NCBI GenBank assembly: GCA_012797975.1
Contig: JAAZOD010000004.1
Coordinates: 1 to 64,000 of the forward strand
Direction: 5' to 3'
Length of the DNA stretch: 64,000 nucleotides
Source: Pelolinea sp.
GTDB taxonomy: Bacteria > Chloroflexota > Anaerolineae > Anaerolineales > Anaerolineaceae
Part shown: one piece after another, positions 1 to 64,000 of the stretch
How positions within the stretch are numbered: position 1 is the stretch's first letter
Layout: every line of letters begins with the position of its first letter
Made by a program: the position numbers and the translations under genes
Notes under the pieces: model-generated
Databases searched by the model: none
The model's input: only the letters and a program-made list of their open reading frames with translations
Told to the model about the DNA's origin: nothing

Positions 1-72
1 CCAATAAACACAGATGACAGGACAGGCAGTTATGAATATTGTAGCACGGAGGAAATATGGAAACAATCATAA
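1..72 (+). CDS. Possible 3' end of an upstream gene (partial)
   Basis: Reading frame 1 is open from the first base to a TAA at 70-72, giving about 23 residues. It overlaps the start of the next gene by 16 bases. The other two forward frames are closed here. A short translational overlap with a downstream gene that has a good ribosome binding site would fit an operon, but 23 codons are too few to prove coding or suggest a function. The stretch could equally be non-coding. Confidence 0.3.
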   Translation, partial: PINTDDRTGSYEYCSTEEIWKQS

Positions 73-1220
73 AAAAAGTAAATATTTCCTATCAATTCTA
101 TTATCGCTATCAAAAAATTATCGATCAAGGAGATTTGGCTTTTTTCCTAAATAAAGAACAATATAAAGAAAAATTTAAAGAAATGCTATCTGAAGTAAAT
201 AACATATTATGGGAAAAGCCGGTCAATTACAGCGGATTTTGGAATCATTATATGGAAATTGACAGATTTCGTTACGGAATTAATTGGAATAATGCATATG
301 ACAATGTCATTCCTGTCTATATTTCGTCAATTGATAAATTTAAAGGGGAGGATAAAGAAAAGAAAAAATATCAATACCGAGCTAATTCCCAATGTTTCAT
401 CTATCCGTATAGTTTCTGTATAAATACTATGCTTGATTTCGAGTTTCCCAATGGATTATCGTTAGAGCAAACCGTAAAACAAATCTTCAAAACGTATTAT
501 GAAAACAGTTACTTTTATACATGCTCAAAAAATGATAATACAGAAAAACGACAATACTCTTTGCTGCAGTATGCCGATATCCTCAAGAAGAAAGTTATTA
601 ATAATTATGCATTGCTAAAAGATCCTATATTTGCTGGCCATTTCTGCTCTATCGCTTTTATCGATGGCATCTATCCAGATTATACAGAGAAAATTCCGGC
701 TCAAAGCGATGTTCACGAATGGCTTTCCAAGCTCTTCTATTTTAATGAATCGCTTGATTCGCAAAATTATATTAATTTTGAAAAAGATAATAAATTCGTA
801 TTGAATAAAAGGCCTCATCTTCCGGCATTTCCCAGCAGTCTGTTTTTGGAAGATGATTCCAATCGGATACTATGGTTGCCTGCATATTTTTCAGAAAACA
901 TCGTGAAGAATGAAAAAAACAGAAAAATAAGGACGATAAAGTGTTATCAAAAGAACCTCTGCATGTTCACAATTCAAGTAAAAGATTTATTGATCATTGT
1001 TGATTTGGCTTATAAAGAAATAATTGATCATAAAAAAATCCAGGATGTATTCTTGCGAAATTATGCAGAAAATGCATTGAATTCATTAGAAAAAATTTAC
1101 TTTCGAGACCCAAAAACATACAAGTCTCTGTCCTCATCCACTTTTTTATCAGGTAAAGCACTGGACAGGATAAACTTTCTTCGTCAATATTATTTCAACA
1201 AAGAGCCATTGCATAATTAG
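57..1220 (+). CDS. Hypothetical protein, AT-rich, function unknown (387 aa)
   Basis: I do not recognise this protein. It starts at an ATG preceded by a strong ribosome binding site (GGAGG, 5 bases upstream) and runs 387 codons. It is soluble-looking, with no signal peptide or clear membrane segment, and is rich in Tyr, Phe, Asn, Lys and Ile. The acidic and aromatic N-terminal half carries repeated Trp and Tyr (around residues 60-130). The C-terminal half has a short hydrophobic strand pair (KDLLIIVDLAY, about residue 310) as in an alpha/beta domain. Its base composition is much more AT-rich than the neighbouring rubrerythrin and ABC genes, which points to acquisition by transfer. No catalytic motif is visible. 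Whether it is part of a defence or other accessory operon depends on genes left of the window. Confidence 0.75.
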   Translation: METIIKKVNISYQFYYRYQKIIDQGDLAFFLNKEQYKEKFKEMLSEVNNILWEKPVNYSGFWNHYMEIDRFRYGINWNNAYDNVIPVYISSIDKFKGEDKEKKKYQYRANSQCFIYPYSFCINTMLDFEFPNGLSLEQTVKQIFKTYYENSYFYTCSKNDNTEKRQYSLLQYADILKKKVINNYALLKDPIFAGHFCSIAFIDGIYPDYTEKIPAQSDVHEWLSKLFYFNESLDSQNYINFEKDNKFVLNKRPHLPAFPSSLFLEDDSNRILWLPAYFSENIVKNEKNRKIRTIKCYQKNLCMFTIQVKDLLIIVDLAYKEIIDHKKIQDVFLRNYAENALNSLEKIYFRDPKTYKSLSSSTFLSGKALDRINFLRQYYFNKEPLHN

Positions 1221-1327
1221 TTACTGGCAACAATTACCTCCAAAAAAATTGCTGATTTTCATTTATTGTTCTGTTTTATAATTACTACAAAACCAATCTA
1301 CTTACTCTGATAAAGGAGAATGAAACC

Positions 1328-1831
1328 ATGCATGAAATGACCAAGGCCAATCTCGAAGCCGCTTTCGCAGGCGAAAGCCAGGCGCACATGAAATATCTCA
1401 TCTTCGCCGACCAGGCGGAAAAAGACGGCTTTCCCAATGTCGCGCGCATCTTCCGCGCAGCCGCCTTCGCGGAACAGGTGCATGCCACCAGCCATTTCAA
1501 GGTATTGAAGAAATTATCCGATACCTCCGCCAACCTGCAGGCGGGCATCGACGGCGAAACCTTTGAAGTGGAGGAGATGTATCCCGCCTACAATGCCGTG
1601 GCGGAACTGCAGGATGAGCCAGGCGCCTCCCGCTCCACCCGCTGGGCAAGAGAAGCGGAAAAAGTGCACGCGGTCATGTATCAGGACGCCAAAACACTGG
1701 TGGATAGCAACCAGGATGCCAAAACCGAACAGCTCTACGTCTGCCCGGTATGCGGCTGGACCGGCGTGGGCGAGCCACCCGACAACTGCCCCATCTGCAA
1801 CGCCAAAAAAGAGCAGTTCAAGCTCTTCTGA
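1328..1831 (+). CDS. rbr: Rubrerythrin (NADH peroxidase-type)
   Basis: Rubrerythrin reduces hydrogen peroxide in the cytoplasm of anaerobes using a diiron site and a rubredoxin-like iron centre. The 167-residue product has the family layout. A four-helix ferritin-like domain comes first, with diiron ligand motifs GESQAH (Glu16, His20) and AEQVHATSH (Glu49, His52), a further Glu-rich helix near residue 82, and REAEKVH near 108. A C-terminal rubredoxin domain follows, with CPVC and CPIC pairs. An AAGGAG site lies 9 bases before the ATG, and a TATAAT box is visible at 1277-1282 without a convincing -35. A strong terminator follows, so the gene is probably monocistronic. It supports an anaerobic host that meets occasional oxygen. 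Confidence 0.95.
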   Translation: MHEMTKANLEAAFAGESQAHMKYLIFADQAEKDGFPNVARIFRAAAFAEQVHATSHFKVLKKLSDTSANLQAGIDGETFEVEEMYPAYNAVAELQDEPGASRSTRWAREAEKVHAVMYQDAKTLVDSNQDAKTEQLYVCPVCGWTGVGEPPDNCPICNAKKEQFKLF

Positions 1832-1843
1832 TCCTTCAACAGA

Positions 1844-1876
1844 AAAACTGGCAGCCGTGCGGCTGCCAGTTTTTTC
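1844..1876. terminator. Bidirectional rho-independent terminator
   Basis: A perfect 13-bp hairpin (AAAACTGGCAGCC pairing with GGCTGCCAGTTTT, 4-base loop) has T-runs on both sides. It lies between the convergent rubrerythrin gene and the ABC permease gene, so it can end transcription from both strands. Confidence 0.9.
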
Positions 1877-1904
1877 ACCGTGTTCTCAATAACACATTGA
1901 ACAC

Positions 1905-2705
1905 TCAAACCGCATCCAGCGTTCCGGATTGCATGCTGCGTTTTTCGATCCACAAAAAGAAGGCATATCCGGCGGCGATATACAGGGATCCGACCAGCGC
2001 TTCTCCGCCGATCAGGGAAGCGATGGCGCTCCAACCAGCTCCATCCAGCACCAAACGGGCTGCCATCACCCCGCGCGTCAGCGGCAGACAGTAAGCCACT
2101 TTCTGCAGCGCACCCGGCAACGCATCCACCGGAAAGTTCACTCCCACCAGGATATACAGCGCTTGAATAAAGGTGTTCAGGATCGTCCACCCATCGCGGG
2201 TGATCAGCGAAATGCTGCCAAACAGAAAACCGATCCCGCTGGCGGTGATAGCCAGTAAAAAAGTACACAGGGTCAAAAGATAAAAGTCCACTTGACCTAG
2301 ATTCATGCGGAAAATGATAGCCGCAATTCCAAAACCGAGCAGGGCGGTTACAAATCCATCCAGAATATAGAAAATCGCCCGGCCAATAAAGACCGGAGCA
2401 CGCGGCGCGGGGGATCCCAGCACATACGAAAGCGTGCCCCAACCTCTTTCCTCCCCGATGGCCAGACTGATGCCCGCCATGCCGTTATTGGCCGGGATGA
2501 GCAGCAAGTTGCCAATCACAATATATAATGGATCGCTGAACCCCACAAATTTCCCCATGAAAATAAAAAAGATCATCAAAAAGAAGGGAAAACCCAATTT
2601 GGAAGTGATGTACCCGAACGGATTGGTGATGGAAAACCGGCCATGATACGAAAGCCATGCTTGGGCAAGGTACAGGCGCACCGTGCGAACCAACCGCCTG
2701 ATCAT
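1905..2705 (-). CDS. ABC-2 type transporter permease (second permease)
   Basis: Membrane subunit of an ABC-2 exporter. The 266 residues contain about six hydrophobic segments in the usual ABC-2 pattern: a cytoplasmic amphipathic start, a first segment near residues 35-55 (FPFFLMIFFIFMG), then paired segments, and a last one near 235-255. The start codon overlaps the stop of the preceding permease gene in an ATGA arrangement (2702-2705), so the two permeases are translationally coupled and probably form a heterodimer with the ATPase encoded upstream. The substrate cannot be read from sequence. Drugs, lipids or small peptides are typical for this family. It is the last gene of the operon before the shared terminator. 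Confidence 0.88.
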   Translation of the reverse strand: MIRRLVRTVRLYLAQAWLSYHGRFSITNPFGYITSKLGFPFFLMIFFIFMGKFVGFSDPLYIVIGNLLLIPANNGMAGISLAIGEERGWGTLSYVLGSPAPRAPVFIGRAIFYILDGFVTALLGFGIAAIIFRMNLGQVDFYLLTLCTFLLAITASGIGFLFGSISLITRDGWTILNTFIQALYILVGVNFPVDALPGALQKVAYCLPLTRGVMAARLVLDGAGWSAIASLIGGEALVGSLYIAAGYAFFLWIEKRSMQSGTLDAV

Positions 2706-3493
2706 ATCGAACTCAATTCTCCGTTGACGCGGATCTTATCCTGCACTTTGTTCTGCAGCCAGTTCGTGGCCACCAGAAGCAGCAAGCACAATCCGATAGC
2801 CAACAGCCAGTGTTCCGCCAGGTAGCGCACATCCCGCATACCCAGCAAACTTTCGTTCATGGCTTCCAGCGCCCAACGAATGGGAAAAATCCCGGAAATA
2901 GTCTGCATCCAATCTGGCAGCACACGGATGGGGAACATGAAACCGCAAAAAATGGCCACAGGCATTTCCAGATATTCCACAAAAGTGCCGGAAATGCGCG
3001 ACCATGCCAGAAAATTCGCCAAAAAAACGCCGCTGCACCACATAGCGAATAACAGGATCAGCAGCGAGATGCCCGCACCCCACAGGTTTGCTCCGTTCAA
3101 GGAATAATCAAAAATGAACATGGCAGCCGAAAAGGCAATCAGTACTGCAAAAAATCCGCACAGTACGTTGGTAAAAGTACGGATGGCCTCCACACTCGCC
3201 AGTGAAGTGGGGCTGCCGGTGATCAATTCCAACATCCCGTTACGGCGATCCCCGGTGATATCGTAGGTGGAAGTGAAAACAATACCGCTCCACATGCCCA
3301 TGATGCCACCCCCGATCACACTGTAGACCAGGTCGGGAACATCGTTTCCCGCTGCGTGAGAAAGCAACATTCCCACCGCGCTGAACACCGCCGGCTGCAG
3401 AATGAATAAGGAAAGCGAAAAGAAATTAAGAGTGCGCACCAACAATTGCACAGACATTTGCTGCTTGACCAATCCCCAGCGGATGCACTTCAT
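2702..3493 (-). CDS. ABC-2 type transporter permease (first permease)
   Basis: This 263-residue integral membrane protein has about six membrane segments and an ABC-2 permease signature region (GDRRNGMLELITGSPTS, around residue 80), where such permeases contact the ATPase. The frame stays open far upstream, but that part lies inside the ATPase gene. The ATG at 3493 is chosen because it overlaps the ATPase stop as ATGA (3490-3493) and matches the family length. Together with the ATPase and the next permease it forms a three-gene exporter operon. The substrate is unknown. Confidence 0.88.
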   Translation of the reverse strand: MKCIRWGLVKQQMSVQLLVRTLNFFSLSLFILQPAVFSAVGMLLSHAAGNDVPDLVYSVIGGGIMGMWSGIVFTSTYDITGDRRNGMLELITGSPTSLASVEAIRTFTNVLCGFFAVLIAFSAAMFIFDYSLNGANLWGAGISLLILLFAMWCSGVFLANFLAWSRISGTFVEYLEMPVAIFCGFMFPIRVLPDWMQTISGIFPIRWALEAMNESLLGMRDVRYLAEHWLLAIGLCLLLLVATNWLQNKVQDKIRVNGELSSI

Positions 3494-4473
3494 TCTTTCT
3501 CTCCCTGAATGATGGTGATATACACATCTTCCAGTGTTTGATGGCGCACTTCCATCCCCAGAATATAATCCGGATTTAAAAATGGGGAGAGCAGTTCCAG
3601 TACCTTCTCCGGCTCCGCTGTACGGATGCACAATTTTTCCGGTTCGGCAGAGTGATCCAGCTTGACCATACTCCTGCCATCCAGGCCGCGCAATGTATCC
3701 AGCAAAATCGGAGCTTTTGCGGATTGGACCTCCGCTTCGATCACCGAATCCCCGCTGACACGTTTTTTCAAGGATGCCGGTGTATCCATGACCACGATCT
3801 TGCCGTGGTTCACAATGGCAATACGGTTGCACAATTCTTCGGCTTCCGCCATGTAATGCGTGGTCAGCAGAATGGTCTTTTTCAGAGAGATCAAGTTTTT
3901 AATGGTCTGGCGCAGTTCGCGCGATCCCACCGGATCGATCCCTACCGTCGGTTCATCCAGAAAGAGCACTTCAGGCTCATGCAGCAAGGCACGTGCCAGG
4001 TGCAGGCGCTGCACCATACCGCTGGAATAGGTTTCCACGCGGTCATCCCCTCGCCCGTTCAACCCCACCAGTTCCAAGAGTTCAGGAATGCGCTTCTTTG
4101 TGACCTTCGGTTCTAGCGCATACAGCTCGGCAAAATAATTCAGGTTTTGAATAGCGGTTAAGCGATTGTACAATCCGCGGCTGCCGCTGAATGCAAAGCC
4201 GATATGCTTGCGCACTTCCGCGGTTTGTTCAATCACATCCAAGCCAAGGATCTTGGCCGTTCCCCGCGTGGGTAATAGCAGAGTTGTGAGCATTTTAACC
4301 GTGGTGGTCTTGCCAGCCCCATTGGGACCCAGCAAGCCGAACAGTTCACCGCGTTCTACCTCAAAGGAAATATCTTCCACAGCGGTGGTGGATTTGGACT
4401 TGATCTTCCATAATCCGATCTTCGTTTTGAAAACCTTATTGAGCGAACAAGCTTGAATGGCAGGATTTTCCAT
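3490..4473 (-). CDS. ABC-2 transporter ATP-binding protein
   Basis: Cytoplasmic ATPase that drives the two permeases encoded next. The 327-residue protein has Walker A (GPNGAGKTT), an ABC signature variant (YSSGMVQRL), Walker B with the catalytic Glu (VLFLDEPTVGIDP) and the switch His (TTHYMAEAEEL). About 95 residues follow the ATPase core, forming a DUF4162-like C-terminal domain typical of DrrA-type exporters. I start it at the ATG at 4473 (MENPAIQ...), which has a purine-rich GAGGAG just upstream. The frame is open to 4677, but that extension has no family similarity I can see. First gene of the exporter operon. Confidence 0.93.
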   Translation of the reverse strand: MENPAIQACSLNKVFKTKIGLWKIKSKSTTAVEDISFEVERGELFGLLGPNGAGKTTTVKMLTTLLLPTRGTAKILGLDVIEQTAEVRKHIGFAFSGSRGLYNRLTAIQNLNYFAELYALEPKVTKKRIPELLELVGLNGRGDDRVETYSSGMVQRLHLARALLHEPEVLFLDEPTVGIDPVGSRELRQTIKNLISLKKTILLTTHYMAEAEELCNRIAIVNHGKIVVMDTPASLKKRVSGDSVIEAEVQSAKAPILLDTLRGLDGRSMVKLDHSAEPEKLCIRTAEPEKVLELLSPFLNPDYILGMEVRHQTLEDVYITIIQGEKE

Positions 4474-4789
4474 TTCTCCTCTTCGGCCCAGCGCAACAAA
4501 ATCCAAATGACCCAGGCGGTCGTAAGTCGAGAGAATCTGTGTATTGGAAATAGGAACGCAAAGAACAGATAGGCGCAATTTTACCGCTGATTCCTTCCTT
4601 TTTATGAAGAACAGAAAAACATGACTGGAATCAGTATGCAGGGATTTCATTTGAGAATAGAATGGAAATGTGAGCAATTCAATAGGAAAAGATCAAAGCG
4701 GGGCATTTCAGTAGTTGGCTCCCACTGTTCTATTGAAGGCAGCTCTCTGGAAATCCAATCAGCACTTAAATTTTATCAAGGAGAAAAAA
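4474..4789. other. Divergent intergenic region (about 316 bases)
   Basis: This lies between the start of the ABC exporter operon (- strand) and the RDD gene (+ strand), so it must hold two divergent promoters. I see no clear -35/-10 pair, no strong inverted repeat and no convincing small gene. Confidence 0.5.
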
Positions 4790-5236
4790 ATGGAAGAAAA
4801 ATCATTTCAATATGCAGGTTTTTGGCGTCGTTTGGCAGCGTATGTCATTGACATGGTCATTCTGGCATTTGCCAATTATGAATTCCTCAGCTATCAGAGC
4901 ACCAATATGAGCGTCATTGCAAATTTGGGTTACTATACGTTCACCTATGTTAACTATGCTGTGATGATCATCGCATTCAGTATTCTCATTTCCTGGGTGT
5001 ATTTTTGCGGTATGGAAAGTTCTCCCTTGCAGGCAACGCTGGGTAAATTGACAGTCGGTATCTATGTAACCGATATGGAAGGACAGCGAGTTTCCTTCGG
5101 AAAAGCCACCGGGCGCTATTTCGCAAAGATGATTTCCGGGTTGATGATTGGAATTGGATTTATCATGGCTGGGTATACAGATAAAAGACAGGCCTTCCAT
5201 GACAAGATCACAAATTGCCTGGTTTTGGGAAAATAA
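4790..5236 (+). CDS. RDD family membrane protein
   Basis: This 148-residue inner membrane protein of the RDD family has three expected hydrophobic segments: the first directly after RRLAAYVIDMVILAF (residues about 13-30), the second near 55-78, the third near 115-132. It also has the family signature around ATLGKLTVGIYVTD and GRYFAKM, and a C-terminal RQAFHDKITN segment. The function of most RDD proteins is unsettled; some act in ion or osmolyte transport. The ATG at 4790 is chosen because an AAGGAG site lies just upstream and the family motif follows at once. The frame is open 25 codons further upstream, without support. It appears to be transcribed alone. Confidence 0.9.
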   Translation: MEEKSFQYAGFWRRLAAYVIDMVILAFANYEFLSYQSTNMSVIANLGYYTFTYVNYAVMIIAFSILISWVYFCGMESSPLQATLGKLTVGIYVTDMEGQRVSFGKATGRYFAKMISGLMIGIGFIMAGYTDKRQAFHDKITNCLVLGK

Positions 5237-5702
5237 TGTAATTTTCGTCCTATCCATCTTTTCTTAAATAAATTCCTCCTTCGGGGATTCTGAACAGTCT
5301 TGCTTTTCTTGCCAGATCTATCAATTTTGTATTTAATAATCATTCTTATTTTTAATCCAACAATGATTGATCCTGCATGGATATTTTTTTAGTCCATGGG
5401 TATGGTAGATTTTGTGAAATTAACGTCCCATAATATGTATGGAATAGATGTGCGAATAAAGAATAGAGGATCATTTACATAGTTTACTGGTCAAAGGGGA
5501 TTTTTTTTCACAGTTGGGAAAGATTAAAGAAAAAAACCATTTATTCTCTAAGAGCAGATCAATTCAGGGAAGAGGAATATGGCTCTGCGGGTTAATTCTA
5601 TTGTGAGATGGCAGACATATATTTTTGAAAACCATTTCTTTTTAAATTAACAGGATAGCGCGCGTCAGATATTTACTTCAACTCATACAAGGGAGAATTC
5701 AC
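5237..5702. other. AT-rich intergenic region (about 466 bases)
   Basis: No gene is visible on either strand. The only structure I see is an imperfect palindrome at 5376-5398 (CATGGA, 11-base spacer, TCCATG) that resembles one found 93 bases before the next lipoprotein gene. The region probably contains the promoter of the 706-residue lipoprotein gene, but no consensus pair stands out. Confidence 0.5.
5376..5398. repeat. Inverted repeat, copy 1 of a shared palindromic element
   Basis: CATGGA and TCCATG flank an AT-rich centre with a run of seven T. The sequence TGCATGGAT followed by a T-run and TCCAT occurs again at 7953-7973, also upstream of a lipoprotein gene. No T-tract follows the stem, so it is not an obvious terminator. 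Confidence 0.4.
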
Positions 5703-7823
5703 ATGGGAAAAAAATCTGTAATTTGTATCAGCATGGTTCTTCTACTAGGAATACTTTTCATTTCCGCATGTTCCGGTTCGGGAAAGACAGATGAGTTTGG
5801 CTGTTTTCCTTCCTCCTGCTCCATCATTCCCCAGAAGAATGCCAGAAAAGTATGCGAAGATTGGGTGGCTGGGAAATATGTATGGAGCGGAGATTGCAAA
5901 GACGCTGGTAGTTCCGCCTGCACCAGTTTATGTGAGCATGATAAAGCACTCTATGCGCAAGGTGAAAAATTCACTCCAGCTGATGACGTGATGGTGTTTT
6001 TACCATCCGAAGTGGATATCTATGGGCGTGATTGGTATAAAGAAGAAGTGGATTTACCTCTGACGGGCACAATATACGCATTTGGACCATCCCTGCAAAC
6101 CGGCACAGACACGATTCGATGGCTTAAGGATCGTGGTGCAGAAAAAGTTTATGCAGGAATTTCGATCTGGAATCAGGATGCCTGGAAAACAGTAGACCAG
6201 CTTCCCGAGGAACTGAAGACAGCTTATGTAACTGGCTTCAATGGAGAACAGTTGTTCATTCAGGAAGTAGTTTTTCTCAATTTCCTCGATCCCGCTTATC
6301 AAAATTGGATCAAAGCGAGAATAAAAGAGCAAATTGACTTTGGCACGAATGGCTTTACCTTTGATGAACATTGGGGGACTGCCCAAGCGGTGAACACAGG
6401 GGAAGGTCCTTGTGATCAATTTGCATTGGAAGGTTTCAAGCAGTACCTGGCAGAGCGATATTCTGCATCCGAATTGGAAAAGAAAGGCATATCCGATGTT
6501 CAAACCCTTAATTATTGCCAGTATCTGGTTGAAAATGATCTGGTAAGCCAGTATAAGGAAAATTTCCGCCTTGTCAATTTTGGATCAGATTATCGGGAAT
6601 ATTTGTACCGGGCATCCAATGCTGTAATCAAAGATATTATCCAATTCGCTTCCAATTATGCGCAAGAAAAAGGCAAGCAGATCGTTTTTGCCGCAAATTT
6701 TGAACCAACGGATCAATTGGATGAATATGATTTCGTGGATGCCCTTGAGACCTTCGTTTTCGAACATCAATGGTTCCCAAGATGGCGGGAAGAAGGGGAT
6801 TATGCTCGTTTTTCAGCCGGTGTGCCCGTTAGCCCATCCATGAAATATGCATACAGCCGAAATGTAAATGCCGCAGCTATGTATGCGATCAACGATGCAA
6901 CTGGATTAAGCGCTCAAGGTGTACAGGGAGGAACAATATTAATCCTTCATCATTTCGCAGAATCCTATGCAAATCGTGGTTATTATATGTATGCTGACTT
7001 AAATGATTATCTGGGTTTGAATTTTCAAGCAGAGCGCGAACTGCTCTACCCCTATTACATGTTCGTTCGCGATGAACCACGGGTATTTCAAGACTTACAA
7101 CAGATCAATAATCTGGCAGTTATCCTCCCACCCCATGCTACCGTCGATAATCGATATACGAATGATGCTCTGGCTGTTTCTCTGGCTTTCTCTGAAGCCA
7201 ACATCCAGCATGATGTGATTGACCTTGAAAGAATAGACGGATATCAAATGGTGGTGGCCACCGGATTTGCCTGGACCGATGCGGAAGTAGATCACTTGCT
7301 GCAATACATGGATGCCGGTGGTATCGTTGTATCTTTTGACAATCGCTTTGCCAGCTTGGATGAGAATTTTGAAGAAGTGAACCGGCCGGAATTAAAAAGT
7401 CTAAAAAGAAATGGAACTCATAAATATGGGGACGGAGAATTCATTTTCTTGGCCGATAATCTTGGTGAGAAGATTTGGCGAAACCAGCTTCCAGCAGATA
7501 AGGAGAAAGTACTCTCGGCAGTTGCAGAGGTAGCAATTCAAAATATTGCGCCTGCGAATGTTCAAGTGTTGCCTTACGTTAGTGGAGAAAAGCTGATAAT
7601 TCATATTTTAAATTATGATTACCTAAATTCGGATTTCACTCATTTGGAAGATGTGCCAATAAAAATCCACATTCCTGCAGGATTTTCAACAACAGACAAA
7701 ACGATGAAGATCATCTCCCCTGATCTGGAGGGGGAAGTAGCTATTAATTTCACGCTTGAGGATGATCTGCTTGTATTTACTCTCCCCTCACTCTATATTT
7801 GGGATATTGCGATCGTAGAATAG
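5703..7823 (+). CDS. Large secreted lipoprotein, glycoside hydrolase-like (706 aa)
   Basis: The protein is exported and lipid-anchored: residues 1-23 form a signal peptide ending in the lipobox ISAC (Cys23). The mature part looks like a TIM-barrel glycosidase fold, with strand-like elements and an acidic motif GFTFDEHWG near residue 220 where such barrels carry a catalytic acid. From about 485 to 590 follows an alpha/beta domain (LAVILPPHATVDN, YQMVVATGFAWTDAE) like the trimerisation domain of family 42 beta-galactosidases, then a short beta domain. Several early cysteines (residues about 38-80) could form disulfides. A role in outside-cell polysaccharide use is inference; no family can be named with certainty. 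GGGAGA precedes the ATG, and a strong terminator follows at 7851. Confidence 0.75.
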   Translation: MGKKSVICISMVLLLGILFISACSGSGKTDEFGCFPSSCSIIPQKNARKVCEDWVAGKYVWSGDCKDAGSSACTSLCEHDKALYAQGEKFTPADDVMVFLPSEVDIYGRDWYKEEVDLPLTGTIYAFGPSLQTGTDTIRWLKDRGAEKVYAGISIWNQDAWKTVDQLPEELKTAYVTGFNGEQLFIQEVVFLNFLDPAYQNWIKARIKEQIDFGTNGFTFDEHWGTAQAVNTGEGPCDQFALEGFKQYLAERYSASELEKKGISDVQTLNYCQYLVENDLVSQYKENFRLVNFGSDYREYLYRASNAVIKDIIQFASNYAQEKGKQIVFAANFEPTDQLDEYDFVDALETFVFEHQWFPRWREEGDYARFSAGVPVSPSMKYAYSRNVNAAAMYAINDATGLSAQGVQGGTILILHHFAESYANRGYYMYADLNDYLGLNFQAERELLYPYYMFVRDEPRVFQDLQQINNLAVILPPHATVDNRYTNDALAVSLAFSEANIQHDVIDLERIDGYQMVVATGFAWTDAEVDHLLQYMDAGGIVVSFDNRFASLDENFEEVNRPELKSLKRNGTHKYGDGEFIFLADNLGEKIWRNQLPADKEKVLSAVAEVAIQNIAPANVQVLPYVSGEKLIIHILNYDYLNSDFTHLEDVPIKIHIPAGFSTTDKTMKIISPDLEGEVAINFTLEDDLLVFTLPSLYIWDIAIVE

Positions 7824-7850
7824 CAGGATCGCTCCATCAGACACCACAAT

Positions 7851-7883
7851 AAAAAACCGATCATTGATGATGATCGGTTTTTT
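7851..7883 (+). terminator. Rho-independent terminator after the large lipoprotein gene
   Basis: Hairpin AACCGATCAT pairing with ATGATCGGTT, with a six-T run on the 3' side and a six-A run on the 5' side, 27 bases past the stop codon. Confidence 0.9.
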
Positions 7884-7952
7884 CTATTCCATCTATTACC
7901 ACTCGAGGTCATTCGCCCTTCTCCCCTCTTCCTCCTGATTCTGCGCGAAAGT

Positions 7953-7973
7953 GCATGGATTTTTTTAATCCAT
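7953..7973. repeat. Inverted repeat, copy 2 of a shared palindromic element
   Basis: ATGGAT and ATCCAT flank a T-rich centre. It closely matches the element at 5376-5398 and lies 71 bases before the start of the WG-repeat lipoprotein gene. It could be a regulatory site shared by the two lipoprotein genes; this is inference from two copies only. Confidence 0.4.
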
Positions 7974-8043
7974 AAAATTACAACGGAGATCACTATTAAA
8001 GAATCTATGTATAATAATTATATAGGAATAAGGGGAGGATAGC

Positions 8044-9114
8044 ATGGCTTCTAGAAATTGTGGGGAAATGCAACTTACATTAATGTCTATACGCAATACC
8101 AAGAATTTAAGAACATTTCTTTTTCTTTGTCTATTGATAGTGGCCACTAGTGCATGTGCTACATCCGGTTCCAGTGCGAAAGATGTTACCTATTTCAATG
8201 TTCGCTCTGCGGAAGGCAGCGGCATCATGGACTGTTCCGGAAACTGGGTTATAAAACCGCGCTCGGATGGCTATTTTACGAACGTGATGGTCGATGGATT
8301 GGCGCCTTTTTATCAGAACGGTCAAATTTCAACGCCATTTGTTTACATCAACTCAGACGGAGAGGTTGCATTCGATGCTGAATTTCGGTTGGCTGCCCCA
8401 TTCAGCGAAGGATTAGCGGCTGTGTTGGTTGAGGATCAATGGGGTTTTATCGACACAACTGGTAAATTCGCAATCGAACCGCGTTATAGCTACAGCCCTG
8501 GTGGTAATTATATCGGCAATTTTTCGGATGGATTGGTAAATGTGGTGGAAAAATATACCGTTTACCATACTCCAGAAACCTGGATCTACGTGGATAAACA
8601 GGGAAATCAAATTTTGGGACCTTATCAATCTGCAGCTTCCTTTACCAACGGTGCTGCCGCAGTTACTTTAATTACCGATGAGGTTTATAAAACCGGCTAC
8701 ATCAATCCTGAAGGAGAATTTCTGCTTGAGTTTTCGCAGGAAGAGGGCTTGGTGCCCACCGGCAGTTATTCCGCAGGCCTGTTCGCTGTCAGGGATGTCA
8801 GCCGGCAGATTGAAGAAGGGAAATGCGCCATCGGTTTCATGAACCAGGACAAGGAATGGGTCATCGAGCCGCAATTCTGCTATGTGGGTCTTTTTGTGAA
8901 CGGGTTGGCGCCGGTTTCCCGAGATGAAGCCAACTCTGCCCTGGGACCCTATGGTTACATCAACACAAAAGGTGAGAGGATGATCGACGAGGTCTACAAT
9001 TTCCCGACCAATTTCGCCGGAGGTTGCGCCCTGGTGCACTGGGATGAATTCCAGAGCAGCGGATTGATCGACAACCAGGGAAAACTGATCTATCAATTCA
9101 ATTCGGTGGAATAG
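8044..9114 (+). CDS. WG-repeat lipoprotein (356 aa)
   Basis: A secreted protein made mostly of WG repeats. After a long N-terminal region with a hydrophobic stretch (LRTFLFLCLLIVA) there is a lipobox-like ATSAC near residue 38, so it is probably a lipoprotein. At least five repeats of roughly 50 residues follow, each with a core such as WGFIDTTGKFAIEP, WIYVDKQGNQI, YGYINTKGERM or GFMNQDKEWVIEP, separated by F-x-x-GLA-type segments. WG repeats form beta-rich propeller-like surfaces, probably for binding; no enzyme activity is known. GGGGAGG lies 5 bases before the ATG chosen. An internal ATG at 8086 would also leave the signal peptide intact. Confidence 0.85.
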   Translation: MASRNCGEMQLTLMSIRNTKNLRTFLFLCLLIVATSACATSGSSAKDVTYFNVRSAEGSGIMDCSGNWVIKPRSDGYFTNVMVDGLAPFYQNGQISTPFVYINSDGEVAFDAEFRLAAPFSEGLAAVLVEDQWGFIDTTGKFAIEPRYSYSPGGNYIGNFSDGLVNVVEKYTVYHTPETWIYVDKQGNQILGPYQSAASFTNGAAAVTLITDEVYKTGYINPEGEFLLEFSQEEGLVPTGSYSAGLFAVRDVSRQIEEGKCAIGFMNQDKEWVIEPQFCYVGLFVNGLAPVSRDEANSALGPYGYINTKGERMIDEVYNFPTNFAGGCALVHWDEFQSSGLIDNQGKLIYQFNSVE

Positions 9115-9138
9115 TACATTTACACAACTGCAGAATAA

Positions 9139-9210
9139 GTGGCTAACAGGTTTTGAACCCACACCCCTTGATCCACAGTCAAGTGTTCTGCCATAAGAGG
9201 GTATATTCCA
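9139..9210 (-). pseudogene. Decayed tRNA-His copy (3' part only)
   Basis: Read on the - strand, this matches the intact tRNA-His at 9280-9352 from the D-loop through the GTG anticodon arm and T-arm into the 3' acceptor strand. About 39 of 41 positions are identical across the core, with one base deleted in the variable region. The 5' acceptor strand is absent, so no cloverleaf can close, and the T-stem has mismatches. Only the 3' part of the tRNA is kept, the usual pattern left by integration at a tRNA 3' end, so it may be a remnant attachment site. A failed tandem duplication is the other explanation. Confidence 0.75.
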
Positions 9211-9242
9211 ATACGTGATATTTCAGGACAATATTCATTAAT

Positions 9243-9278
9243 AAAAAGAGAGGACTGTTTTTTCAGTCCTCTCTTTTT
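9243..9278 (-). terminator. Terminator downstream of tRNA-His
   Basis: A perfect 15-bp stem (AAAAAGAGAGGACTG with CAGTCCTCTCTTTTT, 6-base loop) sits one base past the tRNA 3' end on the - strand and ends in a T-run. It closes the hisS-tRNA-His unit and separates it from the decayed tRNA copy. Confidence 0.92.
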
Positions 9279-9279
9279 G

Positions 9280-9352
9280 GGTGGCTGATGGGGGTCGAAC
9301 CCACAACCCCTTGATCCACAGTCAAGTGCTCTGCCATTGAGCTACAGCCACC
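9280..9352 (-). tRNA. tRNA-His (anticodon GTG)
   Basis: On the - strand a full cloverleaf can be drawn: 7-bp acceptor stem GTGGCTG/CAGCCAC, D-arm GCTC...GAGC, anticodon stem CTTGA/TCAAG around loop CTGTGGA with anticodon GTG, and T-stem GTGGG/CCCAT with loop TTCGACC. An extra 5' G opposite C73 is encoded, the identity element of histidine tRNAs. The 3' CCA is not fully encoded. It lies 17 bases downstream of hisS on the same strand, so the tRNA and its own synthetase are probably on one transcript. Confidence 0.95.
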
Positions 9353-9369
9353 ATGTGGATTGCATTGTA

Positions 9370-10653
9370 TCATGAGCCATTTTTAGCGGCAAGCCATTCG
9401 CCGACTTTTTTCTCCAACTCCGCATTGGGGAAGGAAACCTGCTCGCGGGAAGCCAGGTCCTTCAAGACCACTTCCCCTCTTTGCAGTTCATCAGGGCCGA
9501 TGACCAGCGCACCCTTGAAACCGCAGCGGTCGGCATATTTGAATTGCTTGCCCAATTTATCCGCTTCGGGATAGAGAGCCGCCGGGATCCCTGTTGCGCG
9601 CAACCGGTTGCACAGAGCAACGGAAGCCGGCAAACTGGCTTCGTCAAAAACCGTCACCAGCAGACTGGTCGGTGTGGTGGTCAATTTCGGTGCCTTTCCA
9701 TGGCTTTCCAGCACTAATGGAAAAACCACATCGCCCATCGCAAAACCCACACCGGGCAGTGATTCCCCGCCCACATCCGCCACCAGGTTGGCATAGTGCC
9801 CGCCACCCAGGATGGCGCGGTGATTTTCACCCAGGTCTTTAGCTTCAAACACCACTCCGGTGTAATAATCCAGCCCGCGGATGATGCGCGGATCATAACT
9901 GGCATAATCGCTCAGTCCATACATGTCCAGAATATGCATGATCGTGGTGAGCTTTTCCGATTCATGCCACAGGTCTTGATTCTGGATCAATTTTTGGATC
10001 GCATCCAATTGTTGAGCGGTCAGCCCTGATTCCAGCACATACGCATCCCAGCCCTGTTCCGAAAGTTTATCCTTGCGGTCGATCAATTTAAAGATCAGCT
10101 TATGCTGTTCCAAAGGAAAACCCGCCTTGAGCAGTTCGTTTTCCATAAGCTGCCGATCGTTGAAATAGACACACACTTCGTCTTTGGTCAGACCGGCTTT
10201 TTGAAAGAAGGTCGCACACAATGCGATCACTTCTGCGTCGGCCTGTGTGGAATCCACCCCGATCAGATCAGCGTTCCATTGGAAGAATTCCCGTGTACGC
10301 CCTTTTTGCGGTTTTTCATAGCGCCAGAAAGGACCAAAAGACCACCAGCGCAGCGGGAACACCAAAGCGTTTTGGCGCTGGGCGACCATGCGCGCCAGGC
10401 TGAGGGTAAGTTCAGGGCGCAGGGTGATCTCGTTCCCTCCCCGATCTTGAAACACAAAGGATTGTTCCTTGACCAGTTCCTCCCCCGACTTGGCAGCATA
10501 TAGCTCCAGGGTTTCCAGAAAAGGTCCGTCATATTCCTGGTAGCCAAAGGATTCGGACACCTCACGAATCAGTGCATACAACCACTGGCGTAAAACCATA
10601 TCTTCAGGGTAGAATTCGCGTGTGCCTTTAACAGATGGGATAATGTTTTTCAT
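9370..10653 (-). CDS. hisS: Histidyl-tRNA synthetase
   Basis: Class II synthetase that charges tRNA-His in the cytoplasm. The 427-residue product has motif 1 around KGTREFYPEDM, motif 2 with GPFWRYEKPQKGRTREFFQ, the HisA signature IRGLDYYTGVVFEA in the middle, and a C-terminal anticodon-binding domain (about residues 325-427, with the strand LLVTVFDEA). The ATG at 10653 is chosen because MKNIIPSVKGTREF matches the family N-terminus; the frame is open 15 codons upstream without a better ribosome site. The gene is followed at once by tRNA-His on the same strand. I saw no T-box leader upstream. Confidence 0.96.
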   Translation of the reverse strand: MKNIIPSVKGTREFYPEDMVLRQWLYALIREVSESFGYQEYDGPFLETLELYAAKSGEELVKEQSFVFQDRGGNEITLRPELTLSLARMVAQRQNALVFPLRWWSFGPFWRYEKPQKGRTREFFQWNADLIGVDSTQADAEVIALCATFFQKAGLTKDEVCVYFNDRQLMENELLKAGFPLEQHKLIFKLIDRKDKLSEQGWDAYVLESGLTAQQLDAIQKLIQNQDLWHESEKLTTIMHILDMYGLSDYASYDPRIIRGLDYYTGVVFEAKDLGENHRAILGGGHYANLVADVGGESLPGVGFAMGDVVFPLVLESHGKAPKLTTTPTSLLVTVFDEASLPASVALCNRLRATGIPAALYPEADKLGKQFKYADRCGFKGALVIGPDELQRGEVVLKDLASREQVSFPNAELEKKVGEWLAAKNGS

Positions 10654-10732
10654 TTTATTCAGGCCTGTATCAATAACTTTTGGGAAGGATTTTAACATAT
10701 AATAACACTGTACCTGTTAATCAAATGACCTT

Positions 10733-11098
10733 ATGAACATATCAGAGTTAATGAATCACACCCAGGGGAAACTTCTCACCAAAGAGAGCAGCATCGATCC
10801 AGATGAAATCATCAATGGCGGCTGCAGCGCAGACCTGATGAGCGACGTACTGGCCTACATCCAGCCACACGCTGTTTTATTGACCGGACTGGTCAATCCG
10901 CAAGTGGTGCGCACTGCCCAAATGGCAGATGTGGCAGCCATCGTTTTTGTGCGCGGAAAAATACCGCCGGAAGAAACCATTCGCCTTGCCGAAGAGGCGC
11001 AGATCCCCCTGATCAGTTCTCCGTTGGGCATGTATGAGCTATCTGGTCGCTTATATCAGACAGGATTGCCAAGTCTGGAGAACGCGATCGAAGAATAA
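10733..11098 (+). CDS. DRTGG domain protein (hydrogenase locus accessory, copy 1)
   Basis: This 121-residue protein consists of a single DRTGG domain, a small alpha/beta fold whose ligand is not firmly known. Recognisable parts are the N-terminal helix, GGCSADLMSDVLAYIQP around residue 29, the strand-turn HAVLLTGLVNPQVVRTA, the hydrophobic strand VAAIVFVRGKIPPEETI and the end LISSPLGMYELSGRLY. A paralogue lies at 12123-12464 with the CBS-HATPase gene between them. Such genes recur next to Hyd/Hnd hydrogenase genes in other anaerobes as I recall, so a role in sensing or regulating the hydrogenase is likely but unproven. A TATAAT at 10698-10703 may be its -10 box. Confidence 0.85.
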   Translation: MNISELMNHTQGKLLTKESSIDPDEIINGGCSADLMSDVLAYIQPHAVLLTGLVNPQVVRTAQMADVAAIVFVRGKIPPEETIRLAEEAQIPLISSPLGMYELSGRLYQTGLPSLENAIEE

Positions 11099-11105
11099 AA
11101 ACTCC

Positions 11106-12119
11106 ATGAGAGATTTAGATTTCAACGACCAGCCTCCCCGCTTCAAAGGAAAAGTGATCACCGATCAACTTGCCGGAAGCATTACACGGGTGGAGGAATT
11201 GGCGTACATCATCCGCATTGAAGAGGTGATGACGAAAAAGCTCATCACCGTTCCGCCGGATGCCAGCATGCAGCTCGTGGCGGAACTGATGCGCGTCAAA
11301 CACATATCCGGTGTTCTGGTGACAAAAGATGAAGCGCTGGTAGGCCTGGTCAGCACCGAAGATCTCATCAAATGCCTCATCAATGGAGAATTATCCGCTC
11401 CGGTCAGCCAGTATATGTCTACGGAGCTGGTCACCCTGAATTCTTTCGATTTTCTCACCGAAGCGCTGAAAACCTTTGCCCGCACCGGCTTGGGACGTCT
11501 GCCGGTGCTGGACGAACAGAAAAAACTGGCTGGCATCATTACCAAAGGAGATGTCACTTACGGGTTTTTAAAAGCACTGGAGCACGATTATCATGAAGAG
11601 GAAGTGCGCCGCTATCGCGCATCGCATCTCTTCGAAGATATTGAATCGGATCGCACCAGTTTGATTCTGCGCTATGTGATCAAGCATTATGATTTTATGC
11701 ATGGTGGAGCCGCATCCAGCAATATCAAAAAAGCGCTGCTGCGCTTGGGCGCCAATCCACAACTGGCACGGCGTGTGGGTATTGCAGTCTATGAAGCGGA
11801 GATGAACCTCATCATTCATACCGATCACGGTGGTTCCATCCATGTGGAAATTGAACCGCACCAGATCAGCATCTATGCCTGGGACGACGGGCCGGGCATT
11901 GCAGATACAGAGGAAGCTATGAAACCAGGCTACTCCACCGCTTCCGAGGAGATCCGCGAATTGGGATTTGGAGCCGGAATGGGTCTTTATAACATCTCGC
12001 GTTGTGTGGATGAGATGAAATTGGAATCGGAATTGGGCAAAGGAACCCAACTCACCATGAAAGTATTTCTCAAAGAAGATGAAACGGTCGGTGAAGGTTA
12101 TCAATCAGAAAAGGAGTAA
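11106..12119 (+). CDS. CBS-pair protein with HATPase (anti-sigma-factor-like kinase) domain
   Basis: Cytoplasmic signalling protein of 337 residues with two parts. Residues about 35-165 form two CBS domains (VMTKKLITVPPDASMQ and YMSTELVTLNSFDFLTEA), which usually bind adenosine nucleotides. Residues about 205-330 form a GHKL ATPase like the RsbW/RsbT serine kinases, with N box EAEMNLIIH, G1 box DDGPGI and G2 box GFGAGMGL. No histidine kinase phospho-acceptor domain or receiver is present. The ATG at 11106 follows the end of the DRTGG gene by 7 bases; an upstream open stretch overlaps that gene and is unsupported. The next DRTGG gene starts 3 bases after its stop. An energy- or redox-charge switch acting on hydrogenase expression or activity is a reasonable inference. 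Confidence 0.87.
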   Translation: MRDLDFNDQPPRFKGKVITDQLAGSITRVEELAYIIRIEEVMTKKLITVPPDASMQLVAELMRVKHISGVLVTKDEALVGLVSTEDLIKCLINGELSAPVSQYMSTELVTLNSFDFLTEALKTFARTGLGRLPVLDEQKKLAGIITKGDVTYGFLKALEHDYHEEEVRRYRASHLFEDIESDRTSLILRYVIKHYDFMHGGAASSNIKKALLRLGANPQLARRVGIAVYEAEMNLIIHTDHGGSIHVEIEPHQISIYAWDDGPGIADTEEAMKPGYSTASEEIRELGFGAGMGLYNISRCVDEMKLESELGKGTQLTMKVFLKEDETVGEGYQSEKE

Positions 12120-12122
12120 AAA

Positions 12123-12464
12123 ATGACACTTGAGCAGATCATTCAATCCCTGGAACTTGAGGTTCTAACCGCTCCCAAAGAAGTCTCCGAGATCACCCCC
12201 ACCAGCGGCTATATTTCAGACATGCTCAGTTGTGTAATGACCGGAGCTAAAAATCAGAGCATCTGGGTCACCCTCCAATCGCACAACAATATCGTAGCGG
12301 TGGCCTGCCTGCTGGATGTGGCGGCCATCATCATCACGGAAGGTGCCAAACCGGATGATGAAACCATCCAAAAAGCCAAAGACGAAGGGGTTGTGCTGCT
12401 TTCCACACCGCATAATTCCTTTTATGTGGTGGGAAAGTTATGGGAAATGGGCATCCGCGATTAA
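12123..12464 (+). CDS. DRTGG domain protein (hydrogenase locus accessory, copy 2)
   Basis: A 113-residue single-domain DRTGG protein paralogous to the product of 10733-11098. Matching blocks include LDVAAIIITEGAKPDDETI and the C-terminal LLSTPHNSFYVVGKLWEMGI. AAGGAGT just before the ATG is the ribosome site, inside the end of the CBS-HATPase gene, so the pair is translationally close. The protein has a conserved GYISDMLSCVM helix (about residue 35), as in the first copy. Ligand and partner are unknown. The four-gene order DRTGG, CBS-HATPase, DRTGG, PHP suggests one signalling unit. Confidence 0.85.
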   Translation: MTLEQIIQSLELEVLTAPKEVSEITPTSGYISDMLSCVMTGAKNQSIWVTLQSHNNIVAVACLLDVAAIIITEGAKPDDETIQKAKDEGVVLLSTPHNSFYVVGKLWEMGIRD

Positions 12465-12497
12465 ATCGTGGATGTTTTTTATACGGCAGTTTAATCC

Positions 12498-13241
12498 TTG
12501 AAAACATTCCGGGCTGAACTCCATATCCATAGCGTGCTTTCACCCTGTGCGGCGGTGGAAATGATCCCGCCGATCATCGTTTCTGCAGCGCTACAGCATG
12601 AGATCAATCTGATCGCCATCACCGATCACAACCAGGTTGCTAACGTCCAAGCCGTTCAAAAAGCAGCCGAGGGCAGCGGATTGACCGTGCTGCCGGGTAT
12701 GGAACTGCAAACAAAAGAGGAAGTACATTCCTTGTGTCTGTTCGATACGCTGGAACAGAGTCAAGCATTTCAAAAAATTGTATCTGCCCATTTGCCCCCT
12801 TTAAAAAACAATCCCGAATTTTTCGGGGAACAGTTTGTGGTCGATTTCAGCGGTGAGTTCATTCGCAACGAAGAACAGCTCTTGATCGTCTCCAGCGATC
12901 TCTCCCTCACCGAAGCGTTCAAGATCGTCACTGGATTGGGAGGGTTGTTCATTCCCGCGCATGTGGATCGGGTAAAATTCGGCTTGCTGCCCGTACTGGG
13001 TATGGTGCCCACGGATATTCCCCTGCATTGCCTGGAGATATCGCGACATGTTTCCCCCGCCCTGGCCATACAACTATACCCACAACTGAAGCACCATGTA
13101 TTGATCCAGGGCGGTGATGTCCACCATCCGGATGAATTTCTAGGTGCAACTTGCTTTAACATGGAAGAACCGACCATTCACGAGATCAAGCAGGCCATGC
13201 AGCACCAAAATGGACGCAGTGTTTCAATTTTTTCCCCATAA
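12498..13241 (+). CDS. PHP domain metal-dependent phosphoesterase
   Basis: This 247-residue PHP protein has the full set of expected metal ligands: HIHS near residue 10, TDHN near 42, GMELQ near 66, EEVHS near 74, PAHVDR near 155 and a C-terminal GGDVHHPDE. PHP proteins are hydrolases acting on phosphate esters or nucleotides, and the substrate here is unknown. The start is a TTG at 12498, 34 bases after the second DRTGG gene; no better ATG precedes the HIHS motif. It closes the accessory quartet directly before the hydrogenase genes. A role in turning over a nucleotide signal bound by the CBS or DRTGG proteins is speculative. Confidence 0.88.
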   Translation: MKTFRAELHIHSVLSPCAAVEMIPPIIVSAALQHEINLIAITDHNQVANVQAVQKAAEGSGLTVLPGMELQTKEEVHSLCLFDTLEQSQAFQKIVSAHLPPLKNNPEFFGEQFVVDFSGEFIRNEEQLLIVSSDLSLTEAFKIVTGLGGLFIPAHVDRVKFGLLPVLGMVPTDIPLHCLEISRHVSPALAIQLYPQLKHHVLIQGGDVHHPDEFLGATCFNMEEPTIHEIKQAMQHQNGRSVSIFSP

Positions 13242-13290
13242 ACACCCCTCTTTTGTTCACACTTTTTCCGTTATTATCGTTCCATAGAAA

Positions 13291-13309
13291 TATCATTGTA
13301 AACATGATA
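13291..13309. repeat. Short inverted repeat before the hydrogenase genes
   Basis: TATCAT and ATGATA are separated by 7 bases, about 40 bases before the first hydrogenase gene. It could be an operator, but it does not match the FNR or Rex consensus and could occur by chance in this AT-rich stretch. Confidence 0.25.
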
Positions 13310-13348
13310 AAATCACTTGATTTAATAAAAAGTAACCCGGTGAAAGTA

Positions 13349-13870
13349 ATGGAAACTGAAAAATTAAATACCGTACTCTTCAATCCCCTTCAGGACGCAA
13401 AAGCAAAAGCCGAAATTGACGCAATTCTCGAAAAGAACAAGGATAAACCAGGTAGCATCATGGTCATCCTCAACGAATTGCAGAATACAGTTGGCTTCGT
13501 CTCTGAGGAGCTTCAACAATATGTGGCAGATTATCTGCACACGCCCGTCAGCAAGATCCACGGCGTCATCTCCTTCTATTCTTTCTTCACCACCCAACCG
13601 CGTGGCAAACATATCATCAAAATCTGCCTGGGTACCGCCTGTTATGTAGGCGGTGCTTCACAATTAATCGAGAAGATCAAACAACTTATCGGGATCGGTC
13701 CTGGCGAAACCAACGCTGATTGGACCATTACGGTGGAAGAATGCCGCTGCGTGGGTGCCTGCAGTCAGGCACCGGTAGTGGTGATCGATGATGAAATTCA
13801 CGGACGCGTCAAACCCAGCACTCTAGCCAAACTGCTCCGTACGATTACAACCGAAGAGAAGATAGCGTAA
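13349..13870 (+). CDS. NuoE-like [2Fe-2S] hydrogenase subunit (HndA/HydC type), copy 1
   Basis: A 173-residue thioredoxin-like [2Fe-2S] subunit that hands electrons to or from the NuoF-like flavin subunit in soluble hydrogenases. The cluster ligands are C-x4-C in KICLGTACYVGG and C-x3-C in EECRCVGACSQAP; an extra Cys precedes the second pair. A helical N-terminal domain (NELQNTVGFVSEELQQYVAD) precedes it, as in NuoE. The ATG at 13349 is chosen for its length and for METEKL; earlier in-frame ATGs at 13253 and 13304 lie in the likely promoter region. It is followed by an HATPase gene, an HndB-like gene and a NuoF gene, an order typical of Hnd/Hyd-type bifurcating hydrogenases. Confidence 0.93.
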   Translation: METEKLNTVLFNPLQDAKAKAEIDAILEKNKDKPGSIMVILNELQNTVGFVSEELQQYVADYLHTPVSKIHGVISFYSFFTTQPRGKHIIKICLGTACYVGGASQLIEKIKQLIGIGPGETNADWTITVEECRCVGACSQAPVVVIDDEIHGRVKPSTLAKLLRTITTEEKIA

Positions 13871-13880
13871 TGGAGCGGTG

Positions 13881-14444
13881 ATGAAGGAGCTTTCACTTCA
13901 TATTCTGGATATTGCCGAGAACAGTGTTTCAGCAAATGCCAAGACAGTATCCATCGAAGTGGAAGAAGACAGTCAAAATAACCTGCTCACCATAATCATT
14001 ACAGACGATGGAAAAGGCATGGATGCGGAAATGCTCGCTCGGGTAACGGATCCTTTTACAACCACGCGCACAACGCGAAAAGTGGGATTAGGTATCCCTT
14101 TTTTCAAGGAAGCGGCTGAAGCTTGCAATGGTCATTTTGCGATCGCTTCCACTCCGGGCAGAGGGACGCGTGTGGAAGCCAGTTTTCAACGCGATCACAT
14201 CGACCGCATGCCCATGGGATCCATCCAGACCACATTCTTGGATCTGCTGGTAGGATTCCCCGATATCCATTGGAAATTTAAGTATAGAATTGATGAGGAG
14301 GAGTTTGACTTCGATAGTGAACCCGTTCGTAAAACCCTGGATGGGATTCCCTATTCAGATCCAACCGTCCTTAAATATTTAAAAGATGAAATCGATTTTG
14401 GAATACAAAAAATACAGAGTGTTCACAAACAGGAGATGCCATGA
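13881..14444 (+). CDS. Stand-alone HATPase (GHKL) domain protein in hydrogenase operon
   Basis: A 187-residue protein with one GHKL-type ATP-binding domain in its N-terminal two thirds: N box DIAENSVSANA (about residue 10), G1 box ITDDGKGMD (about 45) and G2 box GLGIPFFKEAAEACNG (about 72). No phospho-acceptor His, receiver or sensor domain is present. The last 70 residues are an acidic tail seen in relatives from hydrogenase loci. It lies between a NuoE-like and an HndB-like gene, overlapping the latter by four bases (ATGA). A GGAG site is 5 bases before the ATG. Such proteins recur in [FeFe] hydrogenase operons; their job, regulatory or chaperone-like, is not established. Confidence 0.88.
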   Translation: MKELSLHILDIAENSVSANAKTVSIEVEEDSQNNLLTIIITDDGKGMDAEMLARVTDPFTTTRTTRKVGLGIPFFKEAAEACNGHFAIASTPGRGTRVEASFQRDHIDRMPMGSIQTTFLDLLVGFPDIHWKFKYRIDEEEFDFDSEPVRKTLDGIPYSDPTVLKYLKDEIDFGIQKIQSVHKQEMP

Positions 14445-14809
14445 ACAAAATTAAAAGTCTTGATGATCTAAAAAGAGTTCGTGAAGAAGCTCTTGAAAAA
14501 CGATCAAAAACCACAGTAACCGGCAAAGCACATATTATCGTCGGCATGGGAACCTGCGGGATCGCCGCCGGAGCACGTGAAACGATGAAGGCCGTGCTCG
14601 ATACCATTGAAGCGGAAAAGATGGAAGGGATCCTGGTAACACAGACTGGCTGCATCGGGCTTTGCGAGCAGGAACCTATTTTACAGGTTGTCCGTGGTGA
14701 CGAAGAGCAGGTCACCTACGGAAAAGTGAATCCGGATGTTGCCAAACGGATTCTTAAAGAACATGTAGTAGAAGGCAAGGTCGTTAAAGAGTTCGTCGTG
14801 AACCTTTAA
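14441..14809 (+). CDS. HndB-like thioredoxin-fold [2Fe-2S] ferredoxin
   Basis: A 122-residue protein of the thioredoxin-like ferredoxin family found as HndB in NADP-reducing hydrogenases. After a charged helical start, the core has MGTCGIAAGARETM (about residue 35) and VTQTGCIGLCEQEP (about residue 70), giving three cysteines placed as in HndB for a [2Fe-2S] cluster. The start ATG overlaps the upstream HATPase stop, so the two are translationally coupled. In other hydrogenases this domain is fused to the NuoF-like subunit. Here both NuoF-like proteins have the domain without its cysteines, so this free protein may supply the missing cluster. Confidence 0.9.
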   Translation: MNKIKSLDDLKRVREEALEKRSKTTVTGKAHIIVGMGTCGIAAGARETMKAVLDTIEAEKMEGILVTQTGCIGLCEQEPILQVVRGDEEQVTYGKVNPDVAKRILKEHVVEGKVVKEFVVNL

Positions 14810-14843
14810 TAAGTTTGGTTGATTGGAGGAAAACGTTTTTATT

Positions 14844-16625
14844 ATGGCTTATTTTCGTTCGCATGTTCTTGTCAGCAATGACCCGGCCATCCTGAAAGAG
14901 GGTGGAGCAGAAGTAAAAGACGCATTGTTGAATGAGATCAGAAAAAACAAATTGTCGGGTGAAGTCGAAATCATTGACACTCCCCGGATCAGCGATGGCA
15001 AGCAGGGTCCAGAGATCATGGTCTACCCCGAAGGGTATCATTACATCGGTTTAAGCGCAGCAGATATTCCATTTCTGGTCGAAGAACAGTTCTTAAAAGG
15101 CAGAGCAGTTGAAAAATTCCTGGCACCCACACCCAGAGAAAAGGCGCAGGAACTTCGTGCACCCACTCCCAAGGAAGTACGTGTGGTATTGCGCAACTGC
15201 GGCAAGATCAACCCGGAAAACATCGAAGAATACATTGCAGAAAACGGGTATGTAGCCCTTGCGAAAGTACTTACGGAGTGTACACCGGATGATGTACTTG
15301 CAATCATTAAAGCATCCGGATTGCGCGGTCGTGGCGGTGCAGGGTTCCCAACCTGGTTGAAATGGGACCTTACCAAAAAAGCCACCGGTTCACCCAAATA
15401 CCTGATATGCAATGCCGATGAAGGTGATCCTGGCGCGTTCATGAACCGTTCAGTGCTTGAAAGTGATCCGCACTCGGTCATCGAAGGAATGATCATCGCT
15501 GCCTATACCATTGGAGCCAGTCAGGGGTTCGTGTACTGTCGTGCAGAATACCCGATTGCAGTGAAAACGTTGAACATCGCCATTGAACAAGCCCGCAATT
15601 ACGGTCTACTGGGAAAGAATATTTTTGGCACCGATTTTTCCTTTGATATGGAAGTGCGAAAAGGTGCAGGTGCCTTTGTATGTGGTGAAGAAACCGCACT
15701 CATCAGCTCCATTGAAGGAAAACGCGGAGAACCATATCCCAAACCACCCTTCCCTGCAACCCAGGGTGTCTTTGGCAAACCAACCAACATTAATAACGTA
15801 GAGACTTATGCCAATATCCCCCAGATCATCTTCCGCGGTCCTGAGTGGTTCGCGTCCATGGGCACTGAAAAAAGCAAAGGTACCAAGACCTTTGCCATGG
15901 CTGGTGATGTGAAACAAACCGGCCTGATCGAGGTGCCCTTTGGCATCACGCTGCGCGAGATCGTCTATGATGTCGGCGGTGGTATCAAGGATGATAAGGG
16001 ATTCAAGGCCATCCAGACCGGTGGCCCCATGGGTGGTTGTCTTCCATCCATGTACCTGGACCTGCCGGTTGATTATGAATCCCTGACCTCTGCCGGTTCC
16101 ATGATGGGTTCCGGTGGTATGGTGGTCATGGATGAAGACACCTGCATGGTAGATATTGCCCGTTTCTTCATGGAATTCACTCAGGCAGAAAGCTGCGGTA
16201 AATGTGTGCCGTGCCGTGTTGGCACCAAACGTATTCTCGAGATCCTCACCCGCATCTGCGATGGAAAAGGGAAAGATGGCGATATCGAAACTCTGGAAAT
16301 GTTATGCAGCCAGACCATCGAGAACAGTTTGTGTGGCTTGGGCAAAGGCGCAGCCAATCCGGTGATCAGCACGCTGAAACATTTCCGCAGTGAATATGAA
16401 GCCCATATCTATGATAAGAAGTGCCCGGCAAAAACCTGCAAGGCGCTCATCCATTATGAAATCAATCCCGAAAAATGCGTGGGCTGCACCATGTGCGCCA
16501 GGAACTGCCCAGTAAATGCCATTACTGGTTCACCCAAGCAAACGCATGTCATCAATCCAGATATTTGTATCCGTTGCGGTATTTGTAAACAGGTCTGCAA
16601 CTACGAGGCGGTCGTAGTGACATAA
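14844..16625 (+). CDS. NuoF-like NAD(P)H/FMN hydrogenase subunit with C-terminal 2[4Fe-4S] domain (HydB/HndC type)
   Basis: A 593-residue flavoprotein that exchanges electrons with NAD(P)H. Residues 1-95 form a thioredoxin-like domain with no cysteine, so its usual [2Fe-2S] cluster is lost. The FMN/NAD core follows, with GRGGAGF (162-168) and NADEGDPGAF (190-199), the bifurcating-type version of this loop. A [4Fe-4S] site ESCGKCVPCRVG with a distal Cys comes next. At the end are two 4Fe-4S motifs (Cys545, 548, 551, 555 and 575, 578, 581, 585), the extra domain found in HydB/HndC. GGAGGA lies 13 bases before the ATG; a TTG at 14823 would be an alternative start. It is the best candidate for the flavin bifurcation centre of this complex. 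Confidence 0.94.
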   Translation: MAYFRSHVLVSNDPAILKEGGAEVKDALLNEIRKNKLSGEVEIIDTPRISDGKQGPEIMVYPEGYHYIGLSAADIPFLVEEQFLKGRAVEKFLAPTPREKAQELRAPTPKEVRVVLRNCGKINPENIEEYIAENGYVALAKVLTECTPDDVLAIIKASGLRGRGGAGFPTWLKWDLTKKATGSPKYLICNADEGDPGAFMNRSVLESDPHSVIEGMIIAAYTIGASQGFVYCRAEYPIAVKTLNIAIEQARNYGLLGKNIFGTDFSFDMEVRKGAGAFVCGEETALISSIEGKRGEPYPKPPFPATQGVFGKPTNINNVETYANIPQIIFRGPEWFASMGTEKSKGTKTFAMAGDVKQTGLIEVPFGITLREIVYDVGGGIKDDKGFKAIQTGGPMGGCLPSMYLDLPVDYESLTSAGSMMGSGGMVVMDEDTCMVDIARFFMEFTQAESCGKCVPCRVGTKRILEILTRICDGKGKDGDIETLEMLCSQTIENSLCGLGKGAANPVISTLKHFRSEYEAHIYDKKCPAKTCKALIHYEINPEKCVGCTMCARNCPVNAITGSPKQTHVINPDICIRCGICKQVCNYEAVVVT

Positions 16626-16648
16626 TACTGAACTACAGGAGGTTCTTT

Positions 16649-17128
16649 ATGACAAGTCAGACAGAGATTGCCGTTAGTGTGACCGAAGCAGTCCAGAACG
16701 CCCTGGATTATTACGAAAAAAAAGAAGAGGAACTCATCCCGATCCTTTCCAAAGTAAACCGGGAACTGGGTTTCCTCCCCCAGGAAGCGCTGGAACAGAT
16801 CAGTGAGAAGCTGAAAGTACCAAAAAGCAAAGTGAAATCTGTCGCGAGTTTTTATCACATGCTCTCGACCAAACCACTTGGCCGGCACGTAATCAAATTC
16901 TGTGAAAATGCTCCCTGTCATGTGGCGGGGGGCGGTGAAATCTGGTCTGCGCTCAAAGACGCCACCCATTTGCAAGCAGGCGAAACAAGCCCCGATGGGA
17001 AATGGTCGCTGGTTACAACCAGCTGTCTCGGCCTCTGTGCCGTAGGTCCGGTAATGGTGATCGACGGGGATGTTTATGGAAACTTGACTGTCGATAAAGT
17101 ACCTGAAATTTTGGGACGTTACGAATAG
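16649..17128 (+). CDS. NuoE-like [2Fe-2S] subunit, copy 2 (HoxE-like)
   Basis: A second NuoE-type subunit, 159 residues. The N-terminal helical part (KVNRELGFLPQEALEQISE) is followed by the [2Fe-2S] motif: C-x4-C in KFCENAPCHVAGG and C-x3-C in TTSCLGLCAVGP. AGGAGG lies 9 bases before the ATG. It is only loosely similar to the first NuoE copy of this operon, so it is not a recent duplicate. It is followed 11 bases later by the second NuoF gene, so the pair forms its own diaphorase module (HoxE-HoxF style) inside the hydrogenase operon. Confidence 0.93.
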   Translation: MTSQTEIAVSVTEAVQNALDYYEKKEEELIPILSKVNRELGFLPQEALEQISEKLKVPKSKVKSVASFYHMLSTKPLGRHVIKFCENAPCHVAGGGEIWSALKDATHLQAGETSPDGKWSLVTTSCLGLCAVGPVMVIDGDVYGNLTVDKVPEILGRYE

Positions 17129-17139
17129 GAGATGAGATC

Positions 17140-18783
17140 ATGAAAAACTATCGATCGATGGTACTGATTTCTAACGACCCACACAGCATGGTTCAGGGTG
17201 CGCAAGAAATTTTTGATTGTATAAAAACGGAAGTGAAGAAGTATCAATTGGAAGATGAAGTTTCGATCGCAATGGCATCCGATATCAGTCGGATGGATAT
17301 CGCACCCGTTGTGGTCGTTTATCCCGAAGCAGTGGTATATGGACCGATGAAGATTGAGGATGTTCCCTTCCTGGTGGAAGAACATCTTTACAAAGGTCGC
17401 GTTGCGAACCGATTACAGGCGCCCAAGAAAGCATTGTCCGGTCCGATTGCCTGGCTTTCAGCGCGTGAAGGTTCCTTACCTGCTGAACAACGCATCGTTC
17501 TGGAACGCGCCGGGGTCATCGATCCCGAATCGATCGATGACTATATCATTCATGATGGTTATCAAGCACTGGGAAAAGCGCTTGGCGAGATGAAGCCCGA
17601 GGACGTGATCGCCACCCTCAAGAATTCTGGATTGCGCGGTCGCGGTGGTGCCGGATTCCCCACCGGGTTGAAATGGAGTTTTGTAGCCGGCGTCAAGAGC
17701 GATAAAAAGTATGTGGTCTGCAACGCAGACGAAAGCGAACCGGGTACCTTCAAAGACCGCCTGATCCTCGAAGGAGATCCTCACTCCATCATCGAAGCCA
17801 TGATCATTGCCGGCTATGCCATCGGCGCGGATGAAGGTTACATCTACGTGCGCGGCGAATATGAACTGGCACAATCCCGATTAAAGACAGCCATTCAGCA
17901 AGCCAAAGAATATGGCATGCTGGGAAAAAACATCTTCGGTTCCGCTCATTCCTTTGAACTGCATGTGCATGCCGGAGCCGGAGCGTACGTCTGCGGTGAG
18001 GAGACTGCTTTGCTGGAATCTATCGAAGGCAAACGCGGAGAACCGCGCCCGCGCCCACCCTATCCGACCACGGATGGGCTGTGGGGCAAGCCAACCCTCA
18101 TCAACAATGTAGAGACATTGGCGAATGTCCCTGCCATCCTGCGGCATGGCGCCGATTGGTTCAAGACCTTTGGAACACCTTCCAGTCCCGGCACCAAGGT
18201 CTATACCATTCTGGGCAATGTCAACAAAACCGGATTGGTGGAAGTCTCTATGGGAATCACCTTGCGCGAGGTCATTTCGATCTATGCCAAGGGTATGAAA
18301 AGTGGAGCGACCTTTAAATTGGCACAGACCGGCGGATCCAGTGGGTCCATCATCCCGGCCAGCCTGCAAGATACCCCCATGGATTATGATTCCTATGCCA
18401 AAGCAGGGGTATCCCTTGGTTCGGGAGCTTTGCTGATCTGCAGTGAAGAAACCTGTGTGATTGACCTGGCAAAAGTCTTATTGCAATTCTTTAAATTTGA
18501 GAGCTGCGGCAAATGCAACCCCTGCCGCATCGGAAATATCCGCGCCCTGCAAACCTTGGACCGCATTTCCGAAGGACTGGGAACGGCACAGGATATTGAA
18601 ACCCTGCAGTCGATCAGCAAGAATCTGTATGAAATGTCGAACTGTGGTCTTGGGCAAACCGCCGGCGCACCGCTGAAAGATATCATCAATCATTTCCGCG
18701 CTGAAGTTGATGCCCACATTAAATTGAAAGTTTGCCCCGCCGGTGTTTGCGCAATGAGCGGGCAATCCAATCTCTACAAATAA
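17140..18783 (+). CDS. NuoF-like NAD(H)/FMN subunit, copy 2 (HoxF/NuoF type)
   Basis: A second FMN/NAD-binding subunit, 547 residues. It differs from the first in having the ordinary NuoF loop NADESEPGTF (195-204) after GRGGAGF (167-173) and in ending shortly after the [4Fe-4S] region (ESCGKCNPCRIG and a distal Cys), without the 2[4Fe-4S] tail. Its N-terminal thioredoxin-like domain (1-95) holds a single Cys, so it cannot bind a [2Fe-2S] cluster in the normal way. It probably reacts with NAD(H). With the preceding NuoE-like subunit it could be a second entry point in the same complex or serve another partner. Confidence 0.93.
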   Translation: MKNYRSMVLISNDPHSMVQGAQEIFDCIKTEVKKYQLEDEVSIAMASDISRMDIAPVVVVYPEAVVYGPMKIEDVPFLVEEHLYKGRVANRLQAPKKALSGPIAWLSAREGSLPAEQRIVLERAGVIDPESIDDYIIHDGYQALGKALGEMKPEDVIATLKNSGLRGRGGAGFPTGLKWSFVAGVKSDKKYVVCNADESEPGTFKDRLILEGDPHSIIEAMIIAGYAIGADEGYIYVRGEYELAQSRLKTAIQQAKEYGMLGKNIFGSAHSFELHVHAGAGAYVCGEETALLESIEGKRGEPRPRPPYPTTDGLWGKPTLINNVETLANVPAILRHGADWFKTFGTPSSPGTKVYTILGNVNKTGLVEVSMGITLREVISIYAKGMKSGATFKLAQTGGSSGSIIPASLQDTPMDYDSYAKAGVSLGSGALLICSEETCVIDLAKVLLQFFKFESCGKCNPCRIGNIRALQTLDRISEGLGTAQDIETLQSISKNLYEMSNCGLGQTAGAPLKDIINHFRAEVDAHIKLKVCPAGVCAMSGQSNLYK

Positions 18784-18801
18784 TTTATGGAAAGGTTCAA
18801 T

Positions 18802-20610
18802 ATGGTTACAGTAACAATTGATGACAAGAAAGTAGAAGTCCCAGCGGGGACGACTGTATTGAATGCAGCGCGCAAGGCGGGTGTTGAAATTCCAACGTTA
18901 TGCGACCATCCCCAACTGACGCCTTACGGTGGATGCCGCTTATGTTTGGTTGAAGTGGAAGGAGCTCGCACTTTGCAGCCATCCTGCACCATGCCCGTAG
19001 CTGACAATATGGTAGTACACACCGATTCTGCAAAGATCCGTGAAGCACGCAAGTTCGTACTTTCCATGATCTTCAGTGAACGCAATCATTTTTGCCCTTA
19101 CTGTCAGGTAAGCGGTGGGGATTGCGAGCTGCAGAACGCAGCTTATGCAGAGGGGATGACTCACTGGCCATTGCAGCCCAACTGGCAACCCTACCCTGTG
19201 GATGCATCCCACCCCTTTATCATCATTGAACATAACCGTTGCATTCTCTGCCGGCGCTGTGTGCGTGCGTGCGGTGAGTTGGTCGGTAACTTCACCTTGG
19301 GTATTGAAGAACGCGGAGCAAACAGCAAACTGATCGCCGATCTTGGCACGCCGCTGGGCGAGAGCACCTGCATTGGCTGCGGCACCTGCGTTCAGGTTTG
19401 TCCCACCGGTGCCATGATCGACCGCTGGAGCGCCTACCAGGGCAAGGAAACTGAAGTGGATACCATCAAAACCACCTGTGCCGGATGCAGCGTTGGATGT
19501 GGATTGGATGTATTGACCCGTGATAACCGCCTGGTGCGTATCGAAGGCGATTGGGAAGCGGAAGCCAATCATGGTCTGCTGTGTGAGGTTGGCCGATTCC
19601 TTCCCATGGAGGAGAATCGCGAGCGCGTTTTGACACCCATGGTGCGCAAGGACGGAAACTTGAAAGCAGCCACCTGGGATGAAGCCTACCAAGCTATCGC
19701 TGCAAAGCTGGGAGACAAGAAAGCCATCGCCGCTTTCATCTCCACCCGCCTGCCCATCGAGTCCATGTACCTCTTCAAGCAGATATTCACAGACGGATTG
19801 AACGCAAAAACCACCACAATTGTGAATGGCAACAGCAAACAATCCGCGAATTTGGCAGCAGAGGCATCCGTGGCAGCCAGTTACGAGGATGTCAAGAATG
19901 CTCATTGCGTGGTCGTCATTGGCGAAGATATCACCAAGGATCACCAAGTTGTCAGCTTCCTTGTCAAACGCAATCTGCCCACCGGTAGCAAGCTCATCAC
20001 GGTGAGCAAAGGTGAAGATGGACTGGACCATTTTGCGAATGTTGTCATCAAGAGTGACAAATTATGCGAAGGGATCCAGAATATCGAAAAACAACCTAAA
20101 GCGGCTGAGATCCTCAAAGCATCGGAAGCAACCGTGATCATCTTCGGCGGTCATGCAGCCGAATGCAGTGAATGCAGCAAGGTGCTGATCGAATTGGCCA
20201 AGAAATACAATGCCAAGCTGTTGAACACCTATGATGGTGCAAATGGAAAAGCTGCTTCCAAACTGGGACTGGTTGGAACGGTCGATGGAAACGGCGTGGA
20301 TGCTGCCTATGTGGCATTGGGCGATGAGGAAGCGAGCCAAACCTTCATCAAGAGCATTGAAAAAGTGCCTTTCGTGGTGGTGCAGAGCAGCTATGCTTCT
20401 TCGCTGACATCCAAAGCGGATGTGGTCCTGCCTTCCTTCACCTGGTTGGAACAGGAAGGACACTACATGAACATGGATGGCAAACTTTCTTCCGCCAAAG
20501 CGGCTTTAAAAGCCCCCGAAGGGGCGGCATGCAACGCAGGCATTTTGAAAAATGTCGCTGGCAAGCTTGGGCTGAAGGTCTCGGAAGACTGGCAAGCGGT
20601 TATTCATTAA
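18802..20610 (+). CDS. NuoG-like iron-sulfur hub subunit of the hydrogenase
   Basis: A 602-residue electron-transfer subunit joining the flavin subunits to the [NiFe] module. Cofactor motifs in order are: plant-type [2Fe-2S] (Cys34, 45, 48, 62); His-Cys3 [4Fe-4S] in NHFCPYCQVSGGDCELQ; two [4Fe-4S] motifs (CILCRRCVRAC and CIGCGTCVQVC); and a further CAGCSVGCG...LLC site as at the start of molybdopterin oxidoreductases. The rest (about 260-602) resembles a NuoG-type degenerate molybdopterin domain. It is much shorter than a formate dehydrogenase and shows no molybdenum site. It has no H-cluster motif, so it is not an [FeFe] hydrogenase. The ATG at 18802 has GGAAAGG at the right distance; an upstream ATG at 18787 lacks one. 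Confidence 0.92.
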   Translation: MVTVTIDDKKVEVPAGTTVLNAARKAGVEIPTLCDHPQLTPYGGCRLCLVEVEGARTLQPSCTMPVADNMVVHTDSAKIREARKFVLSMIFSERNHFCPYCQVSGGDCELQNAAYAEGMTHWPLQPNWQPYPVDASHPFIIIEHNRCILCRRCVRACGELVGNFTLGIEERGANSKLIADLGTPLGESTCIGCGTCVQVCPTGAMIDRWSAYQGKETEVDTIKTTCAGCSVGCGLDVLTRDNRLVRIEGDWEAEANHGLLCEVGRFLPMEENRERVLTPMVRKDGNLKAATWDEAYQAIAAKLGDKKAIAAFISTRLPIESMYLFKQIFTDGLNAKTTTIVNGNSKQSANLAAEASVAASYEDVKNAHCVVVIGEDITKDHQVVSFLVKRNLPTGSKLITVSKGEDGLDHFANVVIKSDKLCEGIQNIEKQPKAAEILKASEATVIIFGGHAAECSECSKVLIELAKKYNAKLLNTYDGANGKAASKLGLVGTVDGNGVDAAYVALGDEEASQTFIKSIEKVPFVVVQSSYASSLTSKADVVLPSFTWLEQEGHYMNMDGKLSSAKAALKAPEGAACNAGILKNVAGKLGLKVSEDWQAVIH

Positions 20611-20641
20611 TTTAGAAATTGGTCTTTGAGGAGAAACAATT

Positions 20642-21184
20642 ATGGCAAAACCCAAAGTAGCAAGTGACTGGCTGTGCGGCTGCGCTGGCTGTCACATGTC
20701 CTTTTTGGATATTGATGAGAGGATCGTCAAACTGGTGGAGCTGGTTGACCTGCGTTCAACCCCCATTACCGATCTGAAACATCCTGATGCCGGTGGCGTG
20801 GACGTCGGCATTTTGGAAGGCGGAATCAACAATACATACAATGAAGAAGTTGCCAAGATGATGCGCAAACGCGCCAAGATCCTGGTCGCACTGGGTGACT
20901 GTGCCGTGTTCGGCGGTGTTCCAGCCATGCGTAACTTCTTCACCATTGAAGAATCGTTGAAACGCGCCTACGTCGAAACAGAAAGTACTGATTCCAACGG
21001 ACTGGTACCCAATAATCCGGAACTGGCAACCATGACTCGCGTACGCGCCATCCATGAAGTCGTGCCGGTGGATATTTACATTCCTGGTTGCCCACCTGAT
21101 GCAGATATCATTTTTTATGCATTAAGCGAACTGGCGCAGGGTCGCATGCCTGATCTGAAGAACGACAATCTGATGTGGAATTAG
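20642..21184 (+). CDS. [NiFe] hydrogenase small subunit (HoxY/HydS-like)
   Basis: A 180-residue small subunit that carries the proximal [4Fe-4S] cluster next to the [NiFe] site. The ligands are seen in CGCAGCHMSF (Cys12, 14, 17), ALGDCAVFGG and IPGCPPDAD, as in HoxY and the related NuoB family. It is short and has no twin-arginine signal or membrane anchor, so it is cytoplasmic, in line with group 3 hydrogenases. GAGGAG precedes the ATG. The large subunit gene follows after 19 bases. Confidence 0.93.
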   Translation: MAKPKVASDWLCGCAGCHMSFLDIDERIVKLVELVDLRSTPITDLKHPDAGGVDVGILEGGINNTYNEEVAKMMRKRAKILVALGDCAVFGGVPAMRNFFTIEESLKRAYVETESTDSNGLVPNNPELATMTRVRAIHEVVPVDIYIPGCPPDADIIFYALSELAQGRMPDLKNDNLMWN

Positions 21185-21203
21185 CATAGAGGCAGGTGAA
21201 AAA

Positions 21204-22628
21204 ATGACACAAAAAATTACTATTGAACCCGTCACCAGGATCGAAGGTCACGCCAAGATCACCATCAATGTCAAAGAAGATGGCAGTGTAGAACATGCCT
21301 ATTTGCATGTCAACGAGTTTCGTGGTTTTGAAAAATTCTGCGAAGGGCGCATGGTGTTTGAAATGCCCCTCATCACTCCCCGCATTTGCGGTATCTGCCC
21401 GGTAAGCCATCACCTGGCATCAGCCAAAGCGGCTGATGCTGCCCTGGGTGTTGAACCACCCCGCCCGGCATCGCTGTTGCGCGAATTGATGCACATGGGG
21501 CAGGTCATTCAAAGCCATGGTATGCACTTTTTCGAACTGGCAGGCCCTGATCTATTGCTGGGTTGGGATGCCGATCCGGCCGTGCGCAATGTGGTTGGGA
21601 TCATTCAAGCCAATCCATCCCTGGCTTTGCAGGCAGTGAATCTACGCAAATTCGGCCAGGAGATCATCAAGACCGTAGGCGGCCGCAAGATCCATCCCAA
21701 CTTTGCCGTACCCGGCGGTGTGAACAAGGCATTAACTGTGGAAGAACGTGATATGATCCTTTCCGGTTTGGATGCCAACATCGCCACCATCAAAGCTGGA
21801 TTGGAACTGTTCAAAGGTTGGGCAGCGCAACATACTGAGGAGATCGCGGAATTCGCCACCTTCTCCTCCGGCTACATGGGCTTGGTAACTCCCGCAAACG
21901 GTCTGGAATTGTATGATGGCAACATCCGCATGGTGGATAAAACCGGGAAACAACTGGAATTATTCCCCGCTTCCAATTATCTCGACAATATTGCCGAGCA
22001 TGTGGAAGATTGGTCTTATTTGAAATTCCCCTACTATCGCAAAATGGGCTGGCCGGCCGGAGTTTACCGCGTTGGACCCCTGGGTCGGTTGAATACCTGT
22101 GAAAAAATCGAAACACCTTTGGCACAGCAAGAATTCGTCGAATATCACAAGATCAACAATGGGAAACCGATCGAGAATACACTTTATTTCCATTATGCCC
22201 GCCTGATCGAAGCGCTCTTTGCAGCTGAAAAAGTGGGAATCCTGCTGAACGATCCCGACATCCTTTCCAAAGATATCCTCAACACGCATCACAACTATCA
22301 AGGTGAAGGCATTGGTGTGATCGAAGCGCCCCGTGGAACCCTCTTCCATCATTATTGGGTCGATAAGAACGGTCAAATCAAGAAAGTCAACTTGATCGTA
22401 GCCACCGGCAATAATAACTGGGCGATGTGTGAAGCAGTGGATAGCGTTGCGAAGCGGTACGTTAAAGGTCCTGACATCACGGAAGGTATGCTGAACCGTG
22501 TGGAAGCTGCCGTTCGTGCACACGATCCCTGTTTAAGCTGCTCCACTCATGCGGTGGGAGAAATGCCCATGATCGTGGAAGTTCGCGATCTGCAGGGTAA
22601 CCTGCTGAACGTGGTAAAACGCGGCTGA
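21204..22628 (+). CDS. [NiFe] hydrogenase large subunit (HoxH/HydL-like)
   Basis: A 474-residue catalytic subunit that binds the Ni-Fe(CN)2CO centre and splits or makes H2. Both cysteine motifs are intact: L1 [11 protein letters not shown] (Cys62, Cys65) and L2 DPCLSCSTH (Cys443, Cys446, His449). It ends with a 25-residue extension after His449, the part normally removed by a specific protease once nickel is in place; the protease gene follows directly. The lack of export signals and the soluble NAD-linked partner subunits argue for a group 3 (3d-like) enzyme or the HydABCSL bifurcating type. Phylogeny would be needed to decide between them. Confidence 0.95.
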
Positions 22629-22656
22629 TCAGCAAAAAAATTGTCAGAAATTCCGG

Positions 22657-22687
22657 GACGGTGCCACAGGATCAGCTTGGCACCGTC
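22657..22687 (+). terminator. Hairpin after the large subunit gene
   Basis: A perfect 10-bp stem GACGGTGCCA/TGGCACCGTC with an 11-base loop lies 29 bases past the stop, followed by a weak T-rich tail (TCTTTGTG). It may attenuate transcription into the maturation genes or stabilise the hydrogenase mRNA. Confidence 0.55.
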
Positions 22688-22711
22688 TCTTTGTGTGAGC
22701 GGTACAATGAA

Positions 22712-23221
22712 ATGATGAGAAAGAGATTTATCATTGTAGGGTATGGGAATCCAGATCGCGGGGACGACGGGGCGGCCTGTCACCTGCTGGATCAACTTGT
22801 TCTGACGTTAAGCAAAAGAACGGAAGATCTAAATGAATTCCACGAATCCGGATTTTTGGAGTTGAATGCCGAGGTCGACTTGTGGTACAACCTGCAACTC
22901 ATTCCTGAAATTGCCCAGGACCTTGCCCGGTATGAGAACGCCATCTTCGTTGATGCACATACCGCCGAGATCCCCGAACCAATCCTGGTCAAAGAAATCA
23001 CCCCCGCCTACAAGAATTCTCCCTTCACCCATCATCTCACCCCTGCCAGTTGTCTGGAATTGGCTGAGAAACTTTATCAGCATGCACCGCATGCCATTTT
23101 GGTCACCGTGCGAGGTTATTCCTTTGATTTTTCGCGCGAACTTTCACCAGAAACAAAAGAGTTGACCGGGCAGGCTGTGCAGATGGTGATCGATAGACTT
23201 CACAAGAGTGAAAAGGCATAA
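22712..23221 (+). CDS. [NiFe] hydrogenase maturation protease
   Basis: Cytoplasmic endopeptidase of the HycI/HoxW family that trims the C-terminal extension of the large subunit. The 169-residue protein begins with the family signature GYGNPDRGDDG (about residues 9-19, the first Asp/Glu nickel-sensing site) and has VDAHT near residue 90 and the HHLTP His motif near 108. It lies directly after the large subunit gene, which carries the matching extension. Two adjacent ATGs (22712 and 22715) are possible starts; no strong ribosome site is seen. Confidence 0.9.
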   Translation: MMRKRFIIVGYGNPDRGDDGAACHLLDQLVLTLSKRTEDLNEFHESGFLELNAEVDLWYNLQLIPEIAQDLARYENAIFVDAHTAEIPEPILVKEITPAYKNSPFTHHLTPASCLELAEKLYQHAPHAILVTVRGYSFDFSRELSPETKELTGQAVQMVIDRLHKSEKA

Positions 23222-23233
23222 TTTTTATTATTT

Positions 23234-23263
23234 TTACCATAAATATCTAGTTTAGATTATAAT
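23234..23263 (+). promoter_or_regulatory. Promoter of the hyp operon, possibly leaderless
   Basis: A perfect -10 box TATAAT (23258-23263) is preceded by TTACCA (23234-23239) with an 18-base spacer. The hypA ATG lies only 6 bases past the -10, so transcription would begin at or next to the start codon. No Shine-Dalgarno sequence precedes hypA, in line with a leaderless mRNA. Confidence 0.6.
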
Positions 23264-23269
23264 GCGGAT

Positions 23270-23614
23270 ATGCACGAACTAGCAGTTACCGAAGAAATAT
23301 TGCACAAAGCAGAAGAGATCGCCCTACAAGAACATGCGCTCAGGGTGACGGATATCTATCTGCAGATCGGCAAATTATCAGGCATCATCGATGAATCAGT
23401 ACAGTTTTACTGGAATGCGCTCTGCGAAGACACCATTTGTGCACAAGCCAATCTGCATTTCGAGGCGGTCCCTGCATTGATCGACTGCAAGGATTGTGGG
23501 AACCAGTATGAACTTGACCATGATCTCATCCCCTGCCCCGCATGCAGCAGCATGAATCTGAAAATCGCGGGCGGAGAAGAGTTCATCTTGAAAAGCATTG
23601 AAGTTGAAAAATGA
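23270..23614 (+). CDS. hypA: Hydrogenase maturation nickel metallochaperone HypA
   Basis: HypA delivers nickel to the hydrogenase large subunit together with HypB. The 114-residue protein starts MHEL, with the N-terminal Met-His-Glu nickel site, and has the zinc finger pairs CKDC and CPAC in the C-terminal third. The length and order are normal for the family. It is the first gene of a complete maturation cluster (A, B, F, C, D, E). No Shine-Dalgarno site is visible and a -10 box lies directly upstream, so translation may be leaderless. Confidence 0.96.
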   Translation: MHELAVTEEILHKAEEIALQEHALRVTDIYLQIGKLSGIIDESVQFYWNALCEDTICAQANLHFEAVPALIDCKDCGNQYELDHDLIPCPACSSMNLKIAGGEEFILKSIEVEK

Positions 23615-23626
23615 AAGAAGGAATCT

Positions 23627-24292
23627 ATGCCGACCAAACGTATCGAGATCGTTCAGGATATTCTGAACGTCAATGACCAAATCGCCGAAGAAACCAACGC
23701 GTTGCTGCACACCAAACATATTTTTTCTATGAACATCATGGCTTCGCCCGGAGCAGGCAAAACCAGTGTGATCTTGCGCACGCTGCAGGAACTTTCTCCC
23801 CTGGTCCGCTGTGCGGTGCTGGAAGGAGACACTGCACCGGTCACCATCGATGCGGAAAAAGTCTCCGGCATCGGTATTCCGGCCATTCAGATCAATTCGG
23901 GTGGAGATTGTCATCTCAACGCAAATTTGGTGCGCAAAGGGATCCAATCGTTGGATCTGGACGCGCTCGATCTTATCCTGGTAGAAAACATTGGAAACCT
24001 CATCTGCCCTGCATCCTGGAAGCTGGGAACGGATATGAACGTGGTCATCGCCAGCATTCCCGAAGGAGATGACAAACCCTATAAATACCCCAATATATAC
24101 CGCGGTATTCAAGCCCTGGTTCTTAATAAAATCGACCTAAAGCCGTATGTCGATTTCAACATTCAGTATTTCAAAGATGGCATCGCAGCGCTGAATCCGG
24201 GTGTTGAATTCTTTGAAGTCTCCGCCAAGACCGGGGAAGGCATCACGGCATGGGCGGAATGGCTCAGAAAAAAGATCCACGATCTTCGGTAA
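23627..24292 (+). CDS. hypB: Hydrogenase nickel incorporation GTPase HypB
   Basis: A GTPase that powers nickel insertion with HypA. The 221-residue protein has the P-loop ASPGAGKTS (about residue 41), the metal-binding and switch region LEGDTAP followed by GGDCHLNA, NLICPA, and the base-recognition motif LNKIDLKPY. It lacks the His-rich N-terminal nickel store of some HypB proteins, so it is the transfer-only form. It is 12 bases after hypA. Confidence 0.96.
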   Translation: MPTKRIEIVQDILNVNDQIAEETNALLHTKHIFSMNIMASPGAGKTSVILRTLQELSPLVRCAVLEGDTAPVTIDAEKVSGIGIPAIQINSGGDCHLNANLVRKGIQSLDLDALDLILVENIGNLICPASWKLGTDMNVVIASIPEGDDKPYKYPNIYRGIQALVLNKIDLKPYVDFNIQYFKDGIAALNPGVEFFEVSAKTGEGITAWAEWLRKKIHDLR

Positions 24293-24302
24293 GAAAACGA
24301 AA

Positions 24303-26585
24303 ATGGCAGGCAGGAAGATTGAAATCACAGGGATCGTGCAGGGGGTTGGGTTCAGACCCTTTGTTTTCAATTTAGCCAGCCGTTATCAGTTAAAAGGGTG
24401 GGTCAAAAATACCTCCAAAGGAGTGATCATCGAGGTAGACGGTGAGAATACGGTGGTCGATGCATTTCTGCGGGATCTTTCCTCCTCTCCTCCTCCTTTG
24501 GCGCATATTGATCACATCACCAGCCAGGAGATCTCCCCCAACGGTTACACTACCTTTCAAATCATCGAAAGCGAATCCATTGCGGGGGAGTTCGTCCCCC
24601 TATCACCCGATATAGCCATCTGCGATGACTGCCGGCGTGAGATGTTCGATCCGTCCAACCCTCGCTACCGTTATCCCTTCATTAACTGCACAAATTGCGG
24701 GCCGCGCTTCACCATCCTTCGTGATATCCCTTACGATCGCCCGGCAACCACCATGGCTGACTTTCCCCTGTGCACATACTGCAAAGGAGAATATAACGAT
24801 CCTGCCAACCGCCGTTTTCATGCGCAGCCGGTGGCCTGTCCCACCTGCGGTCCGCATATTTGGCTGGAAGTCGATCAAAAAGAGATTGCCAGTCATGAGG
24901 GAGCGTTGCAGCAAGCGCGCCAGATGCTGAAAGAGGGCAAGGTCCTGGCGATCAAGGGGTTGGGCGGCTTTCATCTGGCCTGTGATGCCTGCAATGAACA
25001 AGCCGTGCAAACATTGCGCGAGAGAAAACGCAGAACCGATAAACCATTTGCGGTCATGGTATTCGATGCTGCCCATGCCGAGCGTTACGGTGAATTTTCC
25101 GCAGCGGAATTAGCCCTGCTGGAATCAAAAGAAAAACCGATCGTTCTGGTACAAAAGAAACGACAAAACCGATTATCGGGCTTGGTTGCTCCCGGCAATG
25201 AACGCGTTGGCATCATGCTGCCCTACACTCCTCTGCATCTTCTTTTGCTGGAACCGGAATTTGATTTTCCTGAAGTTTTGGTGATGACCAGCGCCAACCT
25301 CTCCGAAGAACCCATTGCCTATACGAATACAGATGCCGTTGCGCGCCTATCAGAAATTGCCGATGGCTTTCTCATGCACAACCGCGAGATCCATGTGCGC
25401 ATCGATGACTCGGTGATCACAGAATTTCAAGGAAAAGCATATTTTGCCCGCCGTGCGCGCGGTTTTGCCCCTCAGCCTGTGCTTCTGCCCGCCCCCGCCC
25501 CCACCCTGTTGGCAGTCGGGGCAGAGTTAAAGAACACCTTCTGTCTTAGCAAAGACCGTTACGCCTTCCTCAGCCATCACATCGGTGATCTGCAAAATGC
25601 GGAGACCTTACAAAGTTTCGAGGAAGCCATCCAGCATTACGAGAATATCTTCAGAGTAAAGCCGCAGGCCCTGGCCTGTGACCTGCATCCTGATTATTTA
25701 TCGTCCCAATATGCTCAGGGACGAGCACGCCGTCAGGAACTGCCGCTTTTTAAAATCCAGCATCACCATGCTCACTTGGCCGCCTGCCTGGCAGATCATG
25801 ACTATCGTGCTGGCCAGCCGGTCATTGGAGCGATCTTTGATGGCACCGGCTTTGGTACAGATGGAGCCATTTGGGGAGGCGAATTTTTCGTTGGAAATTA
25901 TGCTGGATTTGAGAGAGCATTTCACCTTGCGTATGTACCCCAGCCCGGTGGAGATACGGCTACACGCACGCCAGCGAAAATGGCGCTGGCACATTTATGG
26001 AGCGCCAACTTGCCTTGGATGGATGCCATCGCCCCCTGCCAACATCTGACAGAAGAAGAAAAGAACGTCTTGCGCCGCCAATTGGAGCAGTCCATTAATA
26101 CCCCGCTGACATCCAGCATGGGAAGATTTTTCGACGCTGCTTCTGCTTTGATCGGCGTTAGACAAACCATCAACTATGAGGCGCAAGCGGCTATCGAACT
26201 GGAAGCTATCTGTACGCCGGATGAGCAAGGTACCTATCCATTTTCCATCCACGACGATATTCTAGATCCTGCTCCCTTATGGTCAGCCATGCTGCAGGAT
26301 GTGCAGATGGGGCTATCCAAAGAACGCATGGCGGCCAAATTCCACCATGCCATCACAGACATGGTGGTAGAAATTTCTAAAACAATTCGGCAAGAGAGGG
26401 CTATAAATACGGTTGTCTTGAGCGGAGGAGTATGGCAAAATAAAGTTCTGCTCACCCACAGTGTTGCCTGTTTAGAGAAAGCGGGGTTCACCGTCCTCTG
26501 GCATCAACACATTCCCACCAATGATGGTGGGGTGGCGCTTGGACAGATTATGATTGCCATGCACTCCATGACCAAAATAAAGTAG
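24303..26585 (+). CDS. hypF: Carbamoyltransferase HypF
   Basis: HypF makes the carbamoyl group for the cyanide ligands of the [NiFe] site from carbamoyl phosphate and ATP and passes it to HypE. The 760-residue product has all domains in order: acylphosphatase-like (GIVQGVGFRPFVFNLA, residues 9-24), a double zinc finger with CDDC, CTNC, CTYC and CPTC pairs (about 107-185), a YrdC-like nucleotide domain, and a Kae1-like carbamoyltransferase domain with the HHHAH metal motif near residue 488. The ATG at 24303 matches the family start; an open extension upstream overlaps hypB and is not supported. Confidence 0.96.
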   Translation: MAGRKIEITGIVQGVGFRPFVFNLASRYQLKGWVKNTSKGVIIEVDGENTVVDAFLRDLSSSPPPLAHIDHITSQEISPNGYTTFQIIESESIAGEFVPLSPDIAICDDCRREMFDPSNPRYRYPFINCTNCGPRFTILRDIPYDRPATTMADFPLCTYCKGEYNDPANRRFHAQPVACPTCGPHIWLEVDQKEIASHEGALQQARQMLKEGKVLAIKGLGGFHLACDACNEQAVQTLRERKRRTDKPFAVMVFDAAHAERYGEFSAAELALLESKEKPIVLVQKKRQNRLSGLVAPGNERVGIMLPYTPLHLLLLEPEFDFPEVLVMTSANLSEEPIAYTNTDAVARLSEIADGFLMHNREIHVRIDDSVITEFQGKAYFARRARGFAPQPVLLPAPAPTLLAVGAELKNTFCLSKDRYAFLSHHIGDLQNAETLQSFEEAIQHYENIFRVKPQALACDLHPDYLSSQYAQGRARRQELPLFKIQHHHAHLAACLADHDYRAGQPVIGAIFDGTGFGTDGAIWGGEFFVGNYAGFERAFHLAYVPQPGGDTATRTPAKMALAHLWSANLPWMDAIAPCQHLTEEEKNVLRRQLEQSINTPLTSSMGRFFDAASALIGVRQTINYEAQAAIELEAICTPDEQGTYPFSIHDDILDPAPLWSAMLQDVQMGLSKERMAAKFHHAITDMVVEISKTIRQERAINTVVLSGGVWQNKVLLTHSVACLEKAGFTVLWHQHIPTNDGGVALGQIMIAMHSMTKIK

Positions 26586-26593
26586 AGGAAAGT

Positions 26594-26839
26594 ATGTGTC
26601 TCGGCGTACCAGGAAAAATTTTGAAGATCTATGAAGAGAATTCCATCAAAATGGCGGAGGTCGATTTCAACGGTGTGACCATGAAAGTATGCCTTGAAAC
26701 CACGCCGCAAGCCAAAGCGGGTGATTATGTGATCGTGCATGCCGGTTTTGCCATCAATTTGCTGGAAGAGAGCGAAGCGCTGGAAACGCTGGCGATGCTG
26801 GAACAAATATCCGAATTAGGGAAAAAAGAACAGGATTAA
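26594..26839 (+). CDS. hypC: Hydrogenase assembly chaperone HypC
   Basis: This small chaperone carries the Fe(CN)2CO unit with HypD and docks on the large subunit precursor. The 81-residue protein starts MCLGVPGKI, with the essential N-terminal Cys2, and keeps the conserved [11 protein letters not shown] segment in its C-terminal half. It lies 8 bases after hypF and 2 bases before hypD. Confidence 0.95.
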
Positions 26840-26841
26840 GC

Positions 26842-27927
26842 ATGACCTTTTCTGAAACCTACCGCGACCCCACCCTGGTCGCACAAACCATCCAAAAGAT
26901 CCACGCCGCCACCAGACAGCACTGGACCATCATGGAGATCTGTGGCGGGCAAACGCATGCACTCATGCAGCACGGTTTTGACGACCTTCTCCCCGAAGAA
27001 ATCGAACTGGTACACGGACCCGGCTGTCCGGTCTGCGTCACGCCGTTGGAACTGATCGATAAAGGTATCGCCATCGCCCAGCAAAGGAATGTCATTTTTA
27101 CCAGTTATGGAGATATGCTGCGTGTTCCCGGTTCAACCCTGGATCTCTTTTCCGTTCGGGCGGCCGGTGGCAAGGTAAAGATCGTGACCTCTCCCATCGA
27201 AGCACTGCAGATCGCCCGTTCCAACCCCGACCAGCAGGTAGTTTTCTTCGCCATCGGTTTTGAAACCACCGCGCCAGCCAATGCATTGAGCGTTCTCAAA
27301 GCCAAGGAATTGAATCTGAAGAATTATTCCATGCTGGTTTCCCAAGTGCGCGTTCCCCCGGCCATCCGCACCATTTTGAGCGATCCACAAAACCGCGTGC
27401 AGGGTTTTCTGGCAGCCGGCCATGTTTGTTCGGTCATGGGGTATCAGGAATACCTTCCCTTGGCTGAGGAATTCCGTCTTCCCATCGTGGTAACCGGTTT
27501 TGAACCGCTCGATCTGGCACTCGGCATTCTTGAGACAGTGAAAGCACTGGAAAACAACAGGAACGAAGTGATCAATGCTTATCCACGCGCAGTTATCAAG
27601 GAGGGCAATCAAAGCGCTCAGGAAATCATTCAGCGTGTTTACGAACCCTGCGACCAAAAATGGCGCGGCATCGGTACCATACCAGATAGCGGTTGGAAAC
27701 TGAACGCAACTTTTTCCGACTTCGACGCAGAAAAACGCTTTGAAGTCGGGGATATTCAAACAAAGGAATCAGAGATCTGCATTTCGGGCTTGATCCTGCA
27801 GGGCAGAAAAAAACCCTTTGAATGCCCGGCTTTTGGAACGATCTGTACACCCCAAAATCCTCTCGGTGCAACCATGGTCTCTTCCGAAGGCACTTGCGCA
27901 GCATATTATCGCTATCAGTGGAAGTAA
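26842..27927 (+). CDS. hypD: Hydrogenase Fe-ligand assembly protein HypD
   Basis: HypD is the iron-sulfur scaffold on which the Fe(CN)2CO group of the [NiFe] site is built, with HypC and HypE. The 361-residue protein has the conserved motifs [10 protein letters not shown] (about residue 32), [10 protein letters not shown] (about 56) and GFETTAPAN (about 138). The C-terminal Cys region for the [4Fe-4S] cluster is present ([18 protein letters not shown]). The length is normal. Confidence 0.96.
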
Positions 27928-27929
27928 TC

Positions 27930-29030
27930 ATGAAAAGAAAAATATCGGAACCCTCAACCATGCCCAGTTTTGCGAACGCTTCCTGCCCGCTGCCCCTTCG
28001 CCATACGGATCAGATCATGATCGGGCACGGCAGCGGCGGGCGCATGACCCAAGAATTGATCAATCGTATTTTTCTGACTCATTTTGACCATCCTCAATTA
28101 ACACTGGGGAATGATTTCGCAGCCGTCCTTCCTCCTGATTTTGCCGAAAGGCAGGGACGCTTGTCCATCTCCACCGATGCCCATATCGTTAAACCGCTGT
28201 TCTTCCCCGGAGGAGATATTGGCAAGCTGGCAGTATGCGGTACTGTGAACGATGTTGCCATGTCAGGTGCCATCCCGCTGTACCTGACCGCTTCCTTCAT
28301 CGTCGAAGAAGGGCTTTCTATGAACCTTCTTGAACAGATCGTCATTTCCATGGCAAAGACAGCAAAAGAAGCGGGCGTCTCCATTGTCGCAGGAGATACC
28401 AAAGTGGCAGAAAAAGGCAGCGTTGACCAGCTTTTCATTTCCACCAGTGGTGTTGGTTGGATACCGGATGGCAGGCAAATCAACGGGCAATCCGCTCAGC
28501 CCGGCGATTCCATTTTGCTTTCGGGGAGCATGGGCGATCACGGTATCGCTGTTCTAGCCGAACGCGGAGAGCTGGGATTCACCACCACTCTCTGCTCCGA
28601 TATGGCTCCTTTGAATGGGATGATCGAAGAACTGTTGAAAGTCGCTCCGCATGTTCATGTGTTGCGCGATCCGACCCGCGGCGGGGTTGCCACCACACTG
28701 AACGAGATCGCACAGCAAAGCCGGGTAGCCATGCTCTTGCAGGAAGATACACTGCCCGTCAAGAAGCAGGTGCTTGCCGCCTGTGAAATGCTTGGTTTCG
28801 ATCCGCTGTACATCGCCAACGAAGGCAAACTGCTGGTGATCGTTCCTGAAGAAGATAAAGCAGCGGCTCTGAAGGTAATGCATCAGCATCCTTATGGAAA
28901 GGATGCCGTAGAGATTGGAAAAATTTTACCCCGTGAGGGAGAAACACCGCGTGTATTCATGAAAACCCGCATCGGTGGAAAGCGCATTCTCGACACATTG
29001 GCGGGTGAACTGCTGCCACGCATTTGTTAG
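27930..29030 (+). CDS. hypE: Carbamoyl dehydratase HypE
   Basis: HypE dehydrates the carbamoyl group on its own C-terminal cysteine to a thiocyanate and gives cyanide to the iron on HypC-HypD. The 366-residue protein has the PurM-like ATP domain (GHGSGGRMTQELI near residue 31, GDTKVAEKG near 150) and ends in PRIC, with the essential terminal Cys. The ATG at 27930 lies 2 bases after the hypD stop. The first 25 residues are longer than in many HypE proteins, so a later start is possible. It is the last gene of the maturation set. Confidence 0.95.
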   Translation: MKRKISEPSTMPSFANASCPLPLRHTDQIMIGHGSGGRMTQELINRIFLTHFDHPQLTLGNDFAAVLPPDFAERQGRLSISTDAHIVKPLFFPGGDIGKLAVCGTVNDVAMSGAIPLYLTASFIVEEGLSMNLLEQIVISMAKTAKEAGVSIVAGDTKVAEKGSVDQLFISTSGVGWIPDGRQINGQSAQPGDSILLSGSMGDHGIAVLAERGELGFTTTLCSDMAPLNGMIEELLKVAPHVHVLRDPTRGGVATTLNEIAQQSRVAMLLQEDTLPVKKQVLAACEMLGFDPLYIANEGKLLVIVPEEDKAAALKVMHQHPYGKDAVEIGKILPREGETPRVFMKTRIGGKRILDTLAGELLPRIC

Positions 29031-29090
29031 GGGAACTTGACACCCTGCCGGGAGCACTTATACTTATTCAAAATTCCATAAAGGTGACGT

Positions 29091-29891
29091 ATGAAAATCG
29101 ACTATAAAGAAACCACTTCTGACCTGCTTGCAAGAATCAACATCCACGAAAAATATGGCACTCGCAATATCGATGATTGGATGATCGAAACCCTGCCATT
29201 AAAAGAAGGAATGCATATACTAGATGTTGGTTGCGGCGCAGGGAAGCAGTGCTTTTCCTATTTCGATACCCTGCATGGACGCGCAAGTATTGTCGGCGGT
29301 GATATTTCGGACGAGCTGCTGGCAAAAGCCAGAGAAGAGAACAAGCGGCGCGGCACCGATATTTTCTTTACCGAATTGAATTTCAACAAACCTTTTGCTT
29401 TCGAAGATAATTCATTCGATCTGGCATCGTGCAGTTTCGCCATCTATTATGCCGAAAATATTCCCTTCACAATCAAAGAGATGCACCGGGTGCTCAAACC
29501 AGGAGGTTATCTCTTCACCACCGGCCCCATGCCAGAAAACAAGAAAGTTTTTTATGACATTGTTAAGGAAGCCACCGGAAAAGTCATTCCTCCTATGCCC
29601 GGCAGTTCGCGCTATTCCACGGAGATCCTGGGCGCGGTGAAATCGCTCTTCTCCCATACCGATCTGATCATCTTTGAAAATCCGCTCACCTTCCCCGAAG
29701 CCGATCCGTTCCTGATCTACACCCGCGCATCCCTGAGCGAAGATCGCAAATTATGGACCAGCTTCTTTGACAGCAAAGATGAATTTGAAACTGTAATGGA
29801 CAAAATCAGAACGGTCGCCGAAAATCGCATCCAGAAGGATGGTAAGATCGTCATGACCAAAGTGGTCGGTGGAATTCTGGCAAAGAAGTGA
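29091..29891 (+). CDS. SAM-dependent methyltransferase, class I
   Basis: A 266-residue cytoplasmic methyltransferase with the Rossmann SAM motif HILDVGCGAGKQ (about residues 43-54), an acidic residue after the second strand (VGGDIS), motif ASCSFAIYY near 115 and the post-motif VLKPGGYLFTTGPM. The C-terminal part (170-266) is family-variable, and the substrate cannot be read. An AAGGTGACG lies before the ATG. It follows the hydrogenase locus on the same strand after 60 bases. Its nearest neighbour is a PIG-L deacetylase gene only 4 bases downstream, so the two probably act in one small-molecule or glycan step rather than in hydrogenase maturation. Confidence 0.88.
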   Translation: MKIDYKETTSDLLARINIHEKYGTRNIDDWMIETLPLKEGMHILDVGCGAGKQCFSYFDTLHGRASIVGGDISDELLAKAREENKRRGTDIFFTELNFNKPFAFEDNSFDLASCSFAIYYAENIPFTIKEMHRVLKPGGYLFTTGPMPENKKVFYDIVKEATGKVIPPMPGSSRYSTEILGAVKSLFSHTDLIIFENPLTFPEADPFLIYTRASLSEDRKLWTSFFDSKDEFETVMDKIRTVAENRIQKDGKIVMTKVVGGILAKK

Positions 29892-29895
29892 ACCC

Positions 29896-30546
29896 ATGGC
29901 AAAAGAATTGATCTTCTACGGAAAAAGAATTTTCTTTTTAGGTGCCCACCCGGATGATATTGAACTGGGCTGTGGCGGGTTGATCGCTCACATTGCAGGA
30001 AAAAGCGAGCTTTTCTGTATCACCCTTTCCGACAACCAAAAAAACCCACTGCTCACCCATTTAACGGATGAACATTACCAAAGCATGCAAACCCTGGGCG
30101 TGGATAAGGAACATGTGGTCCTGCACAATTTCACCACACGCCGTTTTCAGCATGAACGGCAGGAGATCCTGGAATTTTTGTTTGACCTGAACAAAAAATA
30201 TTCACCGGATATTGTGTTCACCCACACTCAATCGGACCTGCACCAGGATCACAGCACCGTGACCATGGAAGCCCTGCGCGCGTTCCGCGGGATCAGTGTT
30301 TTTGGCTATGATGTCATCCGCAGTAGTAATGGCTTCTTCCCCAACTTTCTGGTGAAGATTGACGAGGCGGATGTGGAGAAGAAGATCGCTGCCCTGGCCG
30401 CTTATCCAACCTACCAAGACAAATACTATTTTTCCCCCGAGGTCACCCGGGCAACCTTAATCCGCAACGGCGCCCTGGCTGAAAGCCATTATGCCGAGGG
30501 CTTTGATATCTTTCACATGGTCGGGTCATTCGGAAATCTCGATTAA
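29896..30546 (+). CDS. PIG-L/LmbE family deacetylase
   Basis: A zinc-dependent N-deacetylase of the PIG-L family, acting on GlcNAc-type substrates in known members. The 216-residue protein has the metal motif AHPDDIELGCGG (about residues 15-26), TLSDNQ, and the third ligand motif SDLHQDHSTV near 118. The ATG at 29896 follows the methyltransferase stop by 4 bases. The substrate is unknown. The pairing with a methyltransferase suggests a sugar or lipid-sugar modification, which is inference. Confidence 0.88.
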   Translation: MAKELIFYGKRIFFLGAHPDDIELGCGGLIAHIAGKSELFCITLSDNQKNPLLTHLTDEHYQSMQTLGVDKEHVVLHNFTTRRFQHERQEILEFLFDLNKKYSPDIVFTHTQSDLHQDHSTVTMEALRAFRGISVFGYDVIRSSNGFFPNFLVKIDEADVEKKIAALAAYPTYQDKYYFSPEVTRATLIRNGALAESHYAEGFDIFHMVGSFGNLD

Positions 30547-30581
30547 TTTGAAATCAAGAAAGTCCGCACGTTTCCGTTTTT

Positions 30582-30965
30582 TTATTCATCCTTTTCAATC
30601 CCATACAACGCTGATTTCACCACCTTAAGCGGTAGCAGCGCACATTTTAAACGCACCGGACCCAGATCATCAATGCCCAACAGGTCGAGCACATCCTGAG
30701 TGCTCATGTGTTGCACTTCATCCACTGGCTTGCCAATGATGGATTCAAGCAGGAGATCTGCCGACGCCTGCGAAATGGCGCATCCATGTCCGCTAAAGAC
30801 AGCATTCCGGATGATTCCATTTTCATCCACCTGCAGGTCCATATGGATAAAATCACCGCATAACGGATTCTCATCTTCAAAGTCATGATTGTGCGCATCC
30901 AGTTCACCCTTGTGCACAGGATTCTTATAATGTTCCAAGATCACTTCGCGATACAGGTCGTCCAT
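30582..30965 (-). CDS. sufU: Iron-sulfur assembly scaffold / sulfur relay protein SufU
   Basis: A 127-residue zinc-bound partner of SufS that accepts persulfide sulfur. The three conserved cysteines are in NPLCGDF (about residue 36), GHGCAISQASADLL (about 61) and RLKCALLPLKVV (about 109). It is the last gene of the suf operon and starts one base after the sufS stop, so it is translationally coupled. Confidence 0.93.
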   Translation of the reverse strand: MDDLYREVILEHYKNPVHKGELDAHNHDFEDENPLCGDFIHMDLQVDENGIIRNAVFSGHGCAISQASADLLLESIIGKPVDEVQHMSTQDVLDLLGIDDLGPVRLKCALLPLKVVKSALYGIEKDE

Positions 30966-30966
30966 T

Positions 30967-32202
30967 TCATTTGCCTATCGATCCAAAAACCTTTTGCACG
31001 GTCTGTATCCCCTCCACCAGGGCATCGACATCTTCAAAGGTATTGTAGAGATAAAAACTGGCACGTGTGGAAGCAGGCACATTCAATTTTTGATGCAACG
31101 GCATGGCGCAATGATGGCCGGCTCGCACCGCAATTCCCTGTGAGTCAAGAATCTGGGAAACATCATGCGGGTGGATTCCTTCCAGTTCAAAGGAGATCAC
31201 CCCACCCCTTTCTTCAGCAGAAGGGCCTAAAATACGCAACCCACGAACCTTATTCAAGCAATTCCAAGCATAGCGAGTGATCTGCCTTTCATGGTCATGG
31301 ATCGCTTGCATGCCCACATTATTAAGATAATCAACCGCAGCACCAAAGCCGATCGCTTCTGCAATGGCGGGAGTGCCGGCTTCAAATTTATACGGGATCT
31401 CATTGGGGATAAAACCTTCGAAGGTAACTTTCTTGATCATGTCCCCACCTCCCATGAAAGGATCCATCGCTTCCAACAATGACCTTTTTCCATACAAGAT
31501 CCCAATCCCGGTCGGTCCGCACATCTTATGCGCCGAGAATGCATAAAAGTCAGCATTGAGCATTTCAACCGACACTGGAAAATGCGGGACCGATTGTGCT
31601 CCATCGACCAGAACCACCGCACCCGCTTGGTGTGCCCGTTGGGTCATCTCCTGAACCGGATTGATCACCCCCAGCACGTTCGACATATGCGTGAACGCCA
31701 CCAGGCGCGGACTTCTTTTCAGCAGTTCCTGAAAACGATCCTGGTCTAGGAATCCCTGTTCCCCCACAGGGGTGAAATCAATTTGAATTCCTTTTTCCGC
31801 AGCCAGAATGTACCAGGGCACCAAATTGGAATGGTGTTCCATTTCAGTCAGCAGGATGCGATCGCCTTCTTTCAAAAACTTTCTTCCCCATGCCATGGCG
31901 ACCAGATTGATCGATTCAGTGGTATTGCGCGTGAAAATCAATTGTGCCGGATCACCGACATGAATAAAGGCGGCGATTTTCTGGCGCGAGTTTTCATACA
32001 GCGCAGTTGCTTCTTCTGCCAGCTCGTGAATTCCGCGATGAATATTGGCATAGCTGTGCGCATACAATTTATCCATTGCATCCAGCACAATTTGTGGTTT
32101 CTGGCTGGAAGCTGCGGAATCCAGATATACAAGATTCTTCTTTCCATGAATCTTGCGCTGGAAGATCGGGAAATCCCGTCGGAGGAGATGGGCATCAAGC
32201 AT
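30967..32202 (-). CDS. sufS: Cysteine desulfurase SufS
   Basis: A PLP enzyme that takes sulfur from cysteine for Fe-S cluster building. The 411-residue type II desulfurase has the start of the fold at YLDSAASSQKP, an EMEHHSNLVPW motif near residue 120, the PLP lysine in FSAHKMCGPTGIG (about residue 228) and the active-site Cys in RAGHHCAMP (about 365), the SufS form of this loop. It works with SufU encoded next. The same operon encodes the SufBCD scaffold. Confidence 0.95.
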   Translation of the reverse strand: MLDAHLLRRDFPIFQRKIHGKKNLVYLDSAASSQKPQIVLDAMDKLYAHSYANIHRGIHELAEEATALYENSRQKIAAFIHVGDPAQLIFTRNTTESINLVAMAWGRKFLKEGDRILLTEMEHHSNLVPWYILAAEKGIQIDFTPVGEQGFLDQDRFQELLKRSPRLVAFTHMSNVLGVINPVQEMTQRAHQAGAVVLVDGAQSVPHFPVSVEMLNADFYAFSAHKMCGPTGIGILYGKRSLLEAMDPFMGGGDMIKKVTFEGFIPNEIPYKFEAGTPAIAEAIGFGAAVDYLNNVGMQAIHDHERQITRYAWNCLNKVRGLRILGPSAEERGGVISFELEGIHPHDVSQILDSQGIAVRAGHHCAMPLHQKLNVPASTRASFYLYNTFEDVDALVEGIQTVQKVFGSIGK

Positions 32203-32210
32203 TCGAACCC

Positions 32211-32477
32211 TTACTTGGCTTTGCTTTTTCTGCGCAAATTCGGTGAATCACTGGGGTACCAGAGAATATGGTCAGGGACCATCCACCCATCGGTCAAATA
32301 TACATTTTCTTTGAATTGAACGGCGATCAACTTGGAATCAACCTGAACCACCGTCCCTTTTAACCAACCCTTGATCCTATCTTTCCCTCTATCATGGTCG
32401 CAATTTGCTTCGACCGTATCACCTACTTCATAGGTTTCCTCAAAAACCGGGGGTCTCATGAACGGTGTACTTGCCAT
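32211..32477 (-). CDS. Small beta-rich protein inside the suf operon (88 aa), function unknown
   Basis: I do not recognise a named family. The 88-residue product has a central stretch (VGDTVEANCDHDRGKDRIKG, then WLKGTVVQVDSKLIAVQFKEN) that reads like a five-strand SH3/KOW-type barrel, followed by a Trp-rich segment and a basic tail ending SPNLRRKSKAK. The ATG at 32477 has GAGGAGT upstream; the frame is open 14 codons further. It sits between sufD and sufS in an otherwise standard order, so a link with cluster assembly or nucleic acid binding is possible. Neither is shown. Confidence 0.75.
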   Translation of the reverse strand: MASTPFMRPPVFEETYEVGDTVEANCDHDRGKDRIKGWLKGTVVQVDSKLIAVQFKENVYLTDGWMVPDHILWYPSDSPNLRRKSKAK

Positions 32478-32518
32478 AGAACAACACTCCTCAAAGAAAA
32501 AATTTCCATATTCTAGCA

Positions 32519-33859
32519 TTAAAGCATAGTTTTATTAATTCTAGATATGAATTCCTCTGCAATCATTTGTCTCAACGAATCCAAACTTACGCGATCCAGT
32601 GCTTTTTGAATGAATCCGCTAACAATCAATTCCACCCCTTCCTTTCCTGGAATACCACGCGAGGTCAGATAGAACTGCTGCTCCGGATCGATGTTCGTGA
32701 CCGTGACGCCGTGCGAACAGCGCACGTCATCGGTCAAGATCTCCAAACCGGGGATGGCATCTACCTTGGCAGATCGGCTGAGGATCAAATTGTGATTTGC
32801 CTGGTAGCCGTCCGCACGCAGGGCTTTCGGATCCACATAGATCATGCCTTCCCAGCGGCTTTGGCTTTCTCCATCCATCACCCCACGATACTGCAAGTCG
32901 CTGACAGTATTCTCGCCCAGATGATTCTGGTGCGTATCCATATAGAAACGCTGTTTTCCAGCCGGAAGGAACAAACCGGTAATGTTCGCCTGGCTGCCCT
33001 TGCCAGCCAGGTCCGCTTGCATGCGATACTTGGAAAAGCCGGGGCTGTGCAGCAGGGTGAATTCGTTCAATACTGCATCTTTCTCCAGTATCACTTTTTG
33101 GTTTTGAAAATCCCAGCTTTGCGAAGAAACTCCATTCAAATCAAGAAGATCCAGATGAGCGCCTTCTTCCAGATGGACCTCCAAGACTCCTGCAGAGAAT
33201 TGATCATGGGATGGATCATCGGAAATTCTCTGGCGCACCAGAGTAGCAGAGGAGTTGCGCGCAAGATAGATCAGGGTGGTTGAAGGAACAGCCAGGTGAT
33301 TTCCTTGCTGGATCTCCTGATAAAAAACAGGCGCTTTCAATACCTGATCTTCTGCAAGATAGAAAACGGTAGAGGTGGAAGCAAAAGCATAACCGAAAGC
33401 GGTAAATTTGTCGCTTACGGCAGGTACGATCTGCCCGATTTTTTGTATAATTTTTTCAGGGAAAGCTACGGCAGGGTCAGAGCTTAAACCGAAGCTCAAT
33501 CCCGTTCCCTGTATGGCCGGAACATTGACCCGGCGGCCTTGCTGTGAAACAATCTGCCGGCAGCATAGCATCTGCTTGGCATACTTGGTTGCAAGTTCAA
33601 CACCGACCCTCTCCGGCTCGCAAGCGATGGAAGTTGCCGGCAAGTGATAGGACTGTGATGAAAGACCCTGCAGCGATACCTTGTGCCAACCTGAAGTTGT
33701 CTCATCGGGAAAGGGCAGCGATCGATAGGTTTCCAGCGCACGTGCCTGCAGATCGTTGAGGAACGATAAATGGCCAGGAACAGGTACAAATGAATCTACA
33801 AAAGAAAATTCATTCATTGGTTTCGATGCTTCGATCGGAACAGAGGTGGTCTGCTTCAT
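32519..33859 (-). CDS. sufD: Fe-S assembly protein SufD
   Basis: A partner of SufB in the SufBC2D scaffold. The 446-residue protein has the beta-helix core with repeated strands and the family C-terminal block DDVRCSHGVTVTNIDPEQQFYLTSRGI (quoted here in part: DDVRCSHGV and FYLTSRGI), with the conserved His near residue 385. The start is at an ATG one base after the sufB stop, so the pair is coupled. The N-terminal 150 residues are variable, as is usual in SufD. Confidence 0.93.
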   Translation of the reverse strand: MKQTTSVPIEASKPMNEFSFVDSFVPVPGHLSFLNDLQARALETYRSLPFPDETTSGWHKVSLQGLSSQSYHLPATSIACEPERVGVELATKYAKQMLCCRQIVSQQGRRVNVPAIQGTGLSFGLSSDPAVAFPEKIIQKIGQIVPAVSDKFTAFGYAFASTSTVFYLAEDQVLKAPVFYQEIQQGNHLAVPSTTLIYLARNSSATLVRQRISDDPSHDQFSAGVLEVHLEEGAHLDLLDLNGVSSQSWDFQNQKVILEKDAVLNEFTLLHSPGFSKYRMQADLAGKGSQANITGLFLPAGKQRFYMDTHQNHLGENTVSDLQYRGVMDGESQSRWEGMIYVDPKALRADGYQANHNLILSRSAKVDAIPGLEILTDDVRCSHGVTVTNIDPEQQFYLTSRGIPGKEGVELIVSGFIQKALDRVSLDSLRQMIAEEFISRINKTML

Positions 33860-33860
33860 A

Positions 33861-35267
33861 TCAACCTACTGCTCCTTCCATTTGCAACTGGATCAGCCGA
33901 TTCATTTCCACTGCGTATTCCATGGGCAGCTCTTTGACCAAGGGTTCGATGAACCCGGAGATGACCATGGTGGTGGCTTCCTCTTCGCTCAATCCACGGC
34001 TGGTCAGGTAGAAAAGCTGTTCCTCTCCAACCTTGGATACGGATGCCTCATGGCCGATGGATACATTCTCCGCACGGTTCTCGATATGCGGGTATGTATC
34101 GGAACGAGATTTTCCGTCTAAAATCAGTGCATCGCACACTACCTTGGCTTTGGCCGATTCGGCTTTTTTGTCCACGTATACAAGCCCGCGGAAAGAAGAA
34201 CGTCCGCCATCTTTGCTGATGGATTTGGATGTGATCTTGCTGGTAGTATCCTCCGCCAGATGCAGCATCTTTCCACCGGTATCCTGGTCCTGTCCCCGCC
34301 CGGCAAATGCCATGGAGAGCATTTCACCATGTGCATGTGGACCCACCAGATAACAGGCAGGATACTTCATGGTCGCTTTGGAACCCAGGTTGCTATCAAC
34401 CCATTCCATGGTGCCTTCCTCATGCACCATGGCGCGCTGCGTTACCAGATTGTAAACATTGGTTGACCAATTCTGGATGGTGGTATAGCGCACCCGCGCA
34501 CCTTTTTTGACGATGATCTCGATCACACCGCTGTGAAAGGAATTCTTGGAATACTGGGGGGCGGTGCACCCCTCCACATAATGAACCTGGGAACCCTCAT
34601 CGGCAATGATGATGCTGCGTTCGAACTGACCGATGCTGGCAGTGTTCAAACGAAAATATGCCTGCAGAGGCAATTCAACCTTCACAAAAGGTGGAATGTA
34701 GACAAAGGACCCACCCGACCACACTGCAGTGTTCAACGCTGCAAACTTATTATCCGTGAAAGGAACGACGGTTCCGAAATACTGTTTGAAGAGATCAGGG
34801 TGCTGACGCAGGCCCTCCTCGATGCTTAAAAAGATGACTCCCTGGTTTTCAAGTTGTTTCTGGATATTGTGATAGACCATCTCCGATTCATATTGAGCGC
34901 CCACCCCTGCCAGAAATTTCTGCTCCGCTTCGGGAATACCCAGGCGGTTAAAAGTATTTTTGATCGCCTCCGGGATCTCATCCCAATCGTTCTGGATTTC
35001 ATCAGTGGGTTTTACATAATAATACAGATCATCCAGATCCAACCCCTGTAGATCGACCCCCCAGGATGGCATAGGCATGGCATTGAACTGCTGCAGCGCT
35101 TTCAACCGATTCTCGCGCATCCACTGCGGCTCTTCCTTGTGCGCGGAGATCTGTCCCACGACTTCAGCGTCCAGCCCTTTACGGGACTTAAAGACATATT
35201 TTTCGGGGTCTTTGAAATCGTAGCGCTGTGGTTCAATTCCACGTAAAACGTCTTCTTGTTCAGACAT
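33861..35267 (-). CDS. sufB: Fe-S assembly protein SufB
   Basis: The main scaffold of the Suf system, on which clusters are assembled with SufC and SufD. The 468-residue protein has [11 protein letters not shown] (about residue 254), the region [20 protein letters not shown] (about 280) and the C-terminal [20 protein letters not shown], all typical of SufB. Full family length, no gaps. It is the second gene of the operon, after sufC. Confidence 0.96.
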
Positions 35268-35300
35268 GACACATTCTCTTCAGGATCGCTTTGAGATAGA

Positions 35301-36053
35301 TCAAGCTTTTACGCCGCGATAACCCTCTTCTTCCAGTTGCAATGCCAATTCAGGGCCACCGCTTTCCACGATCTTCCCGTCCACCATCACATGCACAATA
35401 TCCGGTTTGAGGTAATTTAACATGCGCTGGTAATGGGTAATGACAAGAATACCCAAACGATTGCTTTTCAGGGTGTTGATTCCTTCGGAAACGATGCGCA
35501 AGGCATCAATATCCAGACCTGAATCAGTTTCATCCAAAACGGCCATGGTGGGTTCCAGCATCGCCATTTGCAGAATCTCAACGCGCTTCTTCTCCCCTCC
35601 TGAGAAGCCGTCATTCAAATAACGCCCACCCATTTTTTGATCCATCTCCAGCAGTTTCATTTTTTCAAGCATGATCTTTCGAAATTCCGGAATGGGAATG
35701 CCATGATAGTTGGGGTCAACTGCTTTTCTATGTGCATTGATTGCCGTCCGTAGAAAATTGGCAACTGTCACACCCGGGATCGCCACCGGATATTGAAATG
35801 CTAGGAACAAACCCGCATGAGAACGCGCTTCGGGAGATAAAGCCAAAATGCTCCTGCCGTCCAGAAGCACCTCTCCTGAGGTAACTTGGTATTTGGGATG
35901 CCCCATCAAGGTATATGCCAGAGTGGATTTTCCGGTACCATTGGGGCCCATAATGGCATGCACCTCGCCAGCAGGAACGATAAGGTTGATGCCATGCAAG
36001 ATTTCAACATCCTCAACCTGCACATGCAGATCTTTGATTTCCAAACCGATCAT
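35301..36053 (-). CDS. sufC: Fe-S assembly ATPase SufC
   Basis: The ABC-type ATPase of the SufBC2D complex. The 250-residue protein has Walker A GPNGTGKST, the SufC-type signature FSGGEKKRVEILQMA, Walker B AVLDETDSGLDIDAL and the switch His in VITHYQRML. The ATG at 36053 has AAAGGAAAG upstream and matches the family start; an open extension to 36110 runs into the promoter and is rejected. It is the first gene of the operon and lies about 22 bases downstream of a well-formed promoter. Confidence 0.95.
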   Translation of the reverse strand: MIGLEIKDLHVQVEDVEILHGINLIVPAGEVHAIMGPNGTGKSTLAYTLMGHPKYQVTSGEVLLDGRSILALSPEARSHAGLFLAFQYPVAIPGVTVANFLRTAINAHRKAVDPNYHGIPIPEFRKIMLEKMKLLEMDQKMGGRYLNDGFSGGEKKRVEILQMAMLEPTMAVLDETDSGLDIDALRIVSEGINTLKSNRLGILVITHYQRMLNYLKPDIVHVMVDGKIVESGGPELALQLEEEGYRGVKA

Positions 36054-36081
36054 TCTTTCTTTCCTTTCCGGTAGCCACGTG

Positions 36082-36110
36082 AGTATACCACGTTGGCCTC
36101 TTTTGGTCAA
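36082..36110 (-). promoter_or_regulatory. Promoter of the suf operon
   Basis: On the - strand: -35 TTGACC (36110-36105), exactly 17 bases, -10 TATACT (36087-36082). The -35 overlaps the left arm of the inverted repeat at 36106-36139, so a regulator bound there would block the promoter. Confidence 0.85.
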
Positions 36111-36139
36111 TATTTATTATAAATATCACAAATATTGAC
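36106..36139. promoter_or_regulatory. Candidate SufR-type operator (inverted repeat)
   Basis: A perfect 10-bp inverted repeat GTCAATATTT-N14-AAATATTGAC lies midway between sufC and the divergent sufR-like gene. Each arm overlaps the -35 element of one of the two divergent promoters. This is the layout expected for coupled autorepression and operon repression by the regulator encoded next door. The sequence differs from the CAAC-N6-GTTG site known for cyanobacterial SufR. Confidence 0.8.
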
Positions 36140-36163
36140 ATTTTCAGATCCGCATGATATAGT
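36135..36163 (+). promoter_or_regulatory. Promoter of the sufR-sufT unit
   Basis: -35 TTGACA (36135-36140, perfect consensus), 17-base spacer, -10 TATAGT (36158-36163). The -35 overlaps the right arm of the inverted repeat. Confidence 0.85.
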
Positions 36164-36180
36164 GATACCGGTGTAATCCA

Positions 36181-36810
36181 ATGAATACGATGAAAACAAC
36201 CCGTGAAAAAGTATTGACCACCATCAAACTGCACTCCAAATCCACCATCCTGGAAATTGCGGACAAGGTTGGCATCAATGCCATCTCGGTACGCCATCAT
36301 CTCACCAATCTGCAGGCTGAGGGACTGATCATTGCAGAGGAAGAAAGACATGGTGTTGGCAGACCGCGATTGGTATATTCCTTGACCGAAAAAGGAATGG
36401 AAAACTTTCCATCCAGCTATTTCCGTCTGGCAAATTCACTCATGGACCAACTCAAGGAAGCACTGCCCGAAAAAGAGGTCAATTCTATTTTTCATAATAT
36501 GGCCGAAAAACTCACCTCTGATTACGAACCGATGCTCGCCAAGATGAACATTGAAGAACGCTTGGAACTGTTGAAAACCGTCCTCAACAATGAGGGATTT
36601 GATGTGGAATGGGAAAAACACGGAAAAGAATGCCACATCAATGAGATTTCCTGCCCCTATTTCAAGATCGGCGACCATCATCCGGAAGTATGCTTGTTCG
36701 ATAAAACCATCATTTCCAACATTCTGGACGTTCCCATGAACAAGATCACACACAAAGACCACGATGATGATCTTTGCACCTACACCATCGACCTCTCCGA
36801 TAAAAAATGA
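36181..36810 (+). CDS. SufR-like Fe-S-sensing transcriptional regulator
   Basis: DNA-binding regulator, 209 residues. Residues about 10-70 form a winged helix (ILEIADKVGINAISVRHHL, then a wing with GVGRPRLVYSLTEKG) of the ArsR/DeoR-like type found in SufR. The C-terminal half carries four cysteines (Cys151, 158, 171, 199; CHINEISC and PEVCLFD) spaced so that they could hold a [4Fe-4S] cluster, the sensing device of SufR, though the spacing is not identical to the cyanobacterial protein. It is divergent from sufCBD and shares an operator-like repeat with it, so it probably represses suf when clusters are plentiful. An ATG at 36190 is an alternative start. sufT follows with an ATGA overlap. Confidence 0.85.
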   Translation: MNTMKTTREKVLTTIKLHSKSTILEIADKVGINAISVRHHLTNLQAEGLIIAEEERHGVGRPRLVYSLTEKGMENFPSSYFRLANSLMDQLKEALPEKEVNSIFHNMAEKLTSDYEPMLAKMNIEERLELLKTVLNNEGFDVEWEKHGKECHINEISCPYFKIGDHHPEVCLFDKTIISNILDVPMNKITHKDHDDDLCTYTIDLSDKK

Positions 36811-37151
36811 GCGAAGAAACACCTACCCTGCCCAACTGGAAGATTAGCACTTCCAATCCGGATCTTGCTGGAAAGATCCGCGCTGCACTGCGCCAGGTTC
36901 GCGATCCAGAGATCGGCAGTGATATCATTCAATTGGGATTGGTGCGCGAAGTCGAAGATTCCGAGAAGAATGTGGTCATCACCATGATCATGACCACCCC
37001 CTACTGCCCGTACGGTCCGGCTATGCTAGAATCAGCACGCCGCATTGTCGAGGAACAGGTCGGTAAGAGCACGACCATCATTTACGGGAATGAGGCCTGG
37101 GACCCTTCCATGATGGAAGATCCCACCGCTTTTAATTGGGGGCTTTTCTAG
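36807..37151 (+). CDS. sufT: Fe-S cluster assembly/maintenance protein SufT (MIP18/DUF59 family)
   Basis: A 114-residue MIP18-family protein involved in iron-sulfur cluster delivery. It has the signature VRDPEIGSDIIQLGLV (about residue 31) and the Cys-containing TTPYCPYGPAM near 66, then the WDPSMMEDPTA end seen in this family. It overlaps the sufR-like gene by four bases (ATGA), so cluster sensing and cluster handling are coexpressed, divergent from the main suf operon. The extended Pro-rich start (EETPTLPNWKIS) is of unknown meaning. Confidence 0.87.
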   Translation: MSEETPTLPNWKISTSNPDLAGKIRAALRQVRDPEIGSDIIQLGLVREVEDSEKNVVITMIMTTPYCPYGPAMLESARRIVEEQVGKSTTIIYGNEAWDPSMMEDPTAFNWGLF

Positions 37152-37187
37152 CACACAGGGCGAGCTCCCATGCCCCTTGTTCTTCTC

Positions 37188-37205
37188 GCGGCTGCTGACA
37201 GCCGC
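37188..37205 (+). terminator. Hairpin after sufT (weak terminator)
   Basis: GCGGCTG and CAGCCGC with a 4-base loop, 37 bases past the sufT stop. The tail is T-poor (TTCACC), so it may terminate only weakly. Confidence 0.4.
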
Positions 37206-37221
37206 TTCACCAGTTACAGAT

Positions 37222-37261
37222 AAAAAAACACCCTGCTTATTGGAAACTTTAAAAGCAGGGT
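37222..37261 (-). terminator. Terminator of the SPT-like gene
   Basis: On the - strand a 9-bp stem (ACCCTGCTT with AAGCAGGGT) is followed by a G and a seven-T run, 31 bases past the stop of the PLP enzyme gene. Confidence 0.85.
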
Positions 37262-37292
37262 AGAGTATTTAGCATTTCGACAGATCAATGAA

Positions 37293-38471
37293 TTAAATGA
37301 TTGCCAGTTCCTTGCCGACCTTTTGGAACACACTTAATACCTTATCAATCTGTTCATCGGTGTGGGTGGCCATATAGCTGGTGCGCAGCAATTGCTGCCC
37401 TGCTGACACAGCGGGTGAGACCACCGGATTCACGAAAACACCGTTTTCAAACAACGCTTTCCATGAACGGAAGGTGAGTTCATCATCACCTATGATGACC
37501 GGCACAATGGGTGTGACCGAATTACCAATATTGAAACCCATGGCGCGCAATTCTGTGCGGATCGTTTCACCAATGATATTCACGCGGGTCACCCTTTCAG
37601 GTTCATCGCGAATGACCTGGATGGCCGCCAGAACAGCCGCCGCATTGGAAGCCGGGATGCTGGCACTGAAGATCAGCGAACGCGCAGTGTGTTTTATATA
37701 GTGGATAATATCACTGTTGCCGGCGATAAAACCACCCAACGAGGCAAAGGATTTGCTAAAGGTGGACATGATCAGGTCCACATCGTTATCCATGCCAAAT
37801 TCGCGTGCGGTACCTCTGCCACCTCCCACCACACCCATACCATGCGCATCATCCACCATCACGCGCGCGTCATATTTCCTAGCCATTGGAATAAGGTGCG
37901 GAAGGTCTGCCAGGTCGCCACCCATGGAAAATACGCCATCCACCACGATCAACCTTCCACGATCTTCCGGGATCGACTTTAAAACTCGTTCCAAATGCTC
38001 AATATCATTATGCGGGAAACGTTCGATTTTTCCATATCCCAGACGCGCTCCATCCACGATGCTGGCATGGTCCTCTTTATCCAAAATGACCACATCATCA
38101 CGGCTGATCAAAGCGCTGATGGTACCCAGATTGGTTTGCATACCGGTGGAAAAGATCAATGCTTCTTCCTTTCCCACAAAGTCAGCAATCTCTTTTTCAA
38201 CCTGCTCATGCAATTCCAGCGTTCCGTTCAAAAACCGGGAGCCGGTGCAACTGGTGCCAAATCGTTCCACGGCTTTGATGGCCGCTTCTTTTACTTTGGG
38301 ATGGGTCGTTAGTCCAAGATAATTGTTGGAGCCGCACATGATCATGCGTTTGCCATTGTAAACAACTTCCGTTCCTTCATTTTCAGCCAAGGGCAGGAAA
38401 TAAGGATAGATCCCTTTTTCCATTACTTCCTTTGCATCGGTATATTCCCTGCATTTTTTAAAAATATCCAT
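37293..38471 (-). CDS. Serine palmitoyltransferase-like PLP-dependent acyltransferase
   Basis: An alpha-oxoamine synthase, 392 residues, which joins an acyl-CoA with an amino acid. The family includes KBL (glycine and acetyl-CoA), BioF, and serine palmitoyltransferase. Features: GSNNYLGL (47-54), SRFLNGTLELHE (78-89), PLP-stacking His135 (DHAS), DDAHGMGV (207-214) and PLP Lys240 in STFSKSFASLGGF. The start EKGIYPYF, the middle AHGMGVVGGGRGTAREFG and the end FVNPVVSPAVSAG resemble my memory of Bacteroidota serine palmitoyltransferases more than E. coli Kbl or BioF. This would imply sphingolipid-type long-chain bases. No other sphingolipid gene is nearby, and KBL activity cannot be excluded. 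Confidence 0.8.
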   Translation of the reverse strand: MDIFKKCREYTDAKEVMEKGIYPYFLPLAENEGTEVVYNGKRMIMCGSNNYLGLTTHPKVKEAAIKAVERFGTSCTGSRFLNGTLELHEQVEKEIADFVGKEEALIFSTGMQTNLGTISALISRDDVVILDKEDHASIVDGARLGYGKIERFPHNDIEHLERVLKSIPEDRGRLIVVDGVFSMGGDLADLPHLIPMARKYDARVMVDDAHGMGVVGGGRGTAREFGMDNDVDLIMSTFSKSFASLGGFIAGNSDIIHYIKHTARSLIFSASIPASNAAAVLAAIQVIRDEPERVTRVNIIGETIRTELRAMGFNIGNSVTPIVPVIIGDDELTFRSWKALFENGVFVNPVVSPAVSAGQQLLRTSYMATHTDEQIDKVLSVFQKVGKELAII

Positions 38472-38594
38472 GCGTGATAAATCCTTTCGCGTTTAATCCA
38501 TCAATTCTATAACCCTAAAATTATACAAACGTTATGCTTTTTAGATGTCATCATTTACAATAGAATTAATGGATTCTTTTTTAAGGAGCATTGT

Positions 38595-39482
38595 ATGTAC
38601 ATTGGAATTGAAGCGGGTGGAACAAAGTTTAATTGTATCATCGCTGAGGACCCGGAACATATTCTGGCTGAAAAGAGAATAGCTACCACCGACCCTGAAC
38701 AAACCATTCACGAAACCCTGCAGTTCATTCAGCAGTCTGCTGGTTCGTCTCACCAAAAAATGACAGCCATCGGAATCGGTTCTTTCGGGCCGCTGGATCT
38801 TAACCCGCATTCCCCCAATTTTGGTTCCATCACTTCCACCCCAAAAACTGCCTGGAAGAATTTCAACATCAAGCACGCTTTTGAAGATGCGCTCCAGATT
38901 CCCGTAATTATCGATACGGATGTCAACGCCGCAGCATACGGAGAATTTCTTTGGGGGGCTGGAAAAGGAAAGCGCTATGTTCTCTACGTGACCATCGGTA
39001 CAGGCATTGGTGGCGGTTTCGTGATCGATGGGATCCCCTATCATGGCATGCTGCACCCGGAAATGGGACATTTTTACCTGCCCGATTCCAATGCGAAGGT
39101 CCCCTTCAAAGGCGTATGTCCCTATCACAGCAATTGCTTCGAAGGTCTGGCTAGCGGACCTGCCCTGCAAGCGCGCTGGGGAACGGAAGCCAGTCTATTG
39201 CCGAAAGACCATCCCGCCTGGAAAGAAGAAGCGCATACGATTGCCCTGGCCCTGTGCAGTTACATCTGCATCCTCTCACCGGATATCCTCATCCTGGGAG
39301 GTGGTGTAATGCAGCAAGATCAACTTTTCCCCTTGATTCGCAGGAAAACCGTGCAGTTGTTGAACGGCTATATCCAAGCAGAGAATATCGTTAAAAATAT
39401 GGATACCTACATCGTACCCCCGGCCCTGGGATCCAAAGCGGGGGTACTCGGTTCACTTGCTTTAGCACGTTCAACTGTTTGA
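38595..39482 (+). CDS. ROK family sugar kinase (fructokinase-like)
   Basis: An ATP-dependent sugar kinase, 295 residues. It has the ROK start GIEAGGTKFNCII (residues 4-16), catalytic Asp region DTDVNAAAYGEF (about 115), the glycine motif TIGTGIGGGFV and the zinc site HPEMGH followed by CPYHSNCFEGLASGPAL, the pattern of ROK fructokinases. The C-terminal ILGGGVMQQ closes the fold. AAGGAGC precedes the ATG. It converges on and overlaps the end of tal-pgi by 12 bases. It would feed sugar phosphate to the pentose-phosphate enzymes encoded opposite. Confidence 0.9.
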   Translation: MYIGIEAGGTKFNCIIAEDPEHILAEKRIATTDPEQTIHETLQFIQQSAGSSHQKMTAIGIGSFGPLDLNPHSPNFGSITSTPKTAWKNFNIKHAFEDALQIPVIIDTDVNAAAYGEFLWGAGKGKRYVLYVTIGTGIGGGFVIDGIPYHGMLHPEMGHFYLPDSNAKVPFKGVCPYHSNCFEGLASGPALQARWGTEASLLPKDHPAWKEEAHTIALALCSYICILSPDILILGGGVMQQDQLFPLIRRKTVQLLNGYIQAENIVKNMDTYIVPPALGSKAGVLGSLALARSTV

Positions 39483-42242
39483 TGAAAGGTTTTTGATCAA
39501 CAGCTCCAGGTCGGATCTTTTAAGATGAATATGCAACACACTCCGATCCGCAGCTTCCAGCGCTTCAATATCGCCCAATGCTTGCGCCATCAGCATCTGC
39601 TGGAAGGAAATCTTTTGATCTGGAATGGGTAGATCATCTTCGGCATCCATGCTCAGGACCAGGAAATAACCATTATTTTTACCACCCTTATGCAATTGCC
39701 CGGTGGAATGCAAGAAACGCGGTCCATAACCCAGTGTAGTCGCCCGGTGAAACTTTTCTGCGATCTGTTTTCGCAGTGCTTGCAAAGCAATTTGATGCAG
39801 CTCGTTTCGCTCGATGAACGCATTGATGGCAACATAGTCATTCGTACCGGCCTTTTCAAGAAATTGATGGACCATGCTTGCCAGACCGGTTTTCTTCAAA
39901 TCCAATTTTTGACTGGAAAAGACCTGAAAAGCTGAGTCTTCCCACATTGGCTGGCCCAGTTCCAGTTTTCCTGTCTCCTCAATCAGCTTTACTTTTTGTT
40001 TGGTGCGCGTTTTGCTATCCTGCACATTGGGTTGATCGAACGCGTTGACACCCAGCACTGTACAGGCGGTCACAGTGGCAAATTCCCACTGGTAGAACTG
40101 CTCGGCCAGCGCCAAATCACCATTCACCGGAAGGACCAGACAGGGATGTCCAGCTTTCTTCAATTCCTCCACCCGTTGATCTTCCCGCCCATCCAAACGT
40201 AAGTACACAAAGATTCGATCATGGGAATATTCATCGGGTCTCAAAGCTGGCTCCTGATCGATCGGCAGAATCCCTTTGCCCTCTTTCCCGCTGCTCTCTG
40301 CAACTAACTGTTCCACCCAGGAACCAAAGGAAAGCCACTGATCATCAGCCAGAATGGTCAACTTGTCCTTCCCTTGCAAATACGCTTCACCCAAAATGGC
40401 ACCCAGCACCAACCCCGGATTTCTGCCAGCAGGAACAGCAGAATCGCAGACCGCACGCATTTCCTGGGCAGTTTTCAGAAAGGTCGGGAGAGAAACCCCC
40501 AGACATGCCACCGGCACCAATCCGAATGCGGTCAGGGCTGAATATCTTCCGCCCACATTGGGATCCGCCAGAAAAACAGCGCGAAAATGATGTTTCTCTG
40601 CCAGTTCCTGCAGAGCCGTAGCAGGATCAGTGATGGCGATAAAACGCTCTCCGGGATTCTTCGGTTCTATGGCAGCTACCCTCTGCCAGGCATATTGAAA
40701 ACCGGCATTGATCTCAGCCGTGCTGCCTGATTTACTGCTGACCAAAAAGACTGTTTTCTTCTCCTCTGCCCACTGCATGAGATGAGCCACCTGCATCGGA
40801 TCGGTGGAATCCAGGATGCGCAGTTCCAATCCATCCTTTTGCTTTCCAAGGATGAAAGCCATCACTTCGGCAGCGAGCGAAGAACCACCCATGCCGATCA
40901 AAACAATGCGTTCAAAACCATCCTCCTGCAACTGTCTGACAACATTCTGGATGGCCGACACTTGAGGAATGCCCATGCGCGGAGCTTCTAGCCAGCCCAG
41001 ACGTTTCACGATCTCTTGCTGCCCTTCCGCAGAGCTGGTCCATAAGCTTGCATTTTTCTGAAATAGCGATGTGACAAATCTTTTTTCAGCAAATGACTGA
41101 ACGCGCTTTTTTACATTTTCTTGAAGTGTGCTTAATTCAGCAAGATATTGCCCACGCTGCAGGTCCATGGCTTGCAACATTTCACGGAAAGCATCTTGGA
41201 ATTGCTGTACGCCTTCCTGCTCCAATTCCTGCGCGATTTTTTCCAGCTCAATTCCTTGATCTGCCAGCTTCTGCACAGTGAGCGCATCCACCGAAGAGGA
41301 AGCCATCAATTTATCACGGACCTCCCCATGATCGAAGAAAGCATCCAACGTGGCCGGAGGAACCGTATTCACCGTATCCGGTCCGATCAATTCTTCCACA
41401 TAGACCACATCACGATATTCAGGGTTCTTGGTACTGGTAGAAGCCCACAGCGGCCGTTGCACCTGCGCCCCTTTTTGCTTTAATGCAAGAAAGCGTTCCT
41501 GCGTAAAGGTACTTTGATACAGTTGATATGCCAGCCGTGCATTGGCAATGGCTGCTTTTCCACATAATTGCAGAGCGGCATCACCTTGCAGCTCTTTCAA
41601 GCGGGTATCGATCTTGGTATCAAAACGCGAAACGAAGAATGAAGCCACCGATGCAATTTGATGCAGTGGCAATCCCGCCCGCACACGGTCTTCCAGACCC
41701 TGCAGATAGGCTTCAATCACTTCCTGATAACGCTGGATCGAAAAGATCAAGGTCACGTTCACATTGATCCCTGCGGCGATCACGCTGCGAATGGCAGGGA
41801 TGCCTGCATGGGTGGCAGGGATCTTGATCATCAAATTCGGTCGGTCCACCCATTCCCATAAGCGTTTCGCATCAGCAACAGTCGCCTGCGCATCATGTGC
41901 CAGTTCCGGATCGACTTCCAGGCTGACATAGCCATCCCAACCATTCGTTTTGGTATAACAGGGGAGCAGAAGGTCTGCCGCTTCGCGGATATCTTCCACT
42001 GCCATTTGTTCATAGATCTCTTTGCTGTTCCAACCTGCCCAGGTCATGATCTTCATGGAAGACTGATATCTGGCTGAGCTCAAGATGGCTTTTTTGAAAA
42101 TAGAAGGATTGGAGGTTATCCCGGAAATCTTTTCCGTATCCACCAGCTTTTGGATGGTTCCATCCTTCAGCAGGTCACGTTGGATGTTGTCATACCATAA
42201 GGATTGACCAATCTTCTTCAGCTCAGCAATTTTTTCCATCAT
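39471..42242 (-). CDS. Bifunctional transaldolase / glucose-6-phosphate isomerase
   Basis: A 923-residue fusion. The first ~370 residues are a transaldolase (SGITSNPSIFKKAI start, Schiff-base Lys in NLMIKIPATHAG near residue 140, and WASTSTKNPEY). The rest, from about 380, is a phosphoglucose isomerase: GMGGSSLAAEVMAF (about 455), SKSGSTAEINAGF (about 508), GGRYSALTAFG (about 579). This fusion is known from several bacteria. It links the pentose-phosphate pathway to glycolysis in one chain. The first ATG overlaps the rpiB stop (ATGA); the next ATG at 42239 has better spacing from AAAGGAG. Last gene of the tkt-rpiB-tal/pgi unit. Confidence 0.95.
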   Translation of the reverse strand: MMEKIAELKKIGQSLWYDNIQRDLLKDGTIQKLVDTEKISGITSNPSIFKKAILSSARYQSSMKIMTWAGWNSKEIYEQMAVEDIREAADLLLPCYTKTNGWDGYVSLEVDPELAHDAQATVADAKRLWEWVDRPNLMIKIPATHAGIPAIRSVIAAGINVNVTLIFSIQRYQEVIEAYLQGLEDRVRAGLPLHQIASVASFFVSRFDTKIDTRLKELQGDAALQLCGKAAIANARLAYQLYQSTFTQERFLALKQKGAQVQRPLWASTSTKNPEYRDVVYVEELIGPDTVNTVPPATLDAFFDHGEVRDKLMASSSVDALTVQKLADQGIELEKIAQELEQEGVQQFQDAFREMLQAMDLQRGQYLAELSTLQENVKKRVQSFAEKRFVTSLFQKNASLWTSSAEGQQEIVKRLGWLEAPRMGIPQVSAIQNVVRQLQEDGFERIVLIGMGGSSLAAEVMAFILGKQKDGLELRILDSTDPMQVAHLMQWAEEKKTVFLVSSKSGSTAEINAGFQYAWQRVAAIEPKNPGERFIAITDPATALQELAEKHHFRAVFLADPNVGGRYSALTAFGLVPVACLGVSLPTFLKTAQEMRAVCDSAVPAGRNPGLVLGAILGEAYLQGKDKLTILADDQWLSFGSWVEQLVAESSGKEGKGILPIDQEPALRPDEYSHDRIFVYLRLDGREDQRVEELKKAGHPCLVLPVNGDLALAEQFYQWEFATVTACTVLGVNAFDQPNVQDSKTRTKQKVKLIEETGKLELGQPMWEDSAFQVFSSQKLDLKKTGLASMVHQFLEKAGTNDYVAINAFIERNELHQIALQALRKQIAEKFHRATTLGYGPRFLHSTGQLHKGGKNNGYFLVLSMDAEDDLPIPDQKISFQQMLMAQALGDIEALEAADRSVLHIHLKRSDLELLIKNLSSNS

Positions 42243-42697
42243 TCTCCTTTGTACGTGCCTTCTTCTATCGCATAAATTTTCTTACGGCGTTTTTGATGGC
42301 GTTCGACCTCTTCCACAGAAGCCTTGAGAAAGCTTAAAGCGACCTCATTTGCCAGTGCAGAGCCGATGATGCGGGCTCCCATACAAAGCACATTCATGCC
42401 ATCATGCTCCACCCCCTGATGGGCAGAATAGGTATCGTGGCAAATTGCTGCGTAAATACCTTTCATTTTATTCGAAGTGATGCAGGCGCCGATTCCGGAA
42501 CCGCAGATCGTGATCCCCCGTTCTGCTTTCCCTTCCTGAATGGCCTTTCCGACCTTATAGGCAAGATCAGGATAGTCCACCGGATCCGTATTGAACGTAC
42601 CCACATCCAGCACTTCATATCCAGCTTTACGGATCGCTTCCAACACTTCCACTTTCAATGGATATCCAGCATGATCAGAACCGATGACTACTTTCAT
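42239..42697 (-). CDS. rpiB: Ribose-5-phosphate isomerase B
   Basis: Interconverts ribose-5-phosphate and ribulose-5-phosphate. The 152-residue protein has GSDHAGYPLK (residues 6-15), the catalytic Cys in TICGSGIGACI (about 65) and the NVLCMGARIIG segment near 103, all typical of RpiB/LacAB. The ATG at 42697 has AAAGGA 6 bases upstream; a TTG two codons earlier is the other choice. It lies between tkt and tal-pgi in a three-gene unit. Confidence 0.93.
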   Translation of the reverse strand: MKVVIGSDHAGYPLKVEVLEAIRKAGYEVLDVGTFNTDPVDYPDLAYKVGKAIQEGKAERGITICGSGIGACITSNKMKGIYAAICHDTYSAHQGVEHDGMNVLCMGARIIGSALANEVALSFLKASVEEVERHQKRRKKIYAIEEGTYKGE

Positions 42698-42708
42698 GTT
42701 CAATCCTT

Positions 42709-44715
42709 TCAGGCCAACATTTGTAAGGCATGGGCTACAATATTTTCAACAGAAAAACCGAATTTTTCATAGAGAATTTCTGCCGGAGCAGAAGCGCCAT
42801 AGCCGGTCATCCCGATCATCTCACCCTTTTCACCCAGCCACTTTTCCCAGCCTTGCTTCACCCCTGCTTCTACAGCCAAGCGGCATTTTATAGAGGGGAG
42901 TAAAACAGAATCTCGATATGCTTTGGATTGTTTTTCGAACAGCTCCCAGGACGGGAAGGATACAATGCGCACTTTCTTGCCTTTTTCAACCAACACTTTG
43001 GAAGCAGCCAGGATGAGCTGGACTTCGGAGCCAGTGGCCATGAGAATGATCTCCGGTTCGCCCTTGCCCAGGTCAGCCAAGACATATGCACCCTTCTGCA
43101 ATCCAGAAGCCGGCGCCACCTGAGCGCGATCCATGGTCGGCACATCCTGGCGGCTGAGAACCAGCAGGGTCGGGCCGTCTTTGCGTTCAATCGCCACTTT
43201 CCACGCTTCGCGCGTTTCATTGGCATCTGCCGGTCGAATGGTGACCAAGTTGGGAATGGCACGCAGTGCAGCCAGATGCTCCACCGGCTGATGGGTTGGA
43301 CCATCTTCCCCAAGGCCGATGCTATCATGGGTAAACACCCACACCACCGGGTATTCGGACAGGGCTGAAACACGAATGGCAGGGCGATTGTAATCAGAAA
43401 AAACCAGGAAGGTGGCACCAAACGGAATGACACCCTTATGAACTGCCATTCCGTTGAGAATGGAGCCCATGCCGTGTTCGCGCACGCCAAAATGCAGGTT
43501 GGCACCCAGATGGTTTTCAGCAGAAAAAGCCACGCTTTGCTCAATCCACGTTTTTGTAGACGGGGTCAGATCAGCCGAGCCGCCCATCAATTCGGGCAAG
43601 CTCTTGACCATGGCATTGATGATCTTGCCGGAGGAGATGCGGGTTGCCATACCCTTGGGATCGGCCGGAAACTCCGGCAGAACAGAATCCCAATGAGCCG
43701 GTAACTTCCCTTCAATACGGCGTTTCAATTCAGCCGCTTTTTCCGAATGTTTCTTCTGATACGCCGCAAACAGGGCATCCCATTCTTTTTCATACGAAGA
43801 ACCATTTTTCTTGACCGCACGGTAATGATCCAGCACATCCTCGGGGACAAAGAAGTGAGGTTCCACAGGCCAGTCCTGCGCTTCTTTGGAGGCGTCAATC
43901 TCTTTCCACCCGGGCGGAGTGCCGTGCACACCAGCGGTATCCTGTTTGGTAGGCAGACTGTAGCCAATATGGGTACGACAGACTATCAAAGACGGACGCG
44001 GATCTTGCTTGGCTTTTTGAATGGCCGCATCGATCGCCTCGACATCATTTCCATCTGCCACTTTTTGAACATGCCAGCCATAGGCCTCGAAACGCATGGC
44101 ACGATCTTCGGCAAACGCCAGGTCGGTGGAGCCATCGATGGAAATGCGGTTATCATCATATAGGTAAATCAATTTACCAAGTTTCAGCGTGCCAGCCAAT
44201 GAGGCAGCTTCTGATGTCACACCTTCCATCAAGTCTCCATCGGTGACAATGGCATACACAGTATGATCCACAACCGAAAATTCCGGTTCGTTGAACTCAG
44301 CAGCCAGATGCGCTTCAGCGATGGCCATCCCCACCCCGTTGGCAAAGCCCTGCCCCAACGGACCGGTGGTTACTTCTACACCGGGTGTCTTCCCATATTC
44401 CGGGTGACCGGGAGTGCGGCTGCCCCACTGGCGAAAATTCTTCAAATCATCCAAGGTGAGATCAAAACCTGTCAGATACAACAAGCTGTAAACGAGCATG
44501 GAACCGTGGCCACCGGATAGGATGAAGCGATCACGGTTGAACCAGTTTGGATTGGAAGGATTGACCTTCAAATGACGGGTCCATATGGTATATGCGATAG
44601 CCGCAGTCCCCATCGGCAATCCAGGATGTCCGGAATTGGCGGTCTGTACACCATCAACAGATAAATAACGCAATGTTTTAATAGCTCTCGACTCCAGCTC
44701 AGTTTGTGTGCTCAT
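42709..44715 (-). CDS. tkt: Transketolase
   Basis: A thiamine diphosphate enzyme of the non-oxidative pentose-phosphate pathway. The 668-residue product has [10 protein letters not shown] near residue 28, [13 protein letters not shown] near 115, the ThDP motif [18 protein letters not shown] (about 156), the catalytic Glu region [15 protein letters not shown] (about 405) and [17 protein letters not shown] (about 463). Full length. AAGGATT lies before the ATG. First gene of the unit. Confidence 0.96.
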
Positions 44716-44764
44716 AATTAATCCTTGGGATATTTTTTTGTTATTCTACCATGCGGTTAAACTC

Positions 44765-44802
44765 AAAAGCAATTCTCAACATGAAGTCATGGAATTGCTT
44801 TT
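44765..44802 (-). terminator. Terminator between copA and tkt
   Basis: An 11-bp stem AAAAGCAATTC/GAATTGCTTTT with a 16-base loop lies 27 bases past the copA stop on the - strand. T-runs are present on both sides. It probably separates the copper genes from tkt. Confidence 0.65.
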
Positions 44803-44829
44803 TCAAAGAAGACGAATAGGATTATTAAT

Positions 44830-47250
44830 TTAGATCCTTGTTTTTTTCAGACGCAAGCTGTTGGTGACCACGAACACACTGGAAAATGCCATGGCGCCCG
44901 CAGCAAACATGGGATTGAGGTAGCCCATGGCTGCTATCGGGATCAGGATGACGTTGTAAAAGAAAGCCCAAAACAGGTTTTGTTTGATCGTGTTCAGGGT
45001 CTTTCGCGACAACCGGATCACTTCCACGACCTTTCCCAATTCTCCGCTCAACAAGGTAATGGGAGCGGTAGAAAGAGCCACATCGGTTCCGGTGCCCACC
45101 GCAATGCCCACATCTGCCTGAGCCAATGCAGGCGCATCGTTCACGCCATCCCCCACCATAGCAACATTTCTTCCCTGCTGCTGCAACCCGCGAATGGCAT
45201 CCGCTTTGCCCATGGGCAGCACCTCTGCCAGTACATCATCAATGCCGGCCTGGCGGGCAATCGCTTCGGCAGTGGCCTGATTATCACCGGTCAGTAAAAT
45301 CACTTTCATTCCCATGGCTTTTAATTGTCGAACTGTGGTAATGGACTCACTTTTAATCGGGTCGGCAATTCCAAATACGCCGGCCAGTTTCTTGTCGATC
45401 GCAATATAGATGCCCGTCAGCGCTTTTTCCTGCAGGGCTTTCATAATCGATCTATTTGCTGACCCTGAAATCCCTTGTTGTTTCAAAAAACGTTCATTAC
45501 CCAGCTCAATCAATCTTCCCTGCACCTTGGCAGATACACCAAAACCGGGGAATGACTGAAACTCACTCATTTCCTGTGGTTGAATAGCACGATTTCCCGC
45601 TTCCGCCAGAATGGCTTCGCCCAGAACGTGCTCACTGCCATGCTCAACGCTGGCAGCCAGTTTCAATAACGTGTTTTCATCATAACTTGGATCAATGATG
45701 GAAATGTTGATAACCGACGGTTGGCCTTTGGTAAGGGTGCCAGTTTTATCAAAGACCAGCGTATCGACCTTGCCAGCCCGTTCCAACGCTTCTGCCGAAC
45801 GGAACAGAATGCCCCGTTCCGCACCTTTGCCAGATCCCACCATCACTGCGGTAGGGGTCGCCAAACCCATGGCGCACGGACAGGCAATGACCAGCACTGC
45901 CGTCATATTGATGATAGCTCTGGAGAACACGGTTTGATCAGCAGCAAGAGGGAGCTTCAGAACGAAATTCCACAGCACGAAGGTGATGAGAGCCAGCAAG
46001 ATCACGATAGGTACAAAATAAGCCGACACCGTATCGGCCAATCGCTGGATGGGCGCTTTGCTGCTCTGTGCTTCATCGACCATTTTGATGATCTGGGAAA
46101 GGACTGTCTCCTTCCCCACCTTTGTGGCCTTGAAAGCGAGCATGCCTTGCTTGTTGATGGTCCCGCCGATCACAGCATCTCCGGTTTGCTTGTTCACAGG
46201 CAACGACTCACCGGTGATCAGAGATTCGTCGATGGAGGTATGCCCTTCCACCACCTCTCCATCCACCGCAATCCGTTCGCCGGGACGAACCACCAGGATA
46301 TCACCAACCTGAATTTCTTCAGCCGGGATCTTGACTTCCGAGCCATCACGTCGTACTGTGGCACTCTTCACCTGCAAATTGATCAGTTTCTTCATGGCTT
46401 CGCTGGTGCGTCCCTTGGCTTTGGCTTCCAGATATTTTCCCAACCGGATCAGCGTAATGATCACAGCGGAGGTTTCAAAATAAACATGCCCTTGCACCAC
46501 ATTCGCCAAAACCAGAATGGAAAAGATATACGCAACGGATGATCCGAGTGCGATCAGCACATCCATGTTTGCCGAACCACCGCGCAGTGATTTCACCGCA
46601 CCTGCATAGAATTGGGCACCCACATAAAACTGCACCGGGGTGGCCAGCACCAGAAAAAGATAGTTGAGCCATTTGGCTTGATGCAAAAACTCCGGCAAAA
46701 GGTTGAAATCGTGTGCCATTGAAAGCACAAACAGGGGGATCGTAAAGATCAAACCCAGGATCAAAAGCTTACGCTGACGTCCGATCTCCCGTTCGCGCGC
46801 CTTCTGTTCCGAATCCAATGCATCCTCAGGAAGAATAGGACGGAATCCGATCTTGCGCAGCGTCTGGTAGATTTCGGGCAAATCGATCATGGTGGGAATA
46901 TAGGAAACGGTTACCTTTTCTTTCACCACATTCCCGGTGACCTTTCTGATCCCGTCCAGCGCGCTCAATTTTTCAATGATGCGATCTACTTCATGAGAAT
47001 CATTTAATTTCTCAAGAAGAATATCATTTTCAACCTGCAACACACCATATCCGGCACGTTCTACGCGCTGAATGAGCGCAGAAAGCGTTGTCTCTTTTTC
47101 TGAGTAGTTCACAACCGCACGTTCGGATGACAAATTCACCGAAACGGCCGAAACCCCCTTTTCTTTTTTCAGATTTCGCTCGATGGTCGCCACGCAGTTA
47201 GCGCAGGTCATCCCCTTAATCGGTAAAATGATATTCTTCGTCTCTTCCAT
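44830..47250 (-). CDS. copA: Copper-exporting P1B-type ATPase CopA
   Basis: An inner membrane pump that expels Cu(I). The 806-residue protein begins with a metal-binding domain holding GMTCANC (Cys16, Cys19). A second HMA-like domain (about residues 70-140) lacks the CxxC pair. Eight membrane segments are expected, with the ion site CPC in [17 protein letters not shown], phosphorylation motif [13 protein letters not shown] in the actuator domain and [14 protein letters not shown]. The nucleotide-binding HP motif reads SEHVLG instead of SEHPL, so the usual Pro is Val. It is cotranscribed with copZ, which lies 14 bases upstream. Confidence 0.95.
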
Positions 47251-47264
47251 TTTTTCTTCACAAT

Positions 47265-47468
47265 CTAGATTTCAGCAGGATAGCCGATTTCTTGCAATGT
47301 TTTCAAAACTGCCTGTTCCACCTCGGGTGAGGTCATACTGACGCTTGCTTTTTTTGTGTTCAAATCCACATCCACTTTTTCCACACCGGCGATTTCTTCC
47401 AATTCCATCTTTACGGTATGCACACAGTGCTGGCAGTGAATATTGGGAATCAAATATGTCTTATTCAT
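47265..47468 (-). CDS. copZ: Copper chaperone CopZ
   Basis: A 67-residue heavy-metal-associated domain protein that carries Cu(I) to CopA. The metal motif is HCQHC (Cys12, Cys15) in [14 protein letters not shown], and the ferredoxin-like fold is complete ([26 protein letters not shown]-like end). It is the first gene of the copZ-copA pair. Confidence 0.92.
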
Positions 47469-47494
47469 TCCACTATCCTTTCTATTTTGAACAT

Positions 47495-47519
47495 ATTATA
47501 TTCTATGATTTATTTCATA
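47495..47519 (-). promoter_or_regulatory. Possible copZA promoter with palindrome
   Basis: On the - strand a TATAAT box (47500-47495) lies 27 bases before the copZ start. Just upstream is the inverted repeat TATGA-N6-TCATA (47504-47519), in the spacer where a copper repressor could bind. No good -35 is visible, and no regulator gene is adjacent. Confidence 0.4.
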
Positions 47520-47593
47520 ATTATTAATATTTTTGTAGAATTCTGCCCTTGACGAAACCATTTTTTTCGATAGGATAAAATGAAAGAGAAGAA

Positions 47594-48319
47594 ATGAAAC
47601 CTCTCACAGACAAGAAGATATTGATCACTGGCGCATCCAAACGCATCGGACGTGAGCTTGCTCTGACAGCCGCCCGCGAAGGAGCATTTATCTTTTTACA
47701 TTACAGCAGTTCTGAAGCGGATGCGTACAAAACACAACAAGAAATAAAAGGCCTGGGAACCGAATGCCAATTGATCCGGGCCGATTTCAGCGACCCACAA
47801 AAGGCCATGCCCTTATTCGAAAAGATCTTCGCCGATCACGAGGTATTTGCCCTGGTCAACAACGCTTCCATCTTTTTGCAAAATACATTGCGCGATGCCA
47901 CGCTGCAGGATTGGAACCTCCACCAAACGATCAACCTGACCATGCCCTTCTTGCTCACCCAGGCATTTGCGAATTCGCCGCGCAATCCTTCAGGGAAGAT
48001 CATCAATATCCTCGATTGGCGCGCCTTACGACCAGGAAAAGACCATTTTGCATACACCATCAGCAAGGCCGGCTTGGCTGCTCTCACCAGTTCATCCGCT
48101 TTATCCCTAGCACCCTCTTTCCAGGTCAACGGCCTGGCGCTGGGAGCCATCCTGCCCCCTTCGGATGGGAGTGACACGACCAACCTGATCAAGCAGGTGC
48201 CCGCCGGCCGCTGGGCGAATTTGGATGAATTGACCAGAACCTTTCTTTTCTTATTGACTGCACCGCAGTATATTACCGGTGAAATCATTCACATCGATGG
48301 AGGAAGACACTTAGTCTAG
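47594..48319 (+). CDS. Short-chain reductase, pteridine reductase (PTR1/FolM)-like
   Basis: An NAD(P)H-dependent reductase of 241 residues. It has the Rossmann motif TGASKRIG (residues 12-19) and the catalytic YTISK. The position usually held by the active-site Ser is Asp (IINILDWRALRPG), which is the hallmark of pteridine reductases such as PTR1 and FolM. The neighbours folB, folK and folE are all pterin genes, so it probably reduces dihydrofolate, dihydrobiopterin or dihydromonapterin. A TTGACG-N16-TAGGAT element upstream may be its promoter. It is the first gene of the folate unit. Confidence 0.88.
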   Translation: MKPLTDKKILITGASKRIGRELALTAAREGAFIFLHYSSSEADAYKTQQEIKGLGTECQLIRADFSDPQKAMPLFEKIFADHEVFALVNNASIFLQNTLRDATLQDWNLHQTINLTMPFLLTQAFANSPRNPSGKIINILDWRALRPGKDHFAYTISKAGLAALTSSSALSLAPSFQVNGLALGAILPPSDGSDTTNLIKQVPAGRWANLDELTRTFLFLLTAPQYITGEIIHIDGGRHLV

Positions 48320-48324
48320 AGAAT

Positions 48325-48684
48325 ATGGATAAAGTTTTTATTAATGATCTGATGGTGCGCGGTGTGATCGGCATCAGCGACCGTGAACGTTCGCAGCCGC
48401 AAGATATTGTGGTCAATGTTGTCCTTTACACGGATATTCTCAAAGGCGGTGAAAGCGACAATATTGATGATTGTGTCAATTACCGCACCATTTCCAAAGC
48501 CATTATTGCACATATCGAAAAAGTTTCCCGCTATACGGTTGAAGCACTGGCCGCCGATATCGCCGGTATCTGTCTGGCTACCGACGGGGTACAGAAAGTG
48601 CGTGTCAAAGTTGAAAAACCCGGCGCAGTACGTTTTTCAAAATCAGTGGGGGTAGAGATTACCAGAGTAAAAGAGAATCCGTAA
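48325..48684 (+). CDS. folB: Dihydroneopterin aldolase
   Basis: Makes 6-hydroxymethyl-dihydropterin from dihydroneopterin in folate synthesis. The 119-residue protein has the family start VFINDLMVRGVIGISDRER, the substrate Glu region YTVEALAADIAGICL and the VKVEKPGAVRFSKSVGVEI end with the catalytic Lys. It begins 5 bases after the reductase gene and precedes folK by one base. Confidence 0.93.
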   Translation: MDKVFINDLMVRGVIGISDRERSQPQDIVVNVVLYTDILKGGESDNIDDCVNYRTISKAIIAHIEKVSRYTVEALAADIAGICLATDGVQKVRVKVEKPGAVRFSKSVGVEITRVKENP

Positions 48685-48685
48685 A

Positions 48686-49156
48686 ATGCATCAGGTTCAT
48701 CTCTTGATCGGATCCAATATCCAACCGCAGCAAAACATGCCTGCTGCCCTAAAGATGCTGGAAACATTCCATCCAATCAAGACCTGTTCCCGCATCTGGA
48801 AAACTTCTGCTTACGGCAGCCCAGGGCCTGATTTTCTCAATATTGCAGTCCTGGTCGAGACATCGCTGAATCCTCAAGAATACAAAGAAAAAGTGATCCA
48901 TCCCATCGAGACAGCGCTCAAACGGCAGCGCTTTCCAGACAAAAATGCTCCCCGCACCATTGACATTGATATCATCGTGTATGACGGAAAAATAATGGAC
49001 GAAGGAATTTGGAATAAATTCTTCGTCACCGTCCCCCTGGCGGACCTGCTGCCGCAAATCAAAAACCCTGATTCAGGCGAATCCTTGCAAACCATCGCAC
49101 AGAGAATGCTCGATCAGGGTCTGGTTGTTTTTTATGCGAACTGTCTGGAATCTTAA
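48686..49156 (+). CDS. folK: HPPK: hydroxymethyl-dihydropterin pyrophosphokinase
   Basis: Transfers pyrophosphate to 6-hydroxymethyl-dihydropterin. The 156-residue protein has [12 protein letters not shown] (about residue 6), [14 protein letters not shown] (about 50) and the magnesium-binding motif [15 protein letters not shown] (about 89-103), diagnostic of FolK. Its 3' end overlaps the convergent folE by four bases. Confidence 0.93.
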
Positions 49157-49797
49157 AATTCCAACGGTCTGGCACCTCGTGAAATATTATCCAAAAATTC
49201 CATGCGGGTCGCCTCACGATTGCGGAATGCGCCCAGCATCGAAGAAGTGGTCATGCGGGCATCATGCTTCTTCACCCCACGCAGCATGGCGCACATATGC
49301 ACTGCTTCTACTACCACTGCCACACCGCGCGGTTTCAGCAGGATATTCATAAAATCAGCTATCTGGCGCGTCATACGCTCCTGAACTTGCAACCGGTGAG
49401 AGAACATATCCACAATACGAGGAATTTTTGAGAGCCCGATCACTTTATCGTTCGGGAGATAAGCCACATGCGCCCTTCCAATAAATGGCAGCATATGATG
49501 CTCACACATGCTGAAGAATTCAATATCACGCACAATTACCATATCATCATATTCAACGCTGAACAGGGCTTTGTTCACCAATTTTATGGGGTCCGTGCGG
49601 TAACCATCCAGCATTTCCCGATATGCCCGCGCCACCCTGTCCGGTGTCCGGACCAACCCTTCACGATTCGCATCTTCCCCGATGGCAGTCAAAATATCAG
49701 CCACTGCCTTCTCGATCTGTTTCATGTCCATTTCTGAATCACAAAAAAGATCGGCAAACTGGAACAGCTCCGATTCATTACATTCCACTCGAGTCAT
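49153..49797 (-). CDS. folE: GTP cyclohydrolase I
   Basis: First step of pterin and folate synthesis, turning GTP into dihydroneopterin triphosphate. The 214-residue protein has the zinc ligands in [18 protein letters not shown] and [12 protein letters not shown] and the loop [29 protein letters not shown] precedes the ATG at 49797; the first 25 residues are not conserved and a start at MDMKQIEK is possible. It is convergent with folK, so the pathway genes are split between strands. Confidence 0.95.
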
Positions 49798-49821
49798 AGT
49801 TTCCTTTCTGATCAGTTCGTG

Positions 49822-50829
49822 CTATTTTTTTCTTTTGATAAGATCTTCCGTAATTGTCCGCAAAGCATTCTTTGCAGATTCATTTCCGCGAACAGATCCC
49901 AAAGCATTTAAAGCAATCTCATTATAATGTGCAGCTTTCGCCAGGACTTCCTTTTCTATTCCCTCACTGGCCAAAATTTCAACCATGCTATGAACCATAG
50001 CAGCAGAAAAACTCTCCTGCGATTGCCACATTTCACAGAATTGTGGAGATTGTTTCAATCCCAACAGCACCGGATAGCTCAATTTTCGTTCGATCAGATC
50101 ACTGCATTCCGTTTTGCCGGTCTGGTCACCCTTACCCCAAATACCCAGCCAATCATCATAGATTTGAAATGCCATTCCTAAATTCAACCCAAAACCATGC
50201 AGTAGTTCACGGGTTTCCGTTTCCCTGCCATTCAATACTGCCGGGATCTCACAGGAAAAAGCCAGCAAAGCAGCGGTTTTTTCGTGGATCATCTGCAAAT
50301 AATCCTCAAGGTTAATGTTTCGGTCCCCTTCAAATGCCATATCCATTTGCTGCCCCTGCATGATGGAAAAGGCCGCCTGCATAAAAAGCTGTTCGGCTTC
50401 CATGGCACACTGCGGATCAAATTGAGACGCGATCGATTGGATGGTTTGCACGGCCAGAATGAAAAGGGCATCCCCAATGTTGACTGCCTTTTCCGTTCCC
50501 CATTTCTTCCAGATGGTCTCCTTTCCTCTGCGGAGAGGGCTGTGGTCTTCAATGTCATCGTGGATCAGAGAAAAGTTATGCAGCATCTCGATCGCAGAAG
50601 CAGCGGGCAGCAATTCATGCCAATCCATAGATAATAGATCGGCGCTCAGCAGCACCAGCATGGGTCGAACGCGTTTTCCTCTCGCTTTTCCAGCATCAAA
50701 ACCGAACTGATAGAGAATGGACTCCTTCAGTTCAGGAAAGCCGGTTTTCAACGCATTGTTTAGGGTTGAAAAAAGATGCTGTTCAATAACCGGCAAATAC
50801 TGAGCCGAATATTCAGAAAGCTGTTTCAT
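49822..50829 (-). CDS. Polyprenyl diphosphate synthase
   Basis: A trans-prenyl chain elongating enzyme, 335 residues. The first aspartate-rich motif is SLIHDDIEDHSPLRRG (about residue 90), and the second is QIYDDWLGIWGKGDQTG (about 218), where the fifth position is Gly instead of Asp. It has the usual LKTGFPELKES start of long-chain enzymes. The product length cannot be told from sequence, but geranylgeranyl-type or longer is likely. It follows idi2 by one base, so the two isoprenoid genes are coupled. Confidence 0.92.
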   Translation of the reverse strand: MKQLSEYSAQYLPVIEQHLFSTLNNALKTGFPELKESILYQFGFDAGKARGKRVRPMLVLLSADLLSMDWHELLPAASAIEMLHNFSLIHDDIEDHSPLRRGKETIWKKWGTEKAVNIGDALFILAVQTIQSIASQFDPQCAMEAEQLFMQAAFSIMQGQQMDMAFEGDRNINLEDYLQMIHEKTAALLAFSCEIPAVLNGRETETRELLHGFGLNLGMAFQIYDDWLGIWGKGDQTGKTECSDLIERKLSYPVLLGLKQSPQFCEMWQSQESFSAAMVHSMVEILASEGIEKEVLAKAAHYNEIALNALGSVRGNESAKNALRTITEDLIKRKK

Positions 50830-50830
50830 T

Positions 50831-51856
50831 CTAACGCTGCCTTAAGGTTATTTTCTGCAAAGCATCGATATCCGCTGCACCTGCAGCGAACATGCAAATC
50901 TTCAATCCCTGGATCACTTCCTGCACAGCTTCCTGCAACAATTCTTCGGAATGTATTGCAGCGCGGAAGAATTTTCCGGCAAAACCGCAGTAGTCCGCCC
51001 CCAATGCCAGGCACTTTGCAACATCCACTCCGTTATTCAATCCACCGGATGCAAAGACCTGGATTCCTCGTGCATTTCTTTTTACATTTTGGATGGATTG
51101 CGCAGTGGAGATGCCCCAATCACGGAACGCTTCGGCGATCGCTTTGGATGATTGATTGGACAGGCGATGTTTTTCCACCTCCGCCCAAGAGGTTCCGCCT
51201 GCCCCTGCCACATCGATGGCAGCCACTCCCGTTCCCTGGAGTTGTCGGGCTGCCTTTTCCGAGATCCCCCAACCCACTTCTTTGACAATCACGGGCACTT
51301 CCAGAGAGTGGCAGAGTTTTTCGATCTTCTGCAGCAATCCGGAAAAATTAGTATCCCCTTCCGGCTGCAGCGCTTCTTGCAACGGGTTCAAATGCAAAAC
51401 CAGCCCGTCTGCACCAATTTGTTCAACCAGCTTTTGACAATCATCCGGGGAAACAGCATTATTCAGCTGAATCGCTCCAATGTTTGCCATCAGAAGAATA
51501 TCCGGCGCCACGGAACGCAGGGCAAAATAACGCATTCGCTGCGGCTCCTGCAGGCCGATGCGCAACGAACCAATCCCCATACCGATCCCAAATGCTTGGG
51601 CGGTGCGGGCAAATAGGAAATTCAATTCAGAAGTTTCCTTTGTTCCACCCACCATCGAGGAAATGAAAATGGGGGCATTTTGTTTTTTCTTGAAGATCGT
51701 CATCGTGGTATCGATCTGAACAAGATCAAGTTCCGGCAATGTCTGGTGGTCAAAGTAAAAATGCTCTAATCCTGAAGAAATAGTAGATTGCACATTTTCT
51801 TCAGCGTTTATGCGCATGTGATCATCTTTTCGTTTGTGTATTTGTTTTTTATCCAT
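50831..51856 (-). CDS. Isopentenyl-diphosphate delta-isomerase, type 2 (FMN-dependent)
   Basis: Interconverts IPP and DMAPP using reduced FMN. The 341-residue TIM-barrel protein has RKDDHMRINAEENV (about residue 9), the start of family 2 IDI, FISSMVGGTKE (about 63), LVLHLNPLQEALQPEGD (about 150) with substrate contacts, and the flavin-phosphate loop VAGAGGTSW near 217. Family length. It does not resemble the type 1 enzyme. First gene of the isoprenoid pair. Confidence 0.94.
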   Translation of the reverse strand: MDKKQIHKRKDDHMRINAEENVQSTISSGLEHFYFDHQTLPELDLVQIDTTMTIFKKKQNAPIFISSMVGGTKETSELNFLFARTAQAFGIGMGIGSLRIGLQEPQRMRYFALRSVAPDILLMANIGAIQLNNAVSPDDCQKLVEQIGADGLVLHLNPLQEALQPEGDTNFSGLLQKIEKLCHSLEVPVIVKEVGWGISEKAARQLQGTGVAAIDVAGAGGTSWAEVEKHRLSNQSSKAIAEAFRDWGISTAQSIQNVKRNARGIQVFASGGLNNGVDVAKCLALGADYCGFAGKFFRAAIHSEELLQEAVQEVIQGLKICMFAAGAADIDALQKITLRQR

Positions 51857-51938
51857 GACTTCTGCAACACTTCTTGTTTTTCAGTGTTTAATACTATAAT
51901 TGATTTTACATTTAAAAATAACATTTGGAGGTATCCCA

Positions 51939-52175
51939 ATGAGTGATGTATTGAAAGGCGTAAAAGAAGTGATCGTGGATGTCCTGAAGGTTGATGAAAA
52001 AAACATTACGCCTGAAACCAGTTTTGTGGACGATCTAAAGGCAGATTCCATGGATCAATTCTTCCTGATCGACGGATTTTGCGAAAAATTCGACCTTTCT
52101 ATTTCTGACGAAGATGCCAGGGCCATTAAAACGGTCAAAGACGTGGTCGACTACATCGAGAAAAATAAGAAATAA
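51939..52175 (+). CDS. acpP: Acyl carrier protein
   Basis: A small carrier that holds acyl chains on a phosphopantetheine arm. The 78-residue acidic protein has the attachment Ser in KADSMDQF (about residue 39) and helix pattern ITPETSFVDDL, as in fatty-acid synthase carriers. TTGGAGG lies 7 bases before the ATG at 51939; the frame is open 13 codons upstream without support. It stands alone between isoprenoid and succinyl-CoA ligase genes, convergent with sucD. No fatty-acid genes are near, so its partner system is not shown. Confidence 0.92.
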   Translation: MSDVLKGVKEVIVDVLKVDEKNITPETSFVDDLKADSMDQFFLIDGFCEKFDLSISDEDARAIKTVKDVVDYIEKNKK

Positions 52176-52191
52176 ACTGCAACGAACAGAT

Positions 52192-53052
52192 TTAGAGAAG
52201 AGCAGGAATATCCTCTGGATATTCTGCAACTTTCACACCGGCTTTTCTAAAAAGCTCGATTTTCTGCAAAGCAGAACCTGCTCTTCCCTCAATAATCGCG
52301 CCTGCATGGCCCATTCGCTTCCCTTTGGGGGCAGTTAGGCCGGCAATGTACGCAATAACGGGTTTGGTCATTTCTGTGGTGATGTAATCTGCCGCAAGTT
52401 CTTCATCTTTCCCCCCGATCTCTCCAATTAGAACAATCTTTTCCGTATCCGGATCCTGTTCAAACATGGAAAGCATGTCAATGAACCCTGTCCCGATGAT
52501 CGCATCTCCACCGATTCCCACACAGGTAGAAACACCGATTTTTTTCCCTTTCATCGCATACAACACTTCATAGGTCAATGTTCCCGACCGTGAGACAACT
52601 CCCACTGTTCCAGGGATAGCAATGGCTCCGGGGATGATACCGGCCTTACATTCTCCGGGTGTAATAACTCCGGGAGAATTTGGGCCGATCAATATGGTTT
52701 CAGAAGTTTTTAAAATGGTCTTGATTTTCAGCATATCCATAGCAGGGATGCCCTCGGTGATGCAAATGATCAAAGGGATATGTGCATCAATGGCTTCGTA
52801 AATACTGTCAAAGGCAAATTTTGCCGGCACCAAGATCACGCTGGCATTTGCTTCGGTCACCTCCATCGCTGTCTGAACGGTGTCGAAGACCGGAATCTTT
52901 TCATCCAAAACCCATTCCCCGCCTTTGCTGGGGGTCACCCCTGCCACAATATTCGTGCCATATGCTCGCATGAGCTCACTGTGGTACAGTCCTTCTTTTC
53001 CTGTGATACCCTGCACCAACAAGCGCGTCTCTTTGTTGATGAGAATGCTCAT
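52192..53052 (-). CDS. sucD: Succinate-CoA ligase, alpha subunit
   Basis: Interconverts succinyl-CoA and succinate with nucleotide triphosphate formation. The 286-residue subunit has the CoA-binding start [15 protein letters not shown], the segment [16 protein letters not shown] (about residue 122), and the phosphohistidine loop [14 protein letters not shown] near 246. The ATG overlaps the sucC stop (ATGA). Confidence 0.95.
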
Positions 53053-54191
53053 TTCTTTTTCACTCCTGAGAGCGAGATAGCTTTTTCCGCAGCCTCTGAA
53101 AACGTATGGGCAACAGGCAGATTTTGTTTTTCGAGGATCTTGTATCCTTCCTCAGCGTTGGTCCCAATTAAACGAACGACAAGCGGGATTTTTATGTGGT
53201 TATGTTCAGAAAGCGCCATTGTAATACCGCGCGCGATCTCATCACAGCGTGTTATCCCTCCGAAGATATTCACGAGGACTGCTTTCACCTGTGGGTCAGA
53301 AAATAAAATATGCAAGGCAGAGGATACCTTTTCAGCGCTGGCGCCGCCGCCAATGTCGAGGAAATTTGCCGGTTCTCCACCCTTGAGCTTCAAGATATCC
53401 ATGGTCGCCATGGCCAATCCCGCCCCGTTTACCAAACAGCCAATGTTGCCGGTCATATGAACATAAGTGATGCCATATTTTTGGGCTTCGACCTCAAAAG
53501 AATTTTCCATATCCAAGTCGCGCAGATCAGCCAGTTCAGGATGGCGGAACAACGCATTATCATCAATGGTCATCTTGCCATCCAAAGCCACCAATCCGTT
53601 TTGCTCCGAAATCACCAACGGATTGATTTCTACCAGTGAGGCATCATTCTTGTAAATCTGCCAGAGCGCATTTGCAATCTGTGTGAATTTCTTCCAATGT
53701 TTGCGGGGCAAGTCAATGGATACAGCCAATCTACGAATCTGGAAATCGCATAACCCAATCAGCGGATCGATCAAAATGCGCGTGATCTTTTCCGGCGCTT
53801 CCTCTGCTGCATCCTCGATGTCGATTCCGCCGTACTCCGAAGCGATGATCACCGGAGACGCATTCGTACGATCTGTTCCGATGCTCAAATAGAGTTCTTT
53901 TTTAATATCCACCGCTTCTTCCACCAGCACTTTATGCACCGGAAAACCATTGATCTCCATGCCCATCATCTCGGTGGCGATATCTTCCGCTTCATCGGGA
54001 TCGTCCGCTAACCGAATTCCACCAGCTTTTCCACGCCCCCCAACCAATACTTGAGCTTTAACTACAACTTTATCACCCAGATCTTCGGCGATCTGCCTGA
54101 CAAAACTTGCATTAAGAGCTACCTGTCCGCGGGGAATTGGAATTTCGTACTTCTGAAAAATATGTTTCGCTTGATACTCTTGTATTTTCAT
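53049..54191 (-). CDS. sucC: Succinate-CoA ligase, beta subunit
   Basis: ATP-grasp subunit of succinyl-CoA ligase, 380 residues. It has the family start [15 protein letters not shown], the nucleotide loop [18 protein letters not shown] (about residue 46), [19 protein letters not shown] (about 197) and [14 protein letters not shown] near 253, with [13 protein letters not shown] close to the C-terminus. The ATG at 54191 is the conserved start; a TTG three codons earlier is unlikely. It is followed by sucD. Whether it runs in a TCA cycle or in fermentation cannot be read from the window. Confidence 0.95.
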
Positions 54192-54255
54192 CGCATCCAA
54201 TTATGGTAGATTGTTGCCCACCTCAAAGGATTATAACATAGCGATAACAAAGAAA

Positions 54256-54280
54256 AAGCCCGATGAAAATCACCGGGCTT
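54256..54280 (-). terminator. Terminator after the SPFH gene
   Basis: On the - strand a 7-bp core stem AAGCCCG/CGGGCTT, with further pairing TGA/TCA towards the loop, is followed by TTTCTTTG. It lies 19 bases past the stop of the SPFH gene and before sucC. Confidence 0.85.
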
Positions 54281-54298
54281 GATGTAACTAGATACTTT

Positions 54299-55336
54299 TT
54301 AACCTTTGAGAAATTCTTCCAGCGCCTCTTTGCTGATGCGATATGCATTCCCAATCTTGCGCGCCTTGAGTGATTTATCGGTGATAGCTGCCACCACATC
54401 TTCTTCTGACACCCGCAGGATCTTGGCAGCTTCTGCGGGAGTCATCACGGACGGAATCGCTGCAGGAACTTCTTCGGCGCTTCCATTCGATTTGCCGGTG
54501 TTCTTCAATGACTCGGAAATCACATTCCCCAAACCCATACCGGCACCGATACCCGCTGTCAGACCTGCCCCGCCGCTGGGATTCTTGGCTGCATCGCGTA
54601 GGGCATCCGCTGCCTGCAGTTGAGTGTAGGTAGCCATATCCAGCATGCCCATGGCACGCAGTTCTTCAGCGGATTTGTCAGATGGCTTGAGATTCGCGAT
54701 ATAGAACGATTTCAGTGTAAGCCCAATGGCATTGAAATCATCTTGAACTTTGGCGCGTACGCCGGAGCCCAATTCTTCGGTCAATCCGATGAGATCAAGG
54801 ACCGATTTCTTTCCGGTAGTTTCACCCAGCAGATCTTGGAGCTTTGACAATAGCATGGATTTCAAGCGATTTTCGATCGCGTCCATACGGTAAATACCTT
54901 GTGCTCCCACCACCTGCGTTACGAACTGTTGGGCATCCTTCACCTGAAAACTATAGGATCCAAAACCCTGGATCAGCGCCACGCCTAATCCGACGCCAGC
55001 GTTTTTCACAATGATGGGTTGTGGTGTGCCCCATTTTTGATCGGCAAATTCCCGCTTCGCGACGTAATAGACCTCTGCTGTAAAAGGTGTACGGTTATTA
55101 AAAGCTTTTCCGAGAATGTCAATGAGCAGCGGAATGTTCGCAGTGGTAATGGTATGTCGTCCGGGTCCGAGCACATCCAATGCTCTACCATCTCTGAAGA
55201 AAACCACCTCCTGGGATTCCCTGACGATCACTTGCGATCCGAGTCGCAGGTCTGCCACACCCTGCTCCGGGAAACGATGAACGATCTCATCGCTCATCTC
55301 ACTTGGGTATTCAACTACATCAAAAATTCTAGCCAT
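54299..55336 (-). CDS. SPFH (band 7) domain protein with C-terminal excisionase-type HTH
   Basis: A 345-residue protein in three parts. Residues about 1-235 are an SPFH/band 7 domain of the YdjI type (start ARIFDVVEYPSEMSDEIVHR, core GPGRHTITTANIPLL, GSYSFQVKDAQQFVTQVVG) with no membrane anchor. About 240-290 is a Gly/Ala-rich linker (GGAGLTAGIGAGMGLGN). About 295-345 is a MerR/excisionase-type DNA-binding helix-turn-helix (MTPAEAAKILRVSEEDVVAA, then ARKIGNAYRISKEALEEFL). YdjI proteins are linked to membrane stress. The fused HTH suggests direct contact with DNA or with another protein of this fold. It lies 29 bases after a helical partner gene in one operon. Confidence 0.88.
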   Translation of the reverse strand: MARIFDVVEYPSEMSDEIVHRFPEQGVADLRLGSQVIVRESQEVVFFRDGRALDVLGPGRHTITTANIPLLIDILGKAFNNRTPFTAEVYYVAKREFADQKWGTPQPIIVKNAGVGLGVALIQGFGSYSFQVKDAQQFVTQVVGAQGIYRMDAIENRLKSMLLSKLQDLLGETTGKKSVLDLIGLTEELGSGVRAKVQDDFNAIGLTLKSFYIANLKPSDKSAEELRAMGMLDMATYTQLQAADALRDAAKNPSGGAGLTAGIGAGMGLGNVISESLKNTGKSNGSAEEVPAAIPSVMTPAEAAKILRVSEEDVVAAITDKSLKARKIGNAYRISKEALEEFLKG

Positions 55337-55365
55337 CTCTTTTCTCCGTATGAATTAATTCAAAT

Positions 55366-55914
55366 TTATTTTGAAGAATTATCTTCCACAATTTCATTTG
55401 AAAGGGAAAGGATTACCTCTTTCCGTTTTTCAAAGATATCAATACAATTTTGCGATAAAGAAACCAAATTACGAATGGAAGCAGGTAGCCCATCCGTTCC
55501 TACCGAGGAACGGATATTGTCAATTGCACCTGTGATTTCGCTTTCCAGGTCAAGAAAACGCAGATCGTATTCATAAATGGCTGCCAGTTCTTCCTGTTTA
55601 ACTTTTATGGCATCGAAGAAACCCGCATACCCATAAGCAGCGTTCTTGATGCGATCAATGAATTGGCGCAGTTTTATTGCCGATGCTTCCAGGTCATCCA
55701 TCAATTCGATCTCACCGTCTGCCAGGAATGTTCGTTGAAGTTCCGATACCTGCTGCCAGATGCTTTCAAAATGTGCAGCAATGGCCTCACGCAGAATTTT
55801 GTCCGAAGACCTACGGTCAGCGCGTTCCACATATCCGCTGAAACCAGGAATTTTCGCAACCAATTTTTTTAGAAAGTCTTGTTCATCCGTAACACGCTGA
55901 TAAAAATCGGTCAT
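55366..55914 (-). CDS. Helical cytoplasmic protein, partner of the SPFH protein (182 aa)
   Basis: Not a family I can name. The 182-residue protein is almost all alpha-helical and acidic, with long heptad-like stretches (residues about 40-75 and 85-120) suggesting coiled coils and no signal or membrane segment. GGAGG lies 7 bases before the ATG at 55914; the frame is open 6 codons further. It precedes the SPFH-HTH gene by 29 bases on the same strand, with no terminator between, so the two are probably made together. Phage-shock-like pairs of a band 7 protein and a coiled-coil protein are known, but no sequence match is claimed. Confidence 0.75.
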   Translation of the reverse strand: MTDFYQRVTDEQDFLKKLVAKIPGFSGYVERADRRSSDKILREAIAAHFESIWQQVSELQRTFLADGEIELMDDLEASAIKLRQFIDRIKNAAYGYAGFFDAIKVKQEELAAIYEYDLRFLDLESEITGAIDNIRSSVGTDGLPASIRNLVSLSQNCIDIFEKRKEVILSLSNEIVEDNSSK

Positions 55915-55993
55915 TTCATCCTCCATTGACAAAATACTTCACCTATTCTTTATTATATAGTTCTTTTTATATTACGCATTCTCCTAAAATAAG

Positions 55994-56022
55994 TTGCGAT
56001 ATGGAATAAAAACCAGTATACT
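55994..56022 (+). promoter_or_regulatory. Promoter with palindromic -10 region
   Basis: TTGCGA (55994-55999), exactly 17 bases, TATACT (56017-56022). The -10 lies inside a perfect 12-bp palindrome CCAGTATACTGG (56013-56024), a possible repressor site. It would drive the small membrane protein gene 20 bases downstream. Confidence 0.65.
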
Positions 56023-56041
56023 GGAAAAAAGAGTGTTCGCT

Positions 56042-56197
56042 ATGAAAACATCATCGGATTTTGAAGCAAAAGGGATCATTGAATACATCCTGATTGCCGT
56101 CCTGGTCTTTTTGGTCATCCGTGTTCTTTACAACCTGTTCGGCCCTGCGATAAAAGCTTTTGTTGAAAATTTATTAGAAACTGTGGCAACCCAATAA
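56042..56197 (+). CDS. Small pilin-like membrane protein (51 aa)
   Basis: A 51-residue protein with a charged start, a KGIIEYILIAVLVFLVI segment (residues about 11-27) and a helical C-terminus (FGPAIKAFVENLLETV). A Gly, then Glu-Tyr, then a hydrophobic helix resembles Flp-type pilin subunits (GQGLVEY-like), but the processing Gly of that family is Ala here, so secretion by a prepilin peptidase is uncertain. The ATG at 56042 follows a good promoter, although no Shine-Dalgarno sequence is clear. No Tad/Flp secretion genes are in the window. It could instead be a small regulatory membrane protein. Confidence 0.6.
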   Translation: MKTSSDFEAKGIIEYILIAVLVFLVIRVLYNLFGPAIKAFVENLLETVATQ

Positions 56198-56256
56198 AAC
56201 TTGGCAAAATGTTGTATGATTAGATTATAAAATCTGGATCAACGGAAGAAAGCGAG

Positions 56257-57027
56257 ATGCAGATAGTCCAGTATAAAAACACAAATTGGCTAAAAGCATA
56301 TTCTCTTGCCTGGAAATTCCTTGACCTTGTTTATCCCCCCGAATGCGTTCATTGTGGAAAGATCGGCTTTCGCTGCTGCCCGGTTTGTTGGGAACAGCGC
56401 TCTTTGTATGACCAAAAAATCTGCCAGATTTGCGGAAAACCACTGGGTCAAAATTCTGTTTGTGCTGATTGTCTCCCCGCCTCCTCCCCATTGGAAAAAG
56501 TACGTTCTGCGGGAGAATATGATGGCGTCTTGCGCGATTTCATCCTTAGTTTGAAATATCAAAGAAACATTGGCCTTGCTGAGCTTATCCTTCCAGATCT
56601 CATGCATGTTCTGACCAATACTTGCTTCCAATTCGAACTGCTCATTCCTGTACCGCTAAACAAGTTTCGTCAGCGAGAACGTGGTTACAACCAGGTGACC
56701 ACCTGGGGCAAACTTTTGAGCAATGGATTGGATATTCCCATACTCTCCACCGGTTTAAAACGGGAACGCAACACTGCATCACAGGTCACTCTCTCTGTAG
56801 AGGAGCGTCTTGAAAATGTGTGTGATGCATTTTCTGCCAATAGCGAGATGATCGCCGGAAAAAATATTCTGCTTCTGGATGACGTGATCACAACCGGCGC
56901 GACATTGACCGAATGCGCCCGAACTTTAAAACAAGCGGGGGCAAAGCACATTTCAGCATTAACAATCGCACGTTCATCAATAAAGAAAGGAAATGATAAA
57001 GGAGGTATGTATGTCGAAAAAAGTTGA
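56257..57027 (+). CDS. ComF family phosphoribosyltransferase-like protein
   Basis: A 256-residue ComF-type protein. The N-terminus (about residues 25-72) is a zinc-binding region with CVHC, CCPVC, CQIC and CADC pairs. The rest is a type I phosphoribosyltransferase fold with KYQRNIGLAELI, VPLNKFRQRERGYNQV and the PRPP loop LLLDDVITTGATLTE (about residue 205). ComF members take part in DNA uptake and recombination-linked work in some bacteria. No other competence gene is near, so the role is not assured. It overlaps the following hpf gene by 17 bases. Confidence 0.9.
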   Translation: MQIVQYKNTNWLKAYSLAWKFLDLVYPPECVHCGKIGFRCCPVCWEQRSLYDQKICQICGKPLGQNSVCADCLPASSPLEKVRSAGEYDGVLRDFILSLKYQRNIGLAELILPDLMHVLTNTCFQFELLIPVPLNKFRQRERGYNQVTTWGKLLSNGLDIPILSTGLKRERNTASQVTLSVEERLENVCDAFSANSEMIAGKNILLLDDVITTGATLTECARTLKQAGAKHISALTIARSSIKKGNDKGGMYVEKS

Positions 57028-57574
57028 GCTATTTGTAAAGAATCTGACATTGACGGATGATCTGCAAAAGTATGTGGACAAAAAAGCAACCAAGTTAGAT
57101 AAATACCTCAAATCGATCGATGAAATTCGGATTGATCTTTCTTATGTCAAGACAGCCCGAGAGACAGCCAATCGTTTTATCGCCCAGATCACTCTGCGCG
57201 GAAAAGGTTTTATCCTTCGCGCAGAGGAACGCGCAGAGGAAATCACAACGGCTGTGGATAAGGTGATGGATAAAATTGAAAGACAGATAGAAAGATACAA
57301 GGGCAAACGATATCTCAAACGCCCTGAAAACCTGGGCGATGCTACCCTGGCTTCAGAAAGCGCTGCGGAAGCCGCCGAAGAAGGTCGTCCTGTCATCGCA
57401 CGCAGAAAAACATTCACATTGATCCCCATGGATGAATTGGAAGCCATCGAACAGATGACCTTGCTGGGCCATGAAGATTTCTTCATCTTCTATAATGCAA
57501 AAACCAACAAAGTCAACGTTTTGTATAAACGCCGCGATGGAACATACGGTTTGATCGATCCAGTGATTGGCTAA
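57011..57574 (+). CDS. hpf: Long-form ribosome hibernation promoting factor
   Basis: Binds the 30S subunit and dimerises ribosomes in stationary phase. The 187-residue protein has the N-terminal beta-alpha-beta-alpha domain (VELFVKNLTLTDDLQKYVDKK, quoted in part) ending with a basic helix near residue 95. A linker of about 30 residues rich in Ala and Glu follows, then the C-terminal dimerisation domain (RRKTFTLIPMDELEAIEQM, then HEDFFIFYNAKTNK) that marks the long form. AAAGGAGG lies 7 bases before the ATG at 57011. Confidence 0.95.
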   Translation: MSKKVELFVKNLTLTDDLQKYVDKKATKLDKYLKSIDEIRIDLSYVKTARETANRFIAQITLRGKGFILRAEERAEEITTAVDKVMDKIERQIERYKGKRYLKRPENLGDATLASESAAEAAEEGRPVIARRKTFTLIPMDELEAIEQMTLLGHEDFFIFYNAKTNKVNVLYKRRDGTYGLIDPVIG

Positions 57575-57585
57575 CGCTGCCCCTT

Positions 57586-57612
57586 CATGGAAAAAGCATT
57601 TCCATGTATAAT
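57586..57612 (+). promoter_or_regulatory. Promoter region of efp with inverted repeat
   Basis: A perfect -10 box TATAAT (57607-57612) lies 37 bases before the efp start. Directly before it, CATGGAAA-N5-TTTCCATG (57586-57606) forms an 8-bp inverted repeat that covers the spacer. The -35 would be poor (TTCATG at 57584-57589), so an activator or repressor may act here. Confidence 0.5.
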
Positions 57613-57649
57613 CTCATGGTTTCTTCAATAACCCTGAGAAGGTGCAGAT

Positions 57650-58216
57650 ATGATTGACGTAAATGAATTGCGCAAAGGTGTAACTTTTAAACTCGATAGT
57701 GATATCTATAAAGTACTGGATTACCATCACAATAAACCAGGCCGGGGAGCTGCAACAATCCGCATCAAAGCTCGAAATCTGCGCACCGGGTCCACCATTG
57801 AAAAGACATTCGGTTCCGGCGAAAGGGTTGAAGATATTCGCCTGGAATATCATACCGTTCAATTCCTTTATCCAGATGGCGATCTGTATTACTTCATGGA
57901 TACGGAAACCTTTGAACAACCCGCCATCTCCAAAGAAACACTAGGAGATGCGGTGAAATTCCTGAAAGAAGGAATTGAAGTTAAACTGACCTATTTCGGT
58001 TCAGAACCAATCGATGTGGAATTACCCACCTCGGTAGATTTCAAAGTTGTTCAATCCGAAGTGGCAGTGCGTGGTGATACTGCCACCGGGGTAAGCAAAA
58101 AAGTGAAAGTGGAAACCGGGGAGGAATTCAGTGTGCCGGCATTCATCGATACCGGCGATATCATCCGTATCGATACGCGCACCGGTGAATATGTAACCCG
58201 CGTTCAAAACGCATAG
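57650..58216 (+). CDS. efp: Elongation factor P
   Basis: Rescues ribosomes stalled at proline runs. The 188-residue protein has the three beta-barrel domains of EF-P: KOW-like domain 1 with YHHNKPGRGAATIRI, domain 2 (SERVE-like GSGERVEDIRLEYHTVQ) and the C-terminal IRIDTRTGEYVTRV. The modified tip residue is Arg32 (KPGRG) rather than Lys. Arg32 is the rhamnosylated form where EarP is present, but no EarP gene is in this window. AAGGTGCAG precedes the ATG. Confidence 0.96.
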   Translation: MIDVNELRKGVTFKLDSDIYKVLDYHHNKPGRGAATIRIKARNLRTGSTIEKTFGSGERVEDIRLEYHTVQFLYPDGDLYYFMDTETFEQPAISKETLGDAVKFLKEGIEVKLTYFGSEPIDVELPTSVDFKVVQSEVAVRGDTATGVSKKVKVETGEEFSVPAFIDTGDIIRIDTRTGEYVTRVQNA

Positions 58217-58234
58217 AAAAGGAATGGGGCTGAA

Positions 58235-58263
58235 AAAGAATCCCGTAAACGGGATTCTTTTTT
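58235..58263 (+). terminator. Terminator of efp
   Basis: An 11-bp stem AAAGAATCCCG/CGGGATTCTTT with a 4-base loop, then TTTAT, 18 bases past the stop codon. A strong rho-independent terminator. Confidence 0.93.
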
Positions 58264-58322
58264 ATATGAATTCTCTTAATAATTACACTCTACTGCAAAT
58301 TTGGATTATGCTAACAAATGAT

Positions 58323-58331
58323 TGGTATAAT
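58323..58331 (+). promoter_or_regulatory. Extended -10 promoter of ftsH
   Basis: TTGGTATAAT holds a perfect -10 (58326-58331) preceded by the TG-N extension. The best -35 (TTGGAT at 58301-58306) is 19 bases away, so the extended -10 is probably the main element. The ftsH start is 33 bases downstream. Confidence 0.55.
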
Positions 58332-58363
58332 CTTTTCTGAAGTATCAATAGCTGGAGGTTTAC

Positions 58364-60223
58364 GTGAAGTCTAGTTTTCAAACCAATTTCGTTTATCTAC
58401 TGATTTTCATTGCAATCCTTGCAATGGTTTTTCTCAATTTTGACCAAACCGCAAATCAGAATTCTTTTACCATTAATGAATTGGCTTCCCGCATCAAAGC
58501 CGGAGAGATACAAAAGATCACCGAAGATGAAAACTCCTTGACGATCATCACGAAAGATGAACAGGAATACACATCGACCAAGGAAAGTGGCTCCACTCTG
58601 GTAGAACAGCTTACCCAATATGGGTTGACTGCTGAAGACCTGCAATCATCGAACGTAACAATCGAGATAACTCAACCAGGGGCTTGGGGCGATATTCTCT
58701 CCATTCTCAGTTATTTCCTGCCTTTCGTGTTCATTGGCATAATGTTCTATTTCATTTTCCGCCAGGCACAGGGAACCAATAATTCCGCCATGGCTTTTGG
58801 AAAATCACGGGCAAAAATGTTCACTGGCGATAAACCCAAAGTGACTTTTCAAGATGTGGCGGGAGTGGACGAAGCCAAAGAAGAACTGGCCGAAGTGGTG
58901 GAATTCTTGCGTGAACCGCAGAAATTCATCTCGCTGGGTGCTCGCATTCCCAAAGGTGTTTTGCTGGTGGGCCCACCCGGAGGCGGTAAAACCCTCCTGG
59001 CAAAAGCCGTTTCCGGTGAGGCGGGAGTACCCTTCTTCTCGATCTCCGGTTCAGAATTCGTGGAGATGTTCGTTGGTGTGGGTGCCAGCCGTGTCCGCGA
59101 CCTGTTTGATCAGGCCAAGAAACATTCGCCCTGCATTGTATTCATCGACGAAATTGATGCTGTCGGTCGCCATCGCGGTGCCGGATTAGGCGGCAGCCAT
59201 GACGAACGCGAGCAAACCCTCAACCAAATGCTGGTTGAAATGGACGGTTTTGATACAGACACCAATGTCATTATTATGGCAGCCACCAACCGCCCGGATA
59301 TCCTTGACCCGGCCCTGACCCGCCCCGGTCGTTTCGACCGTCAGGTGGTATTGGACCGCCCCGACGTGCGCGGTCGTGAAGCCATCCTGAATGTTCATGT
59401 GCGTGGAAAACCGATCGCCAAGGAAGTGGATTTGTCACTGCTCGCCAAAGGTACTCCCGGTTTTGTGGGAGCTGATATCGAGAACTTGGTCAACGAAGCA
59501 GCGATCCTGGCTGCACGCCGCAACAAGAAGATCATCGAACAGGACGATTTTGAAGAAGCCATTGAACGCGTGATCGCTGGGCCACAGCGCAAAAGCAGAT
59601 TAATCAGTGACGCTGAAAAACGCATCATTGCCTATCATGAAGCGGGGCATGCCATCGTCATTTCCTCCCTGCCCGATGCTGACCAAGTGCAGAAGATCTC
59701 CATCATCTCACGCGGTTTGGCTGCCGGCTACACCATTGCTTTACCCGATGATGACCATATGCTCACTTCAAAGAAGAAATTCGTTGCCGATATGACCGGT
59801 CTGTTAGGCGGCCGCGCGGCTGAAGAGATCATTTTCAACGATATCACTTCGGGTGCTGCCAACGATATCGAAAACGTTACAAAGTTGGCACGCAAAATGG
59901 TCACCCGGTTAGGGATGAGCAAAGAGCTTGGCCCGATGGTATATGGACAGAAAGACGAATTGGTATTTCTTGGTCGTGAGATCGGCGAACAGCGCGATTA
60001 TTCGGATGCTGTGGCTGAGAGAATTGATATCGAAGTACAAAAACTGGTTGATGCGGCTTATCAAGATGCCAAGAAAATCCTTCTGAAATACAAGAGCAAA
60101 CTGGATGAAGTAGCCAACAAACTATTGGAAGCAGAAACGCTCTCCAAGGATGAATTTGAAGCAATCTTCTCACCTTCGATTCAAAAGAACAGCGGTGGAG
60201 TACCACAGCTGAACCACGCGTGA
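58364..60223 (+). CDS. ftsH: ATP-dependent zinc metalloprotease FtsH
   Basis: A membrane-bound AAA+ protease that degrades misfolded membrane proteins and some regulators. The 619-residue protein has two membrane segments (residues about 9-25 and 108-128) around an outside loop. The AAA core carries Walker [11 protein letters not shown], Walker [12 protein letters not shown] and the SRH with [20 protein letters not shown] (quoted whole, 20 residues). The zinc site is HEAGH (about residue 423), with GGRAAEE following. The start is a GTG with GGAGG 6 bases upstream. Confidence 0.97.
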
Positions 60224-60232
60224 TCAGTCAAG

Positions 60233-60266
60233 AAACGGCTTTGAACAATCAAAGCCGTTTTTCTTT
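60233..60266. terminator. Bidirectional terminator between ftsH and the acyl-CoA synthetase gene
   Basis: An 11-bp stem AAACGGCTTTG/CAAAGCCGTTT with a 6-base loop and T-rich tail (TTCTTT). It starts 10 bases past ftsH and overlaps the last codons of the convergent gene, so it can end both transcripts. Confidence 0.85.
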
Positions 60267-61946
60267 GTACATTTTGACCAATTCCCTGCGCAGCATCTTT
60301 CCAACGCTTGTGCGGGGTATCTCTTGAATAAAATAGATCTCTTTGGGAATTTTGTATGCCACTAGGGATCGACGGCAATGTTCACGGATGGTTGTTTTGG
60401 TTATTGTGATACCCTCTTCCAGAACCAACCAGGCAACCACCTTCTCTTCTCCCATTCTGGTTGGAATACCTGCCACTGCAGCGCCACGAATTCCGGGCAC
60501 GCTCAGTAAAACGTCCTCAATCTCTTTGGGCCACACCTGAAATCCCCCTACTTTGATCACATCTTTCTTTCTATCGATGAAATAGAAAAAACCTTGCTCA
60601 TCCATGCGCACGATATCCCCCGTATGCAGCCAACCATCTTTCAGGGTTATGGCCGTTTCCTGTACCTGCTGGTAATATCCGGCCATTACCTGGGGACCCC
60701 TGATCAGCAATTCGCCGCTTTCGCCCACCGGCATGAGCACATTTTCTTTTTCAATATCAACGATTTTACACTCCACATCCGGCAGCGGTAATCCGAATGA
60801 TCCTGGCCGGGGATCTCCAAATAAGGGATTGCAGTGCGTAGCGGTGGGTGCTTCGGATAATCCGTAGCCTTCCACCAGCTTCCCCCCGGTAAGTTTTTCA
60901 AATTCCATTTTAATCTGAGGGTGAAGTGGAGCGGAACCGGAGATGCAGGCTTTCACCGATTTCAGATCGTATTTACCTTCCCGTACCGCAGGATTTCGAA
61001 TGATGGTTGCATAATTATTAGGAACTCCAGGGAAAAAGGTCACCTGCTGATCCACGATCGCTCTCAACAAAGCGTCTATATCACGCGCGTTCTCGATCAA
61101 TACGATCTTGGCAGCCAACCGAATACCCAGCACCATGCCCAGCACCATACCATACACATGATAAAGGGGAATGGCCGCCAAAAAAACTTCTTCAGCCACC
61201 TGCAGGTCACACCAATTCATGAATTGAATGGTATTGGCAACGATGTTGCGGTGTAAACCAATCGCAGGTTTGGGAATACCGGTGGTCCCACCGGAATATT
61301 GGTAAATAGCCGGATTATTCGGGCTGAAGGAATAATCCAGAGAAATGTTCTGGATGTTTTGCCGCAGGCATCGCATGAAATCAATGGGAAGCGTAACATC
61401 TGCAATATCATGATCATCCAGCAATTCCCGGTTGATCTGTCTGTCAACCCCTGTTTTCTTAAAATCATCTTTTCCTGAAACAATCACACACTCAATGGGA
61501 AATTTGTCCGCCATCTCAAGAAGGATCGGAAGCAGTTCATCCATGCAAAGCACACAATGAATATCACATTCCTGAATGATGCGGAGAAATTCCGGTTCTT
61601 TGTAAAATGGATTCATCGCCACCACGATGGCACCCACCTTGAGAACAGCAAAGAAAGCAATCACGTATTGGGGAGAATTAGGAAAGATCAACCCCACCCG
61701 ATCCCCGGCATGAATTCCTAAAAAGACCAACCATTTGGCAAGGTTGTCCGATGCTTGAGACACTTGTTGGTACGTCAATTCCTGCCCTTCATAACAAAGG
61801 CAAGTTCGCTGGGGAAATTCTCGCGCCGACCGCTCGAGGATTTGCGAAATGTTCAGGTCAGGATACAGCAAAGATCGTGAGACAAACAAATCATATTGGT
61901 CGAGCCACGGTTTTTGTGCGTAAGGATTCTTCTCAGTCCTGTTCAT
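60249..61946 (-). CDS. Long-chain acyl-CoA synthetase-like AMP-binding protein
   Basis: An adenylate-forming enzyme that activates fatty acids with ATP and CoA. The 565-residue protein has the phosphate loop YSGGTTGIPKPA (about residue 220), GYGLSEAPTATH (about 358), the hinge HTGDIVRMDEQGFFYFIDRKK (quoted in part: GDIVRMDEQG, FIDRKKD) and the catalytic C-terminal Lys in TSVGKMLRREL (about 546). The ATG at 61946 overlaps the miaA stop as ATGA; a GTG at 61952 is less likely. The chain length is unknown. It is the last gene of a yraN-miaA-acs unit. Confidence 0.9.
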   Translation of the reverse strand: MNRTEKNPYAQKPWLDQYDLFVSRSLLYPDLNISQILERSAREFPQRTCLCYEGQELTYQQVSQASDNLAKWLVFLGIHAGDRVGLIFPNSPQYVIAFFAVLKVGAIVVAMNPFYKEPEFLRIIQECDIHCVLCMDELLPILLEMADKFPIECVIVSGKDDFKKTGVDRQINRELLDDHDIADVTLPIDFMRCLRQNIQNISLDYSFSPNNPAIYQYSGGTTGIPKPAIGLHRNIVANTIQFMNWCDLQVAEEVFLAAIPLYHVYGMVLGMVLGIRLAAKIVLIENARDIDALLRAIVDQQVTFFPGVPNNYATIIRNPAVREGKYDLKSVKACISGSAPLHPQIKMEFEKLTGGKLVEGYGLSEAPTATHCNPLFGDPRPGSFGLPLPDVECKIVDIEKENVLMPVGESGELLIRGPQVMAGYYQQVQETAITLKDGWLHTGDIVRMDEQGFFYFIDRKKDVIKVGGFQVWPKEIEDVLLSVPGIRGAAVAGIPTRMGEEKVVAWLVLEEGITITKTTIREHCRRSLVAYKIPKEIYFIQEIPRTSVGKMLRRELVKMYKEKRL

Positions 61947-62878
61947 AGCCACCCTTCTTCCGAATAAATGTATGGGTAGATCTCTTCAATGACATCCGCT
62001 TGCATATCAAACCAACGAATGCGCGCATCCTCTTTCTTGAACCAATTTGCCTGATGTCTGATGAAAATACGCGTCCGCCTCTTGATCAATGCAATCGCTT
62101 CCTCCAACGTAATCTGATTTTGCAAATAACTGGATATTTCCTTGTATCCAATGGCAGACATAGAAGGCAAATCGGGAGCATATCCAGCTTTCATCAATTT
62201 TTCCGTCTCTTGGATCAGTCCATCCGCAAGCATCCGGTCGATGCGTTCATCCACGCGTTGATACAATTCAGTCCGTGGGCGCCGCAGACCTATGATCTTG
62301 AAATGATACGGGGGAGGATTTTTCGCCTTTTGCCTGGAAAACAATTCACCGGTGGAGAAGATCACCTCCAGCGCCCGGATGGAACGACGTACATTTTTCG
62401 GTTCAATGTTCCTGGCTGCTTCGGGGTCCAGAAAAGCAACCATACGATAGATAGAATCCGCGCCGGATTGTGCCGCTATTTTCTCCAGCGTTTCGCGAAA
62501 CTTCATATCCGGTCGGGCTTGGGGCAGCAGCCAGCCCTCCACAACTCCCCAGATATATTGACCTGTCCCTCCCACCAACAGAGGGATATTCCCCCGTTGT
62601 AATACAGCCGCAATTCGCTCATAGACCATCTTTTGGAATTGTGCCAAACTGATGGTCTCATTCGGTTCGGCAATGTCAATCAGGTGGTGAGGAATTGCCC
62701 GCATCTCTTCCAGGTGGGGCTTTGCGGTGCCGATATCCATGCCTTTATAAAAATAACGTGAATCCACAGAAATGACCTCACCGGAGATGCGTTTGGCCAG
62801 CTCGATAGAAAGGGATGTCTTTCCTACCGCGCTGGGACCGAGGATGACAACCACCGCTTCATTCACTGGTAATTGCAT
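61943..62878 (-). CDS. miaA: tRNA dimethylallyltransferase MiaA
   Basis: Adds a dimethylallyl group to A37 of tRNAs reading UNN codons. The 311-residue product has the P-loop LGPSAVGKTSLSIELA (residues about 12-27), SVDSRYFYKGMDIGTAKP (about 40), HHLIDI and LVGGTGQYIWGV (about 93), with a C-terminal RRTRIFIRHQANWF. The ATG at 62878 (MQLPVNEAVVV) is chosen; it overlaps the yraN end by 20 bases. The enzyme uses DMAPP, made by the isomerase encoded at 50.8 kb. Confidence 0.95.
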   Translation of the reverse strand: MQLPVNEAVVVILGPSAVGKTSLSIELAKRISGEVISVDSRYFYKGMDIGTAKPHLEEMRAIPHHLIDIAEPNETISLAQFQKMVYERIAAVLQRGNIPLLVGGTGQYIWGVVEGWLLPQARPDMKFRETLEKIAAQSGADSIYRMVAFLDPEAARNIEPKNVRRSIRALEVIFSTGELFSRQKAKNPPPYHFKIIGLRRPRTELYQRVDERIDRMLADGLIQETEKLMKAGYAPDLPSMSAIGYKEISSYLQNQITLEEAIALIKRRTRIFIRHQANWFKKEDARIRWFDMQADVIEEIYPYIYSEEGWL

Positions 62879-63224
62879 TTTCAATCCAATCATAACGAAG
62901 GGTACCTTTTTCCTGAAGGATGGTGATGACATCAATACGCCAGATACAATCCAACAGGTCATGTCCCTGTAAATAGTGCATACTGGAATTGATCAAAGCA
63001 TTTTTCTTTTTGGGGGTAATACTTTCTTCCGGGTACCCAAACACCTGGGAGGTGCGCGTCTTTATTTCAAAGAATAGAATTTGACCATTTTGCTTGCCGA
63101 TGATGTCAATCTCTCCATAAGGTGTATGGTAGTTCATCTCCAGGATCTCAATCCCTTTTTTCTGCAAGTAAGTGGCGGCTTGTTTTTCGCCATTTCTGCC
63201 AATTTGCATGCTTCGTTTGGTCAC
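62859..63224 (-). CDS. YraN/UPF0102 family endonuclease-like protein
   Basis: A 121-residue restriction-endonuclease-like protein. The family motifs are GRNGEKQAATYLQKKG (about residue 9), NYHTPYGEIDIIGKQNGQ (about 32), FFEIKTRTS (about 52) and the C-terminal RIDVITI, giving the D-x(n)-E-x-K catalytic core. Its function is unproven; relatives are often next to rnhB or competence genes. It is first in a unit with miaA. Confidence 0.88.
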   Translation of the reverse strand: MTKRSMQIGRNGEKQAATYLQKKGIEILEMNYHTPYGEIDIIGKQNGQILFFEIKTRTSQVFGYPEESITPKKKNALINSSMHYLQGHDLLDCIWRIDVITILQEKGTLRYDWIENAITSE

Positions 63225-63265
63225 ATTACAATCATAATAGAGAATCGTCGAACGGGAGATAAGAA

Positions 63266-64000
63266 ATGGAAATAAAAAACAGGAAATTTGATCTTTTGAA
63301 AACCATGAAACAGAAATCTTTTTTCATCTTGTTTCTTTTCGGTCTACTCATTGCAACGGGTTGCTCAAAACAATCCAATTTTTCCATTTTGGAATCCTCC
63401 GGGGAAAATCCTTCATTGCTCGTAGAAGAATATGAATTGGTCAGCGCGGACGTGGATACCCCCACCCATCTGGAATTCATGCAACGTTTGACCCCCACGA
63501 TCACTGAAAAACGCATGCGGTGGAAAAACCTCATCCCCAATCAAGTTGTACAGGACGCCAATGCCATTCTTTCAAAATACGGTTACAGCATCAAACACGA
63601 TGCCATGCTTTCCTCTTATACCTACCACCTCATGCAGGGATACACCATTCTTCTGGATGGTATCTATCCGGTCGGTTCTGCCACCGAAAATGCATCCCAA
63701 GACAATTTTGCTTTTTTGGTACAGTCGAATGATGGCATCTCCTATCTGCTGCAAAAGGATGGTGTCAAAGAATGGCAGCCAGGCAGCAGTGTCAGTTTTG
63801 CCCCTATTTATTTTGGGGATGAATTGATCTACCCGGTCATTTCCTCTACTATTCAGATCCTCTCGGAAAATGGCACCGTGATCTATAAGACATCACTGCC
63901 TTCCAATCCGGTGATGAATCCCATTGAAACTTTTGAAAAATGGAACGGTCACTGGATACTGGAAAAAGACGGCGAAGTGATCATGGATGGAAAATCGTTA
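63266..64000 (+). CDS. Lipoprotein of unknown function (5' part, cut by window end)
   Basis: The frame is open from an ATG at 63266, with GGGAGAT upstream, to the last base of the window (245 codons) and has no stop. Residues about 15-33 form a signal peptide (SFFILFLFGLLIATGC) with a lipobox Cys at 33. The mature part reads as a beta-rich secreted domain with repeated short motifs (HHGYTIL-like LMQGYTILLDGIYPV, and YLLQKDGVKEWQPGSSV), and the visible end EKDGEVIMDGKSL. No known family is recognised. It is divergent from yraN. Confidence 0.8.
   Translation, partial: MEIKNRKFDLLKTMKQKSFFILFLFGLLIATGCSKQSNFSILESSGENPSLLVEEYELVSADVDTPTHLEFMQRLTPTITEKRMRWKNLIPNQVVQDANAILSKYGYSIKHDAMLSSYTYHLMQGYTILLDGIYPVGSATENASQDNFAFLVQSNDGISYLLQKDGVKEWQPGSSVSFAPIYFGDELIYPVISSTIQILSENGTVIYKTSLPSNPVMNPIETFEKWNGHWILEKDGEVIMDGKSL

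Follow-up and report, generated by a model that had tools for sequence, protein, structure and literature searches.

Accessory CBS-HATPase, DRTGG, and PHP genes accompanying a [NiFe] HydABCSL-type hydrogenase in Pelolinea sp., and the alternation of CBS pairs with putative group D [FeFe] neighbours in related loci

Described systems and the layout of the operon

The NiFe-HydABCSL (Bfu) enzyme of Acetomicrobium mobile consists, according to the accessible parts of its descriptions, of an H-cluster-less NuoG-like HydA together with HydB, HydC, HydS, and HydL, all of which are shared by the locus treated here (PMC8880783, PMC9304861). Its operon holds the extra genes HydD, HydP, and HisK (PMC8880783, PMC9304861), which have probable counterparts in our locus. 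For Halanaerobium hydrogeniformans, the gene list of an [FeFe] hydrogenase operon, Halsa_1862-1871, has been printed (PMC4237134). It matches the order of the Bacillota cassettes described below, but reversed, and it suggests a group D protein where the CBS pair would stand. For [FeFe] loci, the gene list, PHP included, has thus been published before, while the text on this operon, as far as accessible, does not discuss function, DRTGG identity, or conservation (PMC4237134). TamHydS, a putative sensory [FeFe] hydrogenase, belongs to group D (M2e), and the accessible sections of the papers on it mention neither DRTGG nor PHP nor CBS (PMC8163306, PMC3561251, PMC3608648). A figure legend lists spoIIAB and hndB among the genes near Sporomusa hydrogenase genes (PMC12003927). 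In the text covered by a literature search for DRTGG at hydrogenase loci, the sole mention of DRTGG concerned another protein.

The window, which is the whole stretch of 64,000 nucleotides of Pelolinea sp. that was analysed, carries five accessory genes at 10733-14444 that share an operon with the genes of a [NiFe] HydABCSL-type hydrogenase (Table 1). All their reading frames are open, on the + strand, and separated by short gaps. The order is DRTGG1 (dr1), CBS-HATPase (CBSH), DRTGG2 (dr2), PHP, HydC/NuoE, and lone HATPase, so that the five genes do stand at the hydrogenase with short spacings, as an earlier note on this DNA had it, but not as one unbroken run: the catalytic HydC gene separates the lone HATPase from PHP. 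The lone HATPase gene ends with 4 bases that it shares with the gene starting at 14441.

Table 1 Features of the operon in the window
Feature	Position	Strand	Description
DRTGG1	10733..11098	+	121 aa; stand-alone DRTGG domain; PF07085 32.5 bits, cut-off 25.2
CBSH	11106..12119	+	337 aa; CBS pair fused to SpoIIAB-like HATPase; PF00571 and PF13581; alternative start possible at 11034
DRTGG2	12123..12464	+	113 aa; DRTGG1 paralogue; PF07085 33.8 bits
PHP-family phosphoesterase	12498..13241	+	247 aa; PF02811 34.1 bits, cut-off 26.4
HydC/NuoE-type [2Fe-2S] subunit, copy 1	13253..13870 (start 13253 or later)	+	PF01257 157 bits
Lone GHKL HATPase	13878..14444	+	188 aa; PF02518 HATPase_c 59.1 bits, cut-off 26.4
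HydD-like small thioredoxin-type [2Fe-2S] protein	14441..14809	+	122 aa; PF01257 27.1 bits, cut-off 24.8
HydB/NuoF-type subunit	14847..16625	+	Two C-terminal [4Fe-4S] motifs; PF01512, PF10589, Fer4
NuoE-type subunit, copy 2	16649..17128	+	PF01257 161 bits
NuoF-type subunit, copy 2	17140..18783	+	PF01512, PF10589; no Fer4 match
NuoG-like HydA	18787..20610	+	607 aa; TIGR01973 335 bits, below cut-off 470
[NiFe] small subunit HydS	20642..21184	+	VhuG-like match over 3-173
[NiFe] large subunit HydL	21204..22628	+	Top PDB match 7t2r_D, E 5e-166
Hydrogenase maturation protease	22661..23221	+	TIGR00072 53 bits, cut-off 47.45
hypA and hypB	23270..24292	+	ORFs; names from reading the sequences
Putative hypF, hypD, hypE	After hypB, up to 29030		ORFs; names from reading the sequences

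By gene content, the hydrogenase is of the Bfu/NiFe-HydABCSL type, with a HydB that combines a NuoF core with C-terminal [4Fe-4S] motifs, a HydC, an H-cluster-less NuoG-like HydA, HydS, and HydL, and bifurcation is predicted. Only the N-terminal part of HydA matches [FeFe] models, with no match to their H-cluster part, and the best PDB match of HydL (7t2r_D) is a further point in common with the A. mobile enzyme. Unlike in the description of A. mobile (PMC8880783, PMC9304861), a second NuoE/NuoF pair is present, which brings the tally to two NuoE, two NuoF-type, and one NuoG-like subunit, and dr1-CBSH-dr2-PHP lies upstream. In comparison with TamHydS, no group D gene stands at the HATPase in the window; a CBS pair is fused to it instead.

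Domains and conserved residues of the accessory proteins

Two DRTGG paralogues, a CBS pair fused in one gene to an anti-sigma-type kinase domain, a PHP protein with intact putative metal ligands, and a GHKL protein without a phospho-acceptor had been read from this DNA in the earlier note, and all four assignments are borne out. Both DRTGG proteins exceed the Pfam cut-off, and hhalign links their two families (99.9 %, E 4.7e-31). DRTGG1 has the motif DLMSD...TGLxNPQ, in which D34, L35, M36, S37, and D38 each show at least 95 % conservation across 73 sequences, and DRTGG2 has GGYxSDxLScVM...TLQxHxNIxAVA (conservation over 67 sequences). Both weakly match models of the CBS-DRTGG pyrophosphatases, an adenylate-regulated family. 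The gene set resembles the family II enzymes of this kind (regulatory insert 3l2b/3l31) in having CBS and DRTGG domains and differs from them in that the domains are on separate proteins, an HATPase is present, and the pyrophosphatase domain is unmatched.

In CBSH, Pfam recognises CBS in two stretches (93.3 bits, cut-off 24) and HATPase_c_2 (39.4 bits, cut-off 27.4). The predicted model (pLDDT 85.5, pTM 0.55) leaves the relative placing of the two halves unsure; their structural matches are CBS pairs and SpoIIAB. CBS residues S83, D86, T146, and D149 are found in 75, 76, 78, and 72 of 80 sequences, respectively, and belong to [ST]xxD motifs, which we take to be the nucleotide motif of CBS domains; their conservation is compatible with nucleotide binding. 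E232, N234, D260, and the four G-box glycines of the HATPase are present in 180 of 180 domains and E230 in 179. Like the anti-sigma kinases SpoIIAB and RsbW, the protein has a GHKL fold with ExxxN and G boxes and a predicted structural match to them, but it differs in the fused CBS pair and in its score of 53.3 bits against the anti-sigma F model TIGR01925, which is below the curated cut-off of 135 and leaves it outside that equivalog. A transcriptional partner switch, in which the SpoIIAB-like HATPase would hold or release a sigma factor via an anti-anti-sigma protein, would be in line with the match to this model, the predicted fold, and the intact kinase residues; given how far the score falls under the cut-off, we regard it as improbable.

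The PHP residues H9, H11, D43, H44, E69, H155, D207, and H209 are present in 69 of 69 relatives and H77 in 68; presumably, these positions are the metal ligands. Together with the conserved CBS motifs and the weak pyrophosphatase matches, they would fit the second-messenger loop guessed at in the earlier note, in which a nucleotide messenger is sensed by CBS and DRTGG and degraded by PHP. PHP is, however, absent from 7 of the 61 Anaerolineae genomes with CBSH, 6 of which keep DRTGG1, and such a loop seems quite unlikely.

The lone HATPase has its HATPase_c domain at residues 9-104 of 188, followed by a conserved C-terminal part of 80 residues with the motif HxDRxPxG. D11, N15, D43, G45, G47, G70, G72, and D109 occur in 60 of 60 sequences. 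No dimerisation (DHp) domain or phospho-acceptor was found: Pfam gives the HATPase only, and in the model (pLDDT 93) this domain begins at the N-terminus. The protein is probably the counterpart of the HisK named in the A. mobile HydABCSL operon (PMC8880783). Its predicted fold is closer to MutL/GyrB than to kinases and would suit a conformational role. The best match, to the N-terminal domains of MutL/PMS2 (Z 13.4, 135 residues), could be taken to speak for an assembly or maturation module, in which the two GHKL ATPases would load clusters or flavin into HydB/C/D, or dock these subunits, on a CBS/DRTGG scaffold. HydD, HydP, and HisK have indeed been assumed to serve maturation and/or regulation (PMC8880783). 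Since GyrB scores nearly as high (12.3), the fold says little on the role.

Conservation, catalytic partners, and the sensor position

The order dr1-CBSH-dr2-PHP recurs in so many phyla that chance can be dismissed as its cause. Among 199 Anaerolineae genomes, CBSH occurs in 61, DRTGG1 in 57 (all with CBSH), and PHP in 55 (54 with CBSH); DRTGG1 lies within 2 kb of CBSH in 55 of the 61 and PHP within 3 kb in 46. Members are also fused to one another: PHP to the lone HATPase in six loci, the HATPase to DRTGG2 in nine (by a custom profile; Pfam shows no DRTGG in the one scanned, L221), the HATPase to group D in L220, and group D to DRTGG2 in L194 and L199. The near-perfect co-occurrence in Anaerolineae, the order kept across phyla, and these fusions make it very improbable that the genes lack a functional link and are merely co-inherited, even if the incomplete HydB linkage in Spirochaetota and Thermotogota points that way. 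A two-gene form, dr1-CBSH, adjoins HdrA/Mvh-like genes without HydB (L059, L126, L132), and L093 and L094 are stand-alone cassettes in genomes that carry five and three HydB-like genes.

The catalysts adjoining the cassette are [NiFe], Mo-formate-dehydrogenase-like, or HdrA-like and, less often, [FeFe] enzymes, the partner labels resting on profiles that derive from a single locus or a few. As these catalysts vary, the cassette does not track the H-cluster catalyst. It is often, but not always, linked to HydB/C/D: linkage was seen in 63 of 80 loci of the genome scan (the best 80 of 534 relatives, from CBS-bearing queries and favouring CBS forms), in 31 of 40 chosen Bacillota regions (from 77 match rows in 75 genomes), in 2 of 20 Spirochaetota loci (all 15 CBS-less and 5 CBS-bearing rows), and in 1 of 20 loci chosen from 81 Thermotogota genomes, with contig ends contributing to these numbers. 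Anaerolineae neighbourhoods were read for 20 of the 61 matches, chosen for missing HydB or HydL, plus 6 others. At least 41 of the 61 Anaerolineae genomes, among matches listed down to E 6.9e-182, have HydB no more than 8 kb from CBSH, and a HydB match is present in 56 of the 61 as against 88 of the 138 others. The H-cluster domain PF02906 was found in 14 of the 199 genomes; 49 of the 61 CBSH genomes have no match to it, and in 0 of 61 does it lie on the CBSH contig. Yet 12 of the 14 [FeFe] genomes hold CBSH, compared with 49 of the 185 others (Fisher p 1.6e-5).

The proposal of the earlier note that the set serves the NuoF-type module rather than the H-cluster is thus supported by the variety of catalysts and by the HydB counts in Anaerolineae, and weakened by the incomplete linkage, the two-gene and stand-alone forms, and the positive genome-level [FeFe] association. 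A set following [FeFe] catalytic subunits only, which that note had named as speaking against its proposal, was not seen. The rule that the set tracks catalytic [FeFe] enzymes was rejected on the Anaerolineae PF02906 counts, and the rule that it always adjoins HydB on the incomplete linkage in Anaerolineae and other phyla.

The HATPase domains were compared in a set of 180 non-identical ones (four duplicate sequences merged), 130 with CBS and 50 without, the latter from Bacillota and some Spirochaetota. A group D (M2e) [FeFe] protein is encoded directly after, or in one case fused with, 38 of the 50 CBS-less forms and directly after 1 of the 130 CBS forms (1 of 117 when 13 without an annotated downstream gene are left out). 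In the Bacillota sample, these numbers are 33 of 35 and 1 of 5. The 12 CBS-less forms without group D comprise the nine HATPase-DRTGG2 fusions, L211, L215, and L222. Both a CBS pair and group D are present in L176, and in L216-L219 group D follows the HATPase but DRTGG2 and PHP were not recognised. An H-cluster protein can thus join the set in Bacillota, as a putative sensor.

The neighbour is a putative group D (M2e) [FeFe] hydrogenase as judged from its H-cluster cysteines and C-terminal motif, and group D is a putative H2 sensor. In alignments, the four H-cluster cysteines are present in 37 of 39 neighbours and the proton-transfer cysteine in 0 of 39 (1 gap); a motif regex passed only 26 of 40. 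The C-terminal Cx2Cx4Cx16C, a described feature of M2e (PMC8163306), was found in 39 of 39. Six neighbours were scanned with Pfam; all contained Fe_hyd_lg_C and none a PAS match at E 0.001.

The swap is clustered by clade, with six changes on the best (quick) tree and one independent pair on well-supported branches, and may for that reason represent very few events. Sensor and catalyst types are not strictly matched, since CBS forms share a strand with catalytic [FeFe] genes (L015/L073, L039, L180) and group D forms occur with FDH-type genes (L195, L203). Because of the former loci, a rule that confines CBS to cells unable to make an H-cluster was rejected as well. A maturation role would agree with the presence of the cassette beside a shared core under several catalysts; nevertheless, an exchange between CBS and group D would be odd for an assembly factor and 19 of the 20 Thermotogota cassettes are without HydB/C/D in the stretch read, so that we consider this role unlikely.

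A proposed signalling cassette with interchangeable sensors

The explanation that we prefer, and hold to be somewhat probable as a whole, is a cassette for ATP-driven signalling, found mostly with bifurcating enzymes that have a HydB/HydC/HydD core and equipped with either a CBS or a group D sensor. The CBS pair would read an adenine nucleotide, that is, the energy state of the cell, and gate the fused SpoIIAB-like HATPase, which, as a serine/threonine kinase or an ATP switch, would have the paired DRTGG proteins as its targets. PHP would reverse the mark or clear the ligand jointly with the lone HATPase, its fusion partner in some genomes, and the output would determine how active the HydB/C/D core is or how it is assembled. 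At the [NiFe] locus of the window, the sensor would be the CBS pair. In Bacillota and some Spirochaetota without CBS, the same transducer would read H2, because group D there follows the HATPase or forms one protein with it.

In our reading, the alternation reflects a single transducer whose sensor can be exchanged, being either CBS (probably for adenylate) or group D (for H2). The more specific proposal, in which the SpoIIAB-like HATPase, the two DRTGG proteins, and PHP form a transducer with a sensor socket, filled by an adenylate-reading CBS pair or an H2-reading group D protein, that tunes the HydB/C/D core whatever the catalyst, is given slightly less than an even chance. A description of the replacement of CBS by group D was not found in print; with subscription journals largely uncovered, an earlier one may exist.

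Bifurcating enzymes stand at the crossing of NADH, ferredoxin, and H2 in anaerobic metabolism, and we know of no account of how they are switched. A small signalling gene set that recurs across many phyla, often beside related electron-splitting enzymes, is of interest in this respect. How the group D enzyme transduces its signal is a question that has been raised before (PMC8163306). If true, the reading with a sensor socket would supply the missing output of this H2 sensor, for which the cassette offers the HATPase, DRTGG1, DRTGG2, and PHP as candidate partners. In its CBS version, the transducer would come without an H-cluster and be amenable to in vitro study, and the exchange between CBS and group D would offer a concrete route to testing the control of bifurcating enzymes.

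An accessory cassette at a HydABCSL-type hydrogenase

The five accessory genes that the earlier note had placed, with short spacings, at a [NiFe] hydrogenase were found to be intact and tightly packed, and each of their domains was confirmed by a Pfam search. They specify two DRTGG proteins (DRTGG1 and DRTGG2), a CBS pair fused to a SpoIIAB-like HATPase (CBSH), a PHP protein, and a lone HATPase, with the gene of the NuoE-type subunit HydC located between the last two. In the named-genome scan, the nearest named relatives were Anaerolineaceae; CBSH of Anaerolineaceae UBA4781 (Chloroflexota) is 92 % identical to that of the window. The best PDB match of the large subunit is 7t2r_D (E 5e-166), which marks the enzyme as a [NiFe] relative of HydABCSL. 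In the NuoG-like subunit of 607 aa, matches to [FeFe] models are limited to the N-terminal iron-sulphur part. A. mobile HydABCSL has five subunits (PMC8880783), whereas the operon in the window carries an additional NuoE/NuoF pair besides HydC/HydB. Such a second pair is also present in many Chloroflexota loci (L017-L022, L024, L025) and absent from some (L012, L031, L038).

Coordinates of the features discussed
Locus	Positions	Feature
Window	10733-14444 (+)	Five-gene cassette, DRTGG1 to lone HATPase
Window	16649-18783	Extra NuoE + NuoF pair
L010 (relative, same family)	13066-18782	Formate-dehydrogenase-like subunit (927 aa), with genes for NuoG-like and HydS subunits, behind one HydB/NuoF set
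L067 (cassette locus)	3402-4280	HydC-type protein fused to HdrA-like N-terminal part
L221 (Spirochaetota)	8749-9904	DRTGG1 and HATPase-DRTGG2 fusion only

Conservation of the set and its catalytic partners

The five-gene set forms a unit. Using profiles built from named relatives on one set of 199 Anaerolineae genomes, CBSH was found in 61, DRTGG1 in 57, and PHP in 55; the CBSH genomes contain all 57 DRTGG1-bearing and 54 of the 55 PHP-bearing ones. DRTGG1 lies <2 kb from CBSH in 55/61 CBSH genomes and PHP <3 kb from it in 46/61, while in some genomes lacking such close linkage the genes are on short contigs. The members are further tied together by translational fusions of PHP with the lone HATPase (L052, L063, L075, L185, L192, L193). 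The same kinds of genes, including PHP and two HATPase-type kinases, are listed for a Halanaerobium [FeFe] operon (PMC4237134), and HydD, HydP, and HisK of the A. mobile operon are named and assumed to serve maturation or regulation (PMC8880783). According to a figure legend in PMC9304861, processing or regulatory genes are marked; the main text of that paper contains none of the words "kinase," "CBS," and "PHP." In the literature searched, mostly outside subscription journals, the set was not found recognised as a conserved cassette, its DRTGG proteins were not found named, and replacement of the CBS pair was not found described.

The cassette is not bound to an H-cluster catalyst. Among the Anaerolineae, 49/61 CBSH genomes are without an H-cluster domain, and in none of the 61 are this domain and CBSH on one contig. 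The independence from the H-cluster proposed in the earlier note holds to that extent, but 12 of the 14 genomes (of 199) that do have the domain also carry CBSH, an enrichment (Fisher p 1.6e-5) that speaks against reading the set as purely "not [FeFe]." Of the genomes encoding a large subunit of HydABCSL type (the best 46 matches, E down to about 1e-176), 35/46 have CBSH, versus 26/153 others (p 2e-13).

The 80 loci from named genomes come from, among others, Chloroflexota, Planctomycetota, Desulfobacterales and other Deltaproteobacteria, Cloacimonadota, Neomarinimicrobiota, Spirochaetota, Thermotogota, Nitrospirae, Delongbacteria, and Pelotomaculum. HydB, HydC, or HydD is encoded on the cassette strand in 63 of them. 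Such linkage was seen in only 2/20 Spirochaetota and 1/20 Thermotogota sampled loci. Partners are [NiFe] (16 loci), [NiFe] plus HdrA-like (9), HdrA-like (10), Mo-formate-dehydrogenase-like (9), and [FeFe] (2); none was seen in 34 loci, many of which end early.

A two-gene form, DRTGG1 + CBSH, adjoins HdrA-like and [NiFe] S/L genes without HydB/C/D in L059, L126, and L132. Several loci, Planctomycetota ones among them, have fusions like that of L067. The L010 gene group, in which a transporter-like ORF stands between genes after the HydB/NuoF set, possibly specifies a joint formate/H2 complex.

Exchange of the probable sensor part

The probable sensor part of the cassette changes between the CBS pair and group D (M2e), a putative H2-sensing [FeFe] hydrogenase. 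In Bacillota, the phylum of Pelotomaculum, HATPase-family matches were obtained in 75/199 genomes, and 68 of the 77 match rows span the HATPase half alone. A short HATPase is present in 35 of the 40 neighbourhoods read, directly followed in 33 by a group D protein, mostly of 400-475 residues (longer if fused). The five copies scanned each combine two N-terminal [4Fe-4S] motifs with an Fe_hyd_lg_C domain and, at the C-terminus, an FeS motif. The 35 loci also contain DRTGG2 (31), PHP (31), a lone-HATPase match (31, a few being larger proteins), HydC (23), HydB (23), HydD (22), a catalytic [FeFe] subunit (17), or an FDH-type subunit (2).

In the 39 group D neighbours from Bacillota and Spirochaetota, the four H-cluster cysteines are kept in 37, the C-terminal Cx2Cx4Cx16C in all, and a cysteine at the proton-transfer position in none. 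This pattern agrees with the M2e features given in PMC8163306, which leaves open how group D passes on its signal. PMC3561251 and PMC3608648 locate a kinase, together with group D genes, upstream of bifurcating hydrogenases.

Four Spirochaetota loci (L216-L219) have a short HATPase followed by group D and no recognised DRTGG2 or PHP. In L220, from the same phylum, both proteins are fused in one frame, followed in order by DRTGG2, PHP, lone HATPase, HydC, HydD, HydB, and catalytic [FeFe] HydA. Among 180 non-identical HATPases, those with CBS are followed by DRTGG2 (102), PHP (5), group D (1), another gene or a gap >1.5 kb (9), or nothing annotated (13); those without CBS are followed by group D (38, one of them fused to it), DRTGG2 (2), or other (1), or are fused to DRTGG2 (9). 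Both types occur together in three Spirochaetota genomes (G580, G686, G706), the CBS-less copy of G580 (L222) being without group D. The HATPase tree calls for caution: the best one has 6 sensor changes, while strongly supported branches alone give a single independent pair.

Nine Spirochaetota loci (L221, L223-L230), one supported tree branch, have only DRTGG1 and a HATPase-DRTGG2 fusion, the barest version of the proposed transducer; the stretches read contain neither a CBS pair nor group D, and hydrogenase genes were not recognised in them.

Conserved residues and a possible signal path

E232, N234, D260, and the glycine boxes are kept in 180/180 HATPases, with and without CBS, so that the domain should bind and use ATP in either setting. 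Both [ST]xxD motifs of the CBS pair are kept in most of 80 proteins; such motifs fit a putative adenosine ligand, and fold matches include AMP/ADP-bound CBS proteins such as AcuB. In the lone HATPase, D11 and N15 are present in 60/60 sequences and the C-terminal part is conserved. Its model (pLDDT 93) gives the best alignments with N-terminal domains of MutL (Z 13.4, rmsd 2.9, 135 residues), with GyrB structures close behind.

The conserved gene anatomy is what the genomes establish. On the simplest view, the HATPase would be gated by whichever sensor is present (CBS or group D), the DRTGG pair would act as receiver, and PHP and the lone HATPase would reset or deliver, with HydB/C/D as the probable target.
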